64,000 bases of DNA from Candidatus Rifleibacteriota bacterium. Its GTDB lineage: Bacteria; Muiribacteriota; Ozemobacteria; Ozemobacterales; Ozemobacteraceae. Shown here one piece after another: positions 1 to 64,000 of the stretch. A program made the translations under genes and the position numbers. Positions within the stretch are counted from its first letter, which is position 1. Each line of letters opens with the position of its first letter. The DNA lies in the NCBI GenBank assembly GCA_017417215.1, contig JAFPZP010000107.1, forward strand, positions 1 to 64,000, given 5' to 3'. The notes beneath the pieces were generated by a model. That model ran no database searches, had not been told where the DNA came from, and saw only the letters and a program-made list of their open reading frames with translations.

Positions 1-229
1 TATCAAAGGTGCCTCTTTTCAGACGTTTATCTAATGGATACTGATAATATCCATTACCTTTGTCGTCGCCAATAGGGTCTTTTATATTTAATAAATCTCT
101 GCTTTCGTAATAATAGTTAAGTTTTTGCTGAGCAGCAGAACAGGAGTTTGGAGATAAAAGAGTTGTAATAGCTATTGAAGAAGCTATAAAAGCTTTGAAT
201 AGATTGTTTTTTAATATATTTTTTATCAT
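1..229 (-). CDS. Secreted protein with glucodextranase-type C-terminal-module motif (partial, N-terminus only)
   Basis: The gene runs off the left edge, so only about 76 N-terminal residues are visible. It opens with an AGGAGG ribosome-binding site at 234-239, an ATG at 227-229 and a signal peptide (residues about 1-32). The mature part begins with DPIGDDKGNGYYQYP followed by an L-K-R-G-x-F-D stretch. In my knowledge of the family, the DP-GDD-G-G-Y-YP pattern marks the beta-sandwich C-terminal module of glucodextranases and amylopullulanases (Glucodextran_C/DOMON-like). It lies downstream of the glycogen-binding-like lipoprotein in the same direction, which supports a role in alpha-glucan handling. 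The rest of the protein, including any catalytic domain, is outside the window. Confidence 0.7.
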   Translation of the reverse strand, partial: MIKNILKNNLFKAFIASSIAITTLLSPNSCSAAQQKLNYYYESRDLLNIKDPIGDDKGNGYYQYPLDKRLKRGTFD

Positions 230-280
230 TTTTGCCTCCTGAAATACTTATCTTATAATGGTTAGGGTGCCAGGATTATA

Positions 281-337
281 AAGACCCCTTCAGTCACTTC
301 GTGACAGCTCCCCCAACAGCAAAGCTTTGGGGGAGCA
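281..337. repeat. Palindromic GC-rich intergenic repeat
   Basis: A GC-rich island in an AT-rich gap. It contains a small hairpin GTCAC-ttc-GTGAC and then a stronger one with arms GCTCCCCCAA and TTGGGGGAGC. It resembles in style the larger element near 53450-53555, and dispersed palindromes of this CCCCTTCAGTC/GGGGGAG type are common in gut bacterial genomes. It sits between two genes of the same direction and could also act as a transcription attenuator for the upstream lipoprotein gene. Confidence 0.6.
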
Positions 338-368
338 TCTTCATGTCACGCCCTATATCCTATTCTCT

Positions 369-1538
369 TTATTTTACTTGAATGATAGAGTATGAAGAAT
401 CACCAGATTCTTGATATGGGTCTTTAACCTGATTGGTGCTGGTAATATTGAATGCATATTTATGATAACCAGCGGCTATACCGGTGAATGTTCTGGTATA
501 AACACCATCACCAGCGGTTTCATCGCCATAGGTTCCGTCATCATATAGTTGTTGAGGCTGCCAATTGGTGAAATCGCCAACAACAGTTGGATTTTCGCAG
601 GTAGCGAAATCGGAAGCTACTAACATAACTCTGAGTTCGCCGCTTTTCTTGGAAGCAAGAGTTGTTTGCGGAACTTCAAGAACATTTATAGAAGAAAGAT
701 CAACAGGAACTACTTTTATATGGTAGGTTTCGCTTCTGAATACTAAGTATTCTCTTCCGCTTCCTTCCATAGCGAAAACATAGCTGCCGTCGCTGTTAAG
801 AGTAGTAGTTCTAGAACCTTTCTTTGTTGCAAGTTTAACTTCAGAGTAATTTACACCAGTAAGGTCACTTGTGACAGAACCTTTGACCTGTTTAACAGCG
901 GCTTCTGGAATGTAAATTGTTGAGTTTTTGTTATATGTGCTTTCGGCGTGTGGGTCTGATACAGTGTTGCTTTTGCCGTCACTATCAGTCCAAACAATGC
1001 TGTATTGCTGGTAGCCACTGGTAATGTTTGTCATTCTGAGGCTGAAAATACCATCATTAGCTAAAACATCTCCATTTTCTCCGTTATCATTCATTTCTAC
1101 AGTACCTTGAGTCCAGGTTGGAGAGATAGCTTTAATAGCAAATGATTTAGCATCTGGAAAATCTATCAGACTTGTCATAAACAAGGCTTCATTAGTTATC
1201 TTCTGAGACATGGTAATGTTTTCTGGTTTAACTGTTTCTTCGACTTTTGCATCAACCCATACAAAAGATGGATCAAAACCTTCTCCTCTAGCCATGAGAA
1301 GGAACTTTCCTGATTCTTTTAGTTCTAGATTGTAGTAGCCATAGGAATTTACAAAAGCAGATTTACTGCTGTCGCCAGCTACTGTAATTTTAATTCCTGT
1401 TGGAACCTGACCGCCTGGAACAACTACTTTCCCTGAGATAGTAGCAACTGGCTGGGCAAGTCTTTCCTGAATACTGTTGCAGCCTGTTGTGTAAATAGCT
1501 GCTAGAAGCAAGAATAGTGCTAATACAGTCTTTTTCAT
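369..1538 (-). CDS. Lipoprotein with carboxypeptidase-regulatory-like and glycogen-binding-like (CBM48/E-set) domains
   Basis: A 389-residue predicted lipoprotein: signal peptide ending in the lipobox TTGC (Cys20). Residues about 33-90 look like a carboxypeptidase regulatory-like beta fold (ISGKVVVPGG...GYYNLEL). The middle carries a choice-of-anchor-type motif (MNDNGENGDVLANDGIFS). The C-terminal ~75 residues show VVGDFTNWQPQQLYDDGTYGD then AGDGVYTRTF and GYHKYAFNI, the pattern of AMPK/CBM48-type glycogen-binding E-set domains. It lies 9 bp downstream of the SLH porin gene and is probably co-transcribed with it. The inferred role is surface or periplasmic binding of alpha-glucan; no catalytic residues are visible. 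Confidence 0.75.
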   Translation of the reverse strand: MKKTVLALFLLLAAIYTTGCNSIQERLAQPVATISGKVVVPGGQVPTGIKITVAGDSSKSAFVNSYGYYNLELKESGKFLLMARGEGFDPSFVWVDAKVEETVKPENITMSQKITNEALFMTSLIDFPDAKSFAIKAISPTWTQGTVEMNDNGENGDVLANDGIFSLRMTNITSGYQQYSIVWTDSDGKSNTVSDPHAESTYNKNSTIYIPEAAVKQVKGSVTSDLTGVNYSEVKLATKKGSRTTTLNSDGSYVFAMEGSGREYLVFRSETYHIKVVPVDLSSINVLEVPQTTLASKKSGELRVMLVASDFATCENPTVVGDFTNWQPQQLYDDGTYGDETAGDGVYTRTFTGIAAGYHKYAFNITSTNQVKDPYQESGDSSYSIIQVK

Positions 1539-1547
1539 AGTTAAACC

Positions 1548-3866
1548 TTAGAATGTGGATTTTGCCTCGAAGATAAACATCTTCTGAGTGTGAATATCTA
1601 TATAGTCTCTGCCATTATCGGTGCTAGAAATAGCCCATTTCCATTCATCCGGGTAATCATAACCGAACTTAAATGTTATGGTTGCATCTTTACTAATGTT
1701 GTAAATTAGTTCTCCATAGAGGTTTTCTCTGTCTAATGAATCAGAGAGACCGTCTTTATAATCGATGATTGCGCGAGAATAGAAAGCTCTTCCTCTGAAT
1801 TTATTGGTAAAGTTCTTCTTAAGTTCAGCAATAATAGCATTTGCTAAGCTTGATTTACCTCTTTCCAATCTGTCTTCATAATCAACATGCTGGATACCAC
1901 CAGTAAAGCTGGTTGTAGAAGTAAGATTGTAGGTTGCTTCACCAATATAATCTGTTCTAGTGTTTTCTTTGGGGCTACCTGCCCAGCAGACAGAATGTTC
2001 TATACTGCCTTTAACAAATACTCTTGGGTTAATATCAGAGTTGATTTCGAAATATCCGACTTTTTCGTTGTAATCGTAGCTATCTGCACCGTCAACATAA
2101 ATATCATCCGGGTCAGACTTAATAAAGATCTTACCTTTAGTGTTAACGGTATCGTTAAGCTTAAGATTCAATTCGACGGAATTTGATTTTGAACCCTGTT
2201 CATTTTCAAAAGCATCTAAGTGTCTTACGAAGTCATATTTTAAAGTAGTGTTATCGTTAAAGTCAGAAATGAGCTGGAAGGTGAATTTCTTACCAGAGTG
2301 ATTATCTGTTTCTTTTGGATTGTTGGGGTCTACTTCCCAAGTCTTAGAAAGGTAAGTTGTTTCAACAGACAGGTTTTTAGCTATAGAAAGTAGTTTGTCA
2401 CCAAAGTCATAGTTTAAAGAGAAACGATTTAAACGTTCACCTTCGAAATCACTGCGGCCGTAGTTGTCTTTACCGTTGATTCCTAGATTGTTCGGGTAAT
2501 CAGAAGTATCACCGCTGTCATAAGCCCAGGCTGGAGCCATCATAGCTCTGAAGTTTCTTCCATAGCTATAATGTTTGTAAGTTCCGGTAAAACCGCCTTC
2601 CTGGAAGCTTAGGTCAACTCTATGACCAGTGTCATCAAGACTCTTTTTGGCATTGTTATCTGATGTATCTTCAAGATACGCTCTGGATTTTAGGAATTCA
2701 GCGGTACCTTGAATTTTGCCAGCTCTTTCGCTAGAAAAGCTTAAATCTACTGCACCTACAGCATTGGAATTACCTTTGGTTGTGTAATCCAATATTTTTT
2801 CCGCGTAAGTTGTTCCAATAGAGAAGTTATCTTCTTTACTGAAGCTTTCTGGAAGTTCCCATACCAAACGACCAGTAATCATATCTGTTTCATCGGCACT
2901 GCCGCGATTAGTGTCACTTTTTAAAACAGAACCCTGATAAGATAAGCCTTTGTCTGTTGAGCCTGATACTTCTACACCTTCATAGGGTTTTACGATATCA
3001 GTATCTTCTGTTAAAAGGTTCATTGGGTCGTCAAGACCTGTAGCTGATTCGCCTGCGAATACTCTGAACTTCATTGATTTTGCACGGCTTATCATGTGTA
3101 ATTTATTGGATTTTACAAAAGTATCACTTCTTATTGATTTTACGTAATCGTCTACGTTATCAAAAGGATTTTGTCCTGAGTTACCAGCATTGTTATAAAC
3201 AAGTCTGTTATAGGTTTTCCCTTGAATATAACCGTAAAGTTCATAGAAGGTTTCGACTTTATCGCCGAGAGGTTTGCCTTGAAATCTCAAGTATAACTGT
3301 TGATAAAAGGTAACGAGACCAGGATCTGAAAATTCATACCAGTCACCTGTTTCGTCACGCTGAACAGTCTTGGGTTTTAAAATGTATTGACCTCTGCCTC
3401 TGTAGAAACCAGAAACTCTAACTTTTGGAAGCATATTTTCCAAAGTTTTCATTTTGTTTTCGTTGTCTACCATACGGCGTTCAAGAGAATCTACACGAAC
3501 ATCTAAAAGACCAAGTTCGTCTCTGAATTCTTTGGTTAAACGGGTAAGGGCTGCACGTTCTTCTTCGCTGGCGGCTTCAATAGTAGCCTTTTTTTCTTCC
3601 ATGCGCTTTAAAATGCGTGCAATAATTAGGGCAACATCGTATCTGGTGGTTACTTTGCGTCCTTTGAATGTGCCATCTGGGTATCCTTCCATATAGCCTT
3701 GGCTGATAAGAAAATCAACGTCAGCATAAGCCCAGTGGTCTTTGGGAAGATCCTGAAATAATGTGCCCTGTGCCATTACTATTGATGGCAGTAACACTAG
3801 ACATAGAAGAGCCACCAGAACTCTTCTAAACAGACAAAAACTATTATTAATTCCTGTTTGCCTCAT
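1548..3866 (-). CDS. SLH-domain outer-membrane porin
   Basis: 772 residues. A long signal peptide (to about VMAQG, residue 34) is followed by one SLH domain (about 36-90: LFQDLPKDHWAYADVDFLI, GYPDGTFKG, TTRYDVALIIARIL), a coiled-coil (about 90-145) and a long beta-rich region with alternating polar/aromatic strands ending in Phe (EAKSTF), a typical last-strand signal for BAM insertion. This architecture matches SLH porins of cyanobacteria (SomA/B), Selenomonas (Mep45) and Thermus, where the SLH domain binds periplasmic peptidoglycan or secondary polymer. First gene of an apparent operon with the glycan-binding-like lipoprotein. The ATG at 3866 lacks a strong ribosome-binding site, so the start is less certain than the family. 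Confidence 0.85.
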   Translation of the reverse strand: MRQTGINNSFCLFRRVLVALLCLVLLPSIVMAQGTLFQDLPKDHWAYADVDFLISQGYMEGYPDGTFKGRKVTTRYDVALIIARILKRMEEKKATIEAASEEERAALTRLTKEFRDELGLLDVRVDSLERRMVDNENKMKTLENMLPKVRVSGFYRGRGQYILKPKTVQRDETGDWYEFSDPGLVTFYQQLYLRFQGKPLGDKVETFYELYGYIQGKTYNRLVYNNAGNSGQNPFDNVDDYVKSIRSDTFVKSNKLHMISRAKSMKFRVFAGESATGLDDPMNLLTEDTDIVKPYEGVEVSGSTDKGLSYQGSVLKSDTNRGSADETDMITGRLVWELPESFSKEDNFSIGTTYAEKILDYTTKGNSNAVGAVDLSFSSERAGKIQGTAEFLKSRAYLEDTSDNNAKKSLDDTGHRVDLSFQEGGFTGTYKHYSYGRNFRAMMAPAWAYDSGDTSDYPNNLGINGKDNYGRSDFEGERLNRFSLNYDFGDKLLSIAKNLSVETTYLSKTWEVDPNNPKETDNHSGKKFTFQLISDFNDNTTLKYDFVRHLDAFENEQGSKSNSVELNLKLNDTVNTKGKIFIKSDPDDIYVDGADSYDYNEKVGYFEINSDINPRVFVKGSIEHSVCWAGSPKENTRTDYIGEATYNLTSTTSFTGGIQHVDYEDRLERGKSSLANAIIAELKKNFTNKFRGRAFYSRAIIDYKDGLSDSLDRENLYGELIYNISKDATITFKFGYDYPDEWKWAISSTDNGRDYIDIHTQKMFIFEAKSTF

Positions 3867-4024
3867 TGTTTTTCTTATTTTTCCTTAAAAGTTGGAATAC
3901 ACCAGTAAACAATATCGGTTTATTCCTTAGAAAAAATTAGAAAAAAATGAAACGTATTGGGAAAAGGGTAAAGGGAGGAGGAAAAACTAGCGGTTATGGC
4001 GTGGTTAGTGGTTGGTAATGAATT

Positions 4025-4118
4025 GAGATATAAGATATAAGACCAAAACTAGAGATATAAGATATAAGAAATATAATTTCTTTAATCTTATGTCTTAAAT
4101 CTTATATCTTATATCTTA
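4025..4118. repeat. ATAAGAT-type short repeats with inverted copy
   Basis: GAGATATAAGATATAAGA occurs twice in direct orientation (4025-4042 and 4052-4069), and the reverse complement TCTTATATCTTATATCTTA occurs at about 4099-4117. The array can fold into a long A/T hairpin just beyond the stop codon of the UPF0210 gene, so it may serve as its transcription terminator. It is too short and too degenerate to be a CRISPR array. The rest of the 3867-4115 gap shows a purine-rich stretch (about 3930-3985) and no gene. Confidence 0.55.
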
Positions 4119-5477
4119 ATTTTTCATCGAATGAACCGGAGCAGGTATTCTGCCGCCGCGGCGAACAAACACTGCTGGAGAATGTCTTTCTACATCTATT
4201 ATTGGACCTTTGCCTAGCAAACCGCCAAAATCAACATATTCACCGGCTTTTTTACCAGGAACAGGAATAAGTCTTGCTGCTGTCGTTTTGTTGTTTATCA
4301 TGCCTATTGCAGCTTCGTCAGCTATAATGCCGGCAATAATATCTTCTGAAGTGTCGCCAGGAATAGCTATCATGTCTAAGCCGACAGAGCAGACACAGGT
4401 CATGGCTTCCAGCTTTTGTATGCAGAGAGAGTTATTTTCTACAGCTTTACACATTCCGCTGTCTTCAGTTAATGGGATAAAAGCGCCAGATAAACCGCCA
4501 GCATAGGTTGCTGCCATCATACCGCCTTTTTTAACTGCGTCATTAAGCATTGCCAAAGCTGCTGTAGTTCCATGACAACCAGTGCTTTCCAACCCCATCA
4601 ATTCAAGAATATCAGAAATGGAGTCGCCTTCAGCAGGAGTTGGTGCCAAGGATAAGTCTATTATACCGAAGGGTATTCCCATCATTTGAGAAGCTTCGCG
4701 GCCAATTAAATCGCCTGTTCTTGTAATTTTAAAGCTGATTTTTTTGATTAAATCTGAGAGTCCACCCATATCTAAGTCTTCAGAACTTGCTAAGGCGGCT
4801 CTAACAACTCCTGGACCAGAAATTCCAACGTTCAAAACAGCTTCTGGTTCGCCAGGACCTAAGAAAGAGCCAGCAACAAAGGGGTTATCTTCAACGGCAT
4901 TACAGAAAACAACTAGTTTTGCACAGCCAAGACCGTTTTTGTCAGCAGTTTTTAAAGAAACATCTTTGACTATCTGAGCCATTCTCAGAACACCATCCAT
5001 GTTGATACCGGCTTTTGAACTGCCTACATTTACGCTTGAACAGACTCTATCTGTAGTGCAAAGAGCTTCTGAAATAGAATCTAAGAGAATCTGGTCGCCT
5101 TTATTTATACCTTTATGAATAAGACTGGAAAAACCAGCTATATAATCAATGCCAAGTTCTTTTGCTGCTTTATCAAGAGCTTTTGCTATTGGAACAGCAG
5201 TAGGCTTTGTAAAAGCGCTTGCTAAGAAGGATACAGGTGTTACAGAAACTCTCTTGTTAACTATAGGAATACCATAGCTTTTTTCGAGTTTTTTTGCTGT
5301 AGGAACCAAATCTTTGGCGATAGTTACTACTTTTTCATAAACTTTTTTTGCGCATTTGTTAACATCTGGGTCAGCACAGCTCATTAAGTTGATTCCACAG
5401 GTAATTGTGCGGATGTCAAATGTTTCAACGCCTACAGCACGGATGGTATCAATTACTTCATCTATTGAAAAATACAT
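4116..5477 (-). CDS. PFL family protein, UPF0210/DUF711
   Basis: 453 residues, the usual family length. The N-terminus ([31 protein letters not shown]) and internal segments such as the Gly-rich [19 protein letters not shown] and DLSLAPTP identify the UPF0210 (DUF711) family. Members are cytosolic, distantly related to radical/glycyl-type enzyme folds, and have no established reaction. The ACT-domain gene lies immediately upstream with 11 bp between them. This pairing is conserved in many Firmicutes and archaea, so an amino-acid-sensing regulatory link is inferred. Conserved cysteines are present near residues 27, 34 and 42. Confidence 0.9.
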
Positions 5478-5488
5478 GGCTTTCTACC

Positions 5489-5779
5489 TCAAATCCTGTG
5501 CTGAACCTTGAAAACTTCTTCGTGTTGAATGAAAATTTTAACTTTAAGCTTTTTAGCGGCTTTCTGCATTCTATTATGAAATTCTTCAAAATTGCAGTTT
5601 GCTGTAGAGAGGTCGGTTATCATCATAAGGGCAAAATAACCTTGCATGATTTTCTGGCTGACGTCTTCGATACTTACATTTGAGTCAGCTATGGCTTTTG
5701 TAATACCAGCTAAAATACCAGGTTTGTTAAGTCCTAAAACTGTTACTACTACTTGTTCTTTTGAGTTGTCTTCGTTCAT
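5489..5779 (-). CDS. ACT domain protein, UPF0237
   Basis: A small cytosolic ACT-domain protein of about 96 residues. I chose the ATG at 5777-5779 (MNEDNSKEQ...) because GGAGAG lies at a normal distance upstream (5786-5791); the longer reading frame starting at 5842 would add 21 unsupported residues. The sequence VVTVLGLNKPGILAGITKAIADSNVSI is a classic ACT ligand-binding beta-alpha-beta, followed by a second beta-alpha-beta half. The UPF0237 family is regularly encoded next to UPF0210, and the two presumably act together, with the ACT protein binding an amino acid. The ligand is unknown. Confidence 0.9.
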   Translation of the reverse strand: MNEDNSKEQVVVTVLGLNKPGILAGITKAIADSNVSIEDVSQKIMQGYFALMMITDLSTANCNFEEFHNRMQKAAKKLKVKIFIQHEEVFKVQHRI

Positions 5780-5814
5780 TTGGTTCTCTCCTGTTAAAGA
5801 TCTATATATAATAA

Positions 5815-5838
5815 TCTTTCTATAGTTTTTTAGAAAGA
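5815..5838 (-). terminator. Hairpin, possible terminator of pseudopilin cluster 1
   Basis: Arms TCTTTCTA and TAGAAAGA (8 bp) with an 8-nt loop lie 16 nt downstream of the last pseudopilin stop codon on the minus strand. The run that follows is TTATTATATA rather than pure T, so this is a weak intrinsic terminator at best. It would separate cluster 1 from the ACT/UPF0210 pair. Confidence 0.4.
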
Positions 5839-5854
5839 GCAAGTTTGTTTTGTG

Positions 5855-6526
5855 TTATTTTGTGTCATTACTAAATTTAATATTACCATCATTGTCTTCT
5901 TTAAATGAAAAAAAAGTGTCAACATCTTCTGTGTTTTGTGGTTGCATTTTTCTATATTTGTTTAATCTGATAGTTTTGGTATTTGAGTCTAATATACATT
6001 CTGCCATAAGTTGAGCTGTGTATGAACTTACAATATTATTGTTGTCATCGTATTTTAAAAATTCACCGTAAGATTTTATATATACTTTTGAATGATCATC
6101 TAAATAAGAATATTTTGTGCAAGCTATTTTAAATCTATAGGGGGGATGCTGTTTCTGTTGGTCATTCTGCCTATCGTCATCAAGATAAGTGGTAAATGTG
6201 GCTGTTGAAGCTAAGTTTACCCAAGAACTAATGTTTTGGATTGAATTTGTAATAGTTGAGTCTTCTGCATAAAGAAACAATACTTTTACTGGGGAAGGAT
6301 TAATTGATGTTTTGAATGCTTTTTTATTTGATTGAATAACTGCCATAGCATAGTTGATTCCTGAAAAAGCAGCATCTACCGCTCTGTCGCTAAAATTAAC
6401 ATTGTTTTGAACCATTGTTTCTGTTTGAATTGTTTTATGGTAAGACATTGAAACAGACATAAGAAGGCAGAAAACCAACATAACTATTGTTATGGCAATC
6501 GAGCCTCTTTTATTATAATTCCTCAT
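5855..6526 (-). CDS. PilX/GspK-like minor pseudopilin (cluster 1)
   Basis: 223 residues. The N-terminus NKRG-SIAITIVMLVFCLLMSVSMSYHK is a prepilin-peptidase-type site (basic residues, Gly at -1) followed by a hydrophobic helix. Position +5 after the Gly is Thr rather than Glu. Loss of Glu5 is typical of GspK/PilX-type tip pseudopilins. The next segment (FSDRAVDAAFSGINYAMAVIQ) matches the alpha-helical extension seen in PilX-like proteins. It is the last gene of a three-gene cluster, 25 bp after the PulJ-like gene. The inferred role is at the tip or priming complex of a pilus or pseudopilus in the envelope. Confidence 0.75.
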   Translation of the reverse strand: MRNYNKRGSIAITIVMLVFCLLMSVSMSYHKTIQTETMVQNNVNFSDRAVDAAFSGINYAMAVIQSNKKAFKTSINPSPVKVLFLYAEDSTITNSIQNISSWVNLASTATFTTYLDDDRQNDQQKQHPPYRFKIACTKYSYLDDHSKVYIKSYGEFLKYDDNNNIVSSYTAQLMAECILDSNTKTIRLNKYRKMQPQNTEDVDTFFSFKEDNDGNIKFSNDTK

Positions 6527-6551
6527 TCCTCGCTCCTAATTCCAAATTATA

Positions 6552-7076
6552 TTATTGGATACCTGGTGCTATTATTATCATACTTTCGCTACTTACGGTA
6601 TCTGAAGCTAAATCGCCATTGTCGTTTTCGTATTCCTGACCATTTATTTGAAGAGATATTTCAAATGTTCTGCTGGATATGCGGTTTACATAAAATTTAC
6701 CAACATTTCTTGCTAGTCGCATTGTATTTGCTGTGTTATCATAAGTACCAGATTTAGGACTGGTTCTGATTAATACGGATTGAGAGGCTAATATTCTATA
6801 TTTTACATCTGCTTTTTTATAAATAATTCTTTTGGTAATGTTACCTACTTTGGGTGAAGTTACTTCAGTAGCTTCTAAAAGGTCTTGTTTTATAAGTTCA
6901 AAAGCCATTCTAGAATAGTTTTGTGAAGAAATTTTTTCATTGCCTTTTTGCCAAATATTGCCAGCATATTGTACAAATGCCAATACCGACCCCATTATCA
7001 TACTCATGACTATGGTAGCCACAAGAATTTCGGTTAATGAAAAACCTTTTTTTAAATTGTAGAGATTATTAATCAT
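6552..7076 (-). CDS. PulJ/GspJ-like minor pseudopilin (cluster 1)
   Basis: 174 residues with a canonical class III prepilin signal: KKG-FSLTEILVATIVMSMIMGSVLAFV, with Glu at +5. The following region (SQNYSRMAFELIKQDLLEATEV) matches the GspJ/PulJ pattern, where a helix of this type precedes the beta-rich globular part. Its ATG overlaps the stop of the upstream GspH-like gene (7073-7076), showing translational coupling. It probably partners the upstream GspH-like and downstream PilX-like products in a tip complex. Confidence 0.8.
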   Translation of the reverse strand: MINNLYNLKKGFSLTEILVATIVMSMIMGSVLAFVQYAGNIWQKGNEKISSQNYSRMAFELIKQDLLEATEVTSPKVGNITKRIIYKKADVKYRILASQSVLIRTSPKSGTYDNTANTMRLARNVGKFYVNRISSRTFEISLQINGQEYENDNGDLASDTVSSESMIIIAPGIQ

Positions 7077-7720
7077 TCTGGAGGATTGTAACCACTGCCA
7101 CTTTCGTCTTCATCTTCACCTTCATTATGTTTATCATCAAAGAAATCATCTTCTTCGTTTGGTATAGCTTCAGAACTTATAACGCCTAATGCATTTATAT
7201 CTACAGCTACGGCAGCGCTACCATATTTAAAAACAATTGTCTGTTCCGAAATTATCTTCTCTGAATTAGCAGCACTATCATCGTGTTCATAAATAAAGCC
7301 ATCTGGTTTAAAATAAATGATTCTATCCAGACAATCAAATTTGCTTAAGTCTACTTCAACACTAGAATCTATTGTGACTTCATCTTCATCGGCTATACTT
7401 GCCCAATAGTTATCTTCACTCATTGCACCACGTAAAGTAGGATTACTACCTTCATATGTTTCAACAAAAATAGAGTTAGAATCATCTGAACTATTTTTTG
7501 CAAATCTTATTCTATTGAAACAGTTATCTTGCATAGCCTGATATTTAGCTTGTCTTATGTAATTAACCAAGATAGATGCTGCTGCTTTGCAACGGTCAGA
7601 AGAATGAAAGTTGTTTATGGCAGGAAGGGCAATACTACTGACTATAGAAATAATAATTAATACGCACATTATTTCTATCATAGTAAAACCTTGTTTATTG
7701 TTCCTGTTAATACTATTCAT
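7073..7720 (-). CDS. GspH/FimT-like pseudopilin with acidic tail (cluster 1)
   Basis: 215 residues. The prepilin signal NKQG-FTMIEIMCVLIIISIVSSIALPAINNF has Glu at +5. It is followed by the FimT/GspH-type helix (AASILVNYIRQAKYQAMQDN). The last ~30 residues are strongly acidic (NEEDDFFDD...EGEDEDESGSG), an unusual tail that could bind calcium or a partner. First gene of the cluster, with a promoter candidate at 7745-7772. Confidence 0.8.
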   Translation of the reverse strand: MNSINRNNKQGFTMIEIMCVLIIISIVSSIALPAINNFHSSDRCKAAASILVNYIRQAKYQAMQDNCFNRIRFAKNSSDDSNSIFVETYEGSNPTLRGAMSEDNYWASIADEDEVTIDSSVEVDLSKFDCLDRIIYFKPDGFIYEHDDSAANSEKIISEQTIVFKYGSAAVAVDINALGVISSEAIPNEEDDFFDDKHNEGEDEDESGSGYNPPE

Positions 7721-7744
7721 ATTCTAATGTACCCTTCGTTTTTA

Positions 7745-7772
7745 ATTATAGCATAAGTTAATGAAGTTTGAA
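7745..7772 (-). promoter_or_regulatory. Sigma70-type promoter for pseudopilin cluster 1
   Basis: On the minus strand a TATAAT (7745-7750) lies 16 bp after TTCAAA (7767-7772, 4 of 6 matches to TTGACA). The predicted transcription start is roughly 18 nt before the ATG at 7720. The same intergenic region (7721-7910) must also carry the promoter of the plus-strand MoxR operon, for which I see no convincing -35/-10 pair. Confidence 0.45.
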
Positions 7773-7910
7773 TAAACTTTTTAATCTGTTTAACAAGTGT
7801 TTCAGCCATTGTTTTAATAGATATTGGCTTGGGTTTGATTAGTTTTATTATTGTAAAAAACTTCAATTCATGATAAGTTTTTAGCGAATTTGTAGGAGGT
7901 CATCCTTTTT

Positions 7911-8945
7911 ATGGCAGAAGACATTAAAGAAAACAAAGCTGTTAGTGCTCCAATAGATGAAGCAAAAGCTTTGGCTGATATAAAGAACGTTCACAAGAAA
8001 ATAATGACCGAAATAGGCAAAGTTTTTATTGGTCAGACTAAGGTCGTAGAAGAAGTTCTATATGCTCTATTTGCAAAAGGGCATGTTTTGTTGATAGGTG
8101 TTCCTGGGTTAGGAAAAACCTTATTGGTAAATAGTTTGGCAAAACTTCTAGACTTAGATTTCAAGCGTGTTCAATTTACACCGGACTTAATGCCGAGTGA
8201 CATTATAGGAACAGATATTATTGAAGAAAACACCAAAACAGGTGAACGTAACTTCCGTTTTGTAAAAGGTCCTCTGTTTACTCAGGTTTTGTTGGCAGAT
8301 GAAATAAACAGAACACCGCCTAAGACTCAGGCCGCTCTTTTGCAGGTCATGCAGGAACGCAAGATAACAAGTGGAACTACAACTTATGATGTTCAAGAAC
8401 CTTTCTTTGTTTTGGCAACTCAGAATCCAATAGAACAAGAAGGTACTTATCCTCTGCCAGAAGCTCAGCTAGACCGTTTTATGTTTAATGTTCGTTTAGA
8501 ATATCCTCCTACAGAAGAAGAAATAATGATGGTTAAAGCTACTACCAGCGGAAGCATGGAAGACTTAAAACCTGTTATTACTTCCGATAGAATTATTGAA
8601 TTACAGGAAATAGTAAGAAGAGTTCCTGTTTCTGACAGAGTTATAAAGTATGCTGTTGCTATTGCAGAAGCTACCAGACCAAATCAGCCCAAATCCAGTG
8701 AATTTGTAAATAATTATATTACTTGGGGTGCTGGACCACGTGCTAGCCAGTATTTGATTCTTGGTGCCAAGGCAAGAGCTGTTTTACAAGGTAGATACTA
8801 TGTAGCTTGTGAAGATATCAGAGCATTGGCATTTTCAGTTCTTAGACACAGAATTATGCTTAATTTCAGTGCAGAAGCAGAAGGAATTACTCCGGATTCT
8901 GTTATAGAAAAGATTATTAAGACTGTATTGGAACCAGTAGGTTAA
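7911..8945 (+). CDS. MoxR-family AAA+ ATPase
   Basis: 344 residues. Walker A GVPGLGKT (63-70), Walker B LLADEINRTPPKTQAALLQVMQER, and the sensor segment FVLATQNPIEQEGTYPLPEAQLDRF are diagnostic for MoxR ATPases. A strong AGGAGGT site lies 10 nt before the ATG. These ATPases act as cytosolic chaperone-like machines that remodel or load metal onto VWA-domain partners, and the following genes encode three VWA or DUF58 proteins, which fits. First gene of a tightly packed eight-gene operon extending to 22302. Confidence 0.95.
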   Translation: MAEDIKENKAVSAPIDEAKALADIKNVHKKIMTEIGKVFIGQTKVVEEVLYALFAKGHVLLIGVPGLGKTLLVNSLAKLLDLDFKRVQFTPDLMPSDIIGTDIIEENTKTGERNFRFVKGPLFTQVLLADEINRTPPKTQAALLQVMQERKITSGTTTYDVQEPFFVLATQNPIEQEGTYPLPEAQLDRFMFNVRLEYPPTEEEIMMVKATTSGSMEDLKPVITSDRIIELQEIVRRVPVSDRVIKYAVAIAEATRPNQPKSSEFVNNYITWGAGPRASQYLILGAKARAVLQGRYYVACEDIRALAFSVLRHRIMLNFSAEAEGITPDSVIEKIIKTVLEPVG

Positions 8946-8982
8946 TAAGAGCATCTTAAGAAAGTAATGACGAATTTGGTAA

Positions 8983-9894
8983 ATGGATAAAACCAGTAAA
9001 ATATCCAGATTTCTTGATCCAGAACTATTAGCTTCTTTATCAAATCTGGAAATAAAAGCCAGAACTGTTGTTGAAGGCATGATTGAAGGTCAGCATAAAA
9101 GCCCTTTTAAAGGCTTTAATGTTGAATTTTCTGAATACAGACAATATGTTCCAGGTGACCCATTAAAAGATATAGACTGGAAGGTTTATGGAAGAACCGA
9201 CAAGTTTTATATTAAAGAACATGAGCAGGAAACAAACCTTTCTGGTTATATGATACTTGATACTAGTGGCTCTATGTCTTATAAGGGTGCTGGGAGCATG
9301 AGTAAACTTGATTATGCCTCAACTCTTGCTGCTTCTTTGTCTTATTTAATGCTTAAACAGCAGGATTCTGTTGGTTTATTAACCTTTGCAGATGGAATTA
9401 GCAAGATTATCAGACCAAGAACAGGAATTGCTCATTTAAAAACAATTTGTAACGAATTAGACAACATCAAAGCTACAGAAAAGACAAATATAGGAGAAAG
9501 TCTTGATGTAGTTGGTCAGACCATGAAAAAAAGAGGTATTTTTGTAATGTTTTCTGACCTGATGGATGATGCTGATATTATTATCAATAAGCTTAGACAG
9601 CTTAAGAGCAGACGTCATGAAATAGTTCTGTATCATATATTAGATGCTGATGAAATCAGATTTCCATTTGATGATATGACTATTTTTAAAGATTTAGAAG
9701 ATAAATCGGAAATTACAACAGATGCTTTTTCTTTAAGAAACGAGTATTTGAATAGAATCAGGCAGATGATTAATACTTTCAGATCTGCTTTAAGAAAGTC
9801 AGGTATAGACTATTTGCTTGCAAATACTTCTATGCCTTTAGAAGCTAGTATCAGAAGCTTCTTTACACGCCGTCAGGCTATTTTGGAAAGGTAA
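8983..9894 (+). CDS. DUF58 domain protein (VWA-type)
   Basis: 303 residues, the normal length. The family hallmark EYRQYVPGDPLKDIDWKVYG is at residues 51-70, followed by a VWA-type MIDAS start DTSGS (93-97). No signal peptide or membrane helix, so it is cytosolic. DUF58 proteins are the regular partners of MoxR, encoded 37 bp upstream. The reaction is unknown; family knowledge suggests a protein-assembly or stress role through a MoxR-VWA complex. Confidence 0.93.
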   Translation: MDKTSKISRFLDPELLASLSNLEIKARTVVEGMIEGQHKSPFKGFNVEFSEYRQYVPGDPLKDIDWKVYGRTDKFYIKEHEQETNLSGYMILDTSGSMSYKGAGSMSKLDYASTLAASLSYLMLKQQDSVGLLTFADGISKIIRPRTGIAHLKTICNELDNIKATEKTNIGESLDVVGQTMKKRGIFVMFSDLMDDADIIINKLRQLKSRRHEIVLYHILDADEIRFPFDDMTIFKDLEDKSEITTDAFSLRNEYLNRIRQMINTFRSALRKSGIDYLLANTSMPLEASIRSFFTRRQAILER

Positions 9895-9899
9895 AGAAG

Positions 9900-12038
9900 A
9901 TGAATTTTGCTAGCCCATGGTTTTTATTAGGTCTTTTCGGAATAGCTGTTCCTATATGGCTTCATTTGTATTTTAAGAAGACTCCAGTAATTAAAGATTT
10001 TCCAAGCTTACGTCTTATAATGAAGTCTGTGGAATATCTTTCACGCCAGAAAAAAATACGTAATCTTCTTTTGATGGCTTTGCGTATTATCCTTCTTTTC
10101 CTGGCTGTAATGGCATTGGCAAGACCTTTTATCGGGCAAAGTGCTGGAGCAGGTGTTTCTTCGTCTGCGCCCACAGCTTTTGTTATTCTATTAGATAATT
10201 CTATGTCTATGGGAAGCACTTATCAGGGCGTATCTGTATTTAATACTGCTCGTGCAAGAGCATTAGACATATTAGAACAGATGAACCCTTCTGACAAAGC
10301 TACAGTAGGTTTTGTTAATGAGCCAGGAGGGCTTGTTTTCCCACAGCTAACATGGGATAAAGAAGCTTTAAGACAGAGCATAAGCAATGCTAAGTTAACT
10401 TCTGCCGGAACAGATATAGCATCGGCATTGTTGCCAGCTTTAGAGCTTTTGGTTCCTTTAAATGGCTACAGAAGAACTATCTATGTAGTTACAGACATGA
10501 CAGAATCAGCTTGGAAACCATTTGTAGAAAGATATGACCTTGAAAGAATAGATAAGGGCATAGATTTGGTTATGGTTCCTGTCGGTGGGACTACTCCTGA
10601 AAATATGGCTGTTACCGGATTAGAAACAGAAGCTTCTGTTGTTATGCTTGGTCGAAAAATTCCGTTAAAAGTAACAGTAGCAAATTATACAAACAAAAAG
10701 CAGACTGCAAAAATCAGTATTTCTATTAATGGAGAACGCCGAATTGGTTCTGAAGTTGAAATTGAAGCCAACAGCGAAAAGATTTGTTCGTTAGATTGTT
10801 CTTTTTCAAAAACAGGAATGAATCATCTTGAAGCCTCAATACAGAATGATGCTATGCCTTCAGATGACCAGAGACACTTGGCTGTAAGAGTATTTGAACC
10901 TTGCAAGATTTTGCTTGTAAAACCTGAAAATGCAGGAAATACAGAAAATAACGATGATATTTTTATAAAATTTGCTCTGAATCCTTTGAATAGAAGCAAA
11001 GAAAATATTTTTGTTGTTGAATCCCGTTTGACTAGTGAAATAACAAATGTCGAACCTTCGAATTATTCTGCTGTTATATTGCTGAATCAAAGACATCTTC
11101 CAGAAAACTTTATTAAAAAACTATCTGACTATATGTTAGCTGGCGGAAATATAATTACTTTCTTGGGCGATAGAGTTGAGCCTGATTGGTATAACAAGCA
11201 TTTATCAGATAATCTGGGTGGCGGTTACCTGCTTCCAGCCAGAATATTCAAGAGAGTTGGAAATTCTGTCAGCAAATCGGTTGGTTATCAGCTTACAGAC
11301 ATAGATATCGGACATCCAGCTTTTAGTATTTTTGGTAAAGATGGAAACGGAGATCCTAGCAGAGCTAAAATATACGAATTTTTCCAGGTTCGACCTAATC
11401 CGACCGCTATGCTTTTATGCAGAATGAGTCATGGTTTACCAGGTATTATAGAAGAAAAGCGAGGAAGAGGCCGCTCTTTATTGGTTACTTTCACCGCAGA
11501 CAATAAATGGTCAGATTGGCCAATAAAGCCTACTTGGTTGCCTTTCTTGCATCAGGCTCTAATAGCTATGGTTACTGCCAATGATTTAACTATAAATGGT
11601 GCCAGACCTGGTATGCCTATTTCCGCAACAATTACTGCCAATAAAGAAGAAAAGGTTATTTTAAAGCATCCTGATGGAAAACAGGAAAGTATAGATAATC
11701 TTACTGCTGGAAAAGGAATTATACATTTTACGACTAGAAATACTGAATTACCAGGATACTATGAACTAATAGTCGGAAATAAACTTATTAGTGCTTTTGC
11801 TGTAAATCCTCCACCAGAAGAAAGTTATCTGGCACGTATTAATCTTAGAAAGATACCTAGATTTATTCCTCTTGAACAAGAAGTAGGAAAGGGTAAAACA
11901 GTAAAAGAAAAAGTTACTATATTGCGAGACGGTTATGATATGAGTGGATTGGCTATATGGTTGCTGATTATACTTGCATTGGTTGAAAGCTTCTTTGCTA
12001 ACAAGCCAATAGAAAAGAAGGCTCCCAATGCTATATAA
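9900..12038 (+). CDS. BatA-like membrane protein with VWA domain
   Basis: 712 residues. The N-terminus (FASPWFLLGLFGIAVPIWLHL) matches the BatA/aerotolerance regulator N-terminal domain, with a second hydrophobic helix at about 57-75. A VWA domain starts at residue 95 with MIDAS residues DNSMS (99-103), then the TDIASAL threonine and VVTDMTES. A beta-rich periplasmic part and a C-terminal membrane helix (about 683-700) follow. It begins 5 bp after the DUF58 stop and overlaps the next gene by 11 bp. Probably an inner-membrane VWA partner acted on by the MoxR ATPase. Confidence 0.88.
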   Translation: MNFASPWFLLGLFGIAVPIWLHLYFKKTPVIKDFPSLRLIMKSVEYLSRQKKIRNLLLMALRIILLFLAVMALARPFIGQSAGAGVSSSAPTAFVILLDNSMSMGSTYQGVSVFNTARARALDILEQMNPSDKATVGFVNEPGGLVFPQLTWDKEALRQSISNAKLTSAGTDIASALLPALELLVPLNGYRRTIYVVTDMTESAWKPFVERYDLERIDKGIDLVMVPVGGTTPENMAVTGLETEASVVMLGRKIPLKVTVANYTNKKQTAKISISINGERRIGSEVEIEANSEKICSLDCSFSKTGMNHLEASIQNDAMPSDDQRHLAVRVFEPCKILLVKPENAGNTENNDDIFIKFALNPLNRSKENIFVVESRLTSEITNVEPSNYSAVILLNQRHLPENFIKKLSDYMLAGGNIITFLGDRVEPDWYNKHLSDNLGGGYLLPARIFKRVGNSVSKSVGYQLTDIDIGHPAFSIFGKDGNGDPSRAKIYEFFQVRPNPTAMLLCRMSHGLPGIIEEKRGRGRSLLVTFTADNKWSDWPIKPTWLPFLHQALIAMVTANDLTINGARPGMPISATITANKEEKVILKHPDGKQESIDNLTAGKGIIHFTTRNTELPGYYELIVGNKLISAFAVNPPPEESYLARINLRKIPRFIPLEQEVGKGKTVKEKVTILRDGYDMSGLAIWLLIILALVESFFANKPIEKKAPNAI

Positions 12039-14310
12039 TATATTAAGTTTTTTAGGATTAGATGCTGGCTCTATTAGAAGTATAAGTTCTTTTGCTGTGC
12101 ATTTTTCCTGGGGTTGGGCAGGTTTTTTACTTGCTCTGCTTGCTGTTTTGCCTTTGGCTTGGTTTACCTATCGTTTTGAAGGAAAGAGCGTAAAAGAAAG
12201 CACAAAAAGAAAGCTTTTGACTTTAAGAATTGTATGGCTGGTTCTTGTTTGTTTTTTGCTTACAGGACCGACTTTGGTTGTATCTGGCTGGGTTCCTTTA
12301 CAGAACAGATTAGCAGTAATGTTAGATACTTCTAAGAGTATGAGTATTAAAGAAGGCAACGAAACTCGTTTTGATAAAGTTAAGAAAATAATTCAAAGCG
12401 GTTTCTTAAAGAAACTTGAAAAGAAAACAGGCATTTATCCTGATGTTTTTGCATTTGCAGAAAATGTTACTCCGATTTCTCCTTCAGAAATAGAAAAGTT
12501 TAATCTTAAGGCTGATGGAAACCAGACTGCAATAAGTTCAGGTTTAAAAAATGTTGTTTCTCATTTGGGAGAAGGCAATTTACTAGGGGTAATAATGCTT
12601 ACTGACGGTGTTAACACCATTGGCGAAAATCCTCAGAATGTTCTTTCTTCTATGAGAACACCAGTTTACTTTGTTGCACCAGGTCGCACCAGCAGTGTAA
12701 CAGACTATGCTTTGTTTATTCCTAAACCACCAGCTTTTGGTTATCTAAATTCAAATTTAAGAGTCAGGGGCGAAGTTTCTGCTCGAATTACAGCTAATAG
12801 TGAAGCAAAAGAAAAAATAGAAGTCAAAGTAACCAAAGATGGTGAAATATTTGAAATTATACCTGTTGAAGTAATGGGGAATGGGGTAAAGGTGCCTTTC
12901 AGCTTTAATATTCCTTGTAAAGAAGAAGGCAGTTTTAGATTTGAAGTAGAAATACCTACCGTAGACGGCGAATTGACTGAAGAAAACAATAAAACAGCAT
13001 TTTTATTGAAGATTGTTAGAGAACGTTTGAATGTTCTTGCTCTGAGTGGGTTACCAAACTGGGATATGAAGTTTATAACCAATGCTTTAGCTGGTGACCC
13101 GAATGCATCATTAACTCATTGGGCAAGAATAACAGATGATAGGTGGGTTTGTTCTAAAGATTTCGAAGTAAAAAATGGAACTTCTGAACCCAATTTCCAA
13201 GAGGAAATAAAAGATGCTGATATTATCATTTTAAATGGTATTCCTCATAATTATATAAAGAGATTTGAATCAGATATAATTAAGCGTATTGAGTCTGGAA
13301 AACTTGGGTTACTTGTTATGCCCTCATGGAAAAGCCTGACTCAATTGGGTTATAAAGGAACGGAAATAGCGAATATACTTCCGGTAACAGTAGGTGAAGA
13401 AGTTTGGCGTGGAACTTCAGGAAATATGCTATTACCTTCTACTGAGACTTCATATTCTTTCTTGAATTTGGCTGATGACCCAATAGAAAATAGCTCTCTG
13501 ATGGCGACTTTGCCAAAATTTGATGGAATCTATGAATACGAATCTATTAAACAAAGTGCTGAAATATTGCTGACTTCTACTGTTATGGGAAGCAAAACAA
13601 AATTGCCTTTTATGTTAAGAACCAGAGCCGGATTAGGAAATATAATCATGATTAATGGCGGTCCTTTGTGGCCTATAGGTTTTAGATTGGCCAATAGCGA
13701 AAGAGGCTTCAGTACTTATGCCGGTATGATTATAAATATGTTGAAATGGCTGATTAATAGACGTGAAGATGCTCAAGTAAGCATAGAACTAGCTAACTCT
13801 CGCGGTTATGTTGGAGCGTCAACTGTAGTTAAGGTATGGGTATCTGATAACAGACATAATTTGATGCAGAACGCCAGAGTAATTCTAAATATTAACGGTG
13901 AAAAGGGTGAAAACTATAACTTAGTTTGTATTGAAACTTCTGAAGCAGGTTGTTACGAAAGTACTTTTATTCCTGCATCAAAAGGACTTCATACCATAGA
14001 AGCAAAAGCAAGTTATCAAGGCAAAGAACTTGGAGGCTCTAAGGTTGAGTTTTTAGTTGAAACACCTACTGCGGAATTTGATGACCCAATAATAAAAACA
14101 GATGTAATGGAATCTATAGCTAAAGAAACTGGTGGCTTAATGGTTTTTGATGATGAAACTGATAAGCTTATAGCTTCTTTAAATTCTGTTCCTGGAAAAA
14201 AACTTGAAAGCAAGAGTATTGATATCAGAGATTGTTGGTTATTGCTGATACTGATTATATTATTACCCTGTTTGGAATGGTATTATCGCAGAACAGGAGG
14301 ACTTTCTTAA
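12028..14310 (+). CDS. Membrane VWA protein with glutamine-amidotransferase-like middle region
   Basis: 760 residues. Two N-terminal membrane helices (about 28-48 and 66-86) precede a VWA domain with MIDAS DTSKS (100-104) and LTDGVNT. A class I glutamine-amidotransferase-like fold is plausible in the middle (LNVLALSGLPNWDMKFI onward), as in homologous operons, but I see no clear catalytic triad. A C-terminal helix (CWLLLILIILLPCLEW) anchors the end. The gene overlaps its upstream neighbour by 11 bp and lies 1 bp before the DUF4159 gene. Paired with the BatA-like protein, it likely forms a heteromeric envelope VWA complex. Confidence 0.83.
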   Translation: MLYNILSFLGLDAGSIRSISSFAVHFSWGWAGFLLALLAVLPLAWFTYRFEGKSVKESTKRKLLTLRIVWLVLVCFLLTGPTLVVSGWVPLQNRLAVMLDTSKSMSIKEGNETRFDKVKKIIQSGFLKKLEKKTGIYPDVFAFAENVTPISPSEIEKFNLKADGNQTAISSGLKNVVSHLGEGNLLGVIMLTDGVNTIGENPQNVLSSMRTPVYFVAPGRTSSVTDYALFIPKPPAFGYLNSNLRVRGEVSARITANSEAKEKIEVKVTKDGEIFEIIPVEVMGNGVKVPFSFNIPCKEEGSFRFEVEIPTVDGELTEENNKTAFLLKIVRERLNVLALSGLPNWDMKFITNALAGDPNASLTHWARITDDRWVCSKDFEVKNGTSEPNFQEEIKDADIIILNGIPHNYIKRFESDIIKRIESGKLGLLVMPSWKSLTQLGYKGTEIANILPVTVGEEVWRGTSGNMLLPSTETSYSFLNLADDPIENSSLMATLPKFDGIYEYESIKQSAEILLTSTVMGSKTKLPFMLRTRAGLGNIIMINGGPLWPIGFRLANSERGFSTYAGMIINMLKWLINRREDAQVSIELANSRGYVGASTVVKVWVSDNRHNLMQNARVILNINGEKGENYNLVCIETSEAGCYESTFIPASKGLHTIEAKASYQGKELGGSKVEFLVETPTAEFDDPIIKTDVMESIAKETGGLMVFDDETDKLIASLNSVPGKKLESKSIDIRDCWLLLILIILLPCLEWYYRRTGGLS

Positions 14311-14311
14311 A

Positions 14312-15010
14312 ATGAATGGTAATGTTTCTTTAATTATAAAAAAGGTGCTCCTGGCAACGGCTTTGGCTTGTTCTGCTCTATTATGTATTGGAAGATGCTT
14401 TGCTGCCGAATGGGACAGAGTAATCATTGCTAGATTAAAATATAGTGGTGGTGGAGACTGGTATGTTAGCCCAACAACTATTCCTAATCTTTTAAAGCAG
14501 GCTGATAAACGATTTAAATTGCCTACACAGCCTGAACATATAGGCGTTGCTGTTAATGACCCTGAATTGTTCAGATATCCTATGCTATATGCTAGTGGTC
14601 ATGGACAGATTAGATTTAAAGACAACGAAATGATGGCTATTCTAACTTATCTTGATAACGGTGGTTTTTTGTGGATAAATGACAGTTATGGAATGGAAAA
14701 ATACGTTCGTCGAGAAGTTAGAAGGCTTTATCCAGACAGAGAATTTGTTCAATTGCCCAAAGATCACCCTATTTTTCATACTGTATATGATTTAAAAGAT
14801 GGGTTGCCAAAGATTCATGAACATGATGGCAAGCCGCCGGCAGCCTATGCTATTTTTGACAAAGGGCGTATGAAGATTCTATATCTGCTTGAATCAGATA
14901 TAGGTGATGGTTTGGAAGACGAGGGTATACATAAGTCTGATACCCCTGAAATTAGGGAATTGGCCATGAAAATGGGTTTAAATATTCTGGTTTATGCAAT
15001 GATGCAGTGA
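14312..15010 (+). CDS. Secreted DUF4159 protein
   Basis: 232 residues: signal peptide to about residue 31 (LCIGRCFAAEW), then a DUF4159 domain recognised from RLKYSGGGDWYVSPTTIPNLL, ELFRYPMLYASGHGQIRF and GGFLWINDSYG. The fold is thought to be related to glutamine-amidotransferase/ThuA-like proteins but usually lacks catalytic residues. Exported to the periplasm, it probably works with the membrane VWA proteins encoded on either side. The next gene follows after 7 bp. Confidence 0.88.
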   Translation: MNGNVSLIIKKVLLATALACSALLCIGRCFAAEWDRVIIARLKYSGGGDWYVSPTTIPNLLKQADKRFKLPTQPEHIGVAVNDPELFRYPMLYASGHGQIRFKDNEMMAILTYLDNGGFLWINDSYGMEKYVRREVRRLYPDREFVQLPKDHPIFHTVYDLKDGLPKIHEHDGKPPAAYAIFDKGRMKILYLLESDIGDGLEDEGIHKSDTPEIRELAMKMGLNILVYAMMQ

Positions 15011-15017
15011 GATAGCT

Positions 15018-18000
15018 ATGAATGAAAATATAGAAAGCAACTTAAAAAAATACAGCTCGGCAAAAGAAGATTTGAAAACTCGTTTTTCATCTTATAAATC
15101 TGGTCGCAGACTTCGTGTTTTTATAAAATCTGTTTTAGCCGCCTTTATTTCAGCTATTGCTTTAGTTATTATATTTTTATTAGTTGAACGAACTCCTATG
15201 CAGTCAGAGTTCATGCGCTATCTGTTTTCAGCTATTTTATACATAGGCATAATATGCTGGATATACCGGCTTTTTACAAAATGGTTCAAAGCGCCTTCTG
15301 ATGTTTCTTTAGCTGTAGAAATTGAAAATAGTACCGGGCATTTTAATTCCATGCTTTCTAGTGCTATTGAATTCATGGAAAATACAGACAGCGAAAAATC
15401 GCTTTCAGGCTTAATGAAGAAGCTTACTATTGTTTCTGCTGACGAAGAGTTAAAAACAGATGACATAAAGCTTTCTTTAAAAGCTTTTTCACGCCGTAAA
15501 AGAACTTTTGCTTCATTGATTTTTGTAGCTATAATTGCTGGCTGGTATTTCATTTCTCCTGTGGAAGTGAAAACAGGTGTTGCCCGTATTTTTTTACCTT
15601 TTTCATCAGTTTCTCCATGGTCTAATCTGAGTTTGGAAGTATTGCCTAAAAATGCTGTCGCAGCTGTAGGTGAAAATATTGAAATTGCTGCAATTCCTTC
15701 TAGAAAAGTAGATGAACCAATAATACTTGAAATCATAGACCCTGAATCAAAAGAGATTAATAAGGTTGAAATGTATTCTGATGCAACAGCAACAGATTCA
15801 AAGTTTGTTTACAATCTTATGTCTCTCCAAAGTTCTATTGATTATAGAGTTACCTGTGAAAAAGCTGTTTCAGAAAAGTATTCCATAGAAGTAATGGCTA
15901 GACCTCAAATTAAAAAAGTGGTTATGACTCTTTTCCAGCCATCATATATTTCTAATAAGCCTATAAAATTACCCGACAATACTAACGAAACCGAGATACT
16001 TATAAATAGCAAAATACGCATAGATGTTGAAGCAGATATGCCTTTAAAGAAAGGTGAAATATGCTTTGACAACAATGCTACTCAGAGTTGTCAGATTATA
16101 GAAAACAAATTTCAATATGAATTTAATGTGGCAACTTCAACTTCCTTTGTTGTTAGTGTAAGTAATGAAATAGGCCTTACAAACGAAAAATCAGTAGTTT
16201 ATAAGATTACTGCAAAACCTGATTTGCCACCAAGTATAGAATTGCTTAAACCAGGCTGCGATGTCGAATTCCCAACAGCTAAAAGATTGGATATTAAAGC
16301 TGTTGCAAAGGATGATTTCGGCGTTAAGACGATGGTTTTACATTATAAAGCAGGTCATCGTGAAGATTGGAAACCTTTGAACGTAAAATCTGATTTTACG
16401 CCTATGCCTGAATGTGAAATAGAATTTCCTTGGATGCTAGATACTGTCTATGTTCAGCCTGGAACAAAAATTCAGTATTATATGGAAACAGAAGATGCTT
16501 GTCAGCCAAAACCAAATGTTGCATCTACTTCTATCTTCTTTGTTAATATGCCATCTATGCAGGATGTTTATAAAGGGCAGGATAATCAGCAGGCTGATTT
16601 GAAAAAGCAACTTGAAGAATATGTAGAAGAACAGAGAAGACGAAGTGAATCTCTTAAAAAAGCCTATGAACAGGTTAAGCATGAAGAAAAACTTGATTTT
16701 GAAACCAGTCAGGCTATTGAAGAAGCTATAAAATCCGGTGAAAAGAATCAACAGACAGCAGAAGAAATATTAAAGTCTTTTGAAAACATGCAGAAATCTA
16801 TGGAAAATAATCCATTTACATCTCCTGAAGCCTTAGAACGAATGCAAAAGGTTCAAGAGTTGTTAGACAATGTTTTGGATAAAGAAAGCAAGCAGATGCT
16901 CAAAAATCTTCAGGATTCATTGAAGGATATTAATCTTGATCCAAAAGAAATTCAGAAGTATGAAGAAGCATTTAAGCTGGAAGACTATATGAATAGTCTT
17001 GATAGAACTATTAACCTTTTAGAACAGGTTCAGCAACAGCAGAAATTTGAATCTCTGGCTAATTCAATAGAAGATCTTTATGAAAGACAAAAGCAGATTG
17101 CTTCTGAAACAGAAGAATTATTGAAAAAACAAAGTCAGAAAGAAATGTCACTAGATGAAGTTGAAGATAAATTAAAGAAACTTCAGGAATTAGAAGAAAA
17201 ACAAAAAGAAGGTAAGCTTTCTAACGAAGAAGAAAAGGAACTGCAAGATCTTAAGAATCAGCAGAACAAGTTAGAAGAACTTCAAGAACTGCTTGAAAAA
17301 CAAAAGAATGGTGAACTATCTAAAGATGAAGAAAAGAAGCTGAACGATATTCAGCAAGCTTTACAGAATGAAAAGAAAGACGGTCTTTCAAAAGAAGAAG
17401 AAAACAGATTGAAAGACCTTTTAGACCAGCAGAAAAAGATTAGTAAAGACCTTGAAGAACTTCAGAAAAAGTCTGAAGAAATGACCAAAGATACCAAGAA
17501 TGAAGATTTGAAGAATAACCCGCTTATGGAAGATGTAAAGAATATTCTTGATCAGATGAAAAATAAAGATCATAAGAAGATAGGCGAAGATATTCAAAAG
17601 GAAATGCAGAATAAGAAACTTGATATGGCTCAGAAAAATCAAGAAAAGATGTTGAATTTCCTCGAATCTTTAAAGAAAAACGCAAATCAGATGAAGGATA
17701 TGATGGGTGGCGGAGAAGCTGCACAGCTTGATTTGTCTTTCTATATTTCAAGAGCTATCAAGGTTTCTAAAGACCAGGAAAAGCTTCTGAGAGAAATAAT
17801 TGATATGCCTGATCAGTTTATGCGTGGGAAAATGCCTCAGATAGAAGGCGTAATCGACTACGTGTCTGTTCTGCAGGTTTTGGTAAAACAACAGGGACTT
17901 TCTTTACAAGAAGATTTGAATCAGTTTGTAAAGAGTAGTTTTGCTATAGATCCTTCTGTTATTGAATCTATAAATGGCACTCAGAAGATGTTTTCTGATA

Positions 18001-18677
18001 TAGTTAAGAACTTGGAAGACAGGGCTTTAGAGTCTGCCAGAAAAGACCAGTATGAAATAATCAGAAGATTTAATAAACTGGCGGCCGATTTAATGAGGGC
18101 TCAAGATGGTTCTGGCAGTGGAAGCAGTTCATCGCAGCCAATGTCTCCAATGCAACAGTTTAAGAATCTTACAAGACGTCAGTTGAGTTTATATCAGCAA
18201 ATGATGAAACAGCAACTAATGCCTCAGGGTAGTCAGGCTTTAAAACAAATGGCTATGGAACAGAGACATATAAGAGAATCTCTGGAACAACTTATGAGAG
18301 AACATCGTCAACAAATGAATAATTTGGGAAGAATGAATGATGTTATAGATGATATGAAAGATCTGGAAACCAAGATTCTAGATCCTTCTCTGCGAGAAAA
18401 GGTTGCAGAAAAACAGAAATCAATCTATGAACGTATGCTTAAATCACAAAAAGCTATTAAAAATCGTGATGAAGAAGATGAAGAACGCAAAGCTCAGAAA
18501 GCTAGAGAAATATATCAGCAGGAACCAGAAAAGCCTATCGGTGATATTGGTTCTGGAAGTATAGATTTGAGTAAAGATTTTACTGGAGACTTAAGAGAAG
18601 AATATCCGGAAAGCTATAAGAACTTACTGAATGATTATTACAAGTCTCTTAACATATATGGCGGTGAACAGAGATGA
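15018..18677 (+). CDS. DUF4175-like membrane protein with very long coiled coil
   Basis: 1219 residues. Three hydrophobic helices in the first 185 residues (about 40-58, 68-86, 164-182) are followed by beta-rich extracytoplasmic domains to about 500, then some 700 residues of Glu/Lys/Gln-rich coiled coil. Within the coil, residues about 719-801 hold three copies of a pattern close to L-E-x-x-K-G-x-L-S-x-E-E-E. A Met/Gln-rich segment follows (about 1035-1110). The organisation matches DUF4175-type proteins found downstream of DUF4159 genes. It overlaps the next gene by 4 bp. The inferred role is structural, spanning the periplasm; function is unknown. Confidence 0.8.
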   Translation: MNENIESNLKKYSSAKEDLKTRFSSYKSGRRLRVFIKSVLAAFISAIALVIIFLLVERTPMQSEFMRYLFSAILYIGIICWIYRLFTKWFKAPSDVSLAVEIENSTGHFNSMLSSAIEFMENTDSEKSLSGLMKKLTIVSADEELKTDDIKLSLKAFSRRKRTFASLIFVAIIAGWYFISPVEVKTGVARIFLPFSSVSPWSNLSLEVLPKNAVAAVGENIEIAAIPSRKVDEPIILEIIDPESKEINKVEMYSDATATDSKFVYNLMSLQSSIDYRVTCEKAVSEKYSIEVMARPQIKKVVMTLFQPSYISNKPIKLPDNTNETEILINSKIRIDVEADMPLKKGEICFDNNATQSCQIIENKFQYEFNVATSTSFVVSVSNEIGLTNEKSVVYKITAKPDLPPSIELLKPGCDVEFPTAKRLDIKAVAKDDFGVKTMVLHYKAGHREDWKPLNVKSDFTPMPECEIEFPWMLDTVYVQPGTKIQYYMETEDACQPKPNVASTSIFFVNMPSMQDVYKGQDNQQADLKKQLEEYVEEQRRRSESLKKAYEQVKHEEKLDFETSQAIEEAIKSGEKNQQTAEEILKSFENMQKSMENNPFTSPEALERMQKVQELLDNVLDKESKQMLKNLQDSLKDINLDPKEIQKYEEAFKLEDYMNSLDRTINLLEQVQQQQKFESLANSIEDLYERQKQIASETEELLKKQSQKEMSLDEVEDKLKKLQELEEKQKEGKLSNEEEKELQDLKNQQNKLEELQELLEKQKNGELSKDEEKKLNDIQQALQNEKKDGLSKEEENRLKDLLDQQKKISKDLEELQKKSEEMTKDTKNEDLKNNPLMEDVKNILDQMKNKDHKKIGEDIQKEMQNKKLDMAQKNQEKMLNFLESLKKNANQMKDMMGGGEAAQLDLSFYISRAIKVSKDQEKLLREIIDMPDQFMRGKMPQIEGVIDYVSVLQVLVKQQGLSLQEDLNQFVKSSFAIDPSVIESINGTQKMFSDIVKNLEDRALESARKDQYEIIRRFNKLAADLMRAQDGSGSGSSSSQPMSPMQQFKNLTRRQLSLYQQMMKQQLMPQGSQALKQMAMEQRHIRESLEQLMREHRQQMNNLGRMNDVIDDMKDLETKILDPSLREKVAEKQKSIYERMLKSQKAIKNRDEEDEERKAQKAREIYQQEPEKPIGDIGSGSIDLSKDFTGDLREEYPESYKNLLNDYYKSLNIYGGEQR

Positions 18678-21046
18678 GAAAAGATTCTAATCATATATTA
18701 ACGATTTTGTTTATAGCATTTTTAAACTTAATTCCTGTTAATAGCTGTTTCTCTGCTTCTTATTCTCCAGAAGCTTCAAGATTGTATAATGAAGCTGTTA
18801 TGGCTTACAGAACCAGACATTTTAACTTAGCAAAAGAATGTTTTTATAAGATTCTTGAAAATTATCCTGATGATAGAATGGCTGATGTAGCTCGTGGCAA
18901 TCTTGCTGTTCTTTTAAGAGATTTAAAAGAATATGATAAAGCTATTGATATTTACAAAGAGATTATTGAAAAAGCTACCTATGAAAATGATAAAAATAAT
19001 GCAAAAATTCAACTGGTAGATATCCTCTATACTGTTCATAGATATAGAGAAGGCATAGAACTCTTAGAAGATTGGTTAAAAAAAGATTCTGGTAATGTTG
19101 ATATAGCTCGTAAACTAGCTCAGTTTTATTTGCAATCAGGAAATAAAGATGAAGCTTGGCTTTTATTGGAACGCTTTATGGAAAAAGGCGAGAAGAAGGC
19201 TTTTGATGACTTATTAGATTTATCTATGAAAAGTGGTGAAGTAGATAAGCTTTTAAATAGTCTTGATAGTCATAGAACAAAACTTAAATACTCTGTTTAT
19301 AGCAGTTATCTTGCTGATTGTTATTTGGCTTTAGGTCGAAAAGATAAGGCTATTGAAGCTTTAAAAGAAAACAAAGACTACGAAAAGGATGTTAATGTTT
19401 TAAAAAAGCTATCTGATATACAGATTTCAGCAAATATGATTGATGATGCTATAGTAACACTTGATAAATTGGTTTCTTATTTGCCTTCAGATTGGCAGTG
19501 CTTGAGAAAACTTGGCCACTGTTATTTCCTTAAAAATAACAAACAGATGGCTATGGAAGTTTGGAAAAGACCTTTAAGACGACGTTATAGTAGTCAGGAT
19601 CTATATATTAATTATACAGCTGTTTTAATTGAACATCAGATGTTGGAAGAAGCCTTAGAAGCTTTTGATGAAGCTAGAACTGCTTTAAGGCATGAAACCA
19701 TGTTTGCAGAAGAAAAAGCCGCTGTTCTTGAATCATTGGGGCGTTTTAAAGAAGCTATGGAAGAAAATCTTAAAGTTCTTTCTGATGGAATATATAAATC
19801 AGAAATCTTCGATAAACTTTATAATGCGAAAATACCTGGATTTTCTTTGGAAGAACGGTTGAACGCTTTAAACAAAGGGGATTTTAATCAAGCAATTATT
19901 CAGGCTTTGATAGAATTATATTTTAGAAAAGCCAGAATGGAAGATATCGATAAATTAGTTTCTTTGATAGATGAACAATCTGCTATTTTCTTTGATGATC
20001 TTTTTTATGATCGATTAAGGCAAGAAGCTTTGCTTGTTCCTGAAGAATTCCATTTCTCGCTTATGAAACGAATGATGGAGGCAAGAAAGAATTCTACTCT
20101 AGAATTGAAACTGGCTATACTTATGCTCAAAATGCCGGAATACTTTGAAAAATGGCAAAAAGAAGCTTATGGCTATTCAAAAAGAACGGTTGAATCAAAA
20201 GAAATAGCAGATGTAGAGTTAAAATATAATCTTTATTTAAAAATGGCTGAATTTGTTTTCGATTTCATGAAAAACCCAAAGGAAGCAGATTCATATCTAG
20301 CTACGTTTTTGAACCAGGATATTACTGTTTCCTATAAGAGCAAAATCATTGAAGCAAAGCTTATGAGAGCAAAATTGCATACTTATATGTCAGATTTCCC
20401 AAAAGCAGAAGAAATACTGAATGATGTCGGCTCTATACTTGATAAAAATGATTACATTGGTGGTTTAACTCGATTGGAAACAGAAGAATATTTGATGCAG
20501 CAAAAGGTAGAATTAGCAAGACTTAAAGCTCATATGGGGCAATATCAAGAATCCTTGGATTTGCTTAAAGATATAGTGGAAAATCATAAAGAAGGCGAAT
20601 GGGTAAACGATGGCCTGGAATTGGCTTTGGATATTACTCGTTATTCATTAGGTGATCTTAGTGCTATAGATCATAAGTTTAAGGCTGAAAGATTTGCTGC
20701 CTGCGGAGACAATACTCAGGCAATATCTGAAATTAATGCTGCTATAGAAGCTCTGCCAGCTTCTTCAACTTCTTTAATCGCAGATCTTGAAGCTGATAAA
20801 ATTATGCTTTCATCTGATAATGTAGATTTTAATGAATTATCCAAACAGATAAAACTATTTTTGGCAAAATACCCAGACAATATCAAGAATGCGGATATTG
20901 CTGATTTTAAAATCAAATTGATGCAACGATTAAATCAATCTCAAGACAGAATAGATGAAGAAATGCGAAACTATATCGTTAATTTCCCATCAGATTTGAG
21001 AAGTGGTAAGTATAAGCACAGTCTTGAAAATGGAGGTAAAAAATGA
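18674..21046 (+). CDS. Secreted TPR-repeat protein
   Basis: 790 residues, with a signal peptide (to about residue 29, NSCFSAS) and tetratricopeptide repeats along most of its length, clearest at about 35-130 (EAVMAYRTRHFNLAKECFYKIL, EYDKAIDIYKEII) and 205-300. It overlaps both neighbours by 4 bp, so translation is coupled. In homologous operons a TPR protein often accompanies the VWA and DUF4175 components; it is likely a periplasmic scaffold. No enzymatic motif is visible. Confidence 0.85.
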   Translation: MRKDSNHILTILFIAFLNLIPVNSCFSASYSPEASRLYNEAVMAYRTRHFNLAKECFYKILENYPDDRMADVARGNLAVLLRDLKEYDKAIDIYKEIIEKATYENDKNNAKIQLVDILYTVHRYREGIELLEDWLKKDSGNVDIARKLAQFYLQSGNKDEAWLLLERFMEKGEKKAFDDLLDLSMKSGEVDKLLNSLDSHRTKLKYSVYSSYLADCYLALGRKDKAIEALKENKDYEKDVNVLKKLSDIQISANMIDDAIVTLDKLVSYLPSDWQCLRKLGHCYFLKNNKQMAMEVWKRPLRRRYSSQDLYINYTAVLIEHQMLEEALEAFDEARTALRHETMFAEEKAAVLESLGRFKEAMEENLKVLSDGIYKSEIFDKLYNAKIPGFSLEERLNALNKGDFNQAIIQALIELYFRKARMEDIDKLVSLIDEQSAIFFDDLFYDRLRQEALLVPEEFHFSLMKRMMEARKNSTLELKLAILMLKMPEYFEKWQKEAYGYSKRTVESKEIADVELKYNLYLKMAEFVFDFMKNPKEADSYLATFLNQDITVSYKSKIIEAKLMRAKLHTYMSDFPKAEEILNDVGSILDKNDYIGGLTRLETEEYLMQQKVELARLKAHMGQYQESLDLLKDIVENHKEGEWVNDGLELALDITRYSLGDLSAIDHKFKAERFAACGDNTQAISEINAAIEALPASSTSLIADLEADKIMLSSDNVDFNELSKQIKLFLAKYPDNIKNADIADFKIKLMQRLNQSQDRIDEEMRNYIVNFPSDLRSGKYKHSLENGGKK

Positions 21047-22302
21047 GGGTTGGAAAACTGTTTTTTCTGATATTGATACTTGCCTTGTTTTTACCTAATA
21101 CGTCTTTTGCAGGTAAATTGCTTATTCCAATGGATGATAACCAATCAGATCATCTTAGAAGCTATGGTGTTACATATTGGGTTTTAGATAAAACCGGCAC
21201 TGATGCAGAATGGTTGTTGAACTATAGAGGCGGTTCTTTTTTGGTTGAAGATCTTCCTGAAATAAGAGAACAGGCAAAAAAAGCTGGCGTCACAGTTAAA
21301 CCAGTATCTGATGCTGAATTAAATGCTATTTATAATGAAATAGAAGAAGAAAACATGGAAAAGGTGCTCTTAGAAAAAGCACCAAAAATAGGTGTATATT
21401 CGCCTGACTATGAAGAACCCTGGGATGATGCTGTTATTCTTGTATTAACTTACGCGCAGATTCCTTTTGAAAAGTTTTACGACAAAGAAGTTCTGAATGG
21501 AAATATAACAAAATATGACTGGATACATCTTCACCATGAAGATTTTACAGGACAATTCGGTAAGTTTTATTCTTCATTCAGATTGACTACATGGTATAGA
21601 AATCAAGTAACAAGAGCTCAACTAGAGGCTCAGAAATTCGGTTATAGCAAGGTTGCTCAAATGAAGTTGGCTGTTGCCAGAAAATTAAAGCAATTTGTAA
21701 TTGATGGCGGATTTTTGTTTGCAATGTGCTCGGCAGCAGATAGCTTGGATGTTGCATTGGCAGCAAATGGTGTCGATATTGTAGCAAAAGAAATAGATGG
21801 CGATGACCCCGACCCATTATGCCAAAGCAAACTTGATTATAGCCAATGTCTGGCTTTTACTGGATTTAAACTGATTATAGACCCATACATTTATGAATTT
21901 TCAGATATAGATGTATCAAACAACTATGCTGGTGACCCAGGTACTTATCGTTTGTTTGAGTTTGCTGCCAAAGTAGACCCTATTCCAACAATGCTTACTC
22001 AGAATCATAGAGCTGTTCATGATGGATTTTTTGGTCAGACAACGGCATTCAGAAAAAGTCTTCTTAAACCTACTATAACAATAATGGGTGAAAACAATGA
22101 CGGAGTTTCTGTAAAATACATCAGAGGCGATTTGGGAAAAGGCTTTTTCTCTTTTTATGGTGGACATGACCCTGCTGATGCCAGCCATATAGTTGGGGAA
22201 GGTCCGACAAGACTTGAACTGCATAAAAACAGCCCTGGTTACAGATTGATTCTTAATAATATTTTATTCCCAGCTGCTAAGCGCAAAGAAAGAAAGACCT
22301 GA
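21043..22302 (+). CDS. Secreted protein of unknown function (family often mislabelled asparagine synthetase B)
   Basis: 419 residues with a signal peptide (to about FAG, residue 24). The start GKLLIPMDDNQSDHLRSYGVTYW and the segments NMEKVLLEKAPKIGVYSP and WIHLHHEDFTGQFGKFY characterise a conserved exported family of Bacteroidetes, Lentisphaerae and similar phyla. Databases often call it asparagine synthetase B, but I see neither an N-terminal nucleophile Cys nor a PP-loop SGG motif. The fold may be ThuA/amidotransferase-like. Last gene of the MoxR operon, overlapping the TPR gene by 4 bp. Confidence 0.75.
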   Translation: MRVGKLFFLILILALFLPNTSFAGKLLIPMDDNQSDHLRSYGVTYWVLDKTGTDAEWLLNYRGGSFLVEDLPEIREQAKKAGVTVKPVSDAELNAIYNEIEEENMEKVLLEKAPKIGVYSPDYEEPWDDAVILVLTYAQIPFEKFYDKEVLNGNITKYDWIHLHHEDFTGQFGKFYSSFRLTTWYRNQVTRAQLEAQKFGYSKVAQMKLAVARKLKQFVIDGGFLFAMCSAADSLDVALAANGVDIVAKEIDGDDPDPLCQSKLDYSQCLAFTGFKLIIDPYIYEFSDIDVSNNYAGDPGTYRLFEFAAKVDPIPTMLTQNHRAVHDGFFGQTTAFRKSLLKPTITIMGENNDGVSVKYIRGDLGKGFFSFYGGHDPADASHIVGEGPTRLELHKNSPGYRLILNNILFPAAKRKERKT

Positions 22303-22341
22303 TTTAAATACTCTTTAGGTCTATCAATATAATATAGTGTT

Positions 22342-22357
22342 TGTGAATTATTTCACT
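22342..22357. promoter_or_regulatory. CRP/FNR-family-type operator, site 1
   Basis: TGTGA-ATTATT-TCACT matches the CRP consensus TGTGA-N6-TCACA in 9 of 10 defined positions. It lies about 345 bp before the STT3-like start and 121 bp from the second site. Confidence 0.5.
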
Positions 22358-22391
22358 TAAAAACGACTGAAATTATGAAATTATATGCTTT

Positions 22392-22408
22392 TGGTTTACA
22401 TAATATTT
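22392..22408 (+). repeat. 17-nt direct repeat, copy 1
   Basis: TGGTTTACATAATATTT, found again at 25080-25096. Both copies lie a few hundred bases upstream of an envelope-biogenesis gene (STT3-like, murJ). It could be a shared regulator site or an old duplication. Confidence 0.45.
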
Positions 22409-22462
22409 TTGAAATTTATGTTTGTTTTGAAGCTAAAAATTGTATAAAAATTGCACAGATAC

Positions 22463-22478
22463 TGTGAAAAATTTCACA
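22463..22478. promoter_or_regulatory. CRP/FNR-family-type operator, site 2
   Basis: TGTGAAAAATTTCACA is a perfect match to TGTGA-N6-TCACA, with 7-bp symmetric arms around AA. It is centred about 97 bp upstream of the expected start for the TATAAT at 22556-22561, a spacing consistent with an activator site. No CRP-family regulator gene is in the window. Confidence 0.6.
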
Positions 22479-22620
22479 AGCGTTGATTTAAAAAATTAAT
22501 TTTAAGTTTTTTTATCTAAATTAATAAATTAGTATTATTGCATTAATTATTTTATTATAATTTATAAGGCAATTTCCGGTTGCTCCACAATTACGAATAT
22601 TTAAAAAGGGGAGTTATAAA

Positions 22621-22674
22621 ATGAAAATTAACAAAGATATTCCTGTCCTCTCCACTCTATGCTCTGCGCTCTAA
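22621..22674 (+). CDS. Possible 17-residue leader peptide
   Basis: A GGGGAG sequence 6 nt upstream is a good ribosome-binding site for an ATG that opens an 18-codon frame including the stop (MKINKDIPVLSTLCSAL). It ends 12 nt before the ATG of the STT3-like gene, which lacks a good ribosome-binding site of its own, so coupled translation is possible. It may equally be a chance frame; the second half is C/T-rich and reads like repeat debris. Confidence 0.3.
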   Translation: MKINKDIPVLSTLCSAL

Positions 22675-22686
22675 GATCTAATAATT

Positions 22687-24906
22687 ATGTCTAAAGCAAG
22701 AAAAAGTATTTTAATTATTTGCATAACTTTATTTATAATGCTTATTCCTATCTGGTTATGCAGTAATAAAATTACAAGGGGTACATTTTTTGTTCCTGCT
22801 GATCCTGATTCTTTATTTTATTGTAGGATAGTAGATCAGGCTTTGCAAAAGGGAAGTGAAAAATATATAGATTATGATAATTATGGAAACTTCCCTTACG
22901 AATTCAAAATAGGGTACCCCAGATTGTATTATTGGCTTTTATATTTTTATAAATTGGTGTGTACAAAAATATCACCCAAAAATTCTGAATTTTTATTCTT
23001 GCTTATTCCGGTATTAACAACAACTTTAACGGCAATAATTATTGTTATTTCTTTTTGTTTTTTTAAATATCCTATTTTATTTATTGTCTTAACAGCTTTT
23101 GCTTTGCTTCCTTCTTTTTGTGCGTTTTCTGTGGGAAGTTTTGCTAAATTGGATTATGACCATGTTCTATCTTTATATTTATGGCTTTGGCTGTTAAGTT
23201 CAATGTTTTATCAAGACAGTCAAAATAAAAAATGGCTGTATTTAGGTGGTGTTTTTGCTGGGTTGGTTTTAGGCAGTTGGATAGGCTCTCTGCTTATTTT
23301 TACTGTTGTTGCACTTGTCTGTTTTGGTTTATGGTTTTTTAATTCAAAATTATGTGAAAAGTATTTACTTTTTTGTTATTCAACTTTTGGTATAGCAACT
23401 CTTATTAATGCTTTAATTATCTTGGTTTCGCCAAGCAGATATGGTACCGTTCTTCTTGATTTCGGAATAATTCATATATCAGCTATGGTCCTGGAAACTT
23501 TAGGAATTTTCGTATTATCAAAATTTAAGGCTACAAATAAAATCAGAGTTTTGCTTTTATCTATGGCTGTTATAATTCCTTCAATTTATTATTTAATTAA
23601 TCCTTCTAACTTTATTGATTTAATTGGGAAAGTTTTTGGCACAGACCCTATTTATGTTGAGATACAAGAATTACAGCCTTTAATAGATTTAAAAAATAAA
23701 ACACATTCAAATACTGCTATTTTCAGTAAAGCAATAGTTAATTATGGCTTTTTATTCTTTCTTTTTCCTATTGTTCTTTTTGGCTCTGTAAAAAGAGATA
23801 TAAACAAAGATTCTGTATCGTTGTTAAAGCTTTGGACTATTATTGTTTTTCTGGCTGGTATTTATCAATGTAGATATACTAGAATTTTTGGTATAGGCAG
23901 TTGTATTTATGAGGCTTTTATTCTTTTTTACTGCTTGAGCCGTTTTAAAGAAAAATTTAGAAAAAAATTAAAACCATTAACTTACAAAATAATTCTTATA
24001 TTTTGCATCTTATTATCTCTTCTAGTTGTTAGATATACTTCTATGATAAGCCTTTTTATTCAAAATCAGAATATAAGATTATCTGAGTTGGAAGCATTTC
24101 ATTGGATAAAAGCGAACACACCCGCTACTTCCGGGTATTATGATACTAACAAACCCGAATATGGCATTTTAGCTTATTGGGATTTTGGACATCTAATCAA
24201 TTATTATGCTCACAGACCTGTTATTGCTAACAATATGCAAAATGGTGTTAAAAATATGGCTGCTATTTTTTCTTCTAAAGATGAAGAAACTGCTTATAAG
24301 CTTTGTGAGGATTTAAAAGTTAAATATGTTTTTATGGCACCAGACAGGGTTTTATTCCCATCAACCATTGACTATTGGCCTGCTTACAAAGAACAAGAGC
24401 CGGGACCTGGCTATAAGGCTTTACCTTATAACGTTGAACGCAGTAAAGACTATGATAAATGGTTCTTTACATGGTTGAACAAATGTTTTGGTTTAATGGG
24501 AAGAGGAGGTTTTGGTGTCACTTCTCATTTCAGGATTATATTTGGGAATGCAGAGAGGAAGTCACCTTCTTTTTCTACTCTTTTATTTGAAAGAGTGAAG
24601 GGGGCAAAACTAACTATTAAAGCAAAACCTGATTCTAATGCTGTGGTTTCATTGAGGTTAAATGTTAGAGGTAAATTATTGAATTACTTTAAAGTGTCTA
24701 AAGTTTCTGAAAATGGTTATGCTTACTTCACTTTGCCATATTCTTGTTATTTTAATAATAGAATAGTTCGTACATCAGAGCTTTATAATATTTCTTTTGT
24801 TTCACATGAAACAGATAAAAAAGTAGTAGGTAAAGTTTTGGTAAAAGAAGAAGATGTTATTATGGGAAATGAGGTTGCAACAGGCTCTATTATTATGTTT
24901 AAGTGA
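22687..24906 (+). CDS. STT3/PglB/AglB-like oligosaccharyltransferase
   Basis: 739 residues with about 12-13 membrane helices to residue ~450 and a C-terminal soluble domain. Three STT3-type signatures are visible: an acidic DPD motif in the first extracytoplasmic loop (39-41), a second LDYDH acidic motif (155-159) and AYWDFGH (496-502) in the place of WWDYG, followed by INYYAHRPVIANN. This family transfers lipid-linked oligosaccharide to Asn on exported proteins. Two glycan- or envelope-type neighbours follow at a distance (murJ, and a GT-C gene 30 kb away). The acceptor and glycan are unknown; an O-linked or non-glycosylating homologue remains possible. Confidence 0.8.
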   Translation: MSKARKSILIICITLFIMLIPIWLCSNKITRGTFFVPADPDSLFYCRIVDQALQKGSEKYIDYDNYGNFPYEFKIGYPRLYYWLLYFYKLVCTKISPKNSEFLFLLIPVLTTTLTAIIIVISFCFFKYPILFIVLTAFALLPSFCAFSVGSFAKLDYDHVLSLYLWLWLLSSMFYQDSQNKKWLYLGGVFAGLVLGSWIGSLLIFTVVALVCFGLWFFNSKLCEKYLLFCYSTFGIATLINALIILVSPSRYGTVLLDFGIIHISAMVLETLGIFVLSKFKATNKIRVLLLSMAVIIPSIYYLINPSNFIDLIGKVFGTDPIYVEIQELQPLIDLKNKTHSNTAIFSKAIVNYGFLFFLFPIVLFGSVKRDINKDSVSLLKLWTIIVFLAGIYQCRYTRIFGIGSCIYEAFILFYCLSRFKEKFRKKLKPLTYKIILIFCILLSLLVVRYTSMISLFIQNQNIRLSELEAFHWIKANTPATSGYYDTNKPEYGILAYWDFGHLINYYAHRPVIANNMQNGVKNMAAIFSSKDEETAYKLCEDLKVKYVFMAPDRVLFPSTIDYWPAYKEQEPGPGYKALPYNVERSKDYDKWFFTWLNKCFGLMGRGGFGVTSHFRIIFGNAERKSPSFSTLLFERVKGAKLTIKAKPDSNAVVSLRLNVRGKLLNYFKVSKVSENGYAYFTLPYSCYFNNRIVRTSELYNISFVSHETDKKVVGKVLVKEEDVIMGNEVATGSIIMFK

Positions 24907-25079
24907 TAACTTTTATTAGAAACAGAAGTTGTCTGAAAACTTGAAAGTTACTAAAATATTAGTGCACTTGGCAATGACCTTAACCCTTTCGAAAAGGGGA
25001 TTTTAAAATAATTATACAAAGCTGATTTGGGGCTAAAACCTAGTTTTTTGACAGGCTCAACAAAGGATATAAAACATAC

Positions 25080-25096
25080 TGGTTTACATAATATTT
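25080..25096 (+). repeat. 17-nt direct repeat, copy 2
   Basis: TGGTTTACATAATATTT, identical to 22392-22408. It is located 218 bp upstream of murJ. Confidence 0.45.
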
Positions 25097-25263
25097 GTGA
25101 TTTATTTTTGCTCTTTTTATAAAAAATTATGACTTTTGTTTTTTCTTTCGTTATAGATAAAAAAAGATAAATCTTAGTCGATGTATATAGGGCTTTGGGT
25201 AACTATGCTCAGTTGCTATAAAAAAGCTGAAACAACGTAATATTCTCTTTGCTGGTCATAATC

Positions 25264-25292
25264 GTCACTGTTTGTGACTGCAAAGTTATAAT
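25264..25292 (+). promoter_or_regulatory. murJ promoter candidate with overlapping inverted repeat
   Basis: TATAAT at 25287-25292 is well placed before the ATG at 25314. The inverted repeat GTCAC-N5-GTGAC (25264-25278) occupies the -35 area, where a consensus hexamer is missing; this arrangement would fit an operator or activator-dependent promoter. Confidence 0.35.
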
Positions 25293-25313
25293 GTTTATAT
25301 AGATTAGGTATAG

Positions 25314-27041
25314 ATGAATACTGAAGAAAAACTAAATTCTAACGAAAAAGATGTTCCATGTGAAACTATACAAAATAATGATTCACATATAAAAGAATCT
25401 GCTGATTCAACATCTAATGAAACATCAAAGAAAAAGACTTCCGTCGCTCGTTCGGCAGCAGTTATGGGAATTGCTACTTTTTTTAGCCGAATAGCAGGTT
25501 TGGTCAGAGAACAGACTTTTGCTTACCTGTTTGGGGCAGGTAAATGGACAGATGCTTTCAATGTTGCTTTTAAAATACCTAACCTTTTAAGAGACCTTTT
25601 TGCAGAAGGTGCAATGAGTGCTGCTTTTGTTCCGACTTTTAATTCTATTTTGCAAAAAGAAGGCGAGGAAAAGGCTTTCAGGCTTACTAACCTGACTTTT
25701 TGCGCAATTCTTATTGTTGTTGGCAGTTTAACAGCACTTGGAATGGTTTTAAGTCCTTACATTGTTCAGATTCTTGCCCCTCAATTCATTGAAGACCCTG
25801 AAAAATTTGCTGTTACAGTAACTATGACACGCATAATGTTCCCGTTTTTGCTAGTTATTTCCTGGGCAGCGATTTCTATGGGAATGCTTAATTCATTGGG
25901 CGAGTTTTTTATCCCCTCTGTAGCACCGGTTTTTCTGAATCTCTCTATGATTTTATCTGGCTGGCTCATTTGTCCTTTGGCTGTAAAGTTTAATATGCCT
26001 GCTATTACAGGTATGGCAATTGGAGCTATGCTTGGTGGTATATTGCAGTTCACAGTTCAGCTCCCATCTCTTGTTCGAAAAGGTTGGAAATTCTTTTGGT
26101 GTCTGGATTTTAAAGACCCGGGCATTAGAAAAATTGGTAAGTTGATGATTCCTGGAACAGTCGGCTTAGCTGCTACCCAGATAAATGTTGCTGTTAATAC
26201 TATACTTGCTACCTCTCAGGGTGATGGGGCTGTAAGCTGGATAAGTTATGCCTTCAGAATAATGCAGCTTCCTATAGGCATATTTGGGGTTGCGGTGGCT
26301 CAGGCTACTTTACCAGTCATTTCACGACAGGCTGCCAGCGGAGATAAAGATTCAATGGCAGGAACATTAGCCAGTTCTATAAGACTTTCTTCCTTTATTA
26401 ATCTTTGGGCTTGTTTTGCCTGTGTGGCATTAGCTGAACCTGTAATCAGAATTATTTATCAGCATGGAAGATTTGGAATTGCAGACACCTTAGCTACTAC
26501 AGCAGTTTTGAGGGCGTATTCCATAGGACTTGTATTTTATGCTCTGATAAAGATTCTTGGCCCTGCATTCTATGCCTTAGAAGATACAAAGGTTCCTGTA
26601 AAGGCAAGTATTATTTCTATTATAGTGTCGATTACTTTAAGTCTGGCTTTGATTAAACCTTTTGGTTATATAAGTTTACCATTCAGCAGCAGTATAGCTG
26701 CTATAGTCAATGCTGGTTTTTTATTCTTCATGCTTCAGAAAAGGGTAGGGGGCTTTGGAAAATACTCTCTTGTATCTGGATTAATAAAGATTTTGATTGC
26801 TACTGCTATTTCTGGTGTGGCAACCTATTATTCCTATGTTGGTTTTGCAGGTTATATGGGTTCTTTGTTCCCGGCATATGTTGCAGGAACTTTTATTAAC
26901 TCTGTAGTTTCATTATGTGTGGGCGGTTTAGCTGGTCTTGTAGCTCTATATGTTGTTTCAAGATTGATTCATGTGGAAGAAGCAGATAAAGCTGCTGAGC
27001 TTGTTTTGAAAAAGATTCGCCGAAAAAAGACGAATAACTGA
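25314..27041 (+). CDS. murJ: Lipid II flippase MurJ (MviN family)
   Basis: 575 residues with about 14 membrane helices. The segment SAAVMGIATFFSRIAGLVRE followed by GAGKWTDAFNVAFKIPNLLRDLFAEGAMSAAFVPTF is the diagnostic MurJ N-terminus. It flips undecaprenyl-linked peptidoglycan precursor across the inner membrane. An unusual hydrophilic extension of about 40 residues, rich in Ser, Lys, Asp and Glu, precedes the first helix; the ATG at 25314 is retained because no better ribosome-binding site is seen further in. The C-terminus is basic (KKIRRKKTNN). Confidence 0.95.
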   Translation: MNTEEKLNSNEKDVPCETIQNNDSHIKESADSTSNETSKKKTSVARSAAVMGIATFFSRIAGLVREQTFAYLFGAGKWTDAFNVAFKIPNLLRDLFAEGAMSAAFVPTFNSILQKEGEEKAFRLTNLTFCAILIVVGSLTALGMVLSPYIVQILAPQFIEDPEKFAVTVTMTRIMFPFLLVISWAAISMGMLNSLGEFFIPSVAPVFLNLSMILSGWLICPLAVKFNMPAITGMAIGAMLGGILQFTVQLPSLVRKGWKFFWCLDFKDPGIRKIGKLMIPGTVGLAATQINVAVNTILATSQGDGAVSWISYAFRIMQLPIGIFGVAVAQATLPVISRQAASGDKDSMAGTLASSIRLSSFINLWACFACVALAEPVIRIIYQHGRFGIADTLATTAVLRAYSIGLVFYALIKILGPAFYALEDTKVPVKASIISIIVSITLSLALIKPFGYISLPFSSSIAAIVNAGFLFFMLQKRVGGFGKYSLVSGLIKILIATAISGVATYYSYVGFAGYMGSLFPAYVAGTFINSVVSLCVGGLAGLVALYVVSRLIHVEEADKAAELVLKKIRRKKTNN

Positions 27042-27087
27042 TTTACCTCTTTGTTTTAATAATCAAATTTTTCTAATTTTTAATCAG

Positions 27088-27117
27088 TTTTTACTAATTT
27101 TTCAAAATTAGTAAAAA
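27088..27117. terminator. Perfect A/T-rich dyad downstream of murJ
   Basis: Arms TTTTTACTAATTTT and AAAATTAGTAAAAA (14 bp) are separated by TC only. It lies about 47 nt after the murJ stop and 135 nt before pseudopilin cluster 2. It may be a weak bidirectional terminator or a protein-binding palindrome; there is no GC-rich stem. Confidence 0.4.
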
Positions 27118-27236
27118 TAACATTATTTTAGCATCTAAACCGATTATTAAAATCAAAATAATTATGTAAACCCGTGATTTTATCTTTTTAATTATAAAAA
27201 GTTAAACTAAAAGTCTTTTAAGCGGTACAATCGCTG

Positions 27237-27251
27237 TGGTATAATTAAATT
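27237..27251 (+). promoter_or_regulatory. Extended -10 promoter directly abutting the start codon
   Basis: TG-G-TATAAT (27237-27245) is an extended -10 element. The ATG of the PilX-like gene begins at 27252, where transcription would be expected to start, and there is no ribosome-binding site. This predicts a leaderless mRNA for pseudopilin cluster 2. Confidence 0.5.
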
Positions 27252-29813
27252 ATGCTATACAAATTTTCTAACAAAAAAGGTAATATTACTTTAATCCTTG
27301 TTGGGCTTATTTTCGTAATGATGATTATGACTATGTTTTTGTCACGTCGTCTTACAAGCCATACCCAGTTGCTCACTTTAGGTGATTATACCCAAATAAG
27401 CAGATATTATCTTGAATCCTATGCTAATCATGTTATGCAACAGGTTAGAGCTCAGGTTAATGATCCTACTTCCAAGTTAAATGAAGCAATGTGTCAAGAC
27501 ATAGAGTCATTACCTAGTAGAGATTTAACTGATTGTTTCGTTTATAAAGAATCTGATGCTCTTAAAGAATTAGAAATAGTATATGGCAATAATAATAAAA
27601 TAAAAAGGTTAGTCGGTCCTGGTAACTTTTCAATAAAACTGACTAATAACACAGAAGCTATTGGTTACCCTGAGTGGTTAACAATAGAAAAAGAAAAAAC
27701 CTTGGATAATCTTAAAAAAGAAAAAGAAGGCGTCTTAGAGGTTACTTGTGCCTGTTCATTTAATAAAAGAAAATATACTCTTGTTGTTCAGTTCCCTTTC
27801 ACAGTTGTTTATCGTATGACTCCAGTTCTTAAAGATTTTATGCTTTTTGCTGATAATATTTATTCTGAACAGAGATGGGAAAAACAAGTTAAATTAAGTG
27901 ATGATAAAAGTCTGGATAGATTAAATATTGTTGCCATAGAAAATGGTAGGGCAGTCTTAGAAGATTATGCAGAAAGTCTTAAAGAAGACAATGATATTAA
28001 TTTTAATTATATTAATCGAGGTAAATTCAGGATAAGACCCTGGTTTTTGTTGCAACCTCCAGAAGGTGAGGCTGTAGACGAAAAAAATTCTGGAATGGTA
28101 TATTTAGGGCCTACAGATAGAACTTTTGGAAAATCAATTTTTTATAATTTAGGTGGTATTGCTCCTAAAAGCGATCCAGATTCCTCTGATACAGATCTTA
28201 TAGACCACAGTGATGTTAATATTGTTACTCCAGAATCAGTAGGTTTGCCTCAAAATTTTGATATAACAAATGAGACTGCAGATTTCCCAATAGGTGGTGG
28301 TATTAAATCTTATGGAAGAGAAACTCATTTAAAATCGGAAGGTCACCATTTGAATTTAGGGGTTATAGGTTTCTGTAAAGAGTTTACTACTTTTTTTGAT
28401 GTTGGTATATATAAACTTTCTGATTTCTTTAATGATGATTCAGATGTATTAATGAAACCTGATAGTGAAACTTTCTGGGGTGAAATAATTAAAAAATCGT
28501 TAGACTATAGGAAATACTATGGCTTTTCATTTGGCTTAAAACTTTTTGGAGTTCATTATAAAACTATACTCGGTAACCCTGTTCCACCCGTAAAACGTCA
28601 GATTTTTGGAAATGTTTTCGGACGATTTATATTGTTCAATATGTGGAGTGGTCCTTCGTCAGCTTTCCAAGCATTAAAATATAATCCTAATTGTACTATT
28701 GATGAAGTTCCACCTCAGGAGTTGAATTATTTAGCAGATAGAGATCCAATATATTTCAGACCAGAGGAATATGAAGAGGGGATGAGCGAACAAGAACAGA
28801 GAGAGATATATAATAAATATATGTCTAAAACCATGTCTGGTATGGTAACCAAAGACCATTATAAGAAAAATGGAGATGGTCGTAACCAATCTCTCTTTAT
28901 GCCAATAAATTATGATTATGATGGCGGATGGGAACATAAAATTTTTGATGATAGTGATTTTGAAGCAAACGATGGCTTTAAATTTAAAGGTAGAGATAAG
29001 GGTTTTGATAAATTTGGTGAATTGTGGTTTGCAAGAAAAGATGATAATCCATCAGACCCTACCGATGACCGTTCTTGTATAGAAAAACGTATTGGTAGAA
29101 CTTTTGAAGATGAAGATAGATTTAAAGAAGCTGTTGGTTATCCAGAAAGATTTAAGATTAATGGTGTGGTTTATGTAAAAGGTGATTTGGATTTAAGTAA
29201 GGGAATGAATTTAAAGGCAGATGATTGCAGTGGCGGAATCGTCTTGGTCGATGGTGATATAAAAGTAGGTAATATTCTTAGAGGGCAAGACCCAATATTT
29301 GATAGAAACAATAAATTTGAATTGTTTACTGGTAGTGGCAATGGAGTTGAAATTTATAAGGGTTGGGTTGATTCTGCATCAGAATATTACATTGGTGCAG
29401 ATAAGATTTTAACTTTTGTTTGTTTGCCTAATGGAGGGAAAAAACGAAAAATAGAGATAGTTGGAAACACTTTATTGGGCGTTCAGCTTATTAATCTAAC
29501 TCAAGATGATTCTAAAAAAAGATCAAGCTGGGACCGTGAAGAAATTGAAGACCAGATTTGTTGGAATTTGCCAATAGATAGCAAGAAGAAAGACATTATT
29601 TTCTATGGGTCTATTGCCTGCAATCAGTTAAACTTGCCTCGAAGACTATTAGAATTTGGTGAAATCACTAATAGCTGTGATGCTGTTTTAAATGCACCCG
29701 TCTTTTTGTATCCTTCTGTTATGGCTTCAGAAACTCCTCCTTTGGCTGTTCAGATTATGGAAGATATGCGGTGTTACCGTCTTACTGCCGAAAAAGAAGG
29801 AGCTACAGATTAA
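27252..29813 (+). CDS. Giant PilX/GspK-like pilus-assembly protein (cluster 2)
   Basis: 853 residues. The N-terminus NKKG-NITLILVGLIFVMMIMTMFLSRRL is a prepilin-like site and helix without Glu5, then a PilX-type helix (YTQISRYYLESYANHVMQQVRAQV). The protein is far longer than typical PilX (~200) or GspK (~300). The C-terminal part (about 650-730) has strands such as VVYVKGDLDLSKG and GGIVLVDGDIKVGNI that suggest a beta-helix-like module seen in other large PilX-related proteins. First gene of cluster 2; its stop shares a base with the next start. It probably forms a large tip domain displayed outside the membrane. Confidence 0.72.
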   Translation: MLYKFSNKKGNITLILVGLIFVMMIMTMFLSRRLTSHTQLLTLGDYTQISRYYLESYANHVMQQVRAQVNDPTSKLNEAMCQDIESLPSRDLTDCFVYKESDALKELEIVYGNNNKIKRLVGPGNFSIKLTNNTEAIGYPEWLTIEKEKTLDNLKKEKEGVLEVTCACSFNKRKYTLVVQFPFTVVYRMTPVLKDFMLFADNIYSEQRWEKQVKLSDDKSLDRLNIVAIENGRAVLEDYAESLKEDNDINFNYINRGKFRIRPWFLLQPPEGEAVDEKNSGMVYLGPTDRTFGKSIFYNLGGIAPKSDPDSSDTDLIDHSDVNIVTPESVGLPQNFDITNETADFPIGGGIKSYGRETHLKSEGHHLNLGVIGFCKEFTTFFDVGIYKLSDFFNDDSDVLMKPDSETFWGEIIKKSLDYRKYYGFSFGLKLFGVHYKTILGNPVPPVKRQIFGNVFGRFILFNMWSGPSSAFQALKYNPNCTIDEVPPQELNYLADRDPIYFRPEEYEEGMSEQEQREIYNKYMSKTMSGMVTKDHYKKNGDGRNQSLFMPINYDYDGGWEHKIFDDSDFEANDGFKFKGRDKGFDKFGELWFARKDDNPSDPTDDRSCIEKRIGRTFEDEDRFKEAVGYPERFKINGVVYVKGDLDLSKGMNLKADDCSGGIVLVDGDIKVGNILRGQDPIFDRNNKFELFTGSGNGVEIYKGWVDSASEYYIGADKILTFVCLPNGGKKRKIEIVGNTLLGVQLINLTQDDSKKRSSWDREEIEDQICWNLPIDSKKKDIIFYGSIACNQLNLPRRLLEFGEITNSCDAVLNAPVFLYPSVMASETPPLAVQIMEDMRCYRLTAEKEGATD

Positions 29814-30349
29814 TGGGTCTGAAAACCAGAGCTTTTTCAATGGTTGAAGTCATGGTAGCTATTGTCGTCTTTGCGCTGGCAATTCTTCCATTGGTTTGGT
29901 TAAGCTCTAAACAAACAAAAGAGGCTTTCCATGTCGGTAAACATATGATGGCAGGTCAGCTTGCCGCAACTTTCATGGATAATATTCTACATCGTGACTA
30001 TGATGATGTTTCTAATATTGCTAAAAAAAGTCCTTATGAAGGCGATGTGCTTGAAAATTCTTCTAATTCTAAGATAAAAGATTTTTTTAATTTATCTGAA
30101 ATGGTTGAAGGTCTAGAGAATGAAAAAGCTAATGAAAATATAAAAATTTCGTTTAGAAATTTTAGATATAAGATTACTTTGAAAGAAAATTTAAAAGACA
30201 GCTATAATTCTGATACTAAAGAATATGGAAAGGCTATATCTATAACAGTTGAAGTTTCATATTTAGTTTCAGATAATAAAAATGATAGAGATAGAACAAG
30301 GCAATATTTGCGTATAAATGCGATTAAATATGGTGAAATGCATAAATAA
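29813..30349 (+). CDS. GspI/PulI-like minor pseudopilin (cluster 2)
   Basis: 178 residues from the ATG at 29813, which shares its A with the upstream TAA and has AAGGAG at 29796-29801; a longer reading frame from 29771 would add 14 residues and is not favoured. The signal TRA-FSMVEVMVAIVVFALAILPLVWLSS has Ala at -1 and Glu at +5. The following helix (HMMAGQLAATFMDNIL) is of the GspI/PulI type. It is the second of a three-gene pseudopilin set. Confidence 0.78.
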   Translation: MGLKTRAFSMVEVMVAIVVFALAILPLVWLSSKQTKEAFHVGKHMMAGQLAATFMDNILHRDYDDVSNIAKKSPYEGDVLENSSNSKIKDFFNLSEMVEGLENEKANENIKISFRNFRYKITLKENLKDSYNSDTKEYGKAISITVEVSYLVSDNKNDRDRTRQYLRINAIKYGEMHK

Positions 30350-30350
30350 T

Positions 30351-31058
30351 ATGAAGAAAACTGGTGATTATCTAAAAAATAAAAAAGGGATAACTGTTAT
30401 GGAAATAGTTATCGTAATTGCCATTTCCAGTATTATTATGGGAGTTGCAATGGCTATGATGAGTCGCAGTAATACCCAGTTTAAGAGAAGCACCAATATG
30501 ATAAACATACAACGTTTGATGGATAATATTATTGAACGTATTCGTTCAGATGTTCGTTCTTTAAAACGTATTGTTCCATCGGATGATAATGGGTCTGGTA
30601 ATGATACTATAACTTCTGGAGATCCTAATAAAATTAGTTTTGTCGTAGTAAAATTTATAGATGCTGAAAGCTATGATGATATTGATAAAGAACATAATTA
30701 TTCTAAAATAACTTATGAGTTTGACCCTGAACAAAAGACTCTTTTTCGATATGAAATTAAAGACTGTGATATGTATGGAGTAGGTGGTGAAACTGTACCT
30801 GAAGAGTCTAACTTTCATGGTATGAATCAGGTTCTTTCTATGAACTTTGATCCTGTGTTTAATCATGAGTATGAAGATGGCGTAAGAACTAAAAGAGATT
30901 CAAATAAAGGTGATGATTTCAAATGTTTGAATGTTGCTATGCAATTAGTCGCTAATGAATACAGTAGCAAAGATTCTGATGCATCAACTTTATCTATTGC
31001 TTGCCAGTTTTATTCAACATGTGTAGAATCAAAACTTAGATTTGATGATAATAAATAA
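30351..31058 (+). CDS. PulJ/GspJ-like minor pseudopilin (cluster 2)
   Basis: About 235 residues from the ATG at 30351, which lies 1 nt after the previous stop; an in-frame ATG at 30318 would add 11 residues inside the upstream gene. The signal NKKG-ITVMEIVIVIAISSIIMGVAMAMMS has Glu at +5. The helix INIQRLMDNIIERIRSDVRSLKRIV is typical for the GspJ class. It completes the K/I/J-like set of cluster 2. Confidence 0.78.
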   Translation: MKKTGDYLKNKKGITVMEIVIVIAISSIIMGVAMAMMSRSNTQFKRSTNMINIQRLMDNIIERIRSDVRSLKRIVPSDDNGSGNDTITSGDPNKISFVVVKFIDAESYDDIDKEHNYSKITYEFDPEQKTLFRYEIKDCDMYGVGGETVPEESNFHGMNQVLSMNFDPVFNHEYEDGVRTKRDSNKGDDFKCLNVAMQLVANEYSSKDSDASTLSIACQFYSTCVESKLRFDDNK

Positions 31059-31080
31059 TTCTTTCTCGTATGGAGGGATA

Positions 31081-32139
31081 ATGAAAAGATCTAATTTAAT
31101 ACTTGCTGTAGCAATGAGTTCTTTATTTGCGGTAGGAGCTAGCTTTGCTGATGATGCTGTTATTATCAGACAGGCAAGAGAGCTTCAAATGGCAAAAAAA
31201 TATGATGAAGCTATAAAGCTTTATGAAGCTAGTGTAAAAAACAATGCCTCTGAAAGACTTTATGTAGACTACGCTGCTTTGCTTATCAACTTAAAAAAAT
31301 ATGTTCAATGTGATGAATTATTGACCAAGGCTTCTGATATTTATCCAGATAGTTTGAGAATTAAGAACGCATTGGGTATGGCTAAGTATAAAAAAGGTGA
31401 TTTATCTGGCGCTTCTGCTCTGTTTTCTCAGGTTCTTAGCAAAGATTCTGAAAATAAATATGCTAAGACAATGTTGGAAACCATAAGAAAAGAAAAATCA
31501 TCTTCTTCTCCTATAGATACTGCAAATGGTGCTGAAACAGTTTCAAATGCTGGCGATGATGCTGATTACGGTGACAGCTTTGTTGGTGGAGCTATCACTT
31601 TCAATGTTTCTGATAAATTATCTTTGGAAGAACAGCAGGAACTTGCTAAAAAGCTTTATGGCGAAATGACAAAAATGGATGATGAAGACCTTGATGGCTT
31701 TATCAGACTGCATAAGCAAGTAATTGAAAAGTGCCCCAAAACAGATCAGGCACAAGAATCTTGTTGGAGACTTTCTAATCTTTATTTCTTAGGTTATCAA
31801 CCACCGGATTTCGAAAACTGTATGGCTGTTTTGGAACATCTGCTTAAGCAGTATCCAGATACTCCTCTTATGCCAGATGCTAAGAACAGACTTATTGTTT
31901 GTAGTAAAAAGACAGAAAACTTCGATAAAGTTTGTAAACTTTACGAAGAACTCTTCCAGAAAGACCCGGAACCAGATGATACAACTTTCATGATTAGAGC
32001 TTTGGAATATGCTGATGCTTTAACTAGTGCAAACAGAATAGATGAGGCAAAAGCTTGGTATATGAAAGTTATTGAAAAAGATGACGGGAAGAATTCTTTG
32101 CAGGCAAGAGCTGCAACAAGAAAACTCGGAAATCTTTAA
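31081..32139 (+). CDS. Secreted TPR protein at the end of cluster 2
   Basis: 352 residues from the ATG at 31081, supported by GGAGGG 5 nt upstream (the reading frame opens earlier, at 31042). Signal peptide to about residue 24 (VGASFADD). TPR-like helices at about 30-125 (AKKYDEAIKLYEASVKNNAS) and at the C-terminus (235-350). It lies 22 bp after the GspJ-like gene and is probably co-transcribed. A periplasmic assembly or pilotin-like scaffold role is inferred only from position. Confidence 0.8.
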   Translation: MKRSNLILAVAMSSLFAVGASFADDAVIIRQARELQMAKKYDEAIKLYEASVKNNASERLYVDYAALLINLKKYVQCDELLTKASDIYPDSLRIKNALGMAKYKKGDLSGASALFSQVLSKDSENKYAKTMLETIRKEKSSSSPIDTANGAETVSNAGDDADYGDSFVGGAITFNVSDKLSLEEQQELAKKLYGEMTKMDDEDLDGFIRLHKQVIEKCPKTDQAQESCWRLSNLYFLGYQPPDFENCMAVLEHLLKQYPDTPLMPDAKNRLIVCSKKTENFDKVCKLYEELFQKDPEPDDTTFMIRALEYADALTSANRIDEAKAWYMKVIEKDDGKNSLQARAATRKLGNL

Positions 32140-32167
32140 TTATTACTAATATATTAGTTGTAATGAG

Positions 32168-32204
32168 GTTACTATGATTAAATTTATTATTTAATCATAG
32201 TAAC
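32168..32204. other. Perfect 16-bp hairpin in an intergenic region
   Basis: Arms GTTACTATGATTAAAT and ATTTAATCATAGTAAC with loop TTATT. No T-tract follows, so it does not look like a standard terminator. It is 46 nt before the next ATG (32251) and 28 nt after the TPR stop; a binding site or mRNA-stability element is possible. Confidence 0.5.
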
Positions 32205-32250
32205 TATTACGATTATCATAAAAATCTTTAGGAAGAACCGAAGGAGGACT

Positions 32251-32805
32251 ATGCATAAAATGTCTAAAAGCTTTAATTATTGTTTTAAAAAGGTCTTTTT
32301 TTGTCTTTCGGTTTTTTTGTTCTTTTCTTTTTTTTCTGCAATATCTTTGAATGCTATGATTAGAGATATTTCTTTAGATGAACTTGTTAGAAGATCAGAT
32401 ACTATTGTTGTTGTTGACGTTTTAGCTGTAAAAACAGTAGGAACGCTACCATCCGGGGCTCAGGTCGTTGCAAATCTTGTTAGTGTAAACCAGCCATTAA
32501 AAGGTGGGGTTGCTATTGGTGAACGATTAAAACTAAAAACTAGAACTATTGAAGATGAAGCTTTCTTGAAAAAGGGACAAAAAACTCTTCTTTTTCTAAG
32601 AAAGGTTCAGAATTATTATGAAGTAGTTTCTGGTATTGCTGGAACATGGCCTATTGAAGATGATGGCAACTTATATGGTTATGGGACAGGCAAGAAGCTT
32701 TCTGATGTTGAAAAGGCTATAGAATCTGTTGAAGCAGAAATGAAAGCTAATCCCGACAAAAAGCCAGATTCGGGTTCTCGCTCTAAAATAGTTATTTCAT
32801 TATAA
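32251..32805 (+). CDS. Small exported protein of unknown function
   Basis: 184 residues with a strong ribosome-binding site (GAAGGAGG at 32239-32246). A hydrophobic signal sequence (about 12-35, very Phe-rich) is followed by a beta-rich domain: SLDELVRRSDTIVVVDVLAVKT, then EDEAFLKKGQKTLLFLRK and YYEVVSGIAGTWPI. The pattern resembles small exported OB-like domains of unknown role that occur in several diderm phyla. The C-terminus is charged. It lies 8 bp before tilS; no function can be assigned. Confidence 0.7.
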   Translation: MHKMSKSFNYCFKKVFFCLSVFLFFSFFSAISLNAMIRDISLDELVRRSDTIVVVDVLAVKTVGTLPSGAQVVANLVSVNQPLKGGVAIGERLKLKTRTIEDEAFLKKGQKTLLFLRKVQNYYEVVSGIAGTWPIEDDGNLYGYGTGKKLSDVEKAIESVEAEMKANPDKKPDSGSRSKIVISL

Positions 32806-32813
32806 AATTACTT

Positions 32814-33809
32814 GTGACTTTTAAAAAGAATCCTTTATTTCAACGTTTATTATCTAAATTAACCCCTGTTCCTGAAGGATCAAAATTTGCTGTTGCCGTT
32901 TCTGGCGGTACAGATTCTGTTGCTTTGCTATTTTTAATAAAAGAATGGTGTCGTATGAAACACAAAAATATATGTGTGTTTCATGTCGATCATTCTATGC
33001 GCAGCACTAGTTCTTCTGATGCAGAATGGGTTAGTAATCTTTGTAAAGAATTAAACATAGAGTTTTTTATAAGAAAAGCCACAGAAGAAGATTTATCTAA
33101 AAACCGTCATTTAGGTTCAGAAGGCTGGGCAAGAAATTTCAGGTATTCTGCTTTTGCTTCAATGCTTAAAGAATCTGGCGCTGATGTGATCGTAACAGGT
33201 CATAATTCAGATGATCAGGCTGAAACCATTATTATGAGAATGCTTAGAGGTTGTTCTTGGAGAGGACTACATGGAATCAAGAGCCAGATTATTCTGAATT
33301 TTGAGAATACTAAATTGAAAATGTGGCGGCCTATTCTTAATATTTCAAGAGCAGAATTATCTAGCTTTTTGAAATCTTTTAAGCAGAGTTGGCGTGAAGA
33401 CGAAACAAATCAGACAGATTTGTATTTAAGAAATAAAATCAGACATAGATTAATGCCAATGCTTGAAGAAATATATAAAGGTTCTGTAGAACATATAGTT
33501 GCATTGGGTGAAGATGCTGCTTTATTGCAGAAAGAACTGCATTTAAGAGCTTTAAGATATTTAAAAAAGTATTTTAATACTGAAAAAAATCAGATTATGG
33601 TTGCCCTAAAGCCAGAAACCTCTCTTCGCAGAGAGGTTATAAGAATTTGGCTTAAAAATAATGGATTAGAACTGTCTATCAATAGAAGTCTTATTGAAAG
33701 AATAGATGATTTATGGTTGGTTAAGAATAATGGTCGTGCGGTAAAGCATGCAAATTTTGAAGTTCTTCGTCATAAAAAATATTTATGGCTTAGGGTTTGG
33801 AACATTTAA
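32814..33809 (+). CDS. tilS: tRNA(Ile)-lysidine synthase
   Basis: 331 residues with a GTG start. The ATP-pyrophosphatase PP-loop AVAVSGGTDSVALLF (26-40), the HVDHSMR segment and TGHNSDDQAETIIMRMLRG identify TilS, which ligates lysine to C34 of the AUA-reading tRNA(Ile) and is normally essential. The length fits the short form with a reduced C-terminal domain. It converges with motB 9 bp away. Confidence 0.95.
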   Translation: MTFKKNPLFQRLLSKLTPVPEGSKFAVAVSGGTDSVALLFLIKEWCRMKHKNICVFHVDHSMRSTSSSDAEWVSNLCKELNIEFFIRKATEEDLSKNRHLGSEGWARNFRYSAFASMLKESGADVIVTGHNSDDQAETIIMRMLRGCSWRGLHGIKSQIILNFENTKLKMWRPILNISRAELSSFLKSFKQSWREDETNQTDLYLRNKIRHRLMPMLEEIYKGSVEHIVALGEDAALLQKELHLRALRYLKKYFNTEKNQIMVALKPETSLRREVIRIWLKNNGLELSINRSLIERIDDLWLVKNNGRAVKHANFEVLRHKKYLWLRVWNI

Positions 33810-33818
33810 AAAGAACTA

Positions 33819-34559
33819 TTAATACCAACTTTCGTTTTGAATTACTTTTTTCTTTTGATTTAGGATTATTATTTCTACACGTCGGTTGATTTCCCTTGCT
33901 GCATCAGAAGTATTTTGAACTTTGGGGCGATTATCCGCATAACCTTGAGCAGAAAATCTTTCTGGATCCAAATTCATTTCATTTACAAAATATCTTACAA
34001 CAGTACAGGCTCTAGCTGCCGAAAGTTCCCAGTTTGACGGGAAAGTAGATTTGGCATTCGGAGGTAAATCGTCTGTATGACCATCTATTCTTATATAGTT
34101 ATCTATTGTGCCAATTATAGGAACTAGAGCAATAAGAACTTCTTCAGCTCCCTTTTTCATATTGGCACTGCCGCTTTCAAATAAAACGTTGGTTGGTATT
34201 TGAATTTTTACCATCTGGTCGTTTGATGTTACTTGAATACGGTCATGCATTGTGACTTTAGATAGTTTATTTTTGACACTTCTAACTATTCTAACGGCTT
34301 CATTTCTTTGAGTAGCTGGAGTCATCAATATACCCTTGTCACCTTGGGTAAGCCACTGGTGTGCACCTTGAGCCTGATTAATTGTAAAAACGGCAAAAAA
34401 GCGCTGGTCCATAGACTGGCTTTCTTGACGTTTTTTAGGAGAGTCCAAGGATGAAAATGCAAAAAGCATAACAAAGAAACAAAGCATATTTGTAACCAAA
34501 TCGCCGTATGATACATACCACAAGGCGGCAGATGGTTGTTTGTTTTCTCTTTTAAGCAT
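33819..34559 (-). CDS. motB: MotB-type stator / OmpA-family peptidoglycan-binding protein
   Basis: 246 residues. One membrane helix (about 18-38) holds the proton-channel Asp in VSYGDLVTNMLCFFVM (Asp20, aligning with the YADFMTAMMAFF motif of MotB). The C-terminal domain (about 130-240) has the OmpA-like signature GHTDD, NWELSAARACTVVRYF, GYADNRP and NRRVEI that binds peptidoglycan. It overlaps the motA gene by 8 bp. No flagellar genes are near, so it may power flagella encoded elsewhere or a gliding-type motor. Confidence 0.88.
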   Translation of the reverse strand: MLKRENKQPSAALWYVSYGDLVTNMLCFFVMLFAFSSLDSPKKRQESQSMDQRFFAVFTINQAQGAHQWLTQGDKGILMTPATQRNEAVRIVRSVKNKLSKVTMHDRIQVTSNDQMVKIQIPTNVLFESGSANMKKGAEEVLIALVPIIGTIDNYIRIDGHTDDLPPNAKSTFPSNWELSAARACTVVRYFVNEMNLDPERFSAQGYADNRPKVQNTSDAAREINRRVEIIILNQKKKVIQNESWY

Positions 34560-35352
34560 TCTGAGAAAGTTCCTCGGCTAGATGTAATTCATTAAATGCT
34601 TCTTTTGATTTTTCAGAGAGATAAGACAGAAGCTTTTCCTGAACGATTCTTGGGTTGGTTCCTGATGCAATAAGTATTACACCGCGACCAATAATGTCGT
34701 TATACATATCTTCTTCTGCAGCTCTTTCTGCGAGTTTTTTTGCATAAGGAGTCAAAAGAAGATTTGCTGCAATGGTTCCATAAAATGTGGTAACAAGAGC
34801 AACAGCCATGTTAGGACCGATGGAAGACGGGTCGTCTAAGTTACCTAATAGACAAACCAGACCGATAATGGTTCCAATCATACCAAAAGCTGGAACAACG
34901 GATGCAAGGAAGTTCAAAGCGTCTACTACATCTGAGTGACGCTGAGATGTTGCTTGTATTTCTGTATCTATTACTTCGGTAATAAGTTTGGCATCGACGC
35001 TGTCTACTACAAGCTGGAGTAATCTAGCTAAGAACGGTTCTTCTATTTCTGCAATTTTAGGTTCAAGAGAAAGAATACCTTCTTTTCTTGCTGATTCTGC
35101 AATCATAAGAATACTACTAATCAGCTTCATGTAGTTGTATTCTTTAGGAGCCTTATAAGCCATTCTAATTCCACCAAGAGCTGATTTAACCTTTTCCCAT
35201 TTAAAAGCAACAAGTAAGGCTGAGCAGCCACCACCGAAAACGATGAACAATGATGGAATATCAAAGAACATTTTAAGGTTTCCAGATATCTTGATACCTA
35301 TTGTAATCAACAGGAATCCTAAGATTGTTCCTACTACCGATGTCTTATCCAA
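34552..35352 (-). CDS. motA: MotA-type stator subunit
   Basis: 266 residues with four membrane helices (about 7-22, 30-50, 145-170, 180-200). The opening segment TILGFLLITIGIKISGNLKMFFDIPSLFIVFGGG and the conserved VVPAFGMIGTIIGLVCLLGNLDDPSSIGPNMAVAL are characteristic of MotA/PomA rather than ExbB. It forms the ion-conducting stator with the downstream MotB. It lies 24 bp after the upstream secreted-protein gene. Confidence 0.9.
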   Translation of the reverse strand: MDKTSVVGTILGFLLITIGIKISGNLKMFFDIPSLFIVFGGGCSALLVAFKWEKVKSALGGIRMAYKAPKEYNYMKLISSILMIAESARKEGILSLEPKIAEIEEPFLARLLQLVVDSVDAKLITEVIDTEIQATSQRHSDVVDALNFLASVVPAFGMIGTIIGLVCLLGNLDDPSSIGPNMAVALVTTFYGTIAANLLLTPYAKKLAERAAEEDMYNDIIGRGVILIASGTNPRIVQEKLLSYLSEKSKEAFNELHLAEELSQNA

Positions 35353-35376
35353 AATAAACCTCCAGCAAAACGTCCT

Positions 35377-36051
35377 TTATCCAATTAAATCAAGTTTAAA
35401 CTCTAATTCTGTTATTCCTTTTTTAGTTACAGTCATATTGTTTACACTTATATTGAATTTAAAGGGTGAAACTTCAGCAATACCTATCATCTGTCCTTTT
35501 TTTACTTTTTTAGAATCAAGTTGGACTTTTGGAGTTGTTAAATTTCTAACCTTTTTACCATTTTCATATACGCATATAGTAAAGCTTATAGAGTTTAAGC
35601 GGGCAAAATCGTCAGTAACATCTTTCCAGTCTTCGTTGTAAGTAACTGTGAAATGATAGTTTTTTCCATTATAGAGAACTGGTTTATCTTTTAAGATATT
35701 TTCCGTGGTTGGATGAGGAGAATAATCTAAAAATCTTGAAAGAGTATATAACTTTTTGGGTTTACTATCTAATTTTGTTACCGAAGTAGGTTTTGTTGTT
35801 GTCGGTTTAATATTAGATGGTGAAGAATTTTTCATTTCTTCAATTTTTTTCAAGATGCTTTCTTTTTTTGCCTTAATTTGTGCCTGCATTTCAGCACTAT
35901 TCTGGGGAACGCTAGCCATCATAAAACATTCTTGTTCTAATGGAGGAGAAATAAGCTGAATATCATTAGAAGCCTGTAAATCTGAAATAATTCCAAGTGT
36001 ACTTATAGCAATTAAACCTGAAGTCAAAAAACAAAAGCTAGATTTTTTCAT
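35377..36051 (-). CDS. Secreted protein of unknown function
   Basis: 224 residues. Signal peptide MKKSSFCFLTSGLIAISTLGIISDLQA, then a charged helical linker (about 50-72) and a Thr/Lys/Pro-rich stretch (TTTKPTSVTK). The C-terminal ~130 residues are beta-rich (KNYHFTVTYNEDWKDVTDDFARLNSISFTICVYENG) and look like a beta-sandwich. I do not recognise the family. It is encoded directly upstream of motA, so an envelope role linked to the stator is possible but unproven. Confidence 0.65.
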   Translation of the reverse strand: MKKSSFCFLTSGLIAISTLGIISDLQASNDIQLISPPLEQECFMMASVPQNSAEMQAQIKAKKESILKKIEEMKNSSPSNIKPTTTKPTSVTKLDSKPKKLYTLSRFLDYSPHPTTENILKDKPVLYNGKNYHFTVTYNEDWKDVTDDFARLNSISFTICVYENGKKVRNLTTPKVQLDSKKVKKGQMIGIAEVSPFKFNISVNNMTVTKKGITELEFKLDLIG

Positions 36052-36071
36052 TAGTTAGCTCCTTTATAGCG

Positions 36072-36698
36072 TCAGTTATTTCTTGCGCCACCATTTATCC
36101 AGTTAGCAATAAGGCTTTGATCTGAGGTGGAAAGAGATGAACGGTCTTTAGGCATTCTTGGTGATTCTGTGCCTTTTATACGTTTAACTACTTTTGAAGT
36201 AGAAGCATCATATGGATATATTACAGCACCAGATTTTGAGCCTTTTAGAACGTTGGTATAACTGTTCAAACGAAGAGAAGCAGCAGCGGAATTATCGTTG
36301 TGACAACCTGCTATAGCACAGTTAACTGTGAATATTGGGAGAATATTTCGTGAGAAACTTCCACCAGTAGATACAAGAACTACATTTGTTGTTGCAGAAG
36401 AGCCACTGTCTACGCTAACAGTGATAGAATTAGAGTTATAATCACTAGCATGAGCTGTCAGAGTATAAACACCTGCTTCTACTTCAGAAATAGTAAATCT
36501 GCCATTTATATCTGTAATAACAGAGCTGGTACTTGGAGAAGTTACTACCGTAGCTCCTGATATACCTATACCTGTTTGTGAATCAACTATTGTTCCGACT
36601 ATAGAACCTCTTAATGAGCTCTTTGTTCCACAGCCTACTGCAGTTAACAAAGAAAGGCTTAATATAAGAGCCATTAAAACCTGGAATCTTTTAAACAT
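36072..36698 (-). CDS. Lipoprotein with CarboxypepD_reg-like domain and cytochrome-c-like C-terminus
   Basis: 208 residues. Signal peptide with lipobox AVGC (Cys23), then a carboxypeptidase-regulatory-like domain (about 30-110: GSIVGTIVDSQTGIGISGATV), then a c-type-cytochrome-like domain. NILPIFTVNCAIAGCHND carries a CX4CH heme motif (Cys127, Cys132, His133) instead of CXXCH, and PRMP (Met182) could be the distal ligand. Similar domains occur in planctomycete-type cytochrome proteins. AAGGAGC precedes the ATG. Electron transfer is an inference; the motif may be structural. Confidence 0.75.
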   Translation of the reverse strand: MFKRFQVLMALILSLSLLTAVGCGTKSSLRGSIVGTIVDSQTGIGISGATVVTSPSTSSVITDINGRFTISEVEAGVYTLTAHASDYNSNSITVSVDSGSSATTNVVLVSTGGSFSRNILPIFTVNCAIAGCHNDNSAAASLRLNSYTNVLKGSKSGAVIYPYDASTSKVVKRIKGTESPRMPKDRSSLSTSDQSLIANWINGGARNN

Positions 36699-36808
36699 AA
36701 TTTGCTCCTTTTTGGGCTAACATTTCCTTTCATAATCATCGGCAATAGGTTAAAAAAATTTAAGAAAAGAGTTACTTTACATAAAAAAACCTTTGAATAT
36801 TTTTATCA

Positions 36809-36837
36809 TTGATATACTTTAGTAATATAAATAAAAT
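36809..36837 (+). promoter_or_regulatory. Sigma70-type promoter for pseudopilin cluster 3
   Basis: TTGATA (36809-36814), 17-bp spacer, TAAAAT (36832-36837). The expected start is about 23 nt before the ATG at 36867. Confidence 0.6.
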
Positions 36838-36866
36838 CTATATAAAAGAAGAATAATAGCTTTAAA

Positions 36867-37391
36867 ATGTGTAAGCTAAGATTAAGAAAAGGTACAAGCT
36901 TATTTGAAACACTGTTAGTTCTAGCGATTCTTTCAGTGTCTATTTACCCTTTAGCTCATATTATATATATGTCTATGCCTACAGTTTCACATACTGATGA
37001 TGAATATTTGGCAACATTATTAGCTCATCATGTTATGGAAACTATTGTTGCCAGAAGAGCAAAGGATCCTTCTTATCTTCCGTCTATGAGTGAAGCTTGT
37101 CCTGTTGTTGCTTCCCCTGAAGGTAATGATAAAATAAGCGAGTATTTTACAGATTTTAAAGAATATAACGGTCCTGTTACTGAAACAAATGACCCTCAGC
37201 TTTATTGGGCTGTAAAAAAGTTTAAGTGTAAAGTAGATACCTATTTTCTAGATAAAAATACTTTTAAAGTTTTTGTTTATATAATTTATTCAAAAGAGGG
37301 TAAAGATAAAAAGGTTTTTTTTGAAAGACTGCTTCCTGTAAACGAAATTTCTTCAGATGATTATGAAGATGAGAAGGAGGCTGAATTTTAA
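36867..37391 (+). CDS. GspI-like minor pseudopilin (cluster 3)
   Basis: 174 residues. The signal RLRKG-TSLFETLLVLAILSVSIYPLAHIIYMS retains Gly at -1 and Glu at +5 but has Thr at +1 instead of the usual Phe or Met. The helix DEYLATLLAHHVMETIVARRAKDP is GspI/PulI-like. Its stop codon overlaps the next start by one base. Confidence 0.75.
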   Translation: MCKLRLRKGTSLFETLLVLAILSVSIYPLAHIIYMSMPTVSHTDDEYLATLLAHHVMETIVARRAKDPSYLPSMSEACPVVASPEGNDKISEYFTDFKEYNGPVTETNDPQLYWAVKKFKCKVDTYFLDKNTFKVFVYIIYSKEGKDKKVFFERLLPVNEISSDDYEDEKEAEF

Positions 37392-37861
37392 TGAGTGATT
37401 CTTATAAGAAAAATAATAAATTTGAATTTGATGGTTTATTAACTTATGCTTTTGTACTCATAGGTTTAGTTATAATTATTTCTTGTGGCTTTTTTTGTTA
37501 CAACAATTTTCTTGTAGAGTCTAATCAAAAGAATGTAATAGCATCTTATAACAATATAGTTACTAGTTTTAGACAGGATACCCATCAGGCTGTTGTTGCT
37601 ATTACCGCTTCTGATTCTGTTGTTTTGCTTGATAAAAATGCAGATAAAATATGTAAATATGAATTGAAAGATAATAATCTTGTCAGGTTTGATAAAAATG
37701 ATAATATGTCTACAGTATTTAAAAGCATTGAATCTCTTAGGTTTTCTATAAGTGAAAAACAACCGAATCTTTTAACTGTTCGTGTTTTCCCGTCAGACAA
37801 GAAAGAAATACCTTTTTTTACTTCTTTTGCTCTTAGAGGATTGAATAATGACATGCAATAA
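37391..37861 (+). CDS. PulJ-like membrane protein lacking a prepilin cleavage motif (cluster 3)
   Basis: 156 residues. A single N-terminal helix (about 17-36, YAFVLIGLVIIISCGFFCYNNFLV) is not preceded by K/R-G and has no Glu5. The remainder (NNIVTSFRQDTHQAVVAI, IESLRFSISEKQPNLLTVRVF) follows the GspJ plan. It overlaps the next gene by 14 bp. Probably a degenerate pseudopilin that remains membrane-anchored, or a specialised adaptor; the assignment rests on position and domain pattern. Confidence 0.6.
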   Translation: MSDSYKKNNKFEFDGLLTYAFVLIGLVIIISCGFFCYNNFLVESNQKNVIASYNNIVTSFRQDTHQAVVAITASDSVVLLDKNADKICKYELKDNNLVRFDKNDNMSTVFKSIESLRFSISEKQPNLLTVRVFPSDKKEIPFFTSFALRGLNNDMQ

Positions 37862-38249
37862 ATCAATTTTTAATTCTAGAAAAGGTTTATCTTTGATTAA
37901 TATTATGATTTGTGCTTTCTTTGTCACATTATTCACAATTGTTTTGGCGTATTATCTCAGTTATATAAAACCTGGAACCATTGTTTCTGTTACTTCTCTA
38001 ATAAGTGCAGACTATAATATGGAATCTGCTATTATCTCACAAATGCAGAAATATAAAGATGACCCCAAAAAAGAGCCAAAATCTTTTGATAAAGAAATAA
38101 TGCTTGGAATAAACATGCATGTTGAATGTAAGAAATTATCTGACAAAGAATATTTATTTGAAGCTAAAGTTGATGGCAGAAATATTCATAGAGAAATAAA
38201 AGTTAAAGGTAATACTACAATTCCTGATAAATTGATTTTTTTAGAATAG
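37848..38249 (+). CDS. Small pseudopilin-like protein lacking Glu5 (cluster 3)
   Basis: 133 residues. NSRKG-LSLINIMICAFFVTLFTIVLAYYLS has a proper prepilin-peptidase site but Asn at +5. By analogy with the other clusters it would take the PilX/GspK-like role, though it is much shorter. It ends 5 bp before the convergent TPR gene (38255). Confidence 0.65.
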   Translation: MTCNKSIFNSRKGLSLINIMICAFFVTLFTIVLAYYLSYIKPGTIVSVTSLISADYNMESAIISQMQKYKDDPKKEPKSFDKEIMLGINMHVECKKLSDKEYLFEAKVDGRNIHREIKVKGNTTIPDKLIFLE

Positions 38250-38254
38250 TTTTT

Positions 38255-39115
38255 TTATTTGCCAGGAACAAATTTTTTATTTGCAGATTCTTCCAGTAAT
38301 TTTTTTACTTTATTTCTTTGAATTTCAGATAGCGTATCTAAGCTTGCTTTTGAAGATATCGGCAATAAAATATCTAATACAGTTGAATAACGTTTCATTT
38401 TAAAAGCTGCTTCAGCTTTAGATATTAAATATGAACGGTTTTTAGGTTCAGAAGCGGCAAGTTGAGAGTAGAACAGATAGGACTTTTGATATTTACCTTC
38501 TTCCATTGCTTCTCTAGCCATTTGTTCCATATAGCTTTCCGAAGAAAACAGGCTTTCTACAGAGGGGTAGGGTGTTGGAAGTGCTAGATCGGATGGAAGT
38601 CTTATGGCGGCCGAAGAGATAGGTTCTTTTATTAAGACTGGTTCCATTAATGGAACAGAGGCTCCTGGTTCATCTTTTACTGATGTTACTGGGAATGCAT
38701 GACCAAAATAACCTCTTTTATAAAAATCAGCTGAAACCTGAGGGTCGTTCATATCTTTTTCGCTAGGTTCAATGCTGAACGTTCCACTTCTATATTCTAA
38801 TTCTCTTAGAAGTTCAAGATACTTGGTTATTATAGGATGGTTAGGAGATTGTTTATTAGCTTTTAAAAACCAACTTTTTGAGCTTTTATAATTGTTTAGG
38901 TAAAAATTGCTCATACCTAATATTATAAGTGCTTGAAGATTATTGGGGTAAAGTTTTTGAAACTCTAATGCTTTGTCTGAAGCTTCAGAGTATTTGCCTT
39001 TCTGATAGAGTCTTTCAGCTTCTCGCAGAGACCTTGGCATCTCTGCGCAGTTTATTTGCTGAGTAGAAGCTAACATTATAGCTGTGACAGCTATTAGATT
39101 GGCATATTTGTTCAT
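38255..39115 (-). CDS. Secreted TPR protein at the end of the pilus operon
   Basis: 286 residues with a signal peptide (to about residue 23, QQINCAEM) and TPR repeats at about 28-100 (EAERLYQKGKYSEASDKALEFQKLYPN) and 190-275. A low-complexity Pro/Ser-containing section joins them. Last gene of the core pilus operon, 5 bp after the Pro/Glu-rich gene. It may stabilise the envelope-spanning part of the machine, as TPR pilotins do; this is inferred from position. Confidence 0.78.
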   Translation of the reverse strand: MNKYANLIAVTAIMLASTQQINCAEMPRSLREAERLYQKGKYSEASDKALEFQKLYPNNLQALIILGMSNFYLNNYKSSKSWFLKANKQSPNHPIITKYLELLRELEYRSGTFSIEPSEKDMNDPQVSADFYKRGYFGHAFPVTSVKDEPGASVPLMEPVLIKEPISSAAIRLPSDLALPTPYPSVESLFSSESYMEQMAREAMEEGKYQKSYLFYSQLAASEPKNRSYLISKAEAAFKMKRYSTVLDILLPISSKASLDTLSEIQRNKVKKLLEESANKKFVPGK

Positions 39116-39120
39116 TTGAT

Positions 39121-39819
39121 TTATTGAGCTGATGATTGTGCCGCAGAATCAGGGGTTTCCTGTTTGTGGGGATTTTCTCCGCTTTGTTCTATAGGATTTG
39201 GTGTAACTGTTTCTGAAACAGTAGCTGGAGTTTCTTCTTTTTTAGGTTCATTTGCTGCTGCTTCTGGAACAGTTGGTGTTTCTTGGGCAGGCTCAATATT
39301 AGCAGCTTCTTTGGGTTGTTCTTTAGATTCTACAGGAACAGATTTTTCTTCAGATTCAGTTGAAGGAGCAGGTTTTTCTGTAACTGTTGGTTCTGTAAAT
39401 ATTTCATACATTCCGGAATCTTGAAGAGCTTTGCTGTCTTTTACAGCTGAAGTTTTTGCCTTTTCTTCCGGCTTTTTATTAGTGTTCTTGCTCGAATCAG
39501 CATCACTCTGATTCCAGTCTATATTATCTTCAATAATGATTTGTTCTGGGCTGGTTAAACTTTCGCTTAAATCAGAATTGTCTGAAGTTGTAGGAGAACT
39601 ATTTGAATTATAGCTTGGTTCAGACAATTGCATTGGTTGACCAGCTCCTGGTCCGCTCTGATGTTCTAAGTCCCAAGAATCGCCTTTTGCCCAATCATCA
39701 GGTGGTGCAAAATCTTCTTGTTTAGCTAGCTGCTCATAAGCTTTATTTGCTGATATAAGGAATCCGGCTAGTAGTAATACTACTAGAGCCCATTCCCAAG
39801 TTTCTTTTCCACTATTCAT
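39121..39819 (-). CDS. Pro/Glu/Ser-rich membrane-anchored protein in the PilP position
   Basis: 232 residues. One helix near the N-terminus (about 10-25, WALVVLLLAGFLISA) is followed by roughly 200 residues of low-complexity sequence rich in Pro, Glu, Ser and Thr with no recognisable fold. It is encoded right after PilO, where PilP is found in canonical pilMNOP operons, but no PilP domain is visible. It may be a flexible periplasm-spanning TonB-like tether. Alternative: a fast-evolving lineage-specific protein. Confidence 0.6.
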   Translation of the reverse strand: MNSGKETWEWALVVLLLAGFLISANKAYEQLAKQEDFAPPDDWAKGDSWDLEHQSGPGAGQPMQLSEPSYNSNSSPTTSDNSDLSESLTSPEQIIIEDNIDWNQSDADSSKNTNKKPEEKAKTSAVKDSKALQDSGMYEIFTEPTVTEKPAPSTESEEKSVPVESKEQPKEAANIEPAQETPTVPEAAANEPKKEETPATVSETVTPNPIEQSGENPHKQETPDSAAQSSAQ

Positions 39820-39846
39820 TTATTTCTCCTATATAGCCAAGTATAT

Positions 39847-40491
39847 TTATTGTTCGTTAAGAGGGAAAGTTAAGGTCATTGTTGCTCTTATAAGATTTTG
39901 TTTAAAAACAAAATCTGCTGCTCTAACCGCATTTACGGGTATTTTTTCTAAGAGTTTCAAAGTTGAATACATATTTTTAGGTTCTGCAGAGAATGTAATC
40001 TTTACAGGTGTAATTTCTATACCTTTCCAATCATCTTCATCCTGAGTATAAGCATTTACAGGCATTCCATTTTCGTCTAGCATTGGAATGTTTTCTGCTT
40101 TATTGTCTTTGTTTGAATTGTCTGATGTTTGTACTGGAGGTTCTTCAGTCTTATTATCATCTTCTGGTTTGAAATAATAAGAGCTGTAAAGATTGTAAGA
40201 ATTGATTGATATATGACTTTTTGTTTTGGGGGTATCAAGGAAAAGTTTCATTATTTGTCCTTCTTGCCCAATAGAAACTAATTTTGGAGTATTTTTTTCG
40301 ATAGGTTTTTCATCAGATAAATCGCCAAGTTCTTTTTTTATCTTATCTAGGTTAATTTTTTGTTCTACTATATCTTCTTCGGTTTTTTTGATTTCAGCGT
40401 TTAGTTTTGAAACTAAGAAGAGATTTCCTAATACTACGAAAACTATGATTGCTACTATCATAAAAGCCATATTCGATAATATTTTGTTCAT
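39847..40491 (-). CDS. pilO: PilO-like pilus assembly protein
   Basis: 214 residues. An N-terminal membrane helix (about 7-27) is followed by a coiled coil (about 28-58: KLNAEIKKTEEDIVEQKINLDKIKKELG) and a C-terminal alpha/beta domain (YSTLKLLEKIPVNAVRAADFVFK), the PilO/GspM layout. It overlaps the PilM-PilN gene by 4 bp. It connects the PilM-PilN cytoplasmic ring to the periplasm. Identification relies on architecture and position; sequence similarity to proteobacterial PilO is weak, and the middle has an insertion rich in Asp, Asn and Glu. Confidence 0.68.
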   Translation of the reverse strand: MNKILSNMAFMIVAIIVFVVLGNLFLVSKLNAEIKKTEEDIVEQKINLDKIKKELGDLSDEKPIEKNTPKLVSIGQEGQIMKLFLDTPKTKSHISINSYNLYSSYYFKPEDDNKTEEPPVQTSDNSNKDNKAENIPMLDENGMPVNAYTQDEDDWKGIEITPVKITFSAEPKNMYSTLKLLEKIPVNAVRAADFVFKQNLIRATMTLTFPLNEQ

Positions 40492-42200
40492 CTTAACTCT
40501 CCTTTCAAAAGAAATTCCACTTTATTGCCTCTGACTTTTTTTGTTTGAATATTCACATATCTTTTTATTGCTTTTGGCAAGGCTTTGTTATTTTGATCTT
40601 TTACAACAGAATTTAATCTTTCTGAGAATCTGCTGACTTGGTTTATGTCTGAAGCAAAGCCATGGATTATTACAATTTTTCCGTCAATATCTTCTTTAAT
40701 TTGTTCTTCTGCTACATCTGAACTGAGACGGCTTAAATATGGAGAACCTTCTTCTTGAGAAGACATACCGAAAGAACTGTCTGAGGTTTCATTTTCTTGT
40801 TTTAATGTAATCTGTTCTGCTTCGGACTTATTGCGAATTAGAATGTCATCTATTTTCATTCCAGGTTCTCTGAATCGCATTGTTAAAAGGAACAAATTGC
40901 TTAAGTTTCCTCTGTTTGCAATGATAGGTTCTATAACTTTCATTGAGGGAGGGCTGAGTTTTATCTGAACAGCTGGTTCTTTCCCTTTTTTGTTGGCTAT
41001 TTTCAATTTACAGGCTTCAATTTCATTTTTTATTGAATCTGCTTCAACCATAAGGTTATCTAGCTTTTCTGACTTTGTCGAATAAAGATAATATAATATT
41101 CCAAAGCTGATTAATAGTGCAAAAATACCAATGAATAATGGCAAGGTCTTTGCCAGTTTTTCTAATTGTTTTTCTTTTTCTCTTATTTTAAATAAAGTTA
41201 ACAGGTCCATCCTTCCTGTATCATCTTGGAAAAAGGCAAGACAGCCACCTATAGCAGGAACAAAGGGCAATAATTTTAATGAATTTTCAGAATTTACTTC
41301 TTCATTAAAGCTTAAAGCCATAACAGGACTTATATCTAATTCTGAGGAAATATCTAGAGCATTAATTTTTGTCGGTGAAAAATAGCTTTGTTCAAATTTT
41401 AAAACATCGGGAATCGAACTACCACCACCCATAAAGAAAAGAGCGTCTACTTGGTTTAGTTTGCTTACAGCTCTAAAGTAGTCGAAACTAAAACGTATTT
41501 TTTGAGAATACATTTCTAATTCGTTTTCTTGTGGGGGGGTAGTCATTTCTGAGGTGCCTGTAGGTATAAATCTATAAAATTTAAGCTTACCTGCAGAGAA
41601 AATGTTTAGATGGGTTCCTGAATAACCGAAATTAACAATTGATAAGGCTGGAAGACCTGCGATATCAATAATAGGCTGTAAAGCCAAAGCAGAAAAAATA
41701 TCTGTATAAACGGCATCAGGAGTAATTCCTGTTCCATTAAACAGACTAACATGAGCATCAAGAATTGATTGTGGAACTACGGCCAATGCAATAGAAAGAG
41801 GATTTCCTCTTGTTATGCAGTATGAATATGAAAATTCTTCTTCTTTATAATGGGAAGATAATAGTTTTTTGGCTTCCCAAGGAAGAGTCTGGTTTAATTG
41901 TTCTTCTTTTACTGTGTTAGGGAAATCAATTAACTTAACTTGTAGTTCGCGGTTATAGAAAAGTGAAATGATTTTTTTACATTTCGTTAACTCTAGTTTC
42001 TGAGCTAAAGTGGTAATTGCTTCTGTAATTTGCTTATTATAGTCTGCTTCGTTGGTAAAAGTATCAAAGGGATTTATTTCAATACTTTCTATATTTAATA
42101 ATCTTTGCCCTTTGTCATTTACTTCTATAACAATGGCTTTTACGGATTTGGTGCCTATATCTATTGTTCCATATAAACCTGGATTAATTTTCTTTTTCAT
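40488..42200 (-). CDS. PilM-PilN fusion protein
   Basis: 570 residues. The first ~340 have the actin-like ATPase fold of PilM (GTIDIGTKSVKAIVIE at 11-26, VNFGYSGTHLNIF, DALFFMGGGSSIPDV). A membrane helix at about 350-370 (LPLFIGIFALLISFGILYYLY), a coil and an alpha/beta domain follow, which is PilN/GspL-like. In most species PilM binds the N-terminal peptide of a separate PilN; here they are one chain, as in GspL of type II secretion. It recruits PilB/PilC and is followed by PilO. Confidence 0.8.
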   Translation of the reverse strand: MKKKINPGLYGTIDIGTKSVKAIVIEVNDKGQRLLNIESIEINPFDTFTNEADYNKQITEAITTLAQKLELTKCKKIISLFYNRELQVKLIDFPNTVKEEQLNQTLPWEAKKLLSSHYKEEEFSYSYCITRGNPLSIALAVVPQSILDAHVSLFNGTGITPDAVYTDIFSALALQPIIDIAGLPALSIVNFGYSGTHLNIFSAGKLKFYRFIPTGTSEMTTPPQENELEMYSQKIRFSFDYFRAVSKLNQVDALFFMGGGSSIPDVLKFEQSYFSPTKINALDISSELDISPVMALSFNEEVNSENSLKLLPFVPAIGGCLAFFQDDTGRMDLLTLFKIREKEKQLEKLAKTLPLFIGIFALLISFGILYYLYSTKSEKLDNLMVEADSIKNEIEACKLKIANKKGKEPAVQIKLSPPSMKVIEPIIANRGNLSNLFLLTMRFREPGMKIDDILIRNKSEAEQITLKQENETSDSSFGMSSQEEGSPYLSRLSSDVAEEQIKEDIDGKIVIIHGFASDINQVSRFSERLNSVVKDQNNKALPKAIKRYVNIQTKKVRGNKVEFLLKGELR

Positions 42201-42604
42201 ATTGCCTCCGTAAATTTGCCGCAGCCATTTCTGCCATTACTTTTTGAAATGCCTATTCTTGAAAGGGTTCGGCGAGAAACTTCTTTGTTACCTTCCATTA
42301 GAATTGCTTCTGAATTAATATCTATAAGATTATTGTTCTTTATAGCATTTATACTAACTTTGAGTGTACGATTAGGTTTTAATTCTGACACATAAGAATA
42401 ACTAAAAGGTTGATATTTTTGTCTGAGTTTGGCTAATCCTATTTCTAATCCACCATCTGCAGCATGAAATGCTATGACATCAATCGCATCTGAACGGCTG
42501 ATATCAAGGGTAAACATGCTTATTTCCTGGCTTCCGGTGACTAATAGAAATACAACTGTAGTTACCAGAAAAGTAAGATATATGCTAAAACCTTTGCGAT
42601 TCAT
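42197..42604 (-). CDS. PilX/GspK-like minor pseudopilin (core operon)
   Basis: 135 residues. MNRKG-FSIYLTFLVTTVVFLLVTGSQEIS has the prepilin-peptidase Gly but Leu at +5. The region DVIAFHAADGGLEIGLAKLRQ is the PilX-type helix with the AxxGxxxG pattern. A short protein for this class. It overlaps both neighbours by 4 bp. Confidence 0.72.
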   Translation of the reverse strand: MNRKGFSIYLTFLVTTVVFLLVTGSQEISMFTLDISRSDAIDVIAFHAADGGLEIGLAKLRQKYQPFSYSYVSELKPNRTLKVSINAIKNNNLIDINSEAILMEGNKEVSRRTLSRIGISKSNGRNGCGKFTEAI

Positions 42605-42996
42605 GCAGACCTCCTTCTAAAACAGAAGAGTCGGTCTGTTTTTTCACTGGAATCTGCGATTCCATTGTTATTTCTGTCTTCAAAAACACTAATCTTTATG
42701 AAAAAGGTATCATCATCGTGTTTGGTGACCTTTAATTCGCTGTATCCAAAACCAAGAGGGCATTTAATATCGTTATTCATGTTTTTTAACGATATATTAT
42801 TTTCGTTATTATTTAATATTTGATTTCTGACCCAGATTCTAGCTTCTGTTAAACAGGTTCTTTCTTTCCATGAAGTAGCAGAAACTTTGTATTTCATATT
42901 GCTCCAGTTCAACAGATTAAGCAAAGCTGTAACAGTTAACCCCATTACAAATATAGAAACGGTAACTTCTAAAAGTGAAAAACCTTTTTTAACCAT
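42601..42996 (-). CDS. Minor pseudopilin (core operon, GspJ-like)
   Basis: 131 residues. MVKKG-FSLLEVTVSIFVMGLTVTALLNLLN is a canonical class III prepilin signal with Glu5. Near the C-terminus EDRNNNGIADSSEKTD resembles a calcium-binding Asp/Asn loop, which would suit stabilisation in the external pseudopilus. It overlaps the GspI-like gene by 8 bp. Confidence 0.75.
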   Translation of the reverse strand: MVKKGFSLLEVTVSIFVMGLTVTALLNLLNWSNMKYKVSATSWKERTCLTEARIWVRNQILNNNENNISLKNMNNDIKCPLGFGYSELKVTKHDDDTFFIKISVFEDRNNNGIADSSEKTDRLFCFRRRSA

Positions 42997-43399
42997 TATT
43001 TTTCACCTCTAGATTTGGAAGAAATAAGAAAGATTCAAGCTGTAATTCACGATCTGAGTGAGTTACTCTTACTTGAAGTCTTATAGTATCTTCTGGAGCT
43101 TGTGTTGTTAAAAGTGTTGTTAATTTCCAACCTGGTTTTAATCTGAATCTACAAGGGATTTTTCTTACTTTTTCTGCTTTTAAATTACCATTTAATAATT
43201 CAGATTTTGTTAATTCGATTTCTCTTTCAGCTAGAAAAGCTGCTTCTGATTCGAAACCAGCATGACTATTTAGTTTGGCTGAAACCTCAAAACCAGAAAA
43301 AATAACAGATAAAGAACCTGCTAAAACAAACAATGATATTAAAATTTCTATAAGACTGAATCCATGTCTTTTATTGATTGTAACAGTTTTTAATATCAT
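42989..43399 (-). CDS. GspI/PilV-like minor pseudopilin (core operon)
   Basis: 136 residues. The signal KRHG-FSLIEILISLFVLAGSLSVIFSGF has His-Gly before the cleavage point and Glu at +5. The helix SHAGFESEAAFLAEREIELTKSELL is of GspI/PilV type. It overlaps the GspH-like gene by 4 bp and the next by 8 bp. Confidence 0.77.
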   Translation of the reverse strand: MILKTVTINKRHGFSLIEILISLFVLAGSLSVIFSGFEVSAKLNSHAGFESEAAFLAEREIELTKSELLNGNLKAEKVRKIPCRFRLKPGWKLTTLLTTQAPEDTIRLQVRVTHSDRELQLESFLFLPNLEVKNNG

Positions 43400-43890
43400 A
43401 GCAGAATTGTTATTGTAGCAGTTTTACCATTGGGCGAAGTTAGTGATAAATCTAATTTATGTTTTTCTTTGCCATTAATCGAAAATCTGCCGTCTTTATC
43501 GATTTCAATGAGCTTTGGAATGCTATCTATACAAAGCTCTGGAACTTTAAGAAAAGATGTTGTAGATTCTGGATTCACAAGACTTTTAGCATTCTGGTTG
43601 TAAATTATTTTGATGTTCTGCTTACGAAGTCTAGCCCTATCTTTACAACTCTGAAAAAAGGTCTGTATCCTGTCTTGGGCTGATTTATAGCGTGTATCCT
43701 GAACAGCTCCAGAATAACTGCCTATAGCTGCACTTGATAGAATCCCAATAATGAGGACTACTATCAATATTTCAATTATGGTAAAGCCTGATTTTTTATA
43801 GCAACCATTATTGTTATATCGGTGTCTGTGGAGACGCAAATGGCTTTTATCAGACTTTATTTGGCTGATTTTACTGCAGCAAATCAGCAT
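43396..43890 (-). CDS. GspH/FimT-like minor pseudopilin (core operon)
   Basis: 164 residues with an unusually long basic leader (about 33 residues, His/Arg/Asn-rich) before KKSG-FTIIEILIVVLIIGILSSAAIGSY. A later internal start is possible and would give a normal leader. The helix SAQDRIQTFFQSCKDRARLRKQN and the following strands match GspH/FimT. It lies 9 bp after the major pilin gene. Confidence 0.75.
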   Translation of the reverse strand: MLICCSKISQIKSDKSHLRLHRHRYNNNGCYKKSGFTIIEILIVVLIIGILSSAAIGSYSGAVQDTRYKSAQDRIQTFFQSCKDRARLRKQNIKIIYNQNAKSLVNPESTTSFLKVPELCIDSIPKLIEIDKDGRFSINGKEKHKLDLSLTSPNGKTATITILL

Positions 43891-43899
43891 AATGATTTA

Positions 43900-44412
43900 T
43901 TACCAGTAGTGATGAGCGCCGTCTTTAGAACCATCGGCTCCCATTTGTCCGTTCATACCAATCCATCTGGTGCCTAATCTTATACCACAAACAACGCCTC
44001 TGCCGCCCATTTTACCATCAGAGCCTATAATCCAGAGTGAAGTATTATCTGTATTATAAAATCTGTAGCTAGAGCCATTCCAGGTGTAACCCCATCTATT
44101 GGCTGCTTCTGGACAGATGAAAAGTTTGACATCCTTAGCGGTGTCGTTAAGCTGAAGAAGAGCATTAGAGTATTTCCAACGCATATTTCCAGCGCGGTCT
44201 ATCCATGTCCATCTGTTTTTCCCTGTGTCTAATTCATAATTCTTTGCTTCCCACAGAGAAATAAGACTTTCTATACCTTTTTGGTTAGAAAGACAAGACT
44301 TTGCACGTGCAATAGACGCAATGCTCTGATATCTTGGTATAGCTATTGATACCAGAATGCCTATTACAAGGACTACAATTAATAGTTCAACTAAAGAAAA
44401 ACCTTTTCGCAT
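43900..44412 (-). CDS. Major pilin / GspG-like prepilin
   Basis: 170 residues from the ATG at 44410-44412, chosen because GGAGG lies 5 nt upstream and it gives a short leader MRKG (the frame extends upstream to 44463). Signal MRKG-FSLVELLIVVLVIGILVSIAIPRYQSI with Glu5 is the best canonical one in the window. The globular part is Gly/Trp/Tyr-rich and ends GADGSKDGAHHYW, with Cys residues that could form a disulfide. Position right after PilB and PilC and the strong ribosome-binding site argue for the main fibre subunit. Confidence 0.82.
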   Translation of the reverse strand: MRKGFSLVELLIVVLVIGILVSIAIPRYQSIASIARAKSCLSNQKGIESLISLWEAKNYELDTGKNRWTWIDRAGNMRWKYSNALLQLNDTAKDVKLFICPEAANRWGYTWNGSSYRFYNTDNTSLWIIGSDGKMGGRGVVCGIRLGTRWIGMNGQMGADGSKDGAHHYW

Positions 44413-44464
44413 ATCGCCTCCACAAATTTTAGCAATAGGTTTTGTGTTCCTAATAATTAACACT

Positions 44465-45673
44465 TTATCCTACAACTTTAACAATGTCAAATAATGGTAA
44501 GTACATCGCCATAGCAATTATTACGATAAATATTGCTAAGAATACAACCAATGCAGGCTGTATTAGTGTTACAGCCGTTTCTAGAGCCATTTCCATGTCT
44601 CTTTCAAATATATTTCCTGCTTTTTCAAGCATATCGCCTATATTACCGCTTCGTTCCCCAACATCTGTCATTAATATGATACTTTCTGGAAACAATTTTC
44701 TATGTTTGCCTATTGATTGAGAAAGTGATTCGCCTCTACTAACAGCTTCTCTTATTTCAACCATTGCTTTTTTGTAAATAACATTACTTAATGCTTTTTC
44801 AACTGCTTGAAGAGAAGTTAAAATAGGAACTCCACATCGAAGTAAAGTTCCAAGTATACGTGCAAAAAGAGCTATCTGCACTTGTTTTAGAACTTCACCC
44901 AATACTGGCATTTCAGTAAAGAATTCTGTGATTAGCTCGTTGCCTTTCGGAGTACTTCTTAATATTTTCCAGAGGGCAACAAGAAATACTATACCGGCTA
45001 TAATAAAAGGATAATGGTTAGAAAGAAGATTAGACACGTAAAGCACAAGTTGAGTAACCGCAGGCAGTTGATTGCCTGTACGTTGAGTTCCTTCTATAAA
45101 TACGGGAAAAACTTTTACTAATAAAACCCAGACGACTAACAAGGTACCTATTAAAAGAAAGCCTGGGTAAATCATTGCTTGGAAGATTTTTTTACGCAAT
45201 TTATACATTGTGTCATAGATATATGAGTATCTTTCCAGGACTTCACCTAACATTCCGCCAACTTCACCGACTTCAACCATTGTTATGAACAATGAAGGGA
45301 AAACTTCTTTATGAGTTTTTAAGGCTTCTGAAAAGGATTTACCAGACTCAATCTTTTCTTTAACTTCTTTAAGCAATATTCTTAATGAAGCATTAGATAC
45401 CTGTCTATAAAGAGCATTTAAACTCATTAAAAGAGGACATCCAGCTGTTATTAAATTAGAAAGCTGAATTAGAAAAAAATTCATGTCTTTGTGAGGTATG
45501 CTTAAATATTTGTGGTTGTTTCCTACTATATTTTGAAGGGTTGCTTGAGCAATGCTGACAACAATGTAACCTCTATCAGAAAGCCATGTACCTACATCTT
45601 CGGTTTTTTCAGCTTCTAATTCACCGGTTACTTCATTGCCGTTAACATCTATGGCTTTATAAGAATACCTCAT
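44465..45673 (-). CDS. pilC: PilC/GspF inner-membrane platform protein
   Basis: 402 residues, normal length. The N-terminal SYKAIDVNGNEVTGELEAEKTEDVGTWL, two T2SSF repeats (FFLIQLSNLITAGCPLLMSL and ALFARILGTLLRCGVPILTSL) and the VGEVGGMLGEVLER motif with its second copy VGERSGNIGDMLEK define the family. Three membrane helices (about 168-190, 220-240, 372-395). It couples the PilB ATPase to pilin extrusion. It is 15 bp after pilB. Confidence 0.95.
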   Translation of the reverse strand: MRYSYKAIDVNGNEVTGELEAEKTEDVGTWLSDRGYIVVSIAQATLQNIVGNNHKYLSIPHKDMNFFLIQLSNLITAGCPLLMSLNALYRQVSNASLRILLKEVKEKIESGKSFSEALKTHKEVFPSLFITMVEVGEVGGMLGEVLERYSYIYDTMYKLRKKIFQAMIYPGFLLIGTLLVVWVLLVKVFPVFIEGTQRTGNQLPAVTQLVLYVSNLLSNHYPFIIAGIVFLVALWKILRSTPKGNELITEFFTEMPVLGEVLKQVQIALFARILGTLLRCGVPILTSLQAVEKALSNVIYKKAMVEIREAVSRGESLSQSIGKHRKLFPESIILMTDVGERSGNIGDMLEKAGNIFERDMEMALETAVTLIQPALVVFLAIFIVIIAMAMYLPLFDIVKVVG

Positions 45674-45688
45674 ATTTAATCAACTACC

Positions 45689-47425
45689 TTAAGAAGTGAC
45701 TCTTCTTATTTCTTCACCTCTAGTTAAGCGAAGAACTTCTTTTAGAGTAGTTACACCCTTTATTGCTTTTTGTAATCCATCAACACGCATAGTTCTCATT
45801 CCAGATCTGATGGCTGCTTGTCTTATATCACGAGCTGAAGCGGAATCAAGAATTAATCCATGTATTTCGTCATTTATGGTCATTATTTCATGTATTGCTG
45901 TTCGGCCTGCATAACCGGTTTTTCGGCAGGTTAAACAGCCTTTGCCTCTGTATAATTTGATATCTTTGAAGCCATTTTCTTCCAATATTTCGATATGTTC
46001 CTGGTCTTTGGGTTCATAAGAAATACGACAGGATGGACATATTTTTCTTACAAGACGCTGACCGCCAACTCCGATAACTGCAGAAGCTACAAGATATGGT
46101 TCAACACCCATTTCTATTAATCTTGTAACTGCTGAAGCTGCATCATTGGTGTGTAATGTTGAAAATACCAAATGACCGGTTAGAGCTGATTCAATAGCGA
46201 TCTGAGCTGTTTCAAAGTCACGTATTTCCCCGATTAGAATAACGTTGGGGTCTTGACGAAGAATAGACCTTAGGGTACGAGCAAAGGTAAGTCCGATTTC
46301 TGATCTGACTTGAACTTGATTTATACTCGGAATTAAGTATTCAACAGGGTCTTCAACTGTTGTGATGTTAATTTCAGGACTTTTTACAAAATTTATAGCT
46401 GCGTAAAGAGTTGAAGTTTTCCCTGAACCTGTTGGACCAGTCATAAGAACTATTCCGTTAGGAGCAGATGATAAGGTTTTAAATAATTTAAGCAAGTCTT
46501 CGTCGAAGCCAACCTGATCTAATGTTAGTGATAAACGGCTTTTATCTAATATACGTATAACTATTTTTTCACCAAAAACTGTTGGCAACGAAGAAACACG
46601 TAAGTCAATGCTTTTGTTCTGAACTTTAACTTTTATACGACCATCTTGTGGCAGACGTTTTTCTGAAATATCCATCTGGGCCATAATTTTAAGACGAGAA
46701 ATGAGTTCGCTTTGGATGGTTTTCGGGGCTTTCATTAATTCGTTTAGAATACCATCTATTCTATAACGTACTCTGACAACTTCTTCGTCTGGTTCTATAT
46801 GAATATCACTTGCTTTATCGTTGATTGCCTGCTGAATGATAGTGTTAACCAGATTAATGATTGGAACATTCTGTTCTTCTTCATTAAGGTCGAAAGTGGT
46901 GAAAAAGCTTTCGTCTAAGGTCACTTCTGTTTTTCTTTCTGCAGCAAGATTATCAACTGCATTTTGCAAACTTTCACTATTCCCATAATAGTGCTTTATA
47001 GCAGCTTCTATTTGAGATTCTGGGCTGATGCCTATTTCGAGTTCATAACCTGTTTGAAAAGTTATTTCATCTATGATGAAAACGTCTAAGGGGTCAGCCA
47101 TTGTTATTTGTAATCTATTGCCTTCAAGTTTTACCGGCAAGAGGTTATGGCTTCTGACAATACCGTCTGGAATAGTGGTTAAGACTTCTGGAGTAATGGC
47201 TATTTCATTAAGATTCAGATATGGAATATTCATTTGGGTAGCAAGTGTAGTAGCAATACTGTCTTCTGTTGTTAAACCAGTATCTACTAAAACTTTACCC
47301 AATCTTTTTCCAAGAATCTTTTGCTTAGAAAGTGCTTCTTGAAGTTGCTGAGCAGATATTACTCCGGCCTCTACTAAAATATCGCCAAGTCTTTTTCTTT
47401 GTGGCTTCCCTGCTTCTGAAACCAT
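45689..47425 (-). CDS. pilB: PilB/GspE assembly ATPase
   Basis: 578 residues. An N-terminal MshEN-type domain (about 10-150), then the secretion ATPase with Walker A GPTGSGKTS (330-338), Asp box VEDPVEYLI, Walker B ILIGEIRDFETAQIAIES and His box TGHLVFSTLHTNDA. A zinc-binding tetracysteine (CPSC ... CLTC) near 465-505 is characteristic of PilB/GspE rather than PilT. It drives pilus or pseudopilus assembly from the cytoplasm. No PilT retraction ATPase is in the window. Confidence 0.96.
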   Translation of the reverse strand: MVSEAGKPQRKRLGDILVEAGVISAQQLQEALSKQKILGKRLGKVLVDTGLTTEDSIATTLATQMNIPYLNLNEIAITPEVLTTIPDGIVRSHNLLPVKLEGNRLQITMADPLDVFIIDEITFQTGYELEIGISPESQIEAAIKHYYGNSESLQNAVDNLAAERKTEVTLDESFFTTFDLNEEEQNVPIINLVNTIIQQAINDKASDIHIEPDEEVVRVRYRIDGILNELMKAPKTIQSELISRLKIMAQMDISEKRLPQDGRIKVKVQNKSIDLRVSSLPTVFGEKIVIRILDKSRLSLTLDQVGFDEDLLKLFKTLSSAPNGIVLMTGPTGSGKTSTLYAAINFVKSPEINITTVEDPVEYLIPSINQVQVRSEIGLTFARTLRSILRQDPNVILIGEIRDFETAQIAIESALTGHLVFSTLHTNDAASAVTRLIEMGVEPYLVASAVIGVGGQRLVRKICPSCRISYEPKDQEHIEILEENGFKDIKLYRGKGCLTCRKTGYAGRTAIHEIMTINDEIHGLILDSASARDIRQAAIRSGMRTMRVDGLQKAIKGVTTLKEVLRLTRGEEIRRVTS

Positions 47426-47436
47426 TAGTTAATCCT

Positions 47437-48189
47437 TTATCTTTTCCAAAAGCTTTTTCTAGCGATTTCATAGCTAGGATTAATTTCAAGTGCACGCCTG
47501 AAAGCCATCATAGCTTCGTTTCGTAAACCTTTAGCTTCTAGGGCTTGTCCTAGTTTGTAATAACCATCTGCAAAACCAGGATATTTTTGGATGTGTTGAC
47601 GTAATTGTCTTATCAGTTCGTCAACCAGATCGTTGTTGTCTAATAAGACTGCTGTTTCATAACAATAGTCTTCTGTGTCTCGTTCTTGATATTCAGAGAA
47701 GAATAGGGCAATAACTTTTTTATATTCGGTTAAAGCTTCGTCTTTTCTGTTTAATGTTTCTAGAATCTGAGCTTTTTCGTTTATAGCTTCTCTATATTTG
47801 GGGTTAATTTTTAATGCTTCATTGAGTTGAACTAATGCTTCTTCTGTTTTGCCGAAACTTCTATAGGATAGTGCTAGATGAAAATGGGCATCAGGCCACT
47901 TGCTTTTGGCTAAAACTTCTTTAAAAGCTTTACTGGCTTCTTCATATTGCCCTGCATTCAATAAGGCTTTTCCTAGATTGTTCCAATATTCGCTAGACGG
48001 AGCTATTTCTATACATTTGCGGTATTCTATTATTGCTTCTTCTATCTTGCCAATTCTAAATAGACTGTTGGCAAGACTACATCTGAGCATGTGATTGTCT
48101 GGTTCAGCTTCAAGTTTTCTTTTGTTTTCCTGTATGGCTTCTTCAAGTAAACCTTCGCTATAGTAAGATTTAGAATAGTTATCAGTCAT
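47437..48189 (-). CDS. Cytosolic TPR protein of the pilus operon
   Basis: 250 residues with no signal peptide and about six TPR units (EEAIIEYRKCIEIAPSSEYWNNLGKALL, EALVQLNEALKINPKYREAI, AMMAFRRALEINPSYEIARK). It precedes pilB by 11 bp and follows the cupin gene by 11 bp. Possibly a cytosolic adaptor or chaperone for the motor; this is inferred from gene order. Confidence 0.85.
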   Translation of the reverse strand: MTDNYSKSYYSEGLLEEAIQENKRKLEAEPDNHMLRCSLANSLFRIGKIEEAIIEYRKCIEIAPSSEYWNNLGKALLNAGQYEEASKAFKEVLAKSKWPDAHFHLALSYRSFGKTEEALVQLNEALKINPKYREAINEKAQILETLNRKDEALTEYKKVIALFFSEYQERDTEDYCYETAVLLDNNDLVDELIRQLRQHIQKYPGFADGYYKLGQALEAKGLRNEAMMAFRRALEINPSYEIARKSFWKR

Positions 48190-48200
48190 TTAATCACCAT

Positions 48201-48911
48201 TTATTCTTTTTTTTCTGTTGTGGGCTTTAAATTGAGAAGCAGTTCTTTTTTCTTGGAACCCTCGTCTTCTGATTCCATTTTTACTTCACCTAGTTTTACA
48301 GAAGTAGGGCTACCGGGAACTGTTAAAGGAGCAGGACCTTGAATTTCTTCTGGACCTTTGTTCTTTAATTCTTCCTTTTTTGCTAGCTCTTCAGCCATTG
48401 CCTTAGCTTCAGCTGTTTTTGGGTTTTCCCAGTTGCGATATTCTTCTTCTGCTCCAGAAGGGGAATAATATTGAAGGAACTTAACTACGTCAGCAGAATC
48501 GTTCATCAATTCATGGAAAGTTTTTGGAGGAACAAATGCTGTACTGTCTTTAGATAGAATTTTGGTTTCTGTGCCTATTCTGACAGTAAGATTACCTTCA
48601 AGAACATAAATTATTTCGGTAACATAAACATGTCTATGACTTTCTACATGAGCACCTGGCAGATAAGTCAAATGGGTCATCGCGGCAATAGAAGGACCAA
48701 CTATATTTGTGTCTACTAATATTTTTGCCCCGATGCGCTTATCTGGCGAAGTATTATATGCTGCATCGTCGAAAGATATAAAGTTACGTGACTTTGTCTG
48801 TTCTGTGTTTTTGTTAGATTCTTTATTGTTCCCTTTTGCAAATATTGGTGAAGACAGTAACAAAGTCGCTGCCAAAACTAGACTGATTTTTTTTATAAAT
48901 GTACTTTTCAT
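48201..48911 (-). CDS. Exported cupin-domain protein, first gene of the pilus operon
   Basis: 236 residues from the ATG at 48909-48911, giving a good signal peptide (MKSTFIKKISLVLAATLLLSSPIFAKG). The longer frame from a TTG at 48947 is rejected because that TTG is the start of a -35 box. A complete cupin motif 1, G-AHVES-H-R-H-VYVT-E-IIYVLE-G, fits G-X5-HXH-X4-E-X6-G, and motif 2 ends FHELMN. A metal-binding sensor or isomerase-like periplasmic role is possible. The C-terminal ~80 residues are charged, low complexity. It is 11 bp upstream of the TPR-pilB genes. Confidence 0.8.
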   Translation of the reverse strand: MKSTFIKKISLVLAATLLLSSPIFAKGNNKESNKNTEQTKSRNFISFDDAAYNTSPDKRIGAKILVDTNIVGPSIAAMTHLTYLPGAHVESHRHVYVTEIIYVLEGNLTVRIGTETKILSKDSTAFVPPKTFHELMNDSADVVKFLQYYSPSGAEEEYRNWENPKTAEAKAMAEELAKKEELKNKGPEEIQGPAPLTVPGSPTSVKLGEVKMESEDEGSKKKELLLNLKPTTEKKE

Positions 48912-48918
48912 AAAGTGA

Positions 48919-48947
48919 ATTTTAGCTTTATTACTTGCTGTTGTCAA
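48919..48947 (-). promoter_or_regulatory. Near-consensus promoter of the pilus operon, leaderless
   Basis: On the minus strand TTGACA (48942-48947), 17-bp spacer, TAAAAT (48919-48924). The ATG at 48911 begins 7 nt after the -10, at the expected transcription start, and no ribosome-binding site is present, so the first message is predicted to be leaderless or nearly so. Confidence 0.7.
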
Positions 48948-49009
48948 GAAAATAGAAATTTTAGAGTTAATATAAGTTATAAATTAAAGAAACTTAAGAA
49001 TGTAAATTA

Positions 49010-49038
49010 TTGACTAATTATTTTTTATCGAATAGAAT
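49010..49038 (+). promoter_or_regulatory. Promoter for pseudopilin cluster 5
   Basis: TTGACT (49010-49015), 17-bp spacer, TAGAAT (49033-49038). The expected start is about 24 nt before the ATG at 49069. It is divergent from the core pilus operon promoter, 62 bp away. Confidence 0.65.
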
Positions 49039-49068
49039 AATAATAAGCATTTGAATCATTGGTTTATT

Positions 49069-49656
49069 ATGACAAATAAAAAGGTTCGATTATTTCCTTT
49101 TGTGTACTGGTTTTTTGTTTTCTTGGCAGTATTTAATCTGTCAGGATGTTGTAAATATAAAAAGTATTCAAAAAAAACTACAAAAAGGAATTTTTCTGAG
49201 TCTTTGAATAAGAACCAAAGAGGCAATGCTGTAAATTCAAATTCTACTTCTTCTTCGAGTGGATTTGAAGGCATAGATGTAACTCTTGATGGAGAGCTCC
49301 CGTTAAGAACTCAAGATGAGCAGACAAACGAGCTTTACGAAAAGTTAAATTATGCAAATAAGATGTATAAGAATAGTAACTACGATGGTGCTTTAAGGGA
49401 GATAAGCCGTATACAGCAAAATATAAAAGATGACCCTTATCTTCAATTGCAGACTTGGGCATTAGCCGCTATGGTTTATGATAAAACAGGTAAAACTAGT
49501 CGTAGGAAAAGAGCTTATACCAAAATGCTTGAAGTAATGGAAGAAGTTAAAAAAGATTCTCGTTACAAAAAAGCATATGAAGATGGAATGTTATGCCAGG
49601 ATTTGATAGCTTCAGTAACCAAGAAGGGAGATAAGAAATATGGCGTATATGAATAA
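49069..49656 (+). CDS. Lipoprotein with TPR-like helices (cluster 5)
   Basis: 195 residues from the ATG at 49069; the frame is open from a TTG at 49051. The signal peptide ends in a lipobox LSGC (about Cys27), followed by basic and Ser/Asn-rich linker, then helices (LYEKLNYANKMYKNSNYDGALREISRI, LQTWALAAMVYDKTGKTSRRKRAYTKML) of TPR type. It overlaps the PilX-like gene by 17 bp. A pilotin-like lipoprotein is a reasonable guess given its place, but unproven. Confidence 0.75.
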   Translation: MTNKKVRLFPFVYWFFVFLAVFNLSGCCKYKKYSKKTTKRNFSESLNKNQRGNAVNSNSTSSSSGFEGIDVTLDGELPLRTQDEQTNELYEKLNYANKMYKNSNYDGALREISRIQQNIKDDPYLQLQTWALAAMVYDKTGKTSRRKRAYTKMLEVMEEVKKDSRYKKAYEDGMLCQDLIASVTKKGDKKYGVYE

Positions 49657-52291
49657 GCGTGGTTCTCTTTTCCTTATCACTCTTACTCTTTTAACAATAG
49701 TGTTTATACTTGGTTTTGCTTTCACTTTCTTTACAGGTTCTGAAGACTATTCTTCCTCAATGTCATATGAAACAGAAGTAGCTTTTAATTTGGCTGAATC
49801 TGCGCTTGAAGAATTTGTTGCCAGATTGAAGAATGCTTTAAATGATGAAAGTAAAAATAATCAGCTTTATTATGTTCTTCGTTCTGACAATGTAGATATT
49901 TCTAAGCCAATTCCTCTTGATGCTGCTCAGGTAGCTAATTTAACTGCATATACTCGTGATTTGGCTCGACAATATTATGGAATAGAGTTTTCCAGAGGTC
50001 TTTCTGAATCTAGAGATTTTGTAGTTACTGCGGTTATGCAACTCCAATATATAAATCCTGTTGAAGCAACTAGTGGTGATACTGTTCTATATAAAATCAG
50101 ACAGGATAAAATGGAAAAACAAGCTGAATTTACAGTAACGGCAGATGTTAATTATAAGGGGCATGAAGCTAAGATTTCCCTGACTTTTTTAGTCCGTTGT
50201 GTAAAAACTTTTGTTCCTCCTTTCAATTATTTTACTCTATTTGTTAGAGATGCTTCCGTACCTGGTGGTTCAAATTTTAATACTTGGACTTCTTCTTGTG
50301 GTAAATATGCTACATCACCACTAAGACTAGACCATGGATGGGGTGTTCTGAAAAAAGACTGGAATCCGGTTTCTTTAAGTGGTGCTGCAGAGTGGGAAAA
50401 AGCTCTTGGAGAAATTGGTAATAGTGCTCCTACACCTCCTGGTCGACTTTTCTTAGGACAAGACTTGGAAACTCTTTATCAAGTCGGTCCAGCAATGGTT
50501 ATAAGAGGTGCTAATGGTTTTAAACTCTTGGCAGATTCAAGATTATCACCAGATCCAAATTCTAATTTTGCTACTCAGTTGAACTGTAGAGAAAATGCTT
50601 TCCTTAGATTAGATGTTCCTTGGACAGATATAAATACCTATGTTGATAAATGGGTTGTTTATCAAGGTCAGGTTGATAAAGAAAAAGAAGCTTCAGGAAA
50701 GAGTGTTTGGCATCCAAGTACATGGTTTGGTAAAAAATATAAAGGTCCAGAAGTTGACCTTCGTGTATTAAATATTGGCTCTGGCTTAGAAATAAATAAC
50801 GGAACAGACGATGCCCCCTCTTATATCAATTGTTTTAAAAGTTTTGATACCTATACAAAACGTGTAAAAATGCAAAATTCTACTGACGATGATACAAAAC
50901 TAATGTATGATCGTTTATTGCCAGACTTAAGTGTAAGTGGTTTTGAACCTTTTGGTGCTATTCAACCAGCACAATATGCAACAATTGCTCCTTTAGGCAA
51001 AGTTAGTTTTTCTAATTTTTCTCCGACTATTGTTTATGGTCCGGCGATGAGACAGTATTTCAGAGCTGTTCAATTTAGAAGGAAAAATGACAAAAATCAA
51101 GATAATTGGTTTGAATTTCCTTTTGTTGCTAGTGAAACTTTCAAGGCTTTAAATATAAAAGAAAGTCATTATATGAATGCGACAGAAGCCCGCTTCTTAT
51201 TTATGAATGCTGGTGTTCCAGAACAACATGTTGATAAGCTCATTGAAAATTGGGACCAAATGCCAGAACCTTTGCATTCATGGCAGAAGTATAGCAAGTT
51301 TATGAGTGATTCAGGTAGTGAATTCTTTAACAGAAGTCTTATTAATATACTTACTAGAATAAGATATAAAAATACTGTTGAAGAATATGCTAGCGATTTG
51401 CCTCTTTATAAATACTCTCAAGGCTATATGGAAAACGATCAATACCCCAATATGCCTTCTAGCATCCAGACTGCTGTAACAAACAGCCCAATGCGTGAAT
51501 ATTATGAAGGTTTGTTAGCTTATGCTTTGCCAGACAGATATAGCACATATCTGTTAGATTTTTATTTTATTCCAAGAGCTACGGAAGACTTTTTCAGAGG
51601 AAGAACAACCGCTCCTATCGGTGGTGTTACTTATGATAGATTTGAATATAAGTATATAGATAATGTTCAAGATTATAGATCGGGAGCAAATTTCCAAAAG
51701 TTGGAATTAAATGGTATCGTTGCTCTTAATGACGCAGAAACTTTAGGATTGCATAATAATCTAATATATAAAGGAAACGGCATTATTTATTCCAGTCCTA
51801 TGATGGGTGGGGGTAAAATAGTTATTGATGGTAACTTACTTGCAGAAGACACTTTCAATAATACAAAAGAAGGTAAAGATAGTGAGCTTTATGACTATTT
51901 ACCAAGCTCTGTAGGTGAAAACTTACTAACTATTATTGCTCCTCAGATTTTTATTAAGACAGACAATGCACCTGGCGACAGATGTTTTATTGAAGCAAAT
52001 CTGTTCTCTTTATCTGATGGTATTATAGCAACAGGAAGTAAACCTCTTACTATAAAAGGAACAGTTGTTACTCCTTTCTTAGATTTAGGAAGATTACCAC
52101 AATTAAGTAGATATTATTATAAGGGAGCAAATAAAGAAAGACCCGAATATTTACAAGAAAATGTTATTATCTATAATCCTCTAAATAGTATTTGGCGTGA
52201 TAAAAACCATAGAAACAGATTAAATAGTCTCTATGTTGCCAAAATTGTTACTGGTGGTATTGGCAAGTTCGAATGGAAATACATAAAATGA
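49640..52291 (+). CDS. Giant PilX/GspK-like pilus-assembly protein (cluster 5)
   Basis: 883 residues. MNKRG-SLFLITLTLLTIVFILGFAFTFF resembles a prepilin site without Glu5, then VAFNLAESALEEFVARLKNAL, the PilX-type helix (AxxxAExAL). The start at 49640 has GGGAG 9-11 nt upstream; a second ATG is at 49649. The C-terminal ~220 residues contain strand repeats (LIYKGNGIIYSSPMM, GKIVIDGNLLAED, LLTIIAPQIFIKTD, TIKGTVVTPFLDLG) that suggest a beta-helix. It parallels the cluster 2 protein at 27252, though the middle parts differ. Likely tip-displayed. Confidence 0.72.
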   Translation: MAYMNKRGSLFLITLTLLTIVFILGFAFTFFTGSEDYSSSMSYETEVAFNLAESALEEFVARLKNALNDESKNNQLYYVLRSDNVDISKPIPLDAAQVANLTAYTRDLARQYYGIEFSRGLSESRDFVVTAVMQLQYINPVEATSGDTVLYKIRQDKMEKQAEFTVTADVNYKGHEAKISLTFLVRCVKTFVPPFNYFTLFVRDASVPGGSNFNTWTSSCGKYATSPLRLDHGWGVLKKDWNPVSLSGAAEWEKALGEIGNSAPTPPGRLFLGQDLETLYQVGPAMVIRGANGFKLLADSRLSPDPNSNFATQLNCRENAFLRLDVPWTDINTYVDKWVVYQGQVDKEKEASGKSVWHPSTWFGKKYKGPEVDLRVLNIGSGLEINNGTDDAPSYINCFKSFDTYTKRVKMQNSTDDDTKLMYDRLLPDLSVSGFEPFGAIQPAQYATIAPLGKVSFSNFSPTIVYGPAMRQYFRAVQFRRKNDKNQDNWFEFPFVASETFKALNIKESHYMNATEARFLFMNAGVPEQHVDKLIENWDQMPEPLHSWQKYSKFMSDSGSEFFNRSLINILTRIRYKNTVEEYASDLPLYKYSQGYMENDQYPNMPSSIQTAVTNSPMREYYEGLLAYALPDRYSTYLLDFYFIPRATEDFFRGRTTAPIGGVTYDRFEYKYIDNVQDYRSGANFQKLELNGIVALNDAETLGLHNNLIYKGNGIIYSSPMMGGGKIVIDGNLLAEDTFNNTKEGKDSELYDYLPSSVGENLLTIIAPQIFIKTDNAPGDRCFIEANLFSLSDGIIATGSKPLTIKGTVVTPFLDLGRLPQLSRYYYKGANKERPEYLQENVIIYNPLNSIWRDKNHRNRLNSLYVAKIVTGGIGKFEWKYIK

Positions 52292-52731
52292 TAAAGAATA
52301 AAACTAAAGCTTTTACTTTGATTGAAATCTTAGTTGTATTAGTTTTGATTTCTTGTGGTTTATTGCCAATATATTCTTTAATGCGTCATGGTCAACAGCG
52401 TATTACTAGAACAGACTCGAAGACACTGGCTACTCTTTTTGGTGCTTCTGCCTTAGATTTAGCCAGAACAATAGGTTTTGATAGAGCTCAAAAGATTAAT
52501 AAAGATGATGACTTCTTAGAACTTCAGTATATGGCTGATAAAAATGGCTATGAATTAGTTGCTGAACCCGCTTTATTTAATGTAAAGCCTTTGCCAGAAA
52601 AAGCAAAACCAATGGAGTTATTAAGAGTAATAGTAAAAATAAAGGCTAAACGAAAAACTGAATCAGAGAAAGAAGCACCAGAGTTAGTATTTTTTACTTT
52701 ATTAAGTGATCCCAGACATAACTTCTATTGA
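52288..52731 (+). CDS. GspI-like minor pseudopilin (cluster 5)
   Basis: 147 residues from the ATG at 52288, which overlaps the upstream TGA (ATGA); an in-frame ATG at 52273 is less likely. Signal KTKA-FTLIEILVVLVLISCGLLPIYSLM has Ala at -1 and Glu at +5. The helix SKTLATLFGASALDLARTIG is GspI-like. The basic C-terminal half carries strand-forming sequence. Confidence 0.77.
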   Translation: MIKNKTKAFTLIEILVVLVLISCGLLPIYSLMRHGQQRITRTDSKTLATLFGASALDLARTIGFDRAQKINKDDDFLELQYMADKNGYELVAEPALFNVKPLPEKAKPMELLRVIVKIKAKRKTESEKEAPELVFFTLLSDPRHNFY

Positions 52732-52740
52732 TGAGTAATT

Positions 52741-53364
52741 ATGAAAATAAAAAATAACAAGAAAAAAGCTATGACTATGGTAGAAATAATTTTTACTATG
52801 GTTATATTTGTACTGCTTTCAGGCTCTATCTATCAGATTTTTAGAGCTGTTAACATGACGTTTAAGCATTCTCAAGATAAGTTGGATATATTGCAGACGA
52901 CACGTATTATTATGGCAAGTTTAAGAAACGACCTTCGAAATGCAATAAAAAAGCCTGAAGTATTTAATGGTAAACTTAATGTAACTGTTGCTCCAAACCA
53001 AACTGTTTTATACTATTTTGATGAAACAAACCGCAGATTATACAAAGGTTATAAAGAAGGTGAAACCGCTCCTGATCCCGATATTTCGGAAATGAGACCT
53101 TTTATGTTCAATGACGGTCAGATTTTAGCTTTCGATTATGCTTTGAGTTATCATACTAATTATGCTGCATCTGAACTTAAATTAAATTCCAGAGTTTGGT
53201 GTAAGGTTATTATGAAAGTTTTGTATACAGAAAAATTTGATAAACTTTCAGAACAAGAAAAAGCATCAATAATGGAAAATATGGATGAAGATGAGAGAGT
53301 AAAAACCTTTTTTATGGTTATAACTCCTAGAAAAGTTAATTGGTTGTTGCAAGCTACAGATTAA
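52741..53364 (+). CDS. PulJ/GspJ-like minor pseudopilin (cluster 5)
   Basis: 207 residues. Signal KKKA-MTMVEIIFTMVIFVLLSGSIYQIF has Ala at -1, Met at +1 and Glu at +5. The helix DILQTTRIIMASLRNDLRNAI and the following LYYFDETNRRLYKG strand are characteristic for GspJ. Last gene of cluster 5, 9 bp after the GspI-like gene. Confidence 0.8.
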   Translation: MKIKNNKKKAMTMVEIIFTMVIFVLLSGSIYQIFRAVNMTFKHSQDKLDILQTTRIIMASLRNDLRNAIKKPEVFNGKLNVTVAPNQTVLYYFDETNRRLYKGYKEGETAPDPDISEMRPFMFNDGQILAFDYALSYHTNYAASELKLNSRVWCKVIMKVLYTEKFDKLSEQEKASIMENMDEDERVKTFFMVITPRKVNWLLQATD

Positions 53365-53447
53365 GTAAATAATATAATCAAGACAAATGTGTGGGCAATT
53401 AGCACAATCTAATTTTGACTTGAAAATAAGTTTATTCTAATTATTTA

Positions 53448-53556
53448 AAATCCCCCTTACCGACTGCCTTTGGCAGTCAGCCCCTTCAGTCTCGCTTTCG
53501 CTCGCCAGCTTCCCCACCGTTCGTGAGGCAGCATCGCCTTTACGAAAGGGGGAATT
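53448..53556. repeat. GC-rich palindromic repeat element (MITE-like)
   Basis: About 109 bp bounded by imperfect inverted ends (AATCCCCCTT ... AAAGGGGGAATT). Inside are nested hairpins: GACTGCC-ttt-GGCAGTC, CGC-ttt-CGC and CCCCACCG-TTCGTGAGG. It resembles in style the shorter element at 281-337. Elements of this type are scattered between genes in many gut bacteria and have no coding content; mobilisation in trans is possible but unshown. Confidence 0.65.
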
Positions 53557-53704
53557 GCCTTAATGATTTTCTTGTTTTCGTATAAGTTCTGAAAGGGCAT
53601 TACTTTAAACGAAAAACTAATATACTCACGGAACTACTCTCTGATTGAAATAAATAAAGTTTTCGATTGCCCTGGTTTGAATAAACTTAGAAATAGGGAA
53701 AATA

Positions 53705-53736
53705 AAAAGCCCTCTAATATATATTAGAGGGCTTTT
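53705..53736 (-). terminator. Strong intrinsic terminator of the glycine-zipper gene
   Basis: A perfect 16-bp palindrome, AAAAGCCCTCTAATAT and its complement, flanked by A and T tracts. It is 18 nt past the stop codon on the minus strand. Because A and T tracts exist on both sides, it may also terminate plus-strand transcription. Confidence 0.85.
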
Positions 53737-53753
53737 ATATCTCTATAGATTAA

Positions 53754-54485
53754 TTACTTATTAGCTGTAACTTCTTTATAGATTTTGTAAGCTGCTTGAT
53801 ATTCTTGGTAAGCTTTATTGATTTCTTCACTGTTGGCACCATCACGAGCAGCAGTAACATATTTCTGATAAGCTGTTTCATAATTTGAAGTAGCTTCTGC
53901 AACACTCATTTCAGAAGAACTTAAAGCAACTTCACCTTTAACTTCTGTTTTACTGTTATTAGCAACAGGAATGCTGTCTGAAAGTTCAACTTTATCGTTG
54001 CCAATAGAAACAGAATCATTGGCTTCTTTAACATCTGATGGAGCAAAAACTACACCACCAGTAATTGAATTGTCTAGTTTCTTTACTAATCTATAAGCAA
54101 CTTTACCTAATAAACCGCCTACGAATACACCAGCAACCATACCAACTGGACCGCTAGAAGCTAATGCAGCATAACCAACAGCAGCACCAGCCAAAGTAGC
54201 TACGTTGGAGAGACCACCAGCAGCGTAATTGGCAAGAACACCACCGACAACATAACCAATAATACCACCAGCTATAGTGCCTAATGGTGGGCAGAAAGCA
54301 GAACCTAAAGAAGCACCAGCAACAGCTCCACCTATATTACCCAATATTTTTGCATATGGTTTAACGAAGTTAAGGACACTACCAAGAACCCCAGCTCTTG
54401 CAGTCATAGGAGTAAACATTGCGAATACGAAAGAAACTATTAGGATATATGCAATACTTCTATTGCGAGATAACTTATGGATCAT
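53754..54485 (-). CDS. Exported glycine-zipper protein
   Basis: 243 residues. Signal peptide to about residue 31 (MTARAG). Residues about 45-135 hold a long Gly/Ala-rich hydrophobic stretch with glycine-zipper spacing (GNIGGAVAGASLGSAF, GTIAGGIIGYVVGGVLA, GPVGMVAGVFVGGLLG), typical for outer- or inner-membrane associating proteins. The hydrophilic C-terminus ends in a helix (SNYETAYQKYVTAARDGANSEEINKAYQEYQ split by turns). GGAGGT lies 7 nt before the ATG. A monocistronic gene with its own promoter and terminator; function unknown. Confidence 0.75.
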   Translation of the reverse strand: MIHKLSRNRSIAYILIVSFVFAMFTPMTARAGVLGSVLNFVKPYAKILGNIGGAVAGASLGSAFCPPLGTIAGGIIGYVVGGVLANYAAGGLSNVATLAGAAVGYAALASSGPVGMVAGVFVGGLLGKVAYRLVKKLDNSITGGVVFAPSDVKEANDSVSIGNDKVELSDSIPVANNSKTEVKGEVALSSSEMSVAEATSNYETAYQKYVTAARDGANSEEINKAYQEYQAAYKIYKEVTANK

Positions 54486-54520
54486 GGTATGACCTCCGAT
54501 ACTTGTAAACTTATAATTTT

Positions 54521-54549
54521 ATTATACAGAAAATAATTATAAACCGCAA
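54521..54549 (-). promoter_or_regulatory. Promoter of the glycine-zipper gene
   Basis: On the minus strand TTGCGG (54544-54549), 17-bp spacer, TATAAT (54521-54526). The 5' leader would be about 30 nt and includes GGAGGT. Confidence 0.6.
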
Positions 54550-54660
54550 GACGTTTAATAGTTTTCAATGTTTTTTCTTGTACACACTCTGCTGTAAGTT
54601 CGTAATATTAGGAATCTTGCTAGATTAAAAAACCTAAACGATTAACATGGCAATCATTTC

Positions 54661-54690
54661 TTGCTTTTTGAAATATTGTTAGTATATAAT
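54661..54690 (+). promoter_or_regulatory. Promoter candidate for the FAD oxidoreductase gene
   Basis: TATAAT at 54685-54690 with TTGCTT 18 bp upstream (54661-54666). The -35 is only a half match, so confidence is limited. Confidence 0.4.
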
Positions 54691-54739
54691 TCACGCATTG
54701 GAAATGTAGATAACTATCACTTATTAAGGAAAATATTCA

Positions 54740-56299
54740 ATGTTAAATATCGTTATTATTGGTGCTGGTCCTGCTGGTTTGACTTCTGCTTATGAATTGT
54801 TAAAGAATAATCCAGATAAATATAATGTTACAATCGTCGAAGCTGAAAACAAAATTGGTGGTTTGTCAGCAACTATACATTACGGTAAAAACCAATATGA
54901 TATAGGACCTCATCGATTTTTCTCAAAAGATGATTCTGTTATGCAATTATGGAATGAAGTATTGCCTTTTCAGGGATATCCTTCATTTGATGATAAAATG
55001 CTAGGCAATGAGAAAAACTTATATGCGAATGGAGCCAATCCAGAAGAATCAGATGAAGTAATGCTTCTTAGAAATAGAATATCTAGAATTTTTTATAAGA
55101 AGTCATTTTTTGATTATCCAGTAAAAATGAATTATAACACTATCGTAAATCTCGGTCTTCTCACAATGCTGAGGGCTGGTTTTAGTTATTTATATTCCTC
55201 TGTTCATAAATTGCCGGAAAACAGCCTTGAAGATTTTTATATAAACAGATTTGGTAAAGTTTTATATTCTATATTCTTTGAAGGTTATACCGAAAAACTT
55301 TGGGGAAGACATCCAAGAGACATCTCTGCTGAATGGGGTGCTCAAAGAGTAAAAGGGCTTTCTATTTATGCTGTTTTAAAGGATTGTTTTAAGAAAATAT
55401 TAGGTAGAAAGAATAATAAGAATTCAGAAACTTCCTTGATAGAAGAATTCTGGTATCCTAAGCTGGGCTCTGGACAATATTGGGAAACTCTTGCAAAGAA
55501 AATCAAGGAAAATAATGGCAGAATTTTATTAGGTCATGAAGTTAAACAGATAAAAACAGAAGGTAATAAGTTTACATCTGTTATTTGTAATACAAGTGAC
55601 GGCGAAGTAGAAATAAAAGGCGATTATTTTATTTCTTCAATGCCAATAAAAGATTTAATAGCTGGTATTAATGATGTAAATGATAACGTTAAGCGAATTG
55701 CTAGTGGTCTACCTTATAGAGATTTAGTAGCTATAGGCTTATCTATGAAAAAATTAAATATTAAAAATACTACAAATGTTAGAACTCTTGGAAACATAGT
55801 TCCTGACAGTTGGATTTACATACAATATCCTGATGTAAAAATAGGTAGAGTTAGTATATTTAATAATTTCTCTCCTTATATTATAGAAAATTCTGTAGAT
55901 GTGGTTTCTTTATGTGTTGAATATTTCTGCTCTGAAGGAGATAGTTTCTGGAATTTAGATAGTAAAGACTGTATAGAATTTGCTATTAAAGAATTGGAAA
56001 AAATAGGAATTATAAGTAAAGAAAATGTTTTAGACAGTCATGTGGAAAAAGTTAAAAAAGCTTATCCTGCTTATTTTGATACTTATAGTGAATTCGATAC
56101 TGTTAAAAGCTATTTGAATGAGTTTGAAAATCTGTTGTGTGTTGGAAGAAATGGACAACATAAATACAACAACATGGATCATTCTATGCTGACAGGTATT
56201 AAAGCTGCAGAAAGTATAATTTCTAATTCTCTAAATAAAACAGAATTATGGAACGTTAACACTGAAAAGGTTTACCATGAAGAAAAAACAAATAACTGA
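54740..56299 (+). CDS. FAD-dependent oxidoreductase (amine-oxidase / UDP-galactopyranose-mutase-like)
   Basis: 519 residues. The Rossmann dinucleotide motif [16 protein letters not shown] (6-21) and [29 protein letters not shown] place it in the amine-oxidase/protoporphyrinogen-oxidase/UGM-like superfamily. The C-terminal FAD segment is [26 protein letters not shown]. This subfamily often sits in polysaccharide gene clusters; it overlaps a GT-C glycosyltransferase gene by 23 bp, so a role in glycan or lipid-carrier chemistry is inferred. The substrate is unknown. Confidence 0.85.
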
Positions 56300-58007
56300 G
56301 TTTATAATTACATCCTTAGCGAAATATCCGTATATTATAGCTTTTCTTATTTGTTTATTCATTAATCCCTTTTTTTATTGTTCTACAAAATTTATTCCTT
56401 ATAACACAGTTAATATAATCGCTATATCATTGATAACGATTTTTACAGCTGTTTGTTATAATAAATACAAGTCAAAAGAAATAAAACTTGAGAGGTTTTT
56501 GTTTCTTTCCGGCTTTTTTTGCTTTTCTTTTCTTGTTCTGGCTTTTCTGTATAATGTTGCACCCAATAAAGAGTTATGCTTCTTTTTAGGTTTTTGTTGT
56601 TTACTGATAACCTTATTTTATTATGCAGATAAAACAAAATATAAATTTCAATTGATATGTTTGCTGATTATAGGAATAAGTTTTGGCTTATATGTTTCTT
56701 ATGTAATGAGTGTGTCTGTTGTTCAGATGCAACATGATGTTTGGAGTACCAGTGTTGTAGATGGAAAGACAGTTCTAAGTGGACATTGTGGTTATATTAA
56801 ATATTTACAGCTTGAATATCGGCTTCCAGATTGTGATGTGAGTAAGGTATGGCAATATGCTCATCCTCCGTTACATCATATTTTTTCTGCTATTTGGCTT
56901 GAAATTAACGAAAAAGTATTTAATATCAAGGATTTTATTGCCTTAGAAAGTTTACAGATTTTAACTCTGTTCTATGTTCTCTGTATAATTATTTCTTCAT
57001 ATAAAATATTTAGATTTTTTAAACTTGATGGGATCCCTTTTTATAGTGCTTTGACCATAACTAGCTTTTGCCCGTCTTTTATTATGTTAACTGGGAGCAT
57101 AAATAATGATGCTTTATCTGTTGCTTTTACAGCAGGAACAATGCTTAATGCTTTGTATTGGAAAAAGGAACAGAATGTTAGAAATATGGTTAACTTGGCA
57201 TTATGTTTTGGTTTGGGAATAATGTCAAAAATTTCTGTAGGTATGCTGGCTCCTGCTTTGTTTATTCTTTTTGTTTCTACATTTTTTAAAAGCCAGAATA
57301 AAAAGGATTTAGGTAAGCAGTTTGCTATATTTTTACTTATAAGTGTGCCGTTAGGAACATGGTTTAATATAAGAAACTATATAAATTACAAAGTTCCTTT
57401 TACTTTTGTACATCATATGGATTCAATACCAAATTTTAAACCTCAATATGTTGGAAATATTAATTATATTGACAGAATCACCGATTTTTCATCTAATCAA
57501 TTTGATTCAGTATTTGTTCAGAATGTACAATTAGGTTCTTCTAGAAATGATTATAACCCTATATTAACTTTGCTTAAATGTGCTTTATTTGATGAATATA
57601 TTAATGATGTTACATTTGAACTTTTTCCAATTGTAGACAAAGTTTGTGTGTGCTTTTATATAACATTTATAATTATTACTATTCTTTCTGTTTTTTCAAT
57701 GTTTTATTCAACAATACAATATTTAAAACAGAAGATTTACATTGATGAAATAATCTTTATGCTCGTATATTTTATTACATTGATGTTATGTATATATAAA
57801 CATTCATATGATATACCTTATGTTGCTGCTATGAATTTTAGATATATTACTCCAACTATTATAATTACACAGCTCTTTTGGGGAATGTTTAATCAAAATT
57901 CCAACTTGCTGCAGCTAAGAAATAGAAATACTATTTCTGGGGTTTTGGCTATAGTATTTGCTTTGTGTTCTACAATCGTTTTTTCTACTTTTAATATGAT
58001 TCTATAA
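56277..58007 (+). CDS. GT-C-type membrane glycosyltransferase (GT39/ArnT-like)
   Basis: 576 residues with about 12 membrane helices. The first large extracytoplasmic loop contains [13 protein letters not shown] (acidic residue at a likely catalytic position) and [16 protein letters not shown], the HPP pattern of GT39/GT83-like GT-C enzymes using polyprenyl-linked sugars. [16 protein letters not shown]-type sequence follows. The start overlaps the FAD oxidoreductase gene by 23 bp, which suggests translational coupling. Acceptor and sugar are unknown. Confidence 0.78.
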
Positions 58008-58035
58008 TAAAAGGTTGATAGGAATAATTCTAGTC

Positions 58036-58710
58036 TTAGTCTGCTGAATTTTCTAAGATTTCTTCTCCAAATGCACTGGGGCTATAATTGGTTTTATTTA
58101 CCGATAATGGAGAGCGTTCTATTCTAATAGCACGAATATTAGCATTGTGAGCCTGTGTTATATCTGAGTCTGAATCACCATAAAAGAGTTCTATGTTGTT
58201 TTCTTTAATGAATTTCGTTTTTGGTGTGTTTCCAGAAAAAATAGTCTTAGGCTGGTTTGTGAGTTTAAACGCTTTATGTAAGCATTTGGTAAGAATTTCT
58301 TCTCCTTCTGGTTGTACTCTTGCTGTAATAAAAAAAATACGGTCTCCTCTTTTTTTATGCATTTCAAGGAGCTTAATTGCTGAGTTTTTGGGCATACTAA
58401 AAATGTCGTATTTGCAGCTTAAATCATTCCAAAATCTCTGGCTTCTGAAGATTTCGTTTTCGTATAGGTTTTTTCCATCTGGTCCATCATTATTGTTCAT
58501 AATATAATAGAGACCTGGAGATGAAAAAAATACAGTATCATCAACATCTAATCCTATTGTGATTGGGTGTTGGGGTAAAGAAGCTTCTATGTCTTCAACG
58601 CTAACCCATCTTGTTGAAGAATTTGGAACATGGTTGCGTATTATTAATAGGATTAGAATAATAATCAATATTATTAATACAGCAATTTTGTTTTTATATG
58701 TTTTTTTCAT
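58036..58710 (-). CDS. aphA: Class B acid phosphatase AphA-like (HAD superfamily)
   Basis: 224 residues with an N-terminal hydrophobic helix (about 9-25) instead of a plain signal peptide. After RWVSVEDIEASL the catalytic motif GLDVDDTVFFSSPG (nucleophile Asp55, acid/base Asp57) is followed by MHKKRGDRIFFITARVQ and NIELFYGDSDSDITQA and the tail AFGEEILENS. These match enterobacterial AphA almost segment by segment. The family dephosphorylates nucleotides and small organic phosphates in the periplasm. Its closeness to a gammaproteobacterial family raises the possibility of transfer. Confidence 0.92.
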   Translation of the reverse strand: MKKTYKNKIAVLIILIIILILLIIRNHVPNSSTRWVSVEDIEASLPQHPITIGLDVDDTVFFSSPGLYYIMNNNDGPDGKNLYENEIFRSQRFWNDLSCKYDIFSMPKNSAIKLLEMHKKRGDRIFFITARVQPEGEEILTKCLHKAFKLTNQPKTIFSGNTPKTKFIKENNIELFYGDSDSDITQAHNANIRAIRIERSPLSVNKTNYSPSAFGEEILENSAD

Positions 58711-58732
58711 ATAAAAATAAAAGTATGATTAA

Positions 58733-60484
58733 TTATTCATGCAAATAGCCTTGAATTGATTTTTCGCTATCGGAATTGTCAAATTCAAATATTACAAGAT
58801 AATGCTTTTTGTTTTTTATAACATCCAGCTGTTCATCTTTAAAATGCCATTTGTTATCTTCTTCTCTGCCGACTATTCTTGTTGATGTGAGTATGTTCAT
58901 TTCTGGAAGGGCAACCAGATACATATTAGCACTGACAACCCAGTCTTCTGCTTTATTTGCATATATTTCTGCAACAAATTCGCCTGGTTCTCTTTCTATT
59001 TCGTCTTCTTCTGGTTTTTCTTCTTTGTTGCCACGTTTCTTGGGCTTTCTGATAACCTTAACTTTTCCTTTTTTATATTTTAAGTCAAGAGTCCAGGGTT
59101 TTCCAAGGAAGTTTCTTACAAAGCTTTGACCTTCGTGATTAACTCGGCTGGTATTGAATTCAGAATCTTCGTCCATAACATATCTGGCAATCAAATAACC
59201 AAGTTTGTTCTTTTGAAGAATATTCAGATATTTATTATCAGATAAAGAAATTAAATCTTCTATGCAGTCATCTGTAAGCTGTTCACCTGAATAGAGCAGG
59301 GCTTCGATTCTAAGAAGCTTTGCAGAAACACGATTAGTGTTAGACATTACGCTTTTTCCGTTAATGACATTAAGAATATTTAAAGCTTTCTTAAAATTAC
59401 CATTATAAAATTCTATAACAGCTTTGTTGTATTCTAAGTCACCAGGTAGTTGTCTAGGAAATGTCAACGAAGCATCTGAATAGGTTTCATTGGAAAATGG
59501 TCCACCAAGTTTTTTAAGCATTGCAGCAGCAATTTTGGCTTCCATGTCGTAGTTGTCTTTTTTAGTGGTTTCGTAAAGCTTTTTATAAATACCTTCCAAA
59601 AGCCAGATTGATTCGTCAACCATAGGATAGTCAACTGGAGAAACTACTTTAAATCTATTGAGAGTTTCAGCAGCTTTTTCATACATTCCCATTGAGGCTA
59701 AAACCAGTGCCTTCATGTGTACCCACTGGTAATCATATTTTTCGTTTGCTCCAGATATAGGTATAATAGGAGCAAAATTAAACTCAGAAAGAATTCCATA
59801 AGCATCGGCAGCCATTCCACCTAAAGAAAGACACTCTATTAATTTGAGCTTGACTTCTCGGTCTGTTTGAGGCATTCCAAAAAGTTTGAATTCTCCTTTG
59901 TAAGCAGGAGCAATGCCTAAGCATCTTCTGAAAGATGTAATAGCTTCGTCTAAGCTTTCCTGTCTTTCACGACTTTGCTGAGTAAGCATTTTCTGGGTAT
60001 AATAAATGCCTTTTATATAGTTTAAATCAGCTAATACAGCTTTGGTTTTAAATGTGGAATTTGTTAATCTAAGCCATTTTTTAGCTGTTCTAAGAGTTTC
60101 TTTTATTTCTTTTGTGTTTATTGTATAGAAAGGTTCAGGTCTGTTGGCAACGTATTCTCCCTTCATCAAGGCATTCTGGTATTGTTTCCTTGCCTTCATT
60201 GTATGCAAAAGAGTGAGATACATTCTTGACTTATCGATTGTTTCAGATTTTTTTGCATTCTTTTCAGCATTTTCTAGAATTCTGATTATTTCATCAAGGT
60301 CTCTTATTTCATAATCCCGTTCGTCCATTGTTTCAAACTGTTCTTTTGCTGAAGCTAAGTATTGTTCAGGGGTTATGCTTATAAGACCGGTAGCTCCGCC
60401 AGAACAGCCTGATAGACTTATAGATATGAATATGGCAGCAAATACGTATATTCCTACCATAAGAATACTTTTAAAAATTTTCAT
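58733..60484 (-). CDS. TPR-rich lipoprotein
   Basis: 583 residues. Lipobox LSGC near residue 27 (ISISLSGCSGG). Helical TPR-like repeats extend from about 38 to 440 (EQYLASAKEQFE, DEAITSFRRCLGIAP, YEKAAETLNRFKVVSP, NFKKALNILNVI). The C-terminal ~120 residues are different: a basic/acidic low-complexity linker (KPKKRGNKEEKPEEDEIER) and a beta-rich end. A periplasmic or outer-membrane scaffold of unknown purpose. Next to dnaB-like and aphA with no obvious functional link. Confidence 0.8.
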   Translation of the reverse strand: MKIFKSILMVGIYVFAAIFISISLSGCSGGATGLISITPEQYLASAKEQFETMDERDYEIRDLDEIIRILENAEKNAKKSETIDKSRMYLTLLHTMKARKQYQNALMKGEYVANRPEPFYTINTKEIKETLRTAKKWLRLTNSTFKTKAVLADLNYIKGIYYTQKMLTQQSRERQESLDEAITSFRRCLGIAPAYKGEFKLFGMPQTDREVKLKLIECLSLGGMAADAYGILSEFNFAPIIPISGANEKYDYQWVHMKALVLASMGMYEKAAETLNRFKVVSPVDYPMVDESIWLLEGIYKKLYETTKKDNYDMEAKIAAAMLKKLGGPFSNETYSDASLTFPRQLPGDLEYNKAVIEFYNGNFKKALNILNVINGKSVMSNTNRVSAKLLRIEALLYSGEQLTDDCIEDLISLSDNKYLNILQKNKLGYLIARYVMDEDSEFNTSRVNHEGQSFVRNFLGKPWTLDLKYKKGKVKVIRKPKKRGNKEEKPEEDEIEREPGEFVAEIYANKAEDWVVSANMYLVALPEMNILTSTRIVGREEDNKWHFKDEQLDVIKNKKHYLVIFEFDNSDSEKSIQGYLHE

Positions 60485-60544
60485 TTGTTTGCCCTTTTTG
60501 AGGTTTATAAAGAGATTATTGCTTTATAACCTTTCTATAATATA

Positions 60545-62659
60545 TTAGAAATTTTTCAGTTTAATAGAAACTCTACCTTTGCTATAACCGCTGTCTGCTG
60601 GTTTATCAAAGAAGATAATGAAGTTCTGCTGAATGAGTTTGTCAACCAATTCTTCAATTTTACTGAATCTATAACGGTCGTCATCGTATTTTGGACCTAA
60701 TTCAATAAATTTGTTGTCTTCAATGAAGAATAGATATTGAATAACCGAGAAAATACCTTCTGGAGCGTCACGGTTTTTATCAAGATAGAGGTTTACAACG
60801 TCAACTTTTGGAATACGGGTGGTATCTTTACCCATTTCTTCCGCTTTATGTTGAAGCTGTTGGTAAAGTTCATAGGTATCGCCCCAGTCTTTAGCCTGTA
60901 TCATAGCGCAGTCCAAGTCATATTCAAGGTCGCCTGAACCTTTGCAGTGATACATTGTTGGTCGTTCTGCGTCGTTTGAAGCATCTATCAGACAGCCTTC
61001 TTTAGATAGAGAGCTGATCGTCATAATCGGGTTATTCAATTCGATGCTTAACCCTTTTAATTCTGTAGATATTTCTTCTACTTTGAATTTTTCATCCATG
61101 TAGTTGCGTGACAAAGGCATTTTCTGGATGTAATCGACGAAAATCATTATGTCGTTGGTGTTGAAATCCTGCATTACATTGTAAGCATAAGAACGGATTC
61201 TATCTATGGTGTCTTCTTTGGTTGCTTCAATTATGTAGAAATAGTTCATGTATTCCTGCATTCTTTTCCAACCGCCGGAAAACTTTGCGTCGCTGATTAA
61301 ATCTGATCTTATCTTCTTACGTTGAAGCATATCTGGGTTTAATCTGCTTTCTTTTGCCAAAAGACGATAGGTAAGATTCTTCTTGGTTTGTTCATATGTA
61401 AAGAACAGAACAGGAATTTTATTCAGTGTTGCTACTCTTGTTGCTAATTCAAGAGTAAATGTTGTTTTACCTCGTCTTGGAGCACCTGCTATGGCATACA
61501 TAAAACCTTTTCTGAAGCCAGAAACAGCCTGACATAGGTAATGCATTGGTTCAAAAGAATAGCCGATAATGTCTATTTCACCGCTGATTTCTCGTTGGTC
61601 GATATCGTTGATGATATCGCGCATTTCTTCTTTAACCAGATTAATTCGCTTGGTTGTGCGTGATTTTTGTATATCTCTGACGTCTTGAATAACTCTATTG
61701 GTAAAGGTTTCTATTGATAAGCTGTTGTCTGTAGGTGGCTTTTCTACATAACCGCTTATGTTTTGAGCGACTTCTTTGAGTTTTCTCTTTAATGCTTGTT
61801 CCTTCAATAGATCAAGATAATTTAATGCTTGTTCTGTGCTTGGTGGAACTGTTTCAGCTATTTTATCAAGCAATCTGGTGGCAAGATCGTCAAATATATT
61901 CATTTGACGCAGTTTATTCTTGAGAATAATTTTATCTACTTTTGAAGCAGAGCTGCTTTCTTCTCTTAAAGCAAGAATTGCTTGGAAAATACTTCTGGTA
62001 TGGTGATTTGAAAATAGACCAACCATTAATCCTTTGCCTTTTAGGGTTTCCAAGACATACTGGTCTTTCATTATTCCTGCTAGAACAGTTACTTCAAGTT
62101 CTTCGTCACCAAAACCTGTTGCTGGAGAATTAAATACTCTTTCTTGAAGTTTTCTTGCTTCTTCTTCTGTATCTTGATTGATTTTGCTACTGTTGCTTGG
62201 ACCGACCATCGCGTCTAGTGCTGCTGCACTTATGCTAGGATCTGGACCGCGGTAATTGTTTGGCATAGTAGCGGTCGTAGAAGATGGGTTTGAAAACATT
62301 TGGGTTTGTGGCTGTGGCTGTGGCGCAACTGCCTGATATGCTTGAGGCTGGTTTGTATTTAAATTAGTCTGAGGAGGTGTCTGAACTGCTGCAGTTGGTC
62401 TTGGAGCTTGTGGAGTTTGAGGAACAGCGCCAGAAACAGCAGGCTGTTGTTGAACCTGTGGCTGAATCGGAGTCTGAATGGGCTGTGGGCGTGGTTGCTG
62501 CTGTTGTGAAGGCGGAGTTGGAAAAGAGTTTCTTAGAAGACTGTTTAAAGAAAAACCGCTTGATTGGCGTTGTTGCTGCCCACCTTGACGTTTCTGGGCA
62601 CATTGTTGACAAATTGTTCCGTTAGGAATAGGGGTATTACAATATTGGCAGTTAGGCAT
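60545..62659 (-). CDS. DnaB-like helicase with N-terminal zinc ribbon and Gln/Pro linker
   Basis: 704 residues. Residues 1-25 form a CXXC-X9-CXXC zinc ribbon (Cys4, 7, 17, 20), followed by about 125 residues of Gln/Pro low complexity. A DnaB-type N-terminal domain lies at about 180-300, and a RecA-like ATPase at about 365-680, with Walker A AGAPRRGKTT (391-400) and Walker B IMIFVDYIQKMP. Ordinary DnaB is ~450 residues and lacks the ribbon. It is expected to unwind DNA at replication forks; it may be the main replicative helicase or a specialised paralogue. Confidence 0.82.
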   Translation of the reverse strand: MPNCQYCNTPIPNGTICQQCAQKRQGGQQQRQSSGFSLNSLLRNSFPTPPSQQQQPRPQPIQTPIQPQVQQQPAVSGAVPQTPQAPRPTAAVQTPPQTNLNTNQPQAYQAVAPQPQPQTQMFSNPSSTTATMPNNYRGPDPSISAAALDAMVGPSNSSKINQDTEEEARKLQERVFNSPATGFGDEELEVTVLAGIMKDQYVLETLKGKGLMVGLFSNHHTRSIFQAILALREESSSASKVDKIILKNKLRQMNIFDDLATRLLDKIAETVPPSTEQALNYLDLLKEQALKRKLKEVAQNISGYVEKPPTDNSLSIETFTNRVIQDVRDIQKSRTTKRINLVKEEMRDIINDIDQREISGEIDIIGYSFEPMHYLCQAVSGFRKGFMYAIAGAPRRGKTTFTLELATRVATLNKIPVLFFTYEQTKKNLTYRLLAKESRLNPDMLQRKKIRSDLISDAKFSGGWKRMQEYMNYFYIIEATKEDTIDRIRSYAYNVMQDFNTNDIMIFVDYIQKMPLSRNYMDEKFKVEEISTELKGLSIELNNPIMTISSLSKEGCLIDASNDAERPTMYHCKGSGDLEYDLDCAMIQAKDWGDTYELYQQLQHKAEEMGKDTTRIPKVDVVNLYLDKNRDAPEGIFSVIQYLFFIEDNKFIELGPKYDDDRYRFSKIEELVDKLIQQNFIIFFDKPADSGYSKGRVSIKLKNF

Positions 62660-62699
62660 AAGCTTTAGACTACTCCGACTATTATTTTTTTATTTTTCC

Positions 62700-62729
62700 A
62701 TTGTACTATGTTTTATTAGGCAAACGCAA
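62700..62729 (-). promoter_or_regulatory. Promoter candidate for the DnaB-like gene
   Basis: On the minus strand TTGCGT (62724-62729), 18-bp spacer, TACAAT (62700-62705), giving a 5' leader of about 34 nt. Confidence 0.45.
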
Positions 62730-62789
62730 ATGTTTTTCTTTATTAATCATTGGTTTGTAAACTGAAATAACATTGTCTTTGTCTTGCTA

Positions 62790-62818
62790 TTGACAATAGA
62801 GGAAAAACAATGTACCAT
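62790..62818 (+). promoter_or_regulatory. Promoter candidate for bamA
   Basis: TTGACA (62790-62795), 17-bp spacer, TACCAT (62813-62818), placed 40 nt before the ATG at 62858. It is divergent from the DnaB-like gene promoter. Confidence 0.5.
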
Positions 62819-62857
62819 CTTACCATCTATATTGAATTGTATTTGAAGTAGGAGCTT

Positions 62858-64000
62858 ATGAACAGATTTGCCCTTATAAGCCTTATGGCTGTTTTTTTCC
62901 TTGCGTTTACATGTACTGATTTGCGAGCTTACGAAAGCAATGTTATTGTTGGTTTTGAAGTTCAAGGAAATCAACTTATTGATGAAAAAATCATTCTTTT
63001 GAATGTTGCTGAAAAAATAGGAGACACCCTTTCTGCTCAAGCTGTTCAAGATGATATAGCCCGAATAGGTGAAATGGGCTATTTTTCTTATGTCGGCGCT
63101 GAAGTAAAAACAGAAGGCACTGGCAAAAAGGTTGTTTTTAATGTTGAAGAAAATGCTATTGTAGGCGATATCTCCATAAAAGGCTGCACCAAAGTTAAAA
63201 ATGAAATCCTTCTTGATGCTATGGAATCAAAAATAGGAACTGTTTTTAACAGCAAACTTTTAACTCAGGATATTCAGCACGTTAATGATGCTCTTGGTAG
63301 AGAAGGTTATCTTTTTTCTAAGGTATCAGATGCTTATGTTCAGGATCAGGGCAGCAAAATCAATATAGAAATAACTGAAGGCATTCTGGCTGATGTTAAA
63401 ATTGAAGGTCTTAAAAAGACCAAAGAAAAAGTAGTTCGCCGTGAATTAACTGTTAAGCCAGGCGAAATATATGATAACAAAAAGATTGTTCGTGACCTTC
63501 AACGTTTGTATAATTTAGGTTTCTTTGAAGAAGTCCGCAGAGACCATCTGCCTGGTAAAACTCCAGACGAAATCGTTCTTGTAATACATCTTGTAGAACA
63601 GAAAACAGGTCGTGCCGGTGTTGGTGCTGGTTATTCTTCTCTTAACGGTCTTGTTGGATTTATCAATCTTTCTCAAAACAACTTCCAGGGAAGTGGCAAG
63701 CGTGTTTATTTGAAGACTGAATTTGGTGGTGTCGAAAGCTATGAAATAGGTTATTTTGACCCATGGTTCAGAGACAGACCCCAAAGTTTCGGAATAGATG
63801 GTTATAATACTGAATATACTCGTAATCTTTATGTTGATGGTCATGAATGGAAAGAATATGAAGAAAGACGTAAAGGTGGAGCCATTACTCTTGGTAAACG
63901 CTTAAATAGAGACGTTGATTTATCATTCAGATTCAGAGATGAAAAAGTCAAATTAACTCCCACAACTGCTGGTGATGTATTGCCAGCCGGTGCTGTTAAT
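62858..64000 (+). CDS. bamA: BamA/Omp85 outer-membrane assembly protein (partial, C-terminus off edge)
   Basis: The gene continues past the right edge; 381 residues are visible. ATG with AGGAG 5 nt upstream. Signal peptide to about residue 25 (LRAYES). Three POTRA-type domains can be traced: about 28-98 (VIVGFEVQGNQLIDEKII), 99-172 (AIVGDISIKGCTKVKNEILL, REGYLFSKV) and 173-250 (VKIEGLKKTKEKVVRREL, LYNLGFFEEV). The barrel starts at about 255 with GRAGVGAGYSSLNGLVGFI and NNFQGSGKRV. BamA folds and inserts outer-membrane beta-barrels such as the SLH porin in this window. Three POTRA domains rather than five resembles the cyanobacterial form. Confidence 0.93.
   Translation, partial: MNRFALISLMAVFFLAFTCTDLRAYESNVIVGFEVQGNQLIDEKIILLNVAEKIGDTLSAQAVQDDIARIGEMGYFSYVGAEVKTEGTGKKVVFNVEENAIVGDISIKGCTKVKNEILLDAMESKIGTVFNSKLLTQDIQHVNDALGREGYLFSKVSDAYVQDQGSKINIEITEGILADVKIEGLKKTKEKVVRRELTVKPGEIYDNKKIVRDLQRLYNLGFFEEVRRDHLPGKTPDEIVLVIHLVEQKTGRAGVGAGYSSLNGLVGFINLSQNNFQGSGKRVYLKTEFGGVESYEIGYFDPWFRDRPQSFGIDGYNTEYTRNLYVDGHEWKEYEERRKGGAITLGKRLNRDVDLSFRFRDEKVKLTPTTAGDVLPAGAVN

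Follow-up and report, generated by a model that had tools for sequence, protein, structure and literature searches.

The known glycosylation of bacterial filaments is mostly O-linked and relies on enzymes with no relation to STT3. Even the archaellum that Chloroflexota acquired appears to be O-glycosylated (PMC12488501). Bacterial homologues of Stt3/AglB are few and branch among the euryarchaeal sequences, with at least two archaea-to-bacteria transfers inferred (Lombard, PMC4973528). The bacterial oligosaccharyltransferases (OSTs) assayed by Ollis et al. came from Epsilonproteobacteria, Deltaproteobacteria (Geobacter, Desulfovibrio) and one Aquificae species, Hydrogenivirga (PMC4894442). An initial sequence-only reading of the DNA studied here had called bacterial STT3 uncommon outside Campylobacterota and Desulfo-lineages, which agrees with both papers. 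For the AglB of A. fulgidus (AfAglB), residue roles have been described for Asp47, Asp161/His163 and Glu360 (PMC8342417), and the WWD part of the WWDYG motif touches the +2 Ser/Thr of the acceptor (PMC7226087).

Our window, the whole stretch of 64,000 nucleotides that was analysed, belongs to a Candidatus Rifleibacteriota genome of 2.57 Mb in 108 contigs, 69% complete. It contains an intact ORF of 739 open codons starting at ATG (Table 1). The predicted protein matches Pfam AglB_core (E 3.2e-12, 47.2 bits vs a cut-off of 27) and AglB_L1 (E 5e-6, 27.0 bits vs 23.6), and both domains are present in all 19 full-length homologues (profile match E<=0.01). The NCBIfam archaeal OST model TIGR04154 matches at E 2.9e-55; the score of 188 bits does not reach the curated cut-off of 450 bits, which applies to archaeosortase-A-associated AglB, and no exosortase-family (PF09721) partner, as this model would suggest, was found in the host genome at its 69% completeness. 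phmmer matched AfAglB structures, and among solved sequences the AglB domains of A. fulgidus and other archaea lie nearest. Pfam's model of the STT3 membrane domain, PF02516, matches control archaea and has no match anywhere in the host genome, so the membrane half of the protein is divergent. Similarity of the translated ORF to the STT3/AglB/PglB superfamily is far above chance.

Table 1. Features of the OST homologue and its downstream neighbours in the window
Feature	Coordinates	Strand	Remark
AglB-type OST homologue (STT3 superfamily, GT-C fold), 739 aa	22687..24906	+	window-type paralogue
First DXD motif, EL1, D39-P40-D41	22801..22809	+	D41 = AfAglB Asp47 = PglB Asp56 (PMC8342417, PMC7226087)
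Second DXD motif, EL2, D156-Y157-D158	23152..23160	+	
EL5 TIXE-type motif, E325-I326-Q327-E328	23659..23670	+	E328 = AfAglB Glu360
AglB core domain PF22627, residues 469-550	24091..24336	+	
WWDYG-position motif, Y497-W498-D499-F500-G501	24175..24189	+	
AglB_L1 peripheral domain PF18079, residues 639-730	24601..24876	+	
MurJ-family lipid flippase	25314..27041	+	murJ-prepilin synteny ancestral in host family, elsewhere without OST
Large protein with hydrophobic N-terminus, first gene of prepilin cluster	27252..29813	+	putatively prepilin-like
Prepilin-like protein, PF07963 N_methyl, weak PilV match	29771..30349	+	candidate substrate
Prepilin-like protein, weak N_methyl match	30318..31058	+	candidate substrate

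An AlphaFold model built from a 19-row alignment (pLDDT 85, pTM 0.84) has a membrane half of many helices, about 13 when counted by eye, the number that had been proposed from the sequence, and a C-terminal half that is mixed alpha/beta. Its top fold match is AfAglB 7e9s (E 4.2e-25, TM 0.77 by query length), followed by eukaryotic STT3 (E about 1e-13, best 7e-14) and then bacterial PglB (E 2e-10); the best 19 PDB matches are all AglB, STT3 or PglB chains. The difference of many orders of magnitude between the AglB and PglB matches, together with the L1 domain, the peripheral domain of the AglB-long type, points to an AglB-like rather than a PglB-like protein. The original description, an STT3/PglB-like OST in a non-campylobacterial bacterium, thus holds in its STT3 part, which is backed by sequence, profile and fold, and has to be changed from PglB to AglB, given the L1 domain in all 19 relatives and the far better AglB fold match. 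The product is a genuine AglB-like OST homologue, that is, a predicted transferase named by homology and fold.

The three signatures first picked out, DPD (residues 39-41), LDYDH (155-159) and YWDFG (497-501), lie in order at the first DXD, second DXD and WWDYG positions of known OSTs; the EL5 TIXE-type motif and an RYxR region, with R399 invariant in the homologues, can be added to them. In the alignment D41, D156 and E328 are invariant (19/19). The second DXD reads DYD, DYH or DHH in every homologue, D-H-H being the AfAglB form, and D156/D158 correspond to AfAglB Asp161/His163. The TIXE position, EIQE in the window protein, is mostly [TS]IxE-like in relatives, with the change of Thr to Glu found in the window-type clade only. 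A conserved F-x-x-W-L-like helix occupies the place expected for the DK/MI motif, its register to DK/MI being ambiguous. The putative metal-binding and catalytic acids are retained.

The WWDYG motif is altered throughout: Tyr or Phe takes the place of its first Trp in 19/19 full-length homologues, leaving none with the strict form. The window copy retains W-D and Gly and most relatives retain W-D, the Asp having become Gly or Ser only in the OSTs of genomes G006, G010 and G011 (3/19), which are otherwise intact and may differ in how they recognise acceptors or in activity. That the whole clade lacks the first Trp suggests a weakened or altered recognition of the +2 Ser/Thr, so that sequon reading may differ. 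A larger departure would be an STT3-fold transferase with changed acceptor chemistry, either glycosylating pilins through O-linkage or at non-sequon sites or using a non-protein acceptor, for which the decay of WWDYG would mean that +2 reading was lost. The missing Trp and the three missing Asp residues fit this alternative, as do pilin sequons that are not enriched (below) and the frequency of O-glycosylation on bacterial filaments (PMC12488501). We nonetheless hold it to be unlikely: D41 and E328, the acids by which OSTs activate the Asn amide, are invariant, a sign that the amide chemistry is retained, and W-D persists in the window copy and most relatives.

A profile search with 19 homologues found OSTs in 16 of 24 host-family genomes and in 0 of 16 genomes of other families in the phylum. 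The relatives number 20, comprising 19 full-length sequences and a fragment in G013; three are of the window type (G000, G019 and G020) and 17 are others. The host genome has two copies, that of the window and one on contig C93. The family profile had no match to viral contigs; among plasmids the sole match was a haloarchaeal AglB core. A scan of genome contigs with the OST gave as sole match a close relative, deposited as 'uncultured bacterium' assembly RUG334, a name that we take to denote a rumen assembly.

Up to 20 kb around each homologue was extracted and the encoded proteins clustered. A pilin gene adjoins the OST in 17 of the 20 relatives, which are all 17 copies outside the window-type clade (16 full-length and the G013 fragment, itself at a contig end). 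Among the 16 full-length ones the two genes are divergent in 15, and their spacing is 42-255 bp in 15 and 1,022 bp in the remaining one. The linked major pilin is GspG-like (T2SSG 1.5e-8, GspG 6e-18), and many of these loci also encode PilM, PilO, secretin, T2SSE and T2SSF proteins, making them type IV pilus/T2SS-like. Glycosyltransferases are also encoded nearby, as are a methyltransferase, B12 radical SAM proteins and a DUF2304 protein; an often present GT2 resembles PpgS/AglJ most and has dolichol-phosphate mannose synthase (DPMS) as its nearest solved structure. This OST family is strongly linked to pilin genes, and in a limited literature search we found no report of an STT3-type enzyme with such a link.

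We note some peculiar loci: (i) On a single contig of G012, ~34 kb separate two OST copies, each linked to a pilin (L012/L031, L019/L038), and the pilin beside one of them is short and atypical (MSFPEIIVV...). (ii) In two host-genus genomes the OST-linked pilin is followed in tandem by another, divergent GspG-like pilin (L037 8142-8753, L035 4236-4811). (iii) In the host genus a sulfatase-fold membrane protein (PF00884) lies beside the OST (L037 3153-4970, with relatives in G019, G020 and G021); it is weakly similar to phosphoglycerol transferase I and might modify the glycan or the pilin.

Strong PilM orthologues of the pilin locus occur in 19 genomes, all of the host family, with an OST in 16 of these (G013 counted) and in none outside, a co-occurrence confounded by shared ancestry and incomplete genomes. 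Of the other three, two (G008 and G025) contain the pilin but yielded no OST, and the G018 contig stops before the pilin. Non-orthologous OST replacement at the G008 locus was considered and rejected, its upstream neighbour (L100:7096-8754) being by eye an M48-type peptidase. One could instead suppose a general N-glycosylation OST with many exported N-x-S/T targets, like those of Campylobacter or haloarchaea, whose pilin adjacency merely reflects an old conserved pilus operon. Family and fold do match known N-OSTs, many targets are usual for bacterial and archaeal OSTs, and the window copy sits away from the pilin locus. Such a generalist is nevertheless unlikely here, since the first Trp of WWDYG is absent from every member, OST distribution follows the pilin locus, and the adjacency persists although the OSTs have diverged to 20-30% identity.

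The pilins offer no matching excess of acceptor sites. Their globular parts hold 16 N-x-S/T against 30.7 expected, so there is no enrichment in OST-linked pilins; several contain none, and none of the window prepilins is enriched. D-x-[ST] is similarly below expectation, and the N-x-S/T shortfall is thus not sequon-specific. The conserved Asn of a pilin-loop 'NVL' was rejected as an acceptor: it occurs also in OST-lacking G008, and as Asn in G025, and is probably structural. The earlier idea of pilin N-glycosylation therefore gains unexpectedly from gene order, with every non-window-type copy adjoining a pilin, and finds no support, as regards N-x-S/T, in sequon counts.

In an OST tree that took in one archaeal full-length sequence (Halocatena, on a very long branch), the three window-type copies group together with 100/100 support; their stem is long, at 1.39 changes per site, and they branch with the G026 and G014 copies with moderate support. 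From this topology the window type likely arose by duplication or transfer within the host family, followed by rapid change. The stem and the change of TIXE Thr to Glu might be taken as signs of a paralogue that is decaying or no longer transfers glycan, having become, say, a mere hydrolase of lipid-linked glycan. We think this highly improbable: the OST is intact in three species and keeps all catalytic acids, and dN of about 0.3 lies well below dS of 1.3-1.7 (dN/dS about 0.2), which indicates purifying selection.

The window copy is a paralogue that is restricted to one genus, diverges fast and has murJ and a prepilin cluster as neighbours. Homologues of the large first protein of that cluster occur in 20 of 24 host-family genomes; in G020 the homologue is split into two overlapping ORFs (L022 10974-13657), an assembly error or a frameshift. 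All six genomes examined that lack a window-type copy have the prepilin cluster without an OST, with murJ nearby in 5/5 where the contig is long enough. Since this synteny exists in other genera without an OST, the OST is a newcomer there, and its neighbours may not be its substrates; we rejected the murJ/prepilin neighbourhood as an ancestral OST partner on the same ground. Elsewhere in the window (38255-48947, - strand) lies another assembly locus of type IV pilus/T2SS-like kind, with PilM-like, T2SSF, T2SSE and several prepilin-like proteins.

The adjoining OST and pilin genes suggest that host-family bacteria decorate their filaments with sugars. We consider it probable that the family is a single-subunit, AglB-type polyprenol-phosphate-glycan transferase of the bacterial inner membrane, dedicated to pilin-like filaments. 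The AglJ/DPMS-like GT2 and other locus-encoded glycosyltransferases would build a glycan on polyprenyl (mono)phosphate; the AfAglB donor is monophosphate-linked (PMC8342417), which makes such a donor plausible here by analogy. The polyprenyl-linked glycan would be flipped outward, and the OST would move it en bloc onto an exported acceptor, most likely pilin or pseudopilin subunits, with linkage probably to Asn, by homology. The window copy would be a genus-specific paralogue that moved from the pilin locus to the murJ/prepilin neighbourhood and probably serves different but related acceptors, e.g. the adjoining prepilin-like proteins. Counting against the pilin-dedicated reading are the unenriched sequons, the lack of a strict WWDYG, the Thr to Glu change of TIXE in the window clade, the pilins without OST in G008 and G025, and the murJ/prepilin synteny without OST elsewhere. 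A more specific and less probable version, which we advance tentatively, is that an AglB-type clade was recruited for a GspG-like pilus or pseudopilus, its altered pocket reading an acceptor site other than N-x-S/T, and that the window paralogue serves a second filament system.

Among known systems, archaeal AglB (AfAglB 7e9s/3wak/5gmy) shares with the window protein the whole-length fold, core and L1 domains, both DXD motifs, the TIXE Glu and an ANNxQxG segment after WWDYG. It differs from the window protein, which is bacterial, in the latter's YWDFG and in the TIXE Thr to Glu of the window clade, and from the host OST family in the pilin-gene linkage and in PF09721, not found in the 69%-complete genome. 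The haloarchaeal AglJ-AglB system, which N-glycosylates S-layer proteins, archaellins and pilins, has in common the linkage of an AglJ-like GT2 and an AglB-like OST, seen at many of our loci; the host system, known here from genes alone, is by contrast bacterial and lies beside GspG-like pilins. With bacterial PglB (Campylobacter lari/jejuni, Desulfovibrio, Geobacter, Hydrogenivirga) the host OST shares superfamily, general fold, catalytic acids and a single-subunit bacterial form; it differs in its much weaker fold match, AglB-type L1 domain, pilus-locus neighbourhood and altered WWDYG, a pocket that serves as a natural experiment on acceptor-site reading by OSTs and is relevant to glycoengineering. 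The pilin O-oligosaccharyltransferases (Neisseria PglL, Pseudomonas PilO/TfpO) have the same proposed job, moving lipid-linked glycan to pilins, and their genes often adjoin the target gene, as the host OST adjoins a pilin. PglL is of a different family, with WaaL O-antigen ligases (PMC3643930), and is not STT3; an AglB-type enzyme kept next to the major pilin gene in many genera of a single uncultured bacterial family would, if the proposal is true, represent an independent way of glycosylating filaments.
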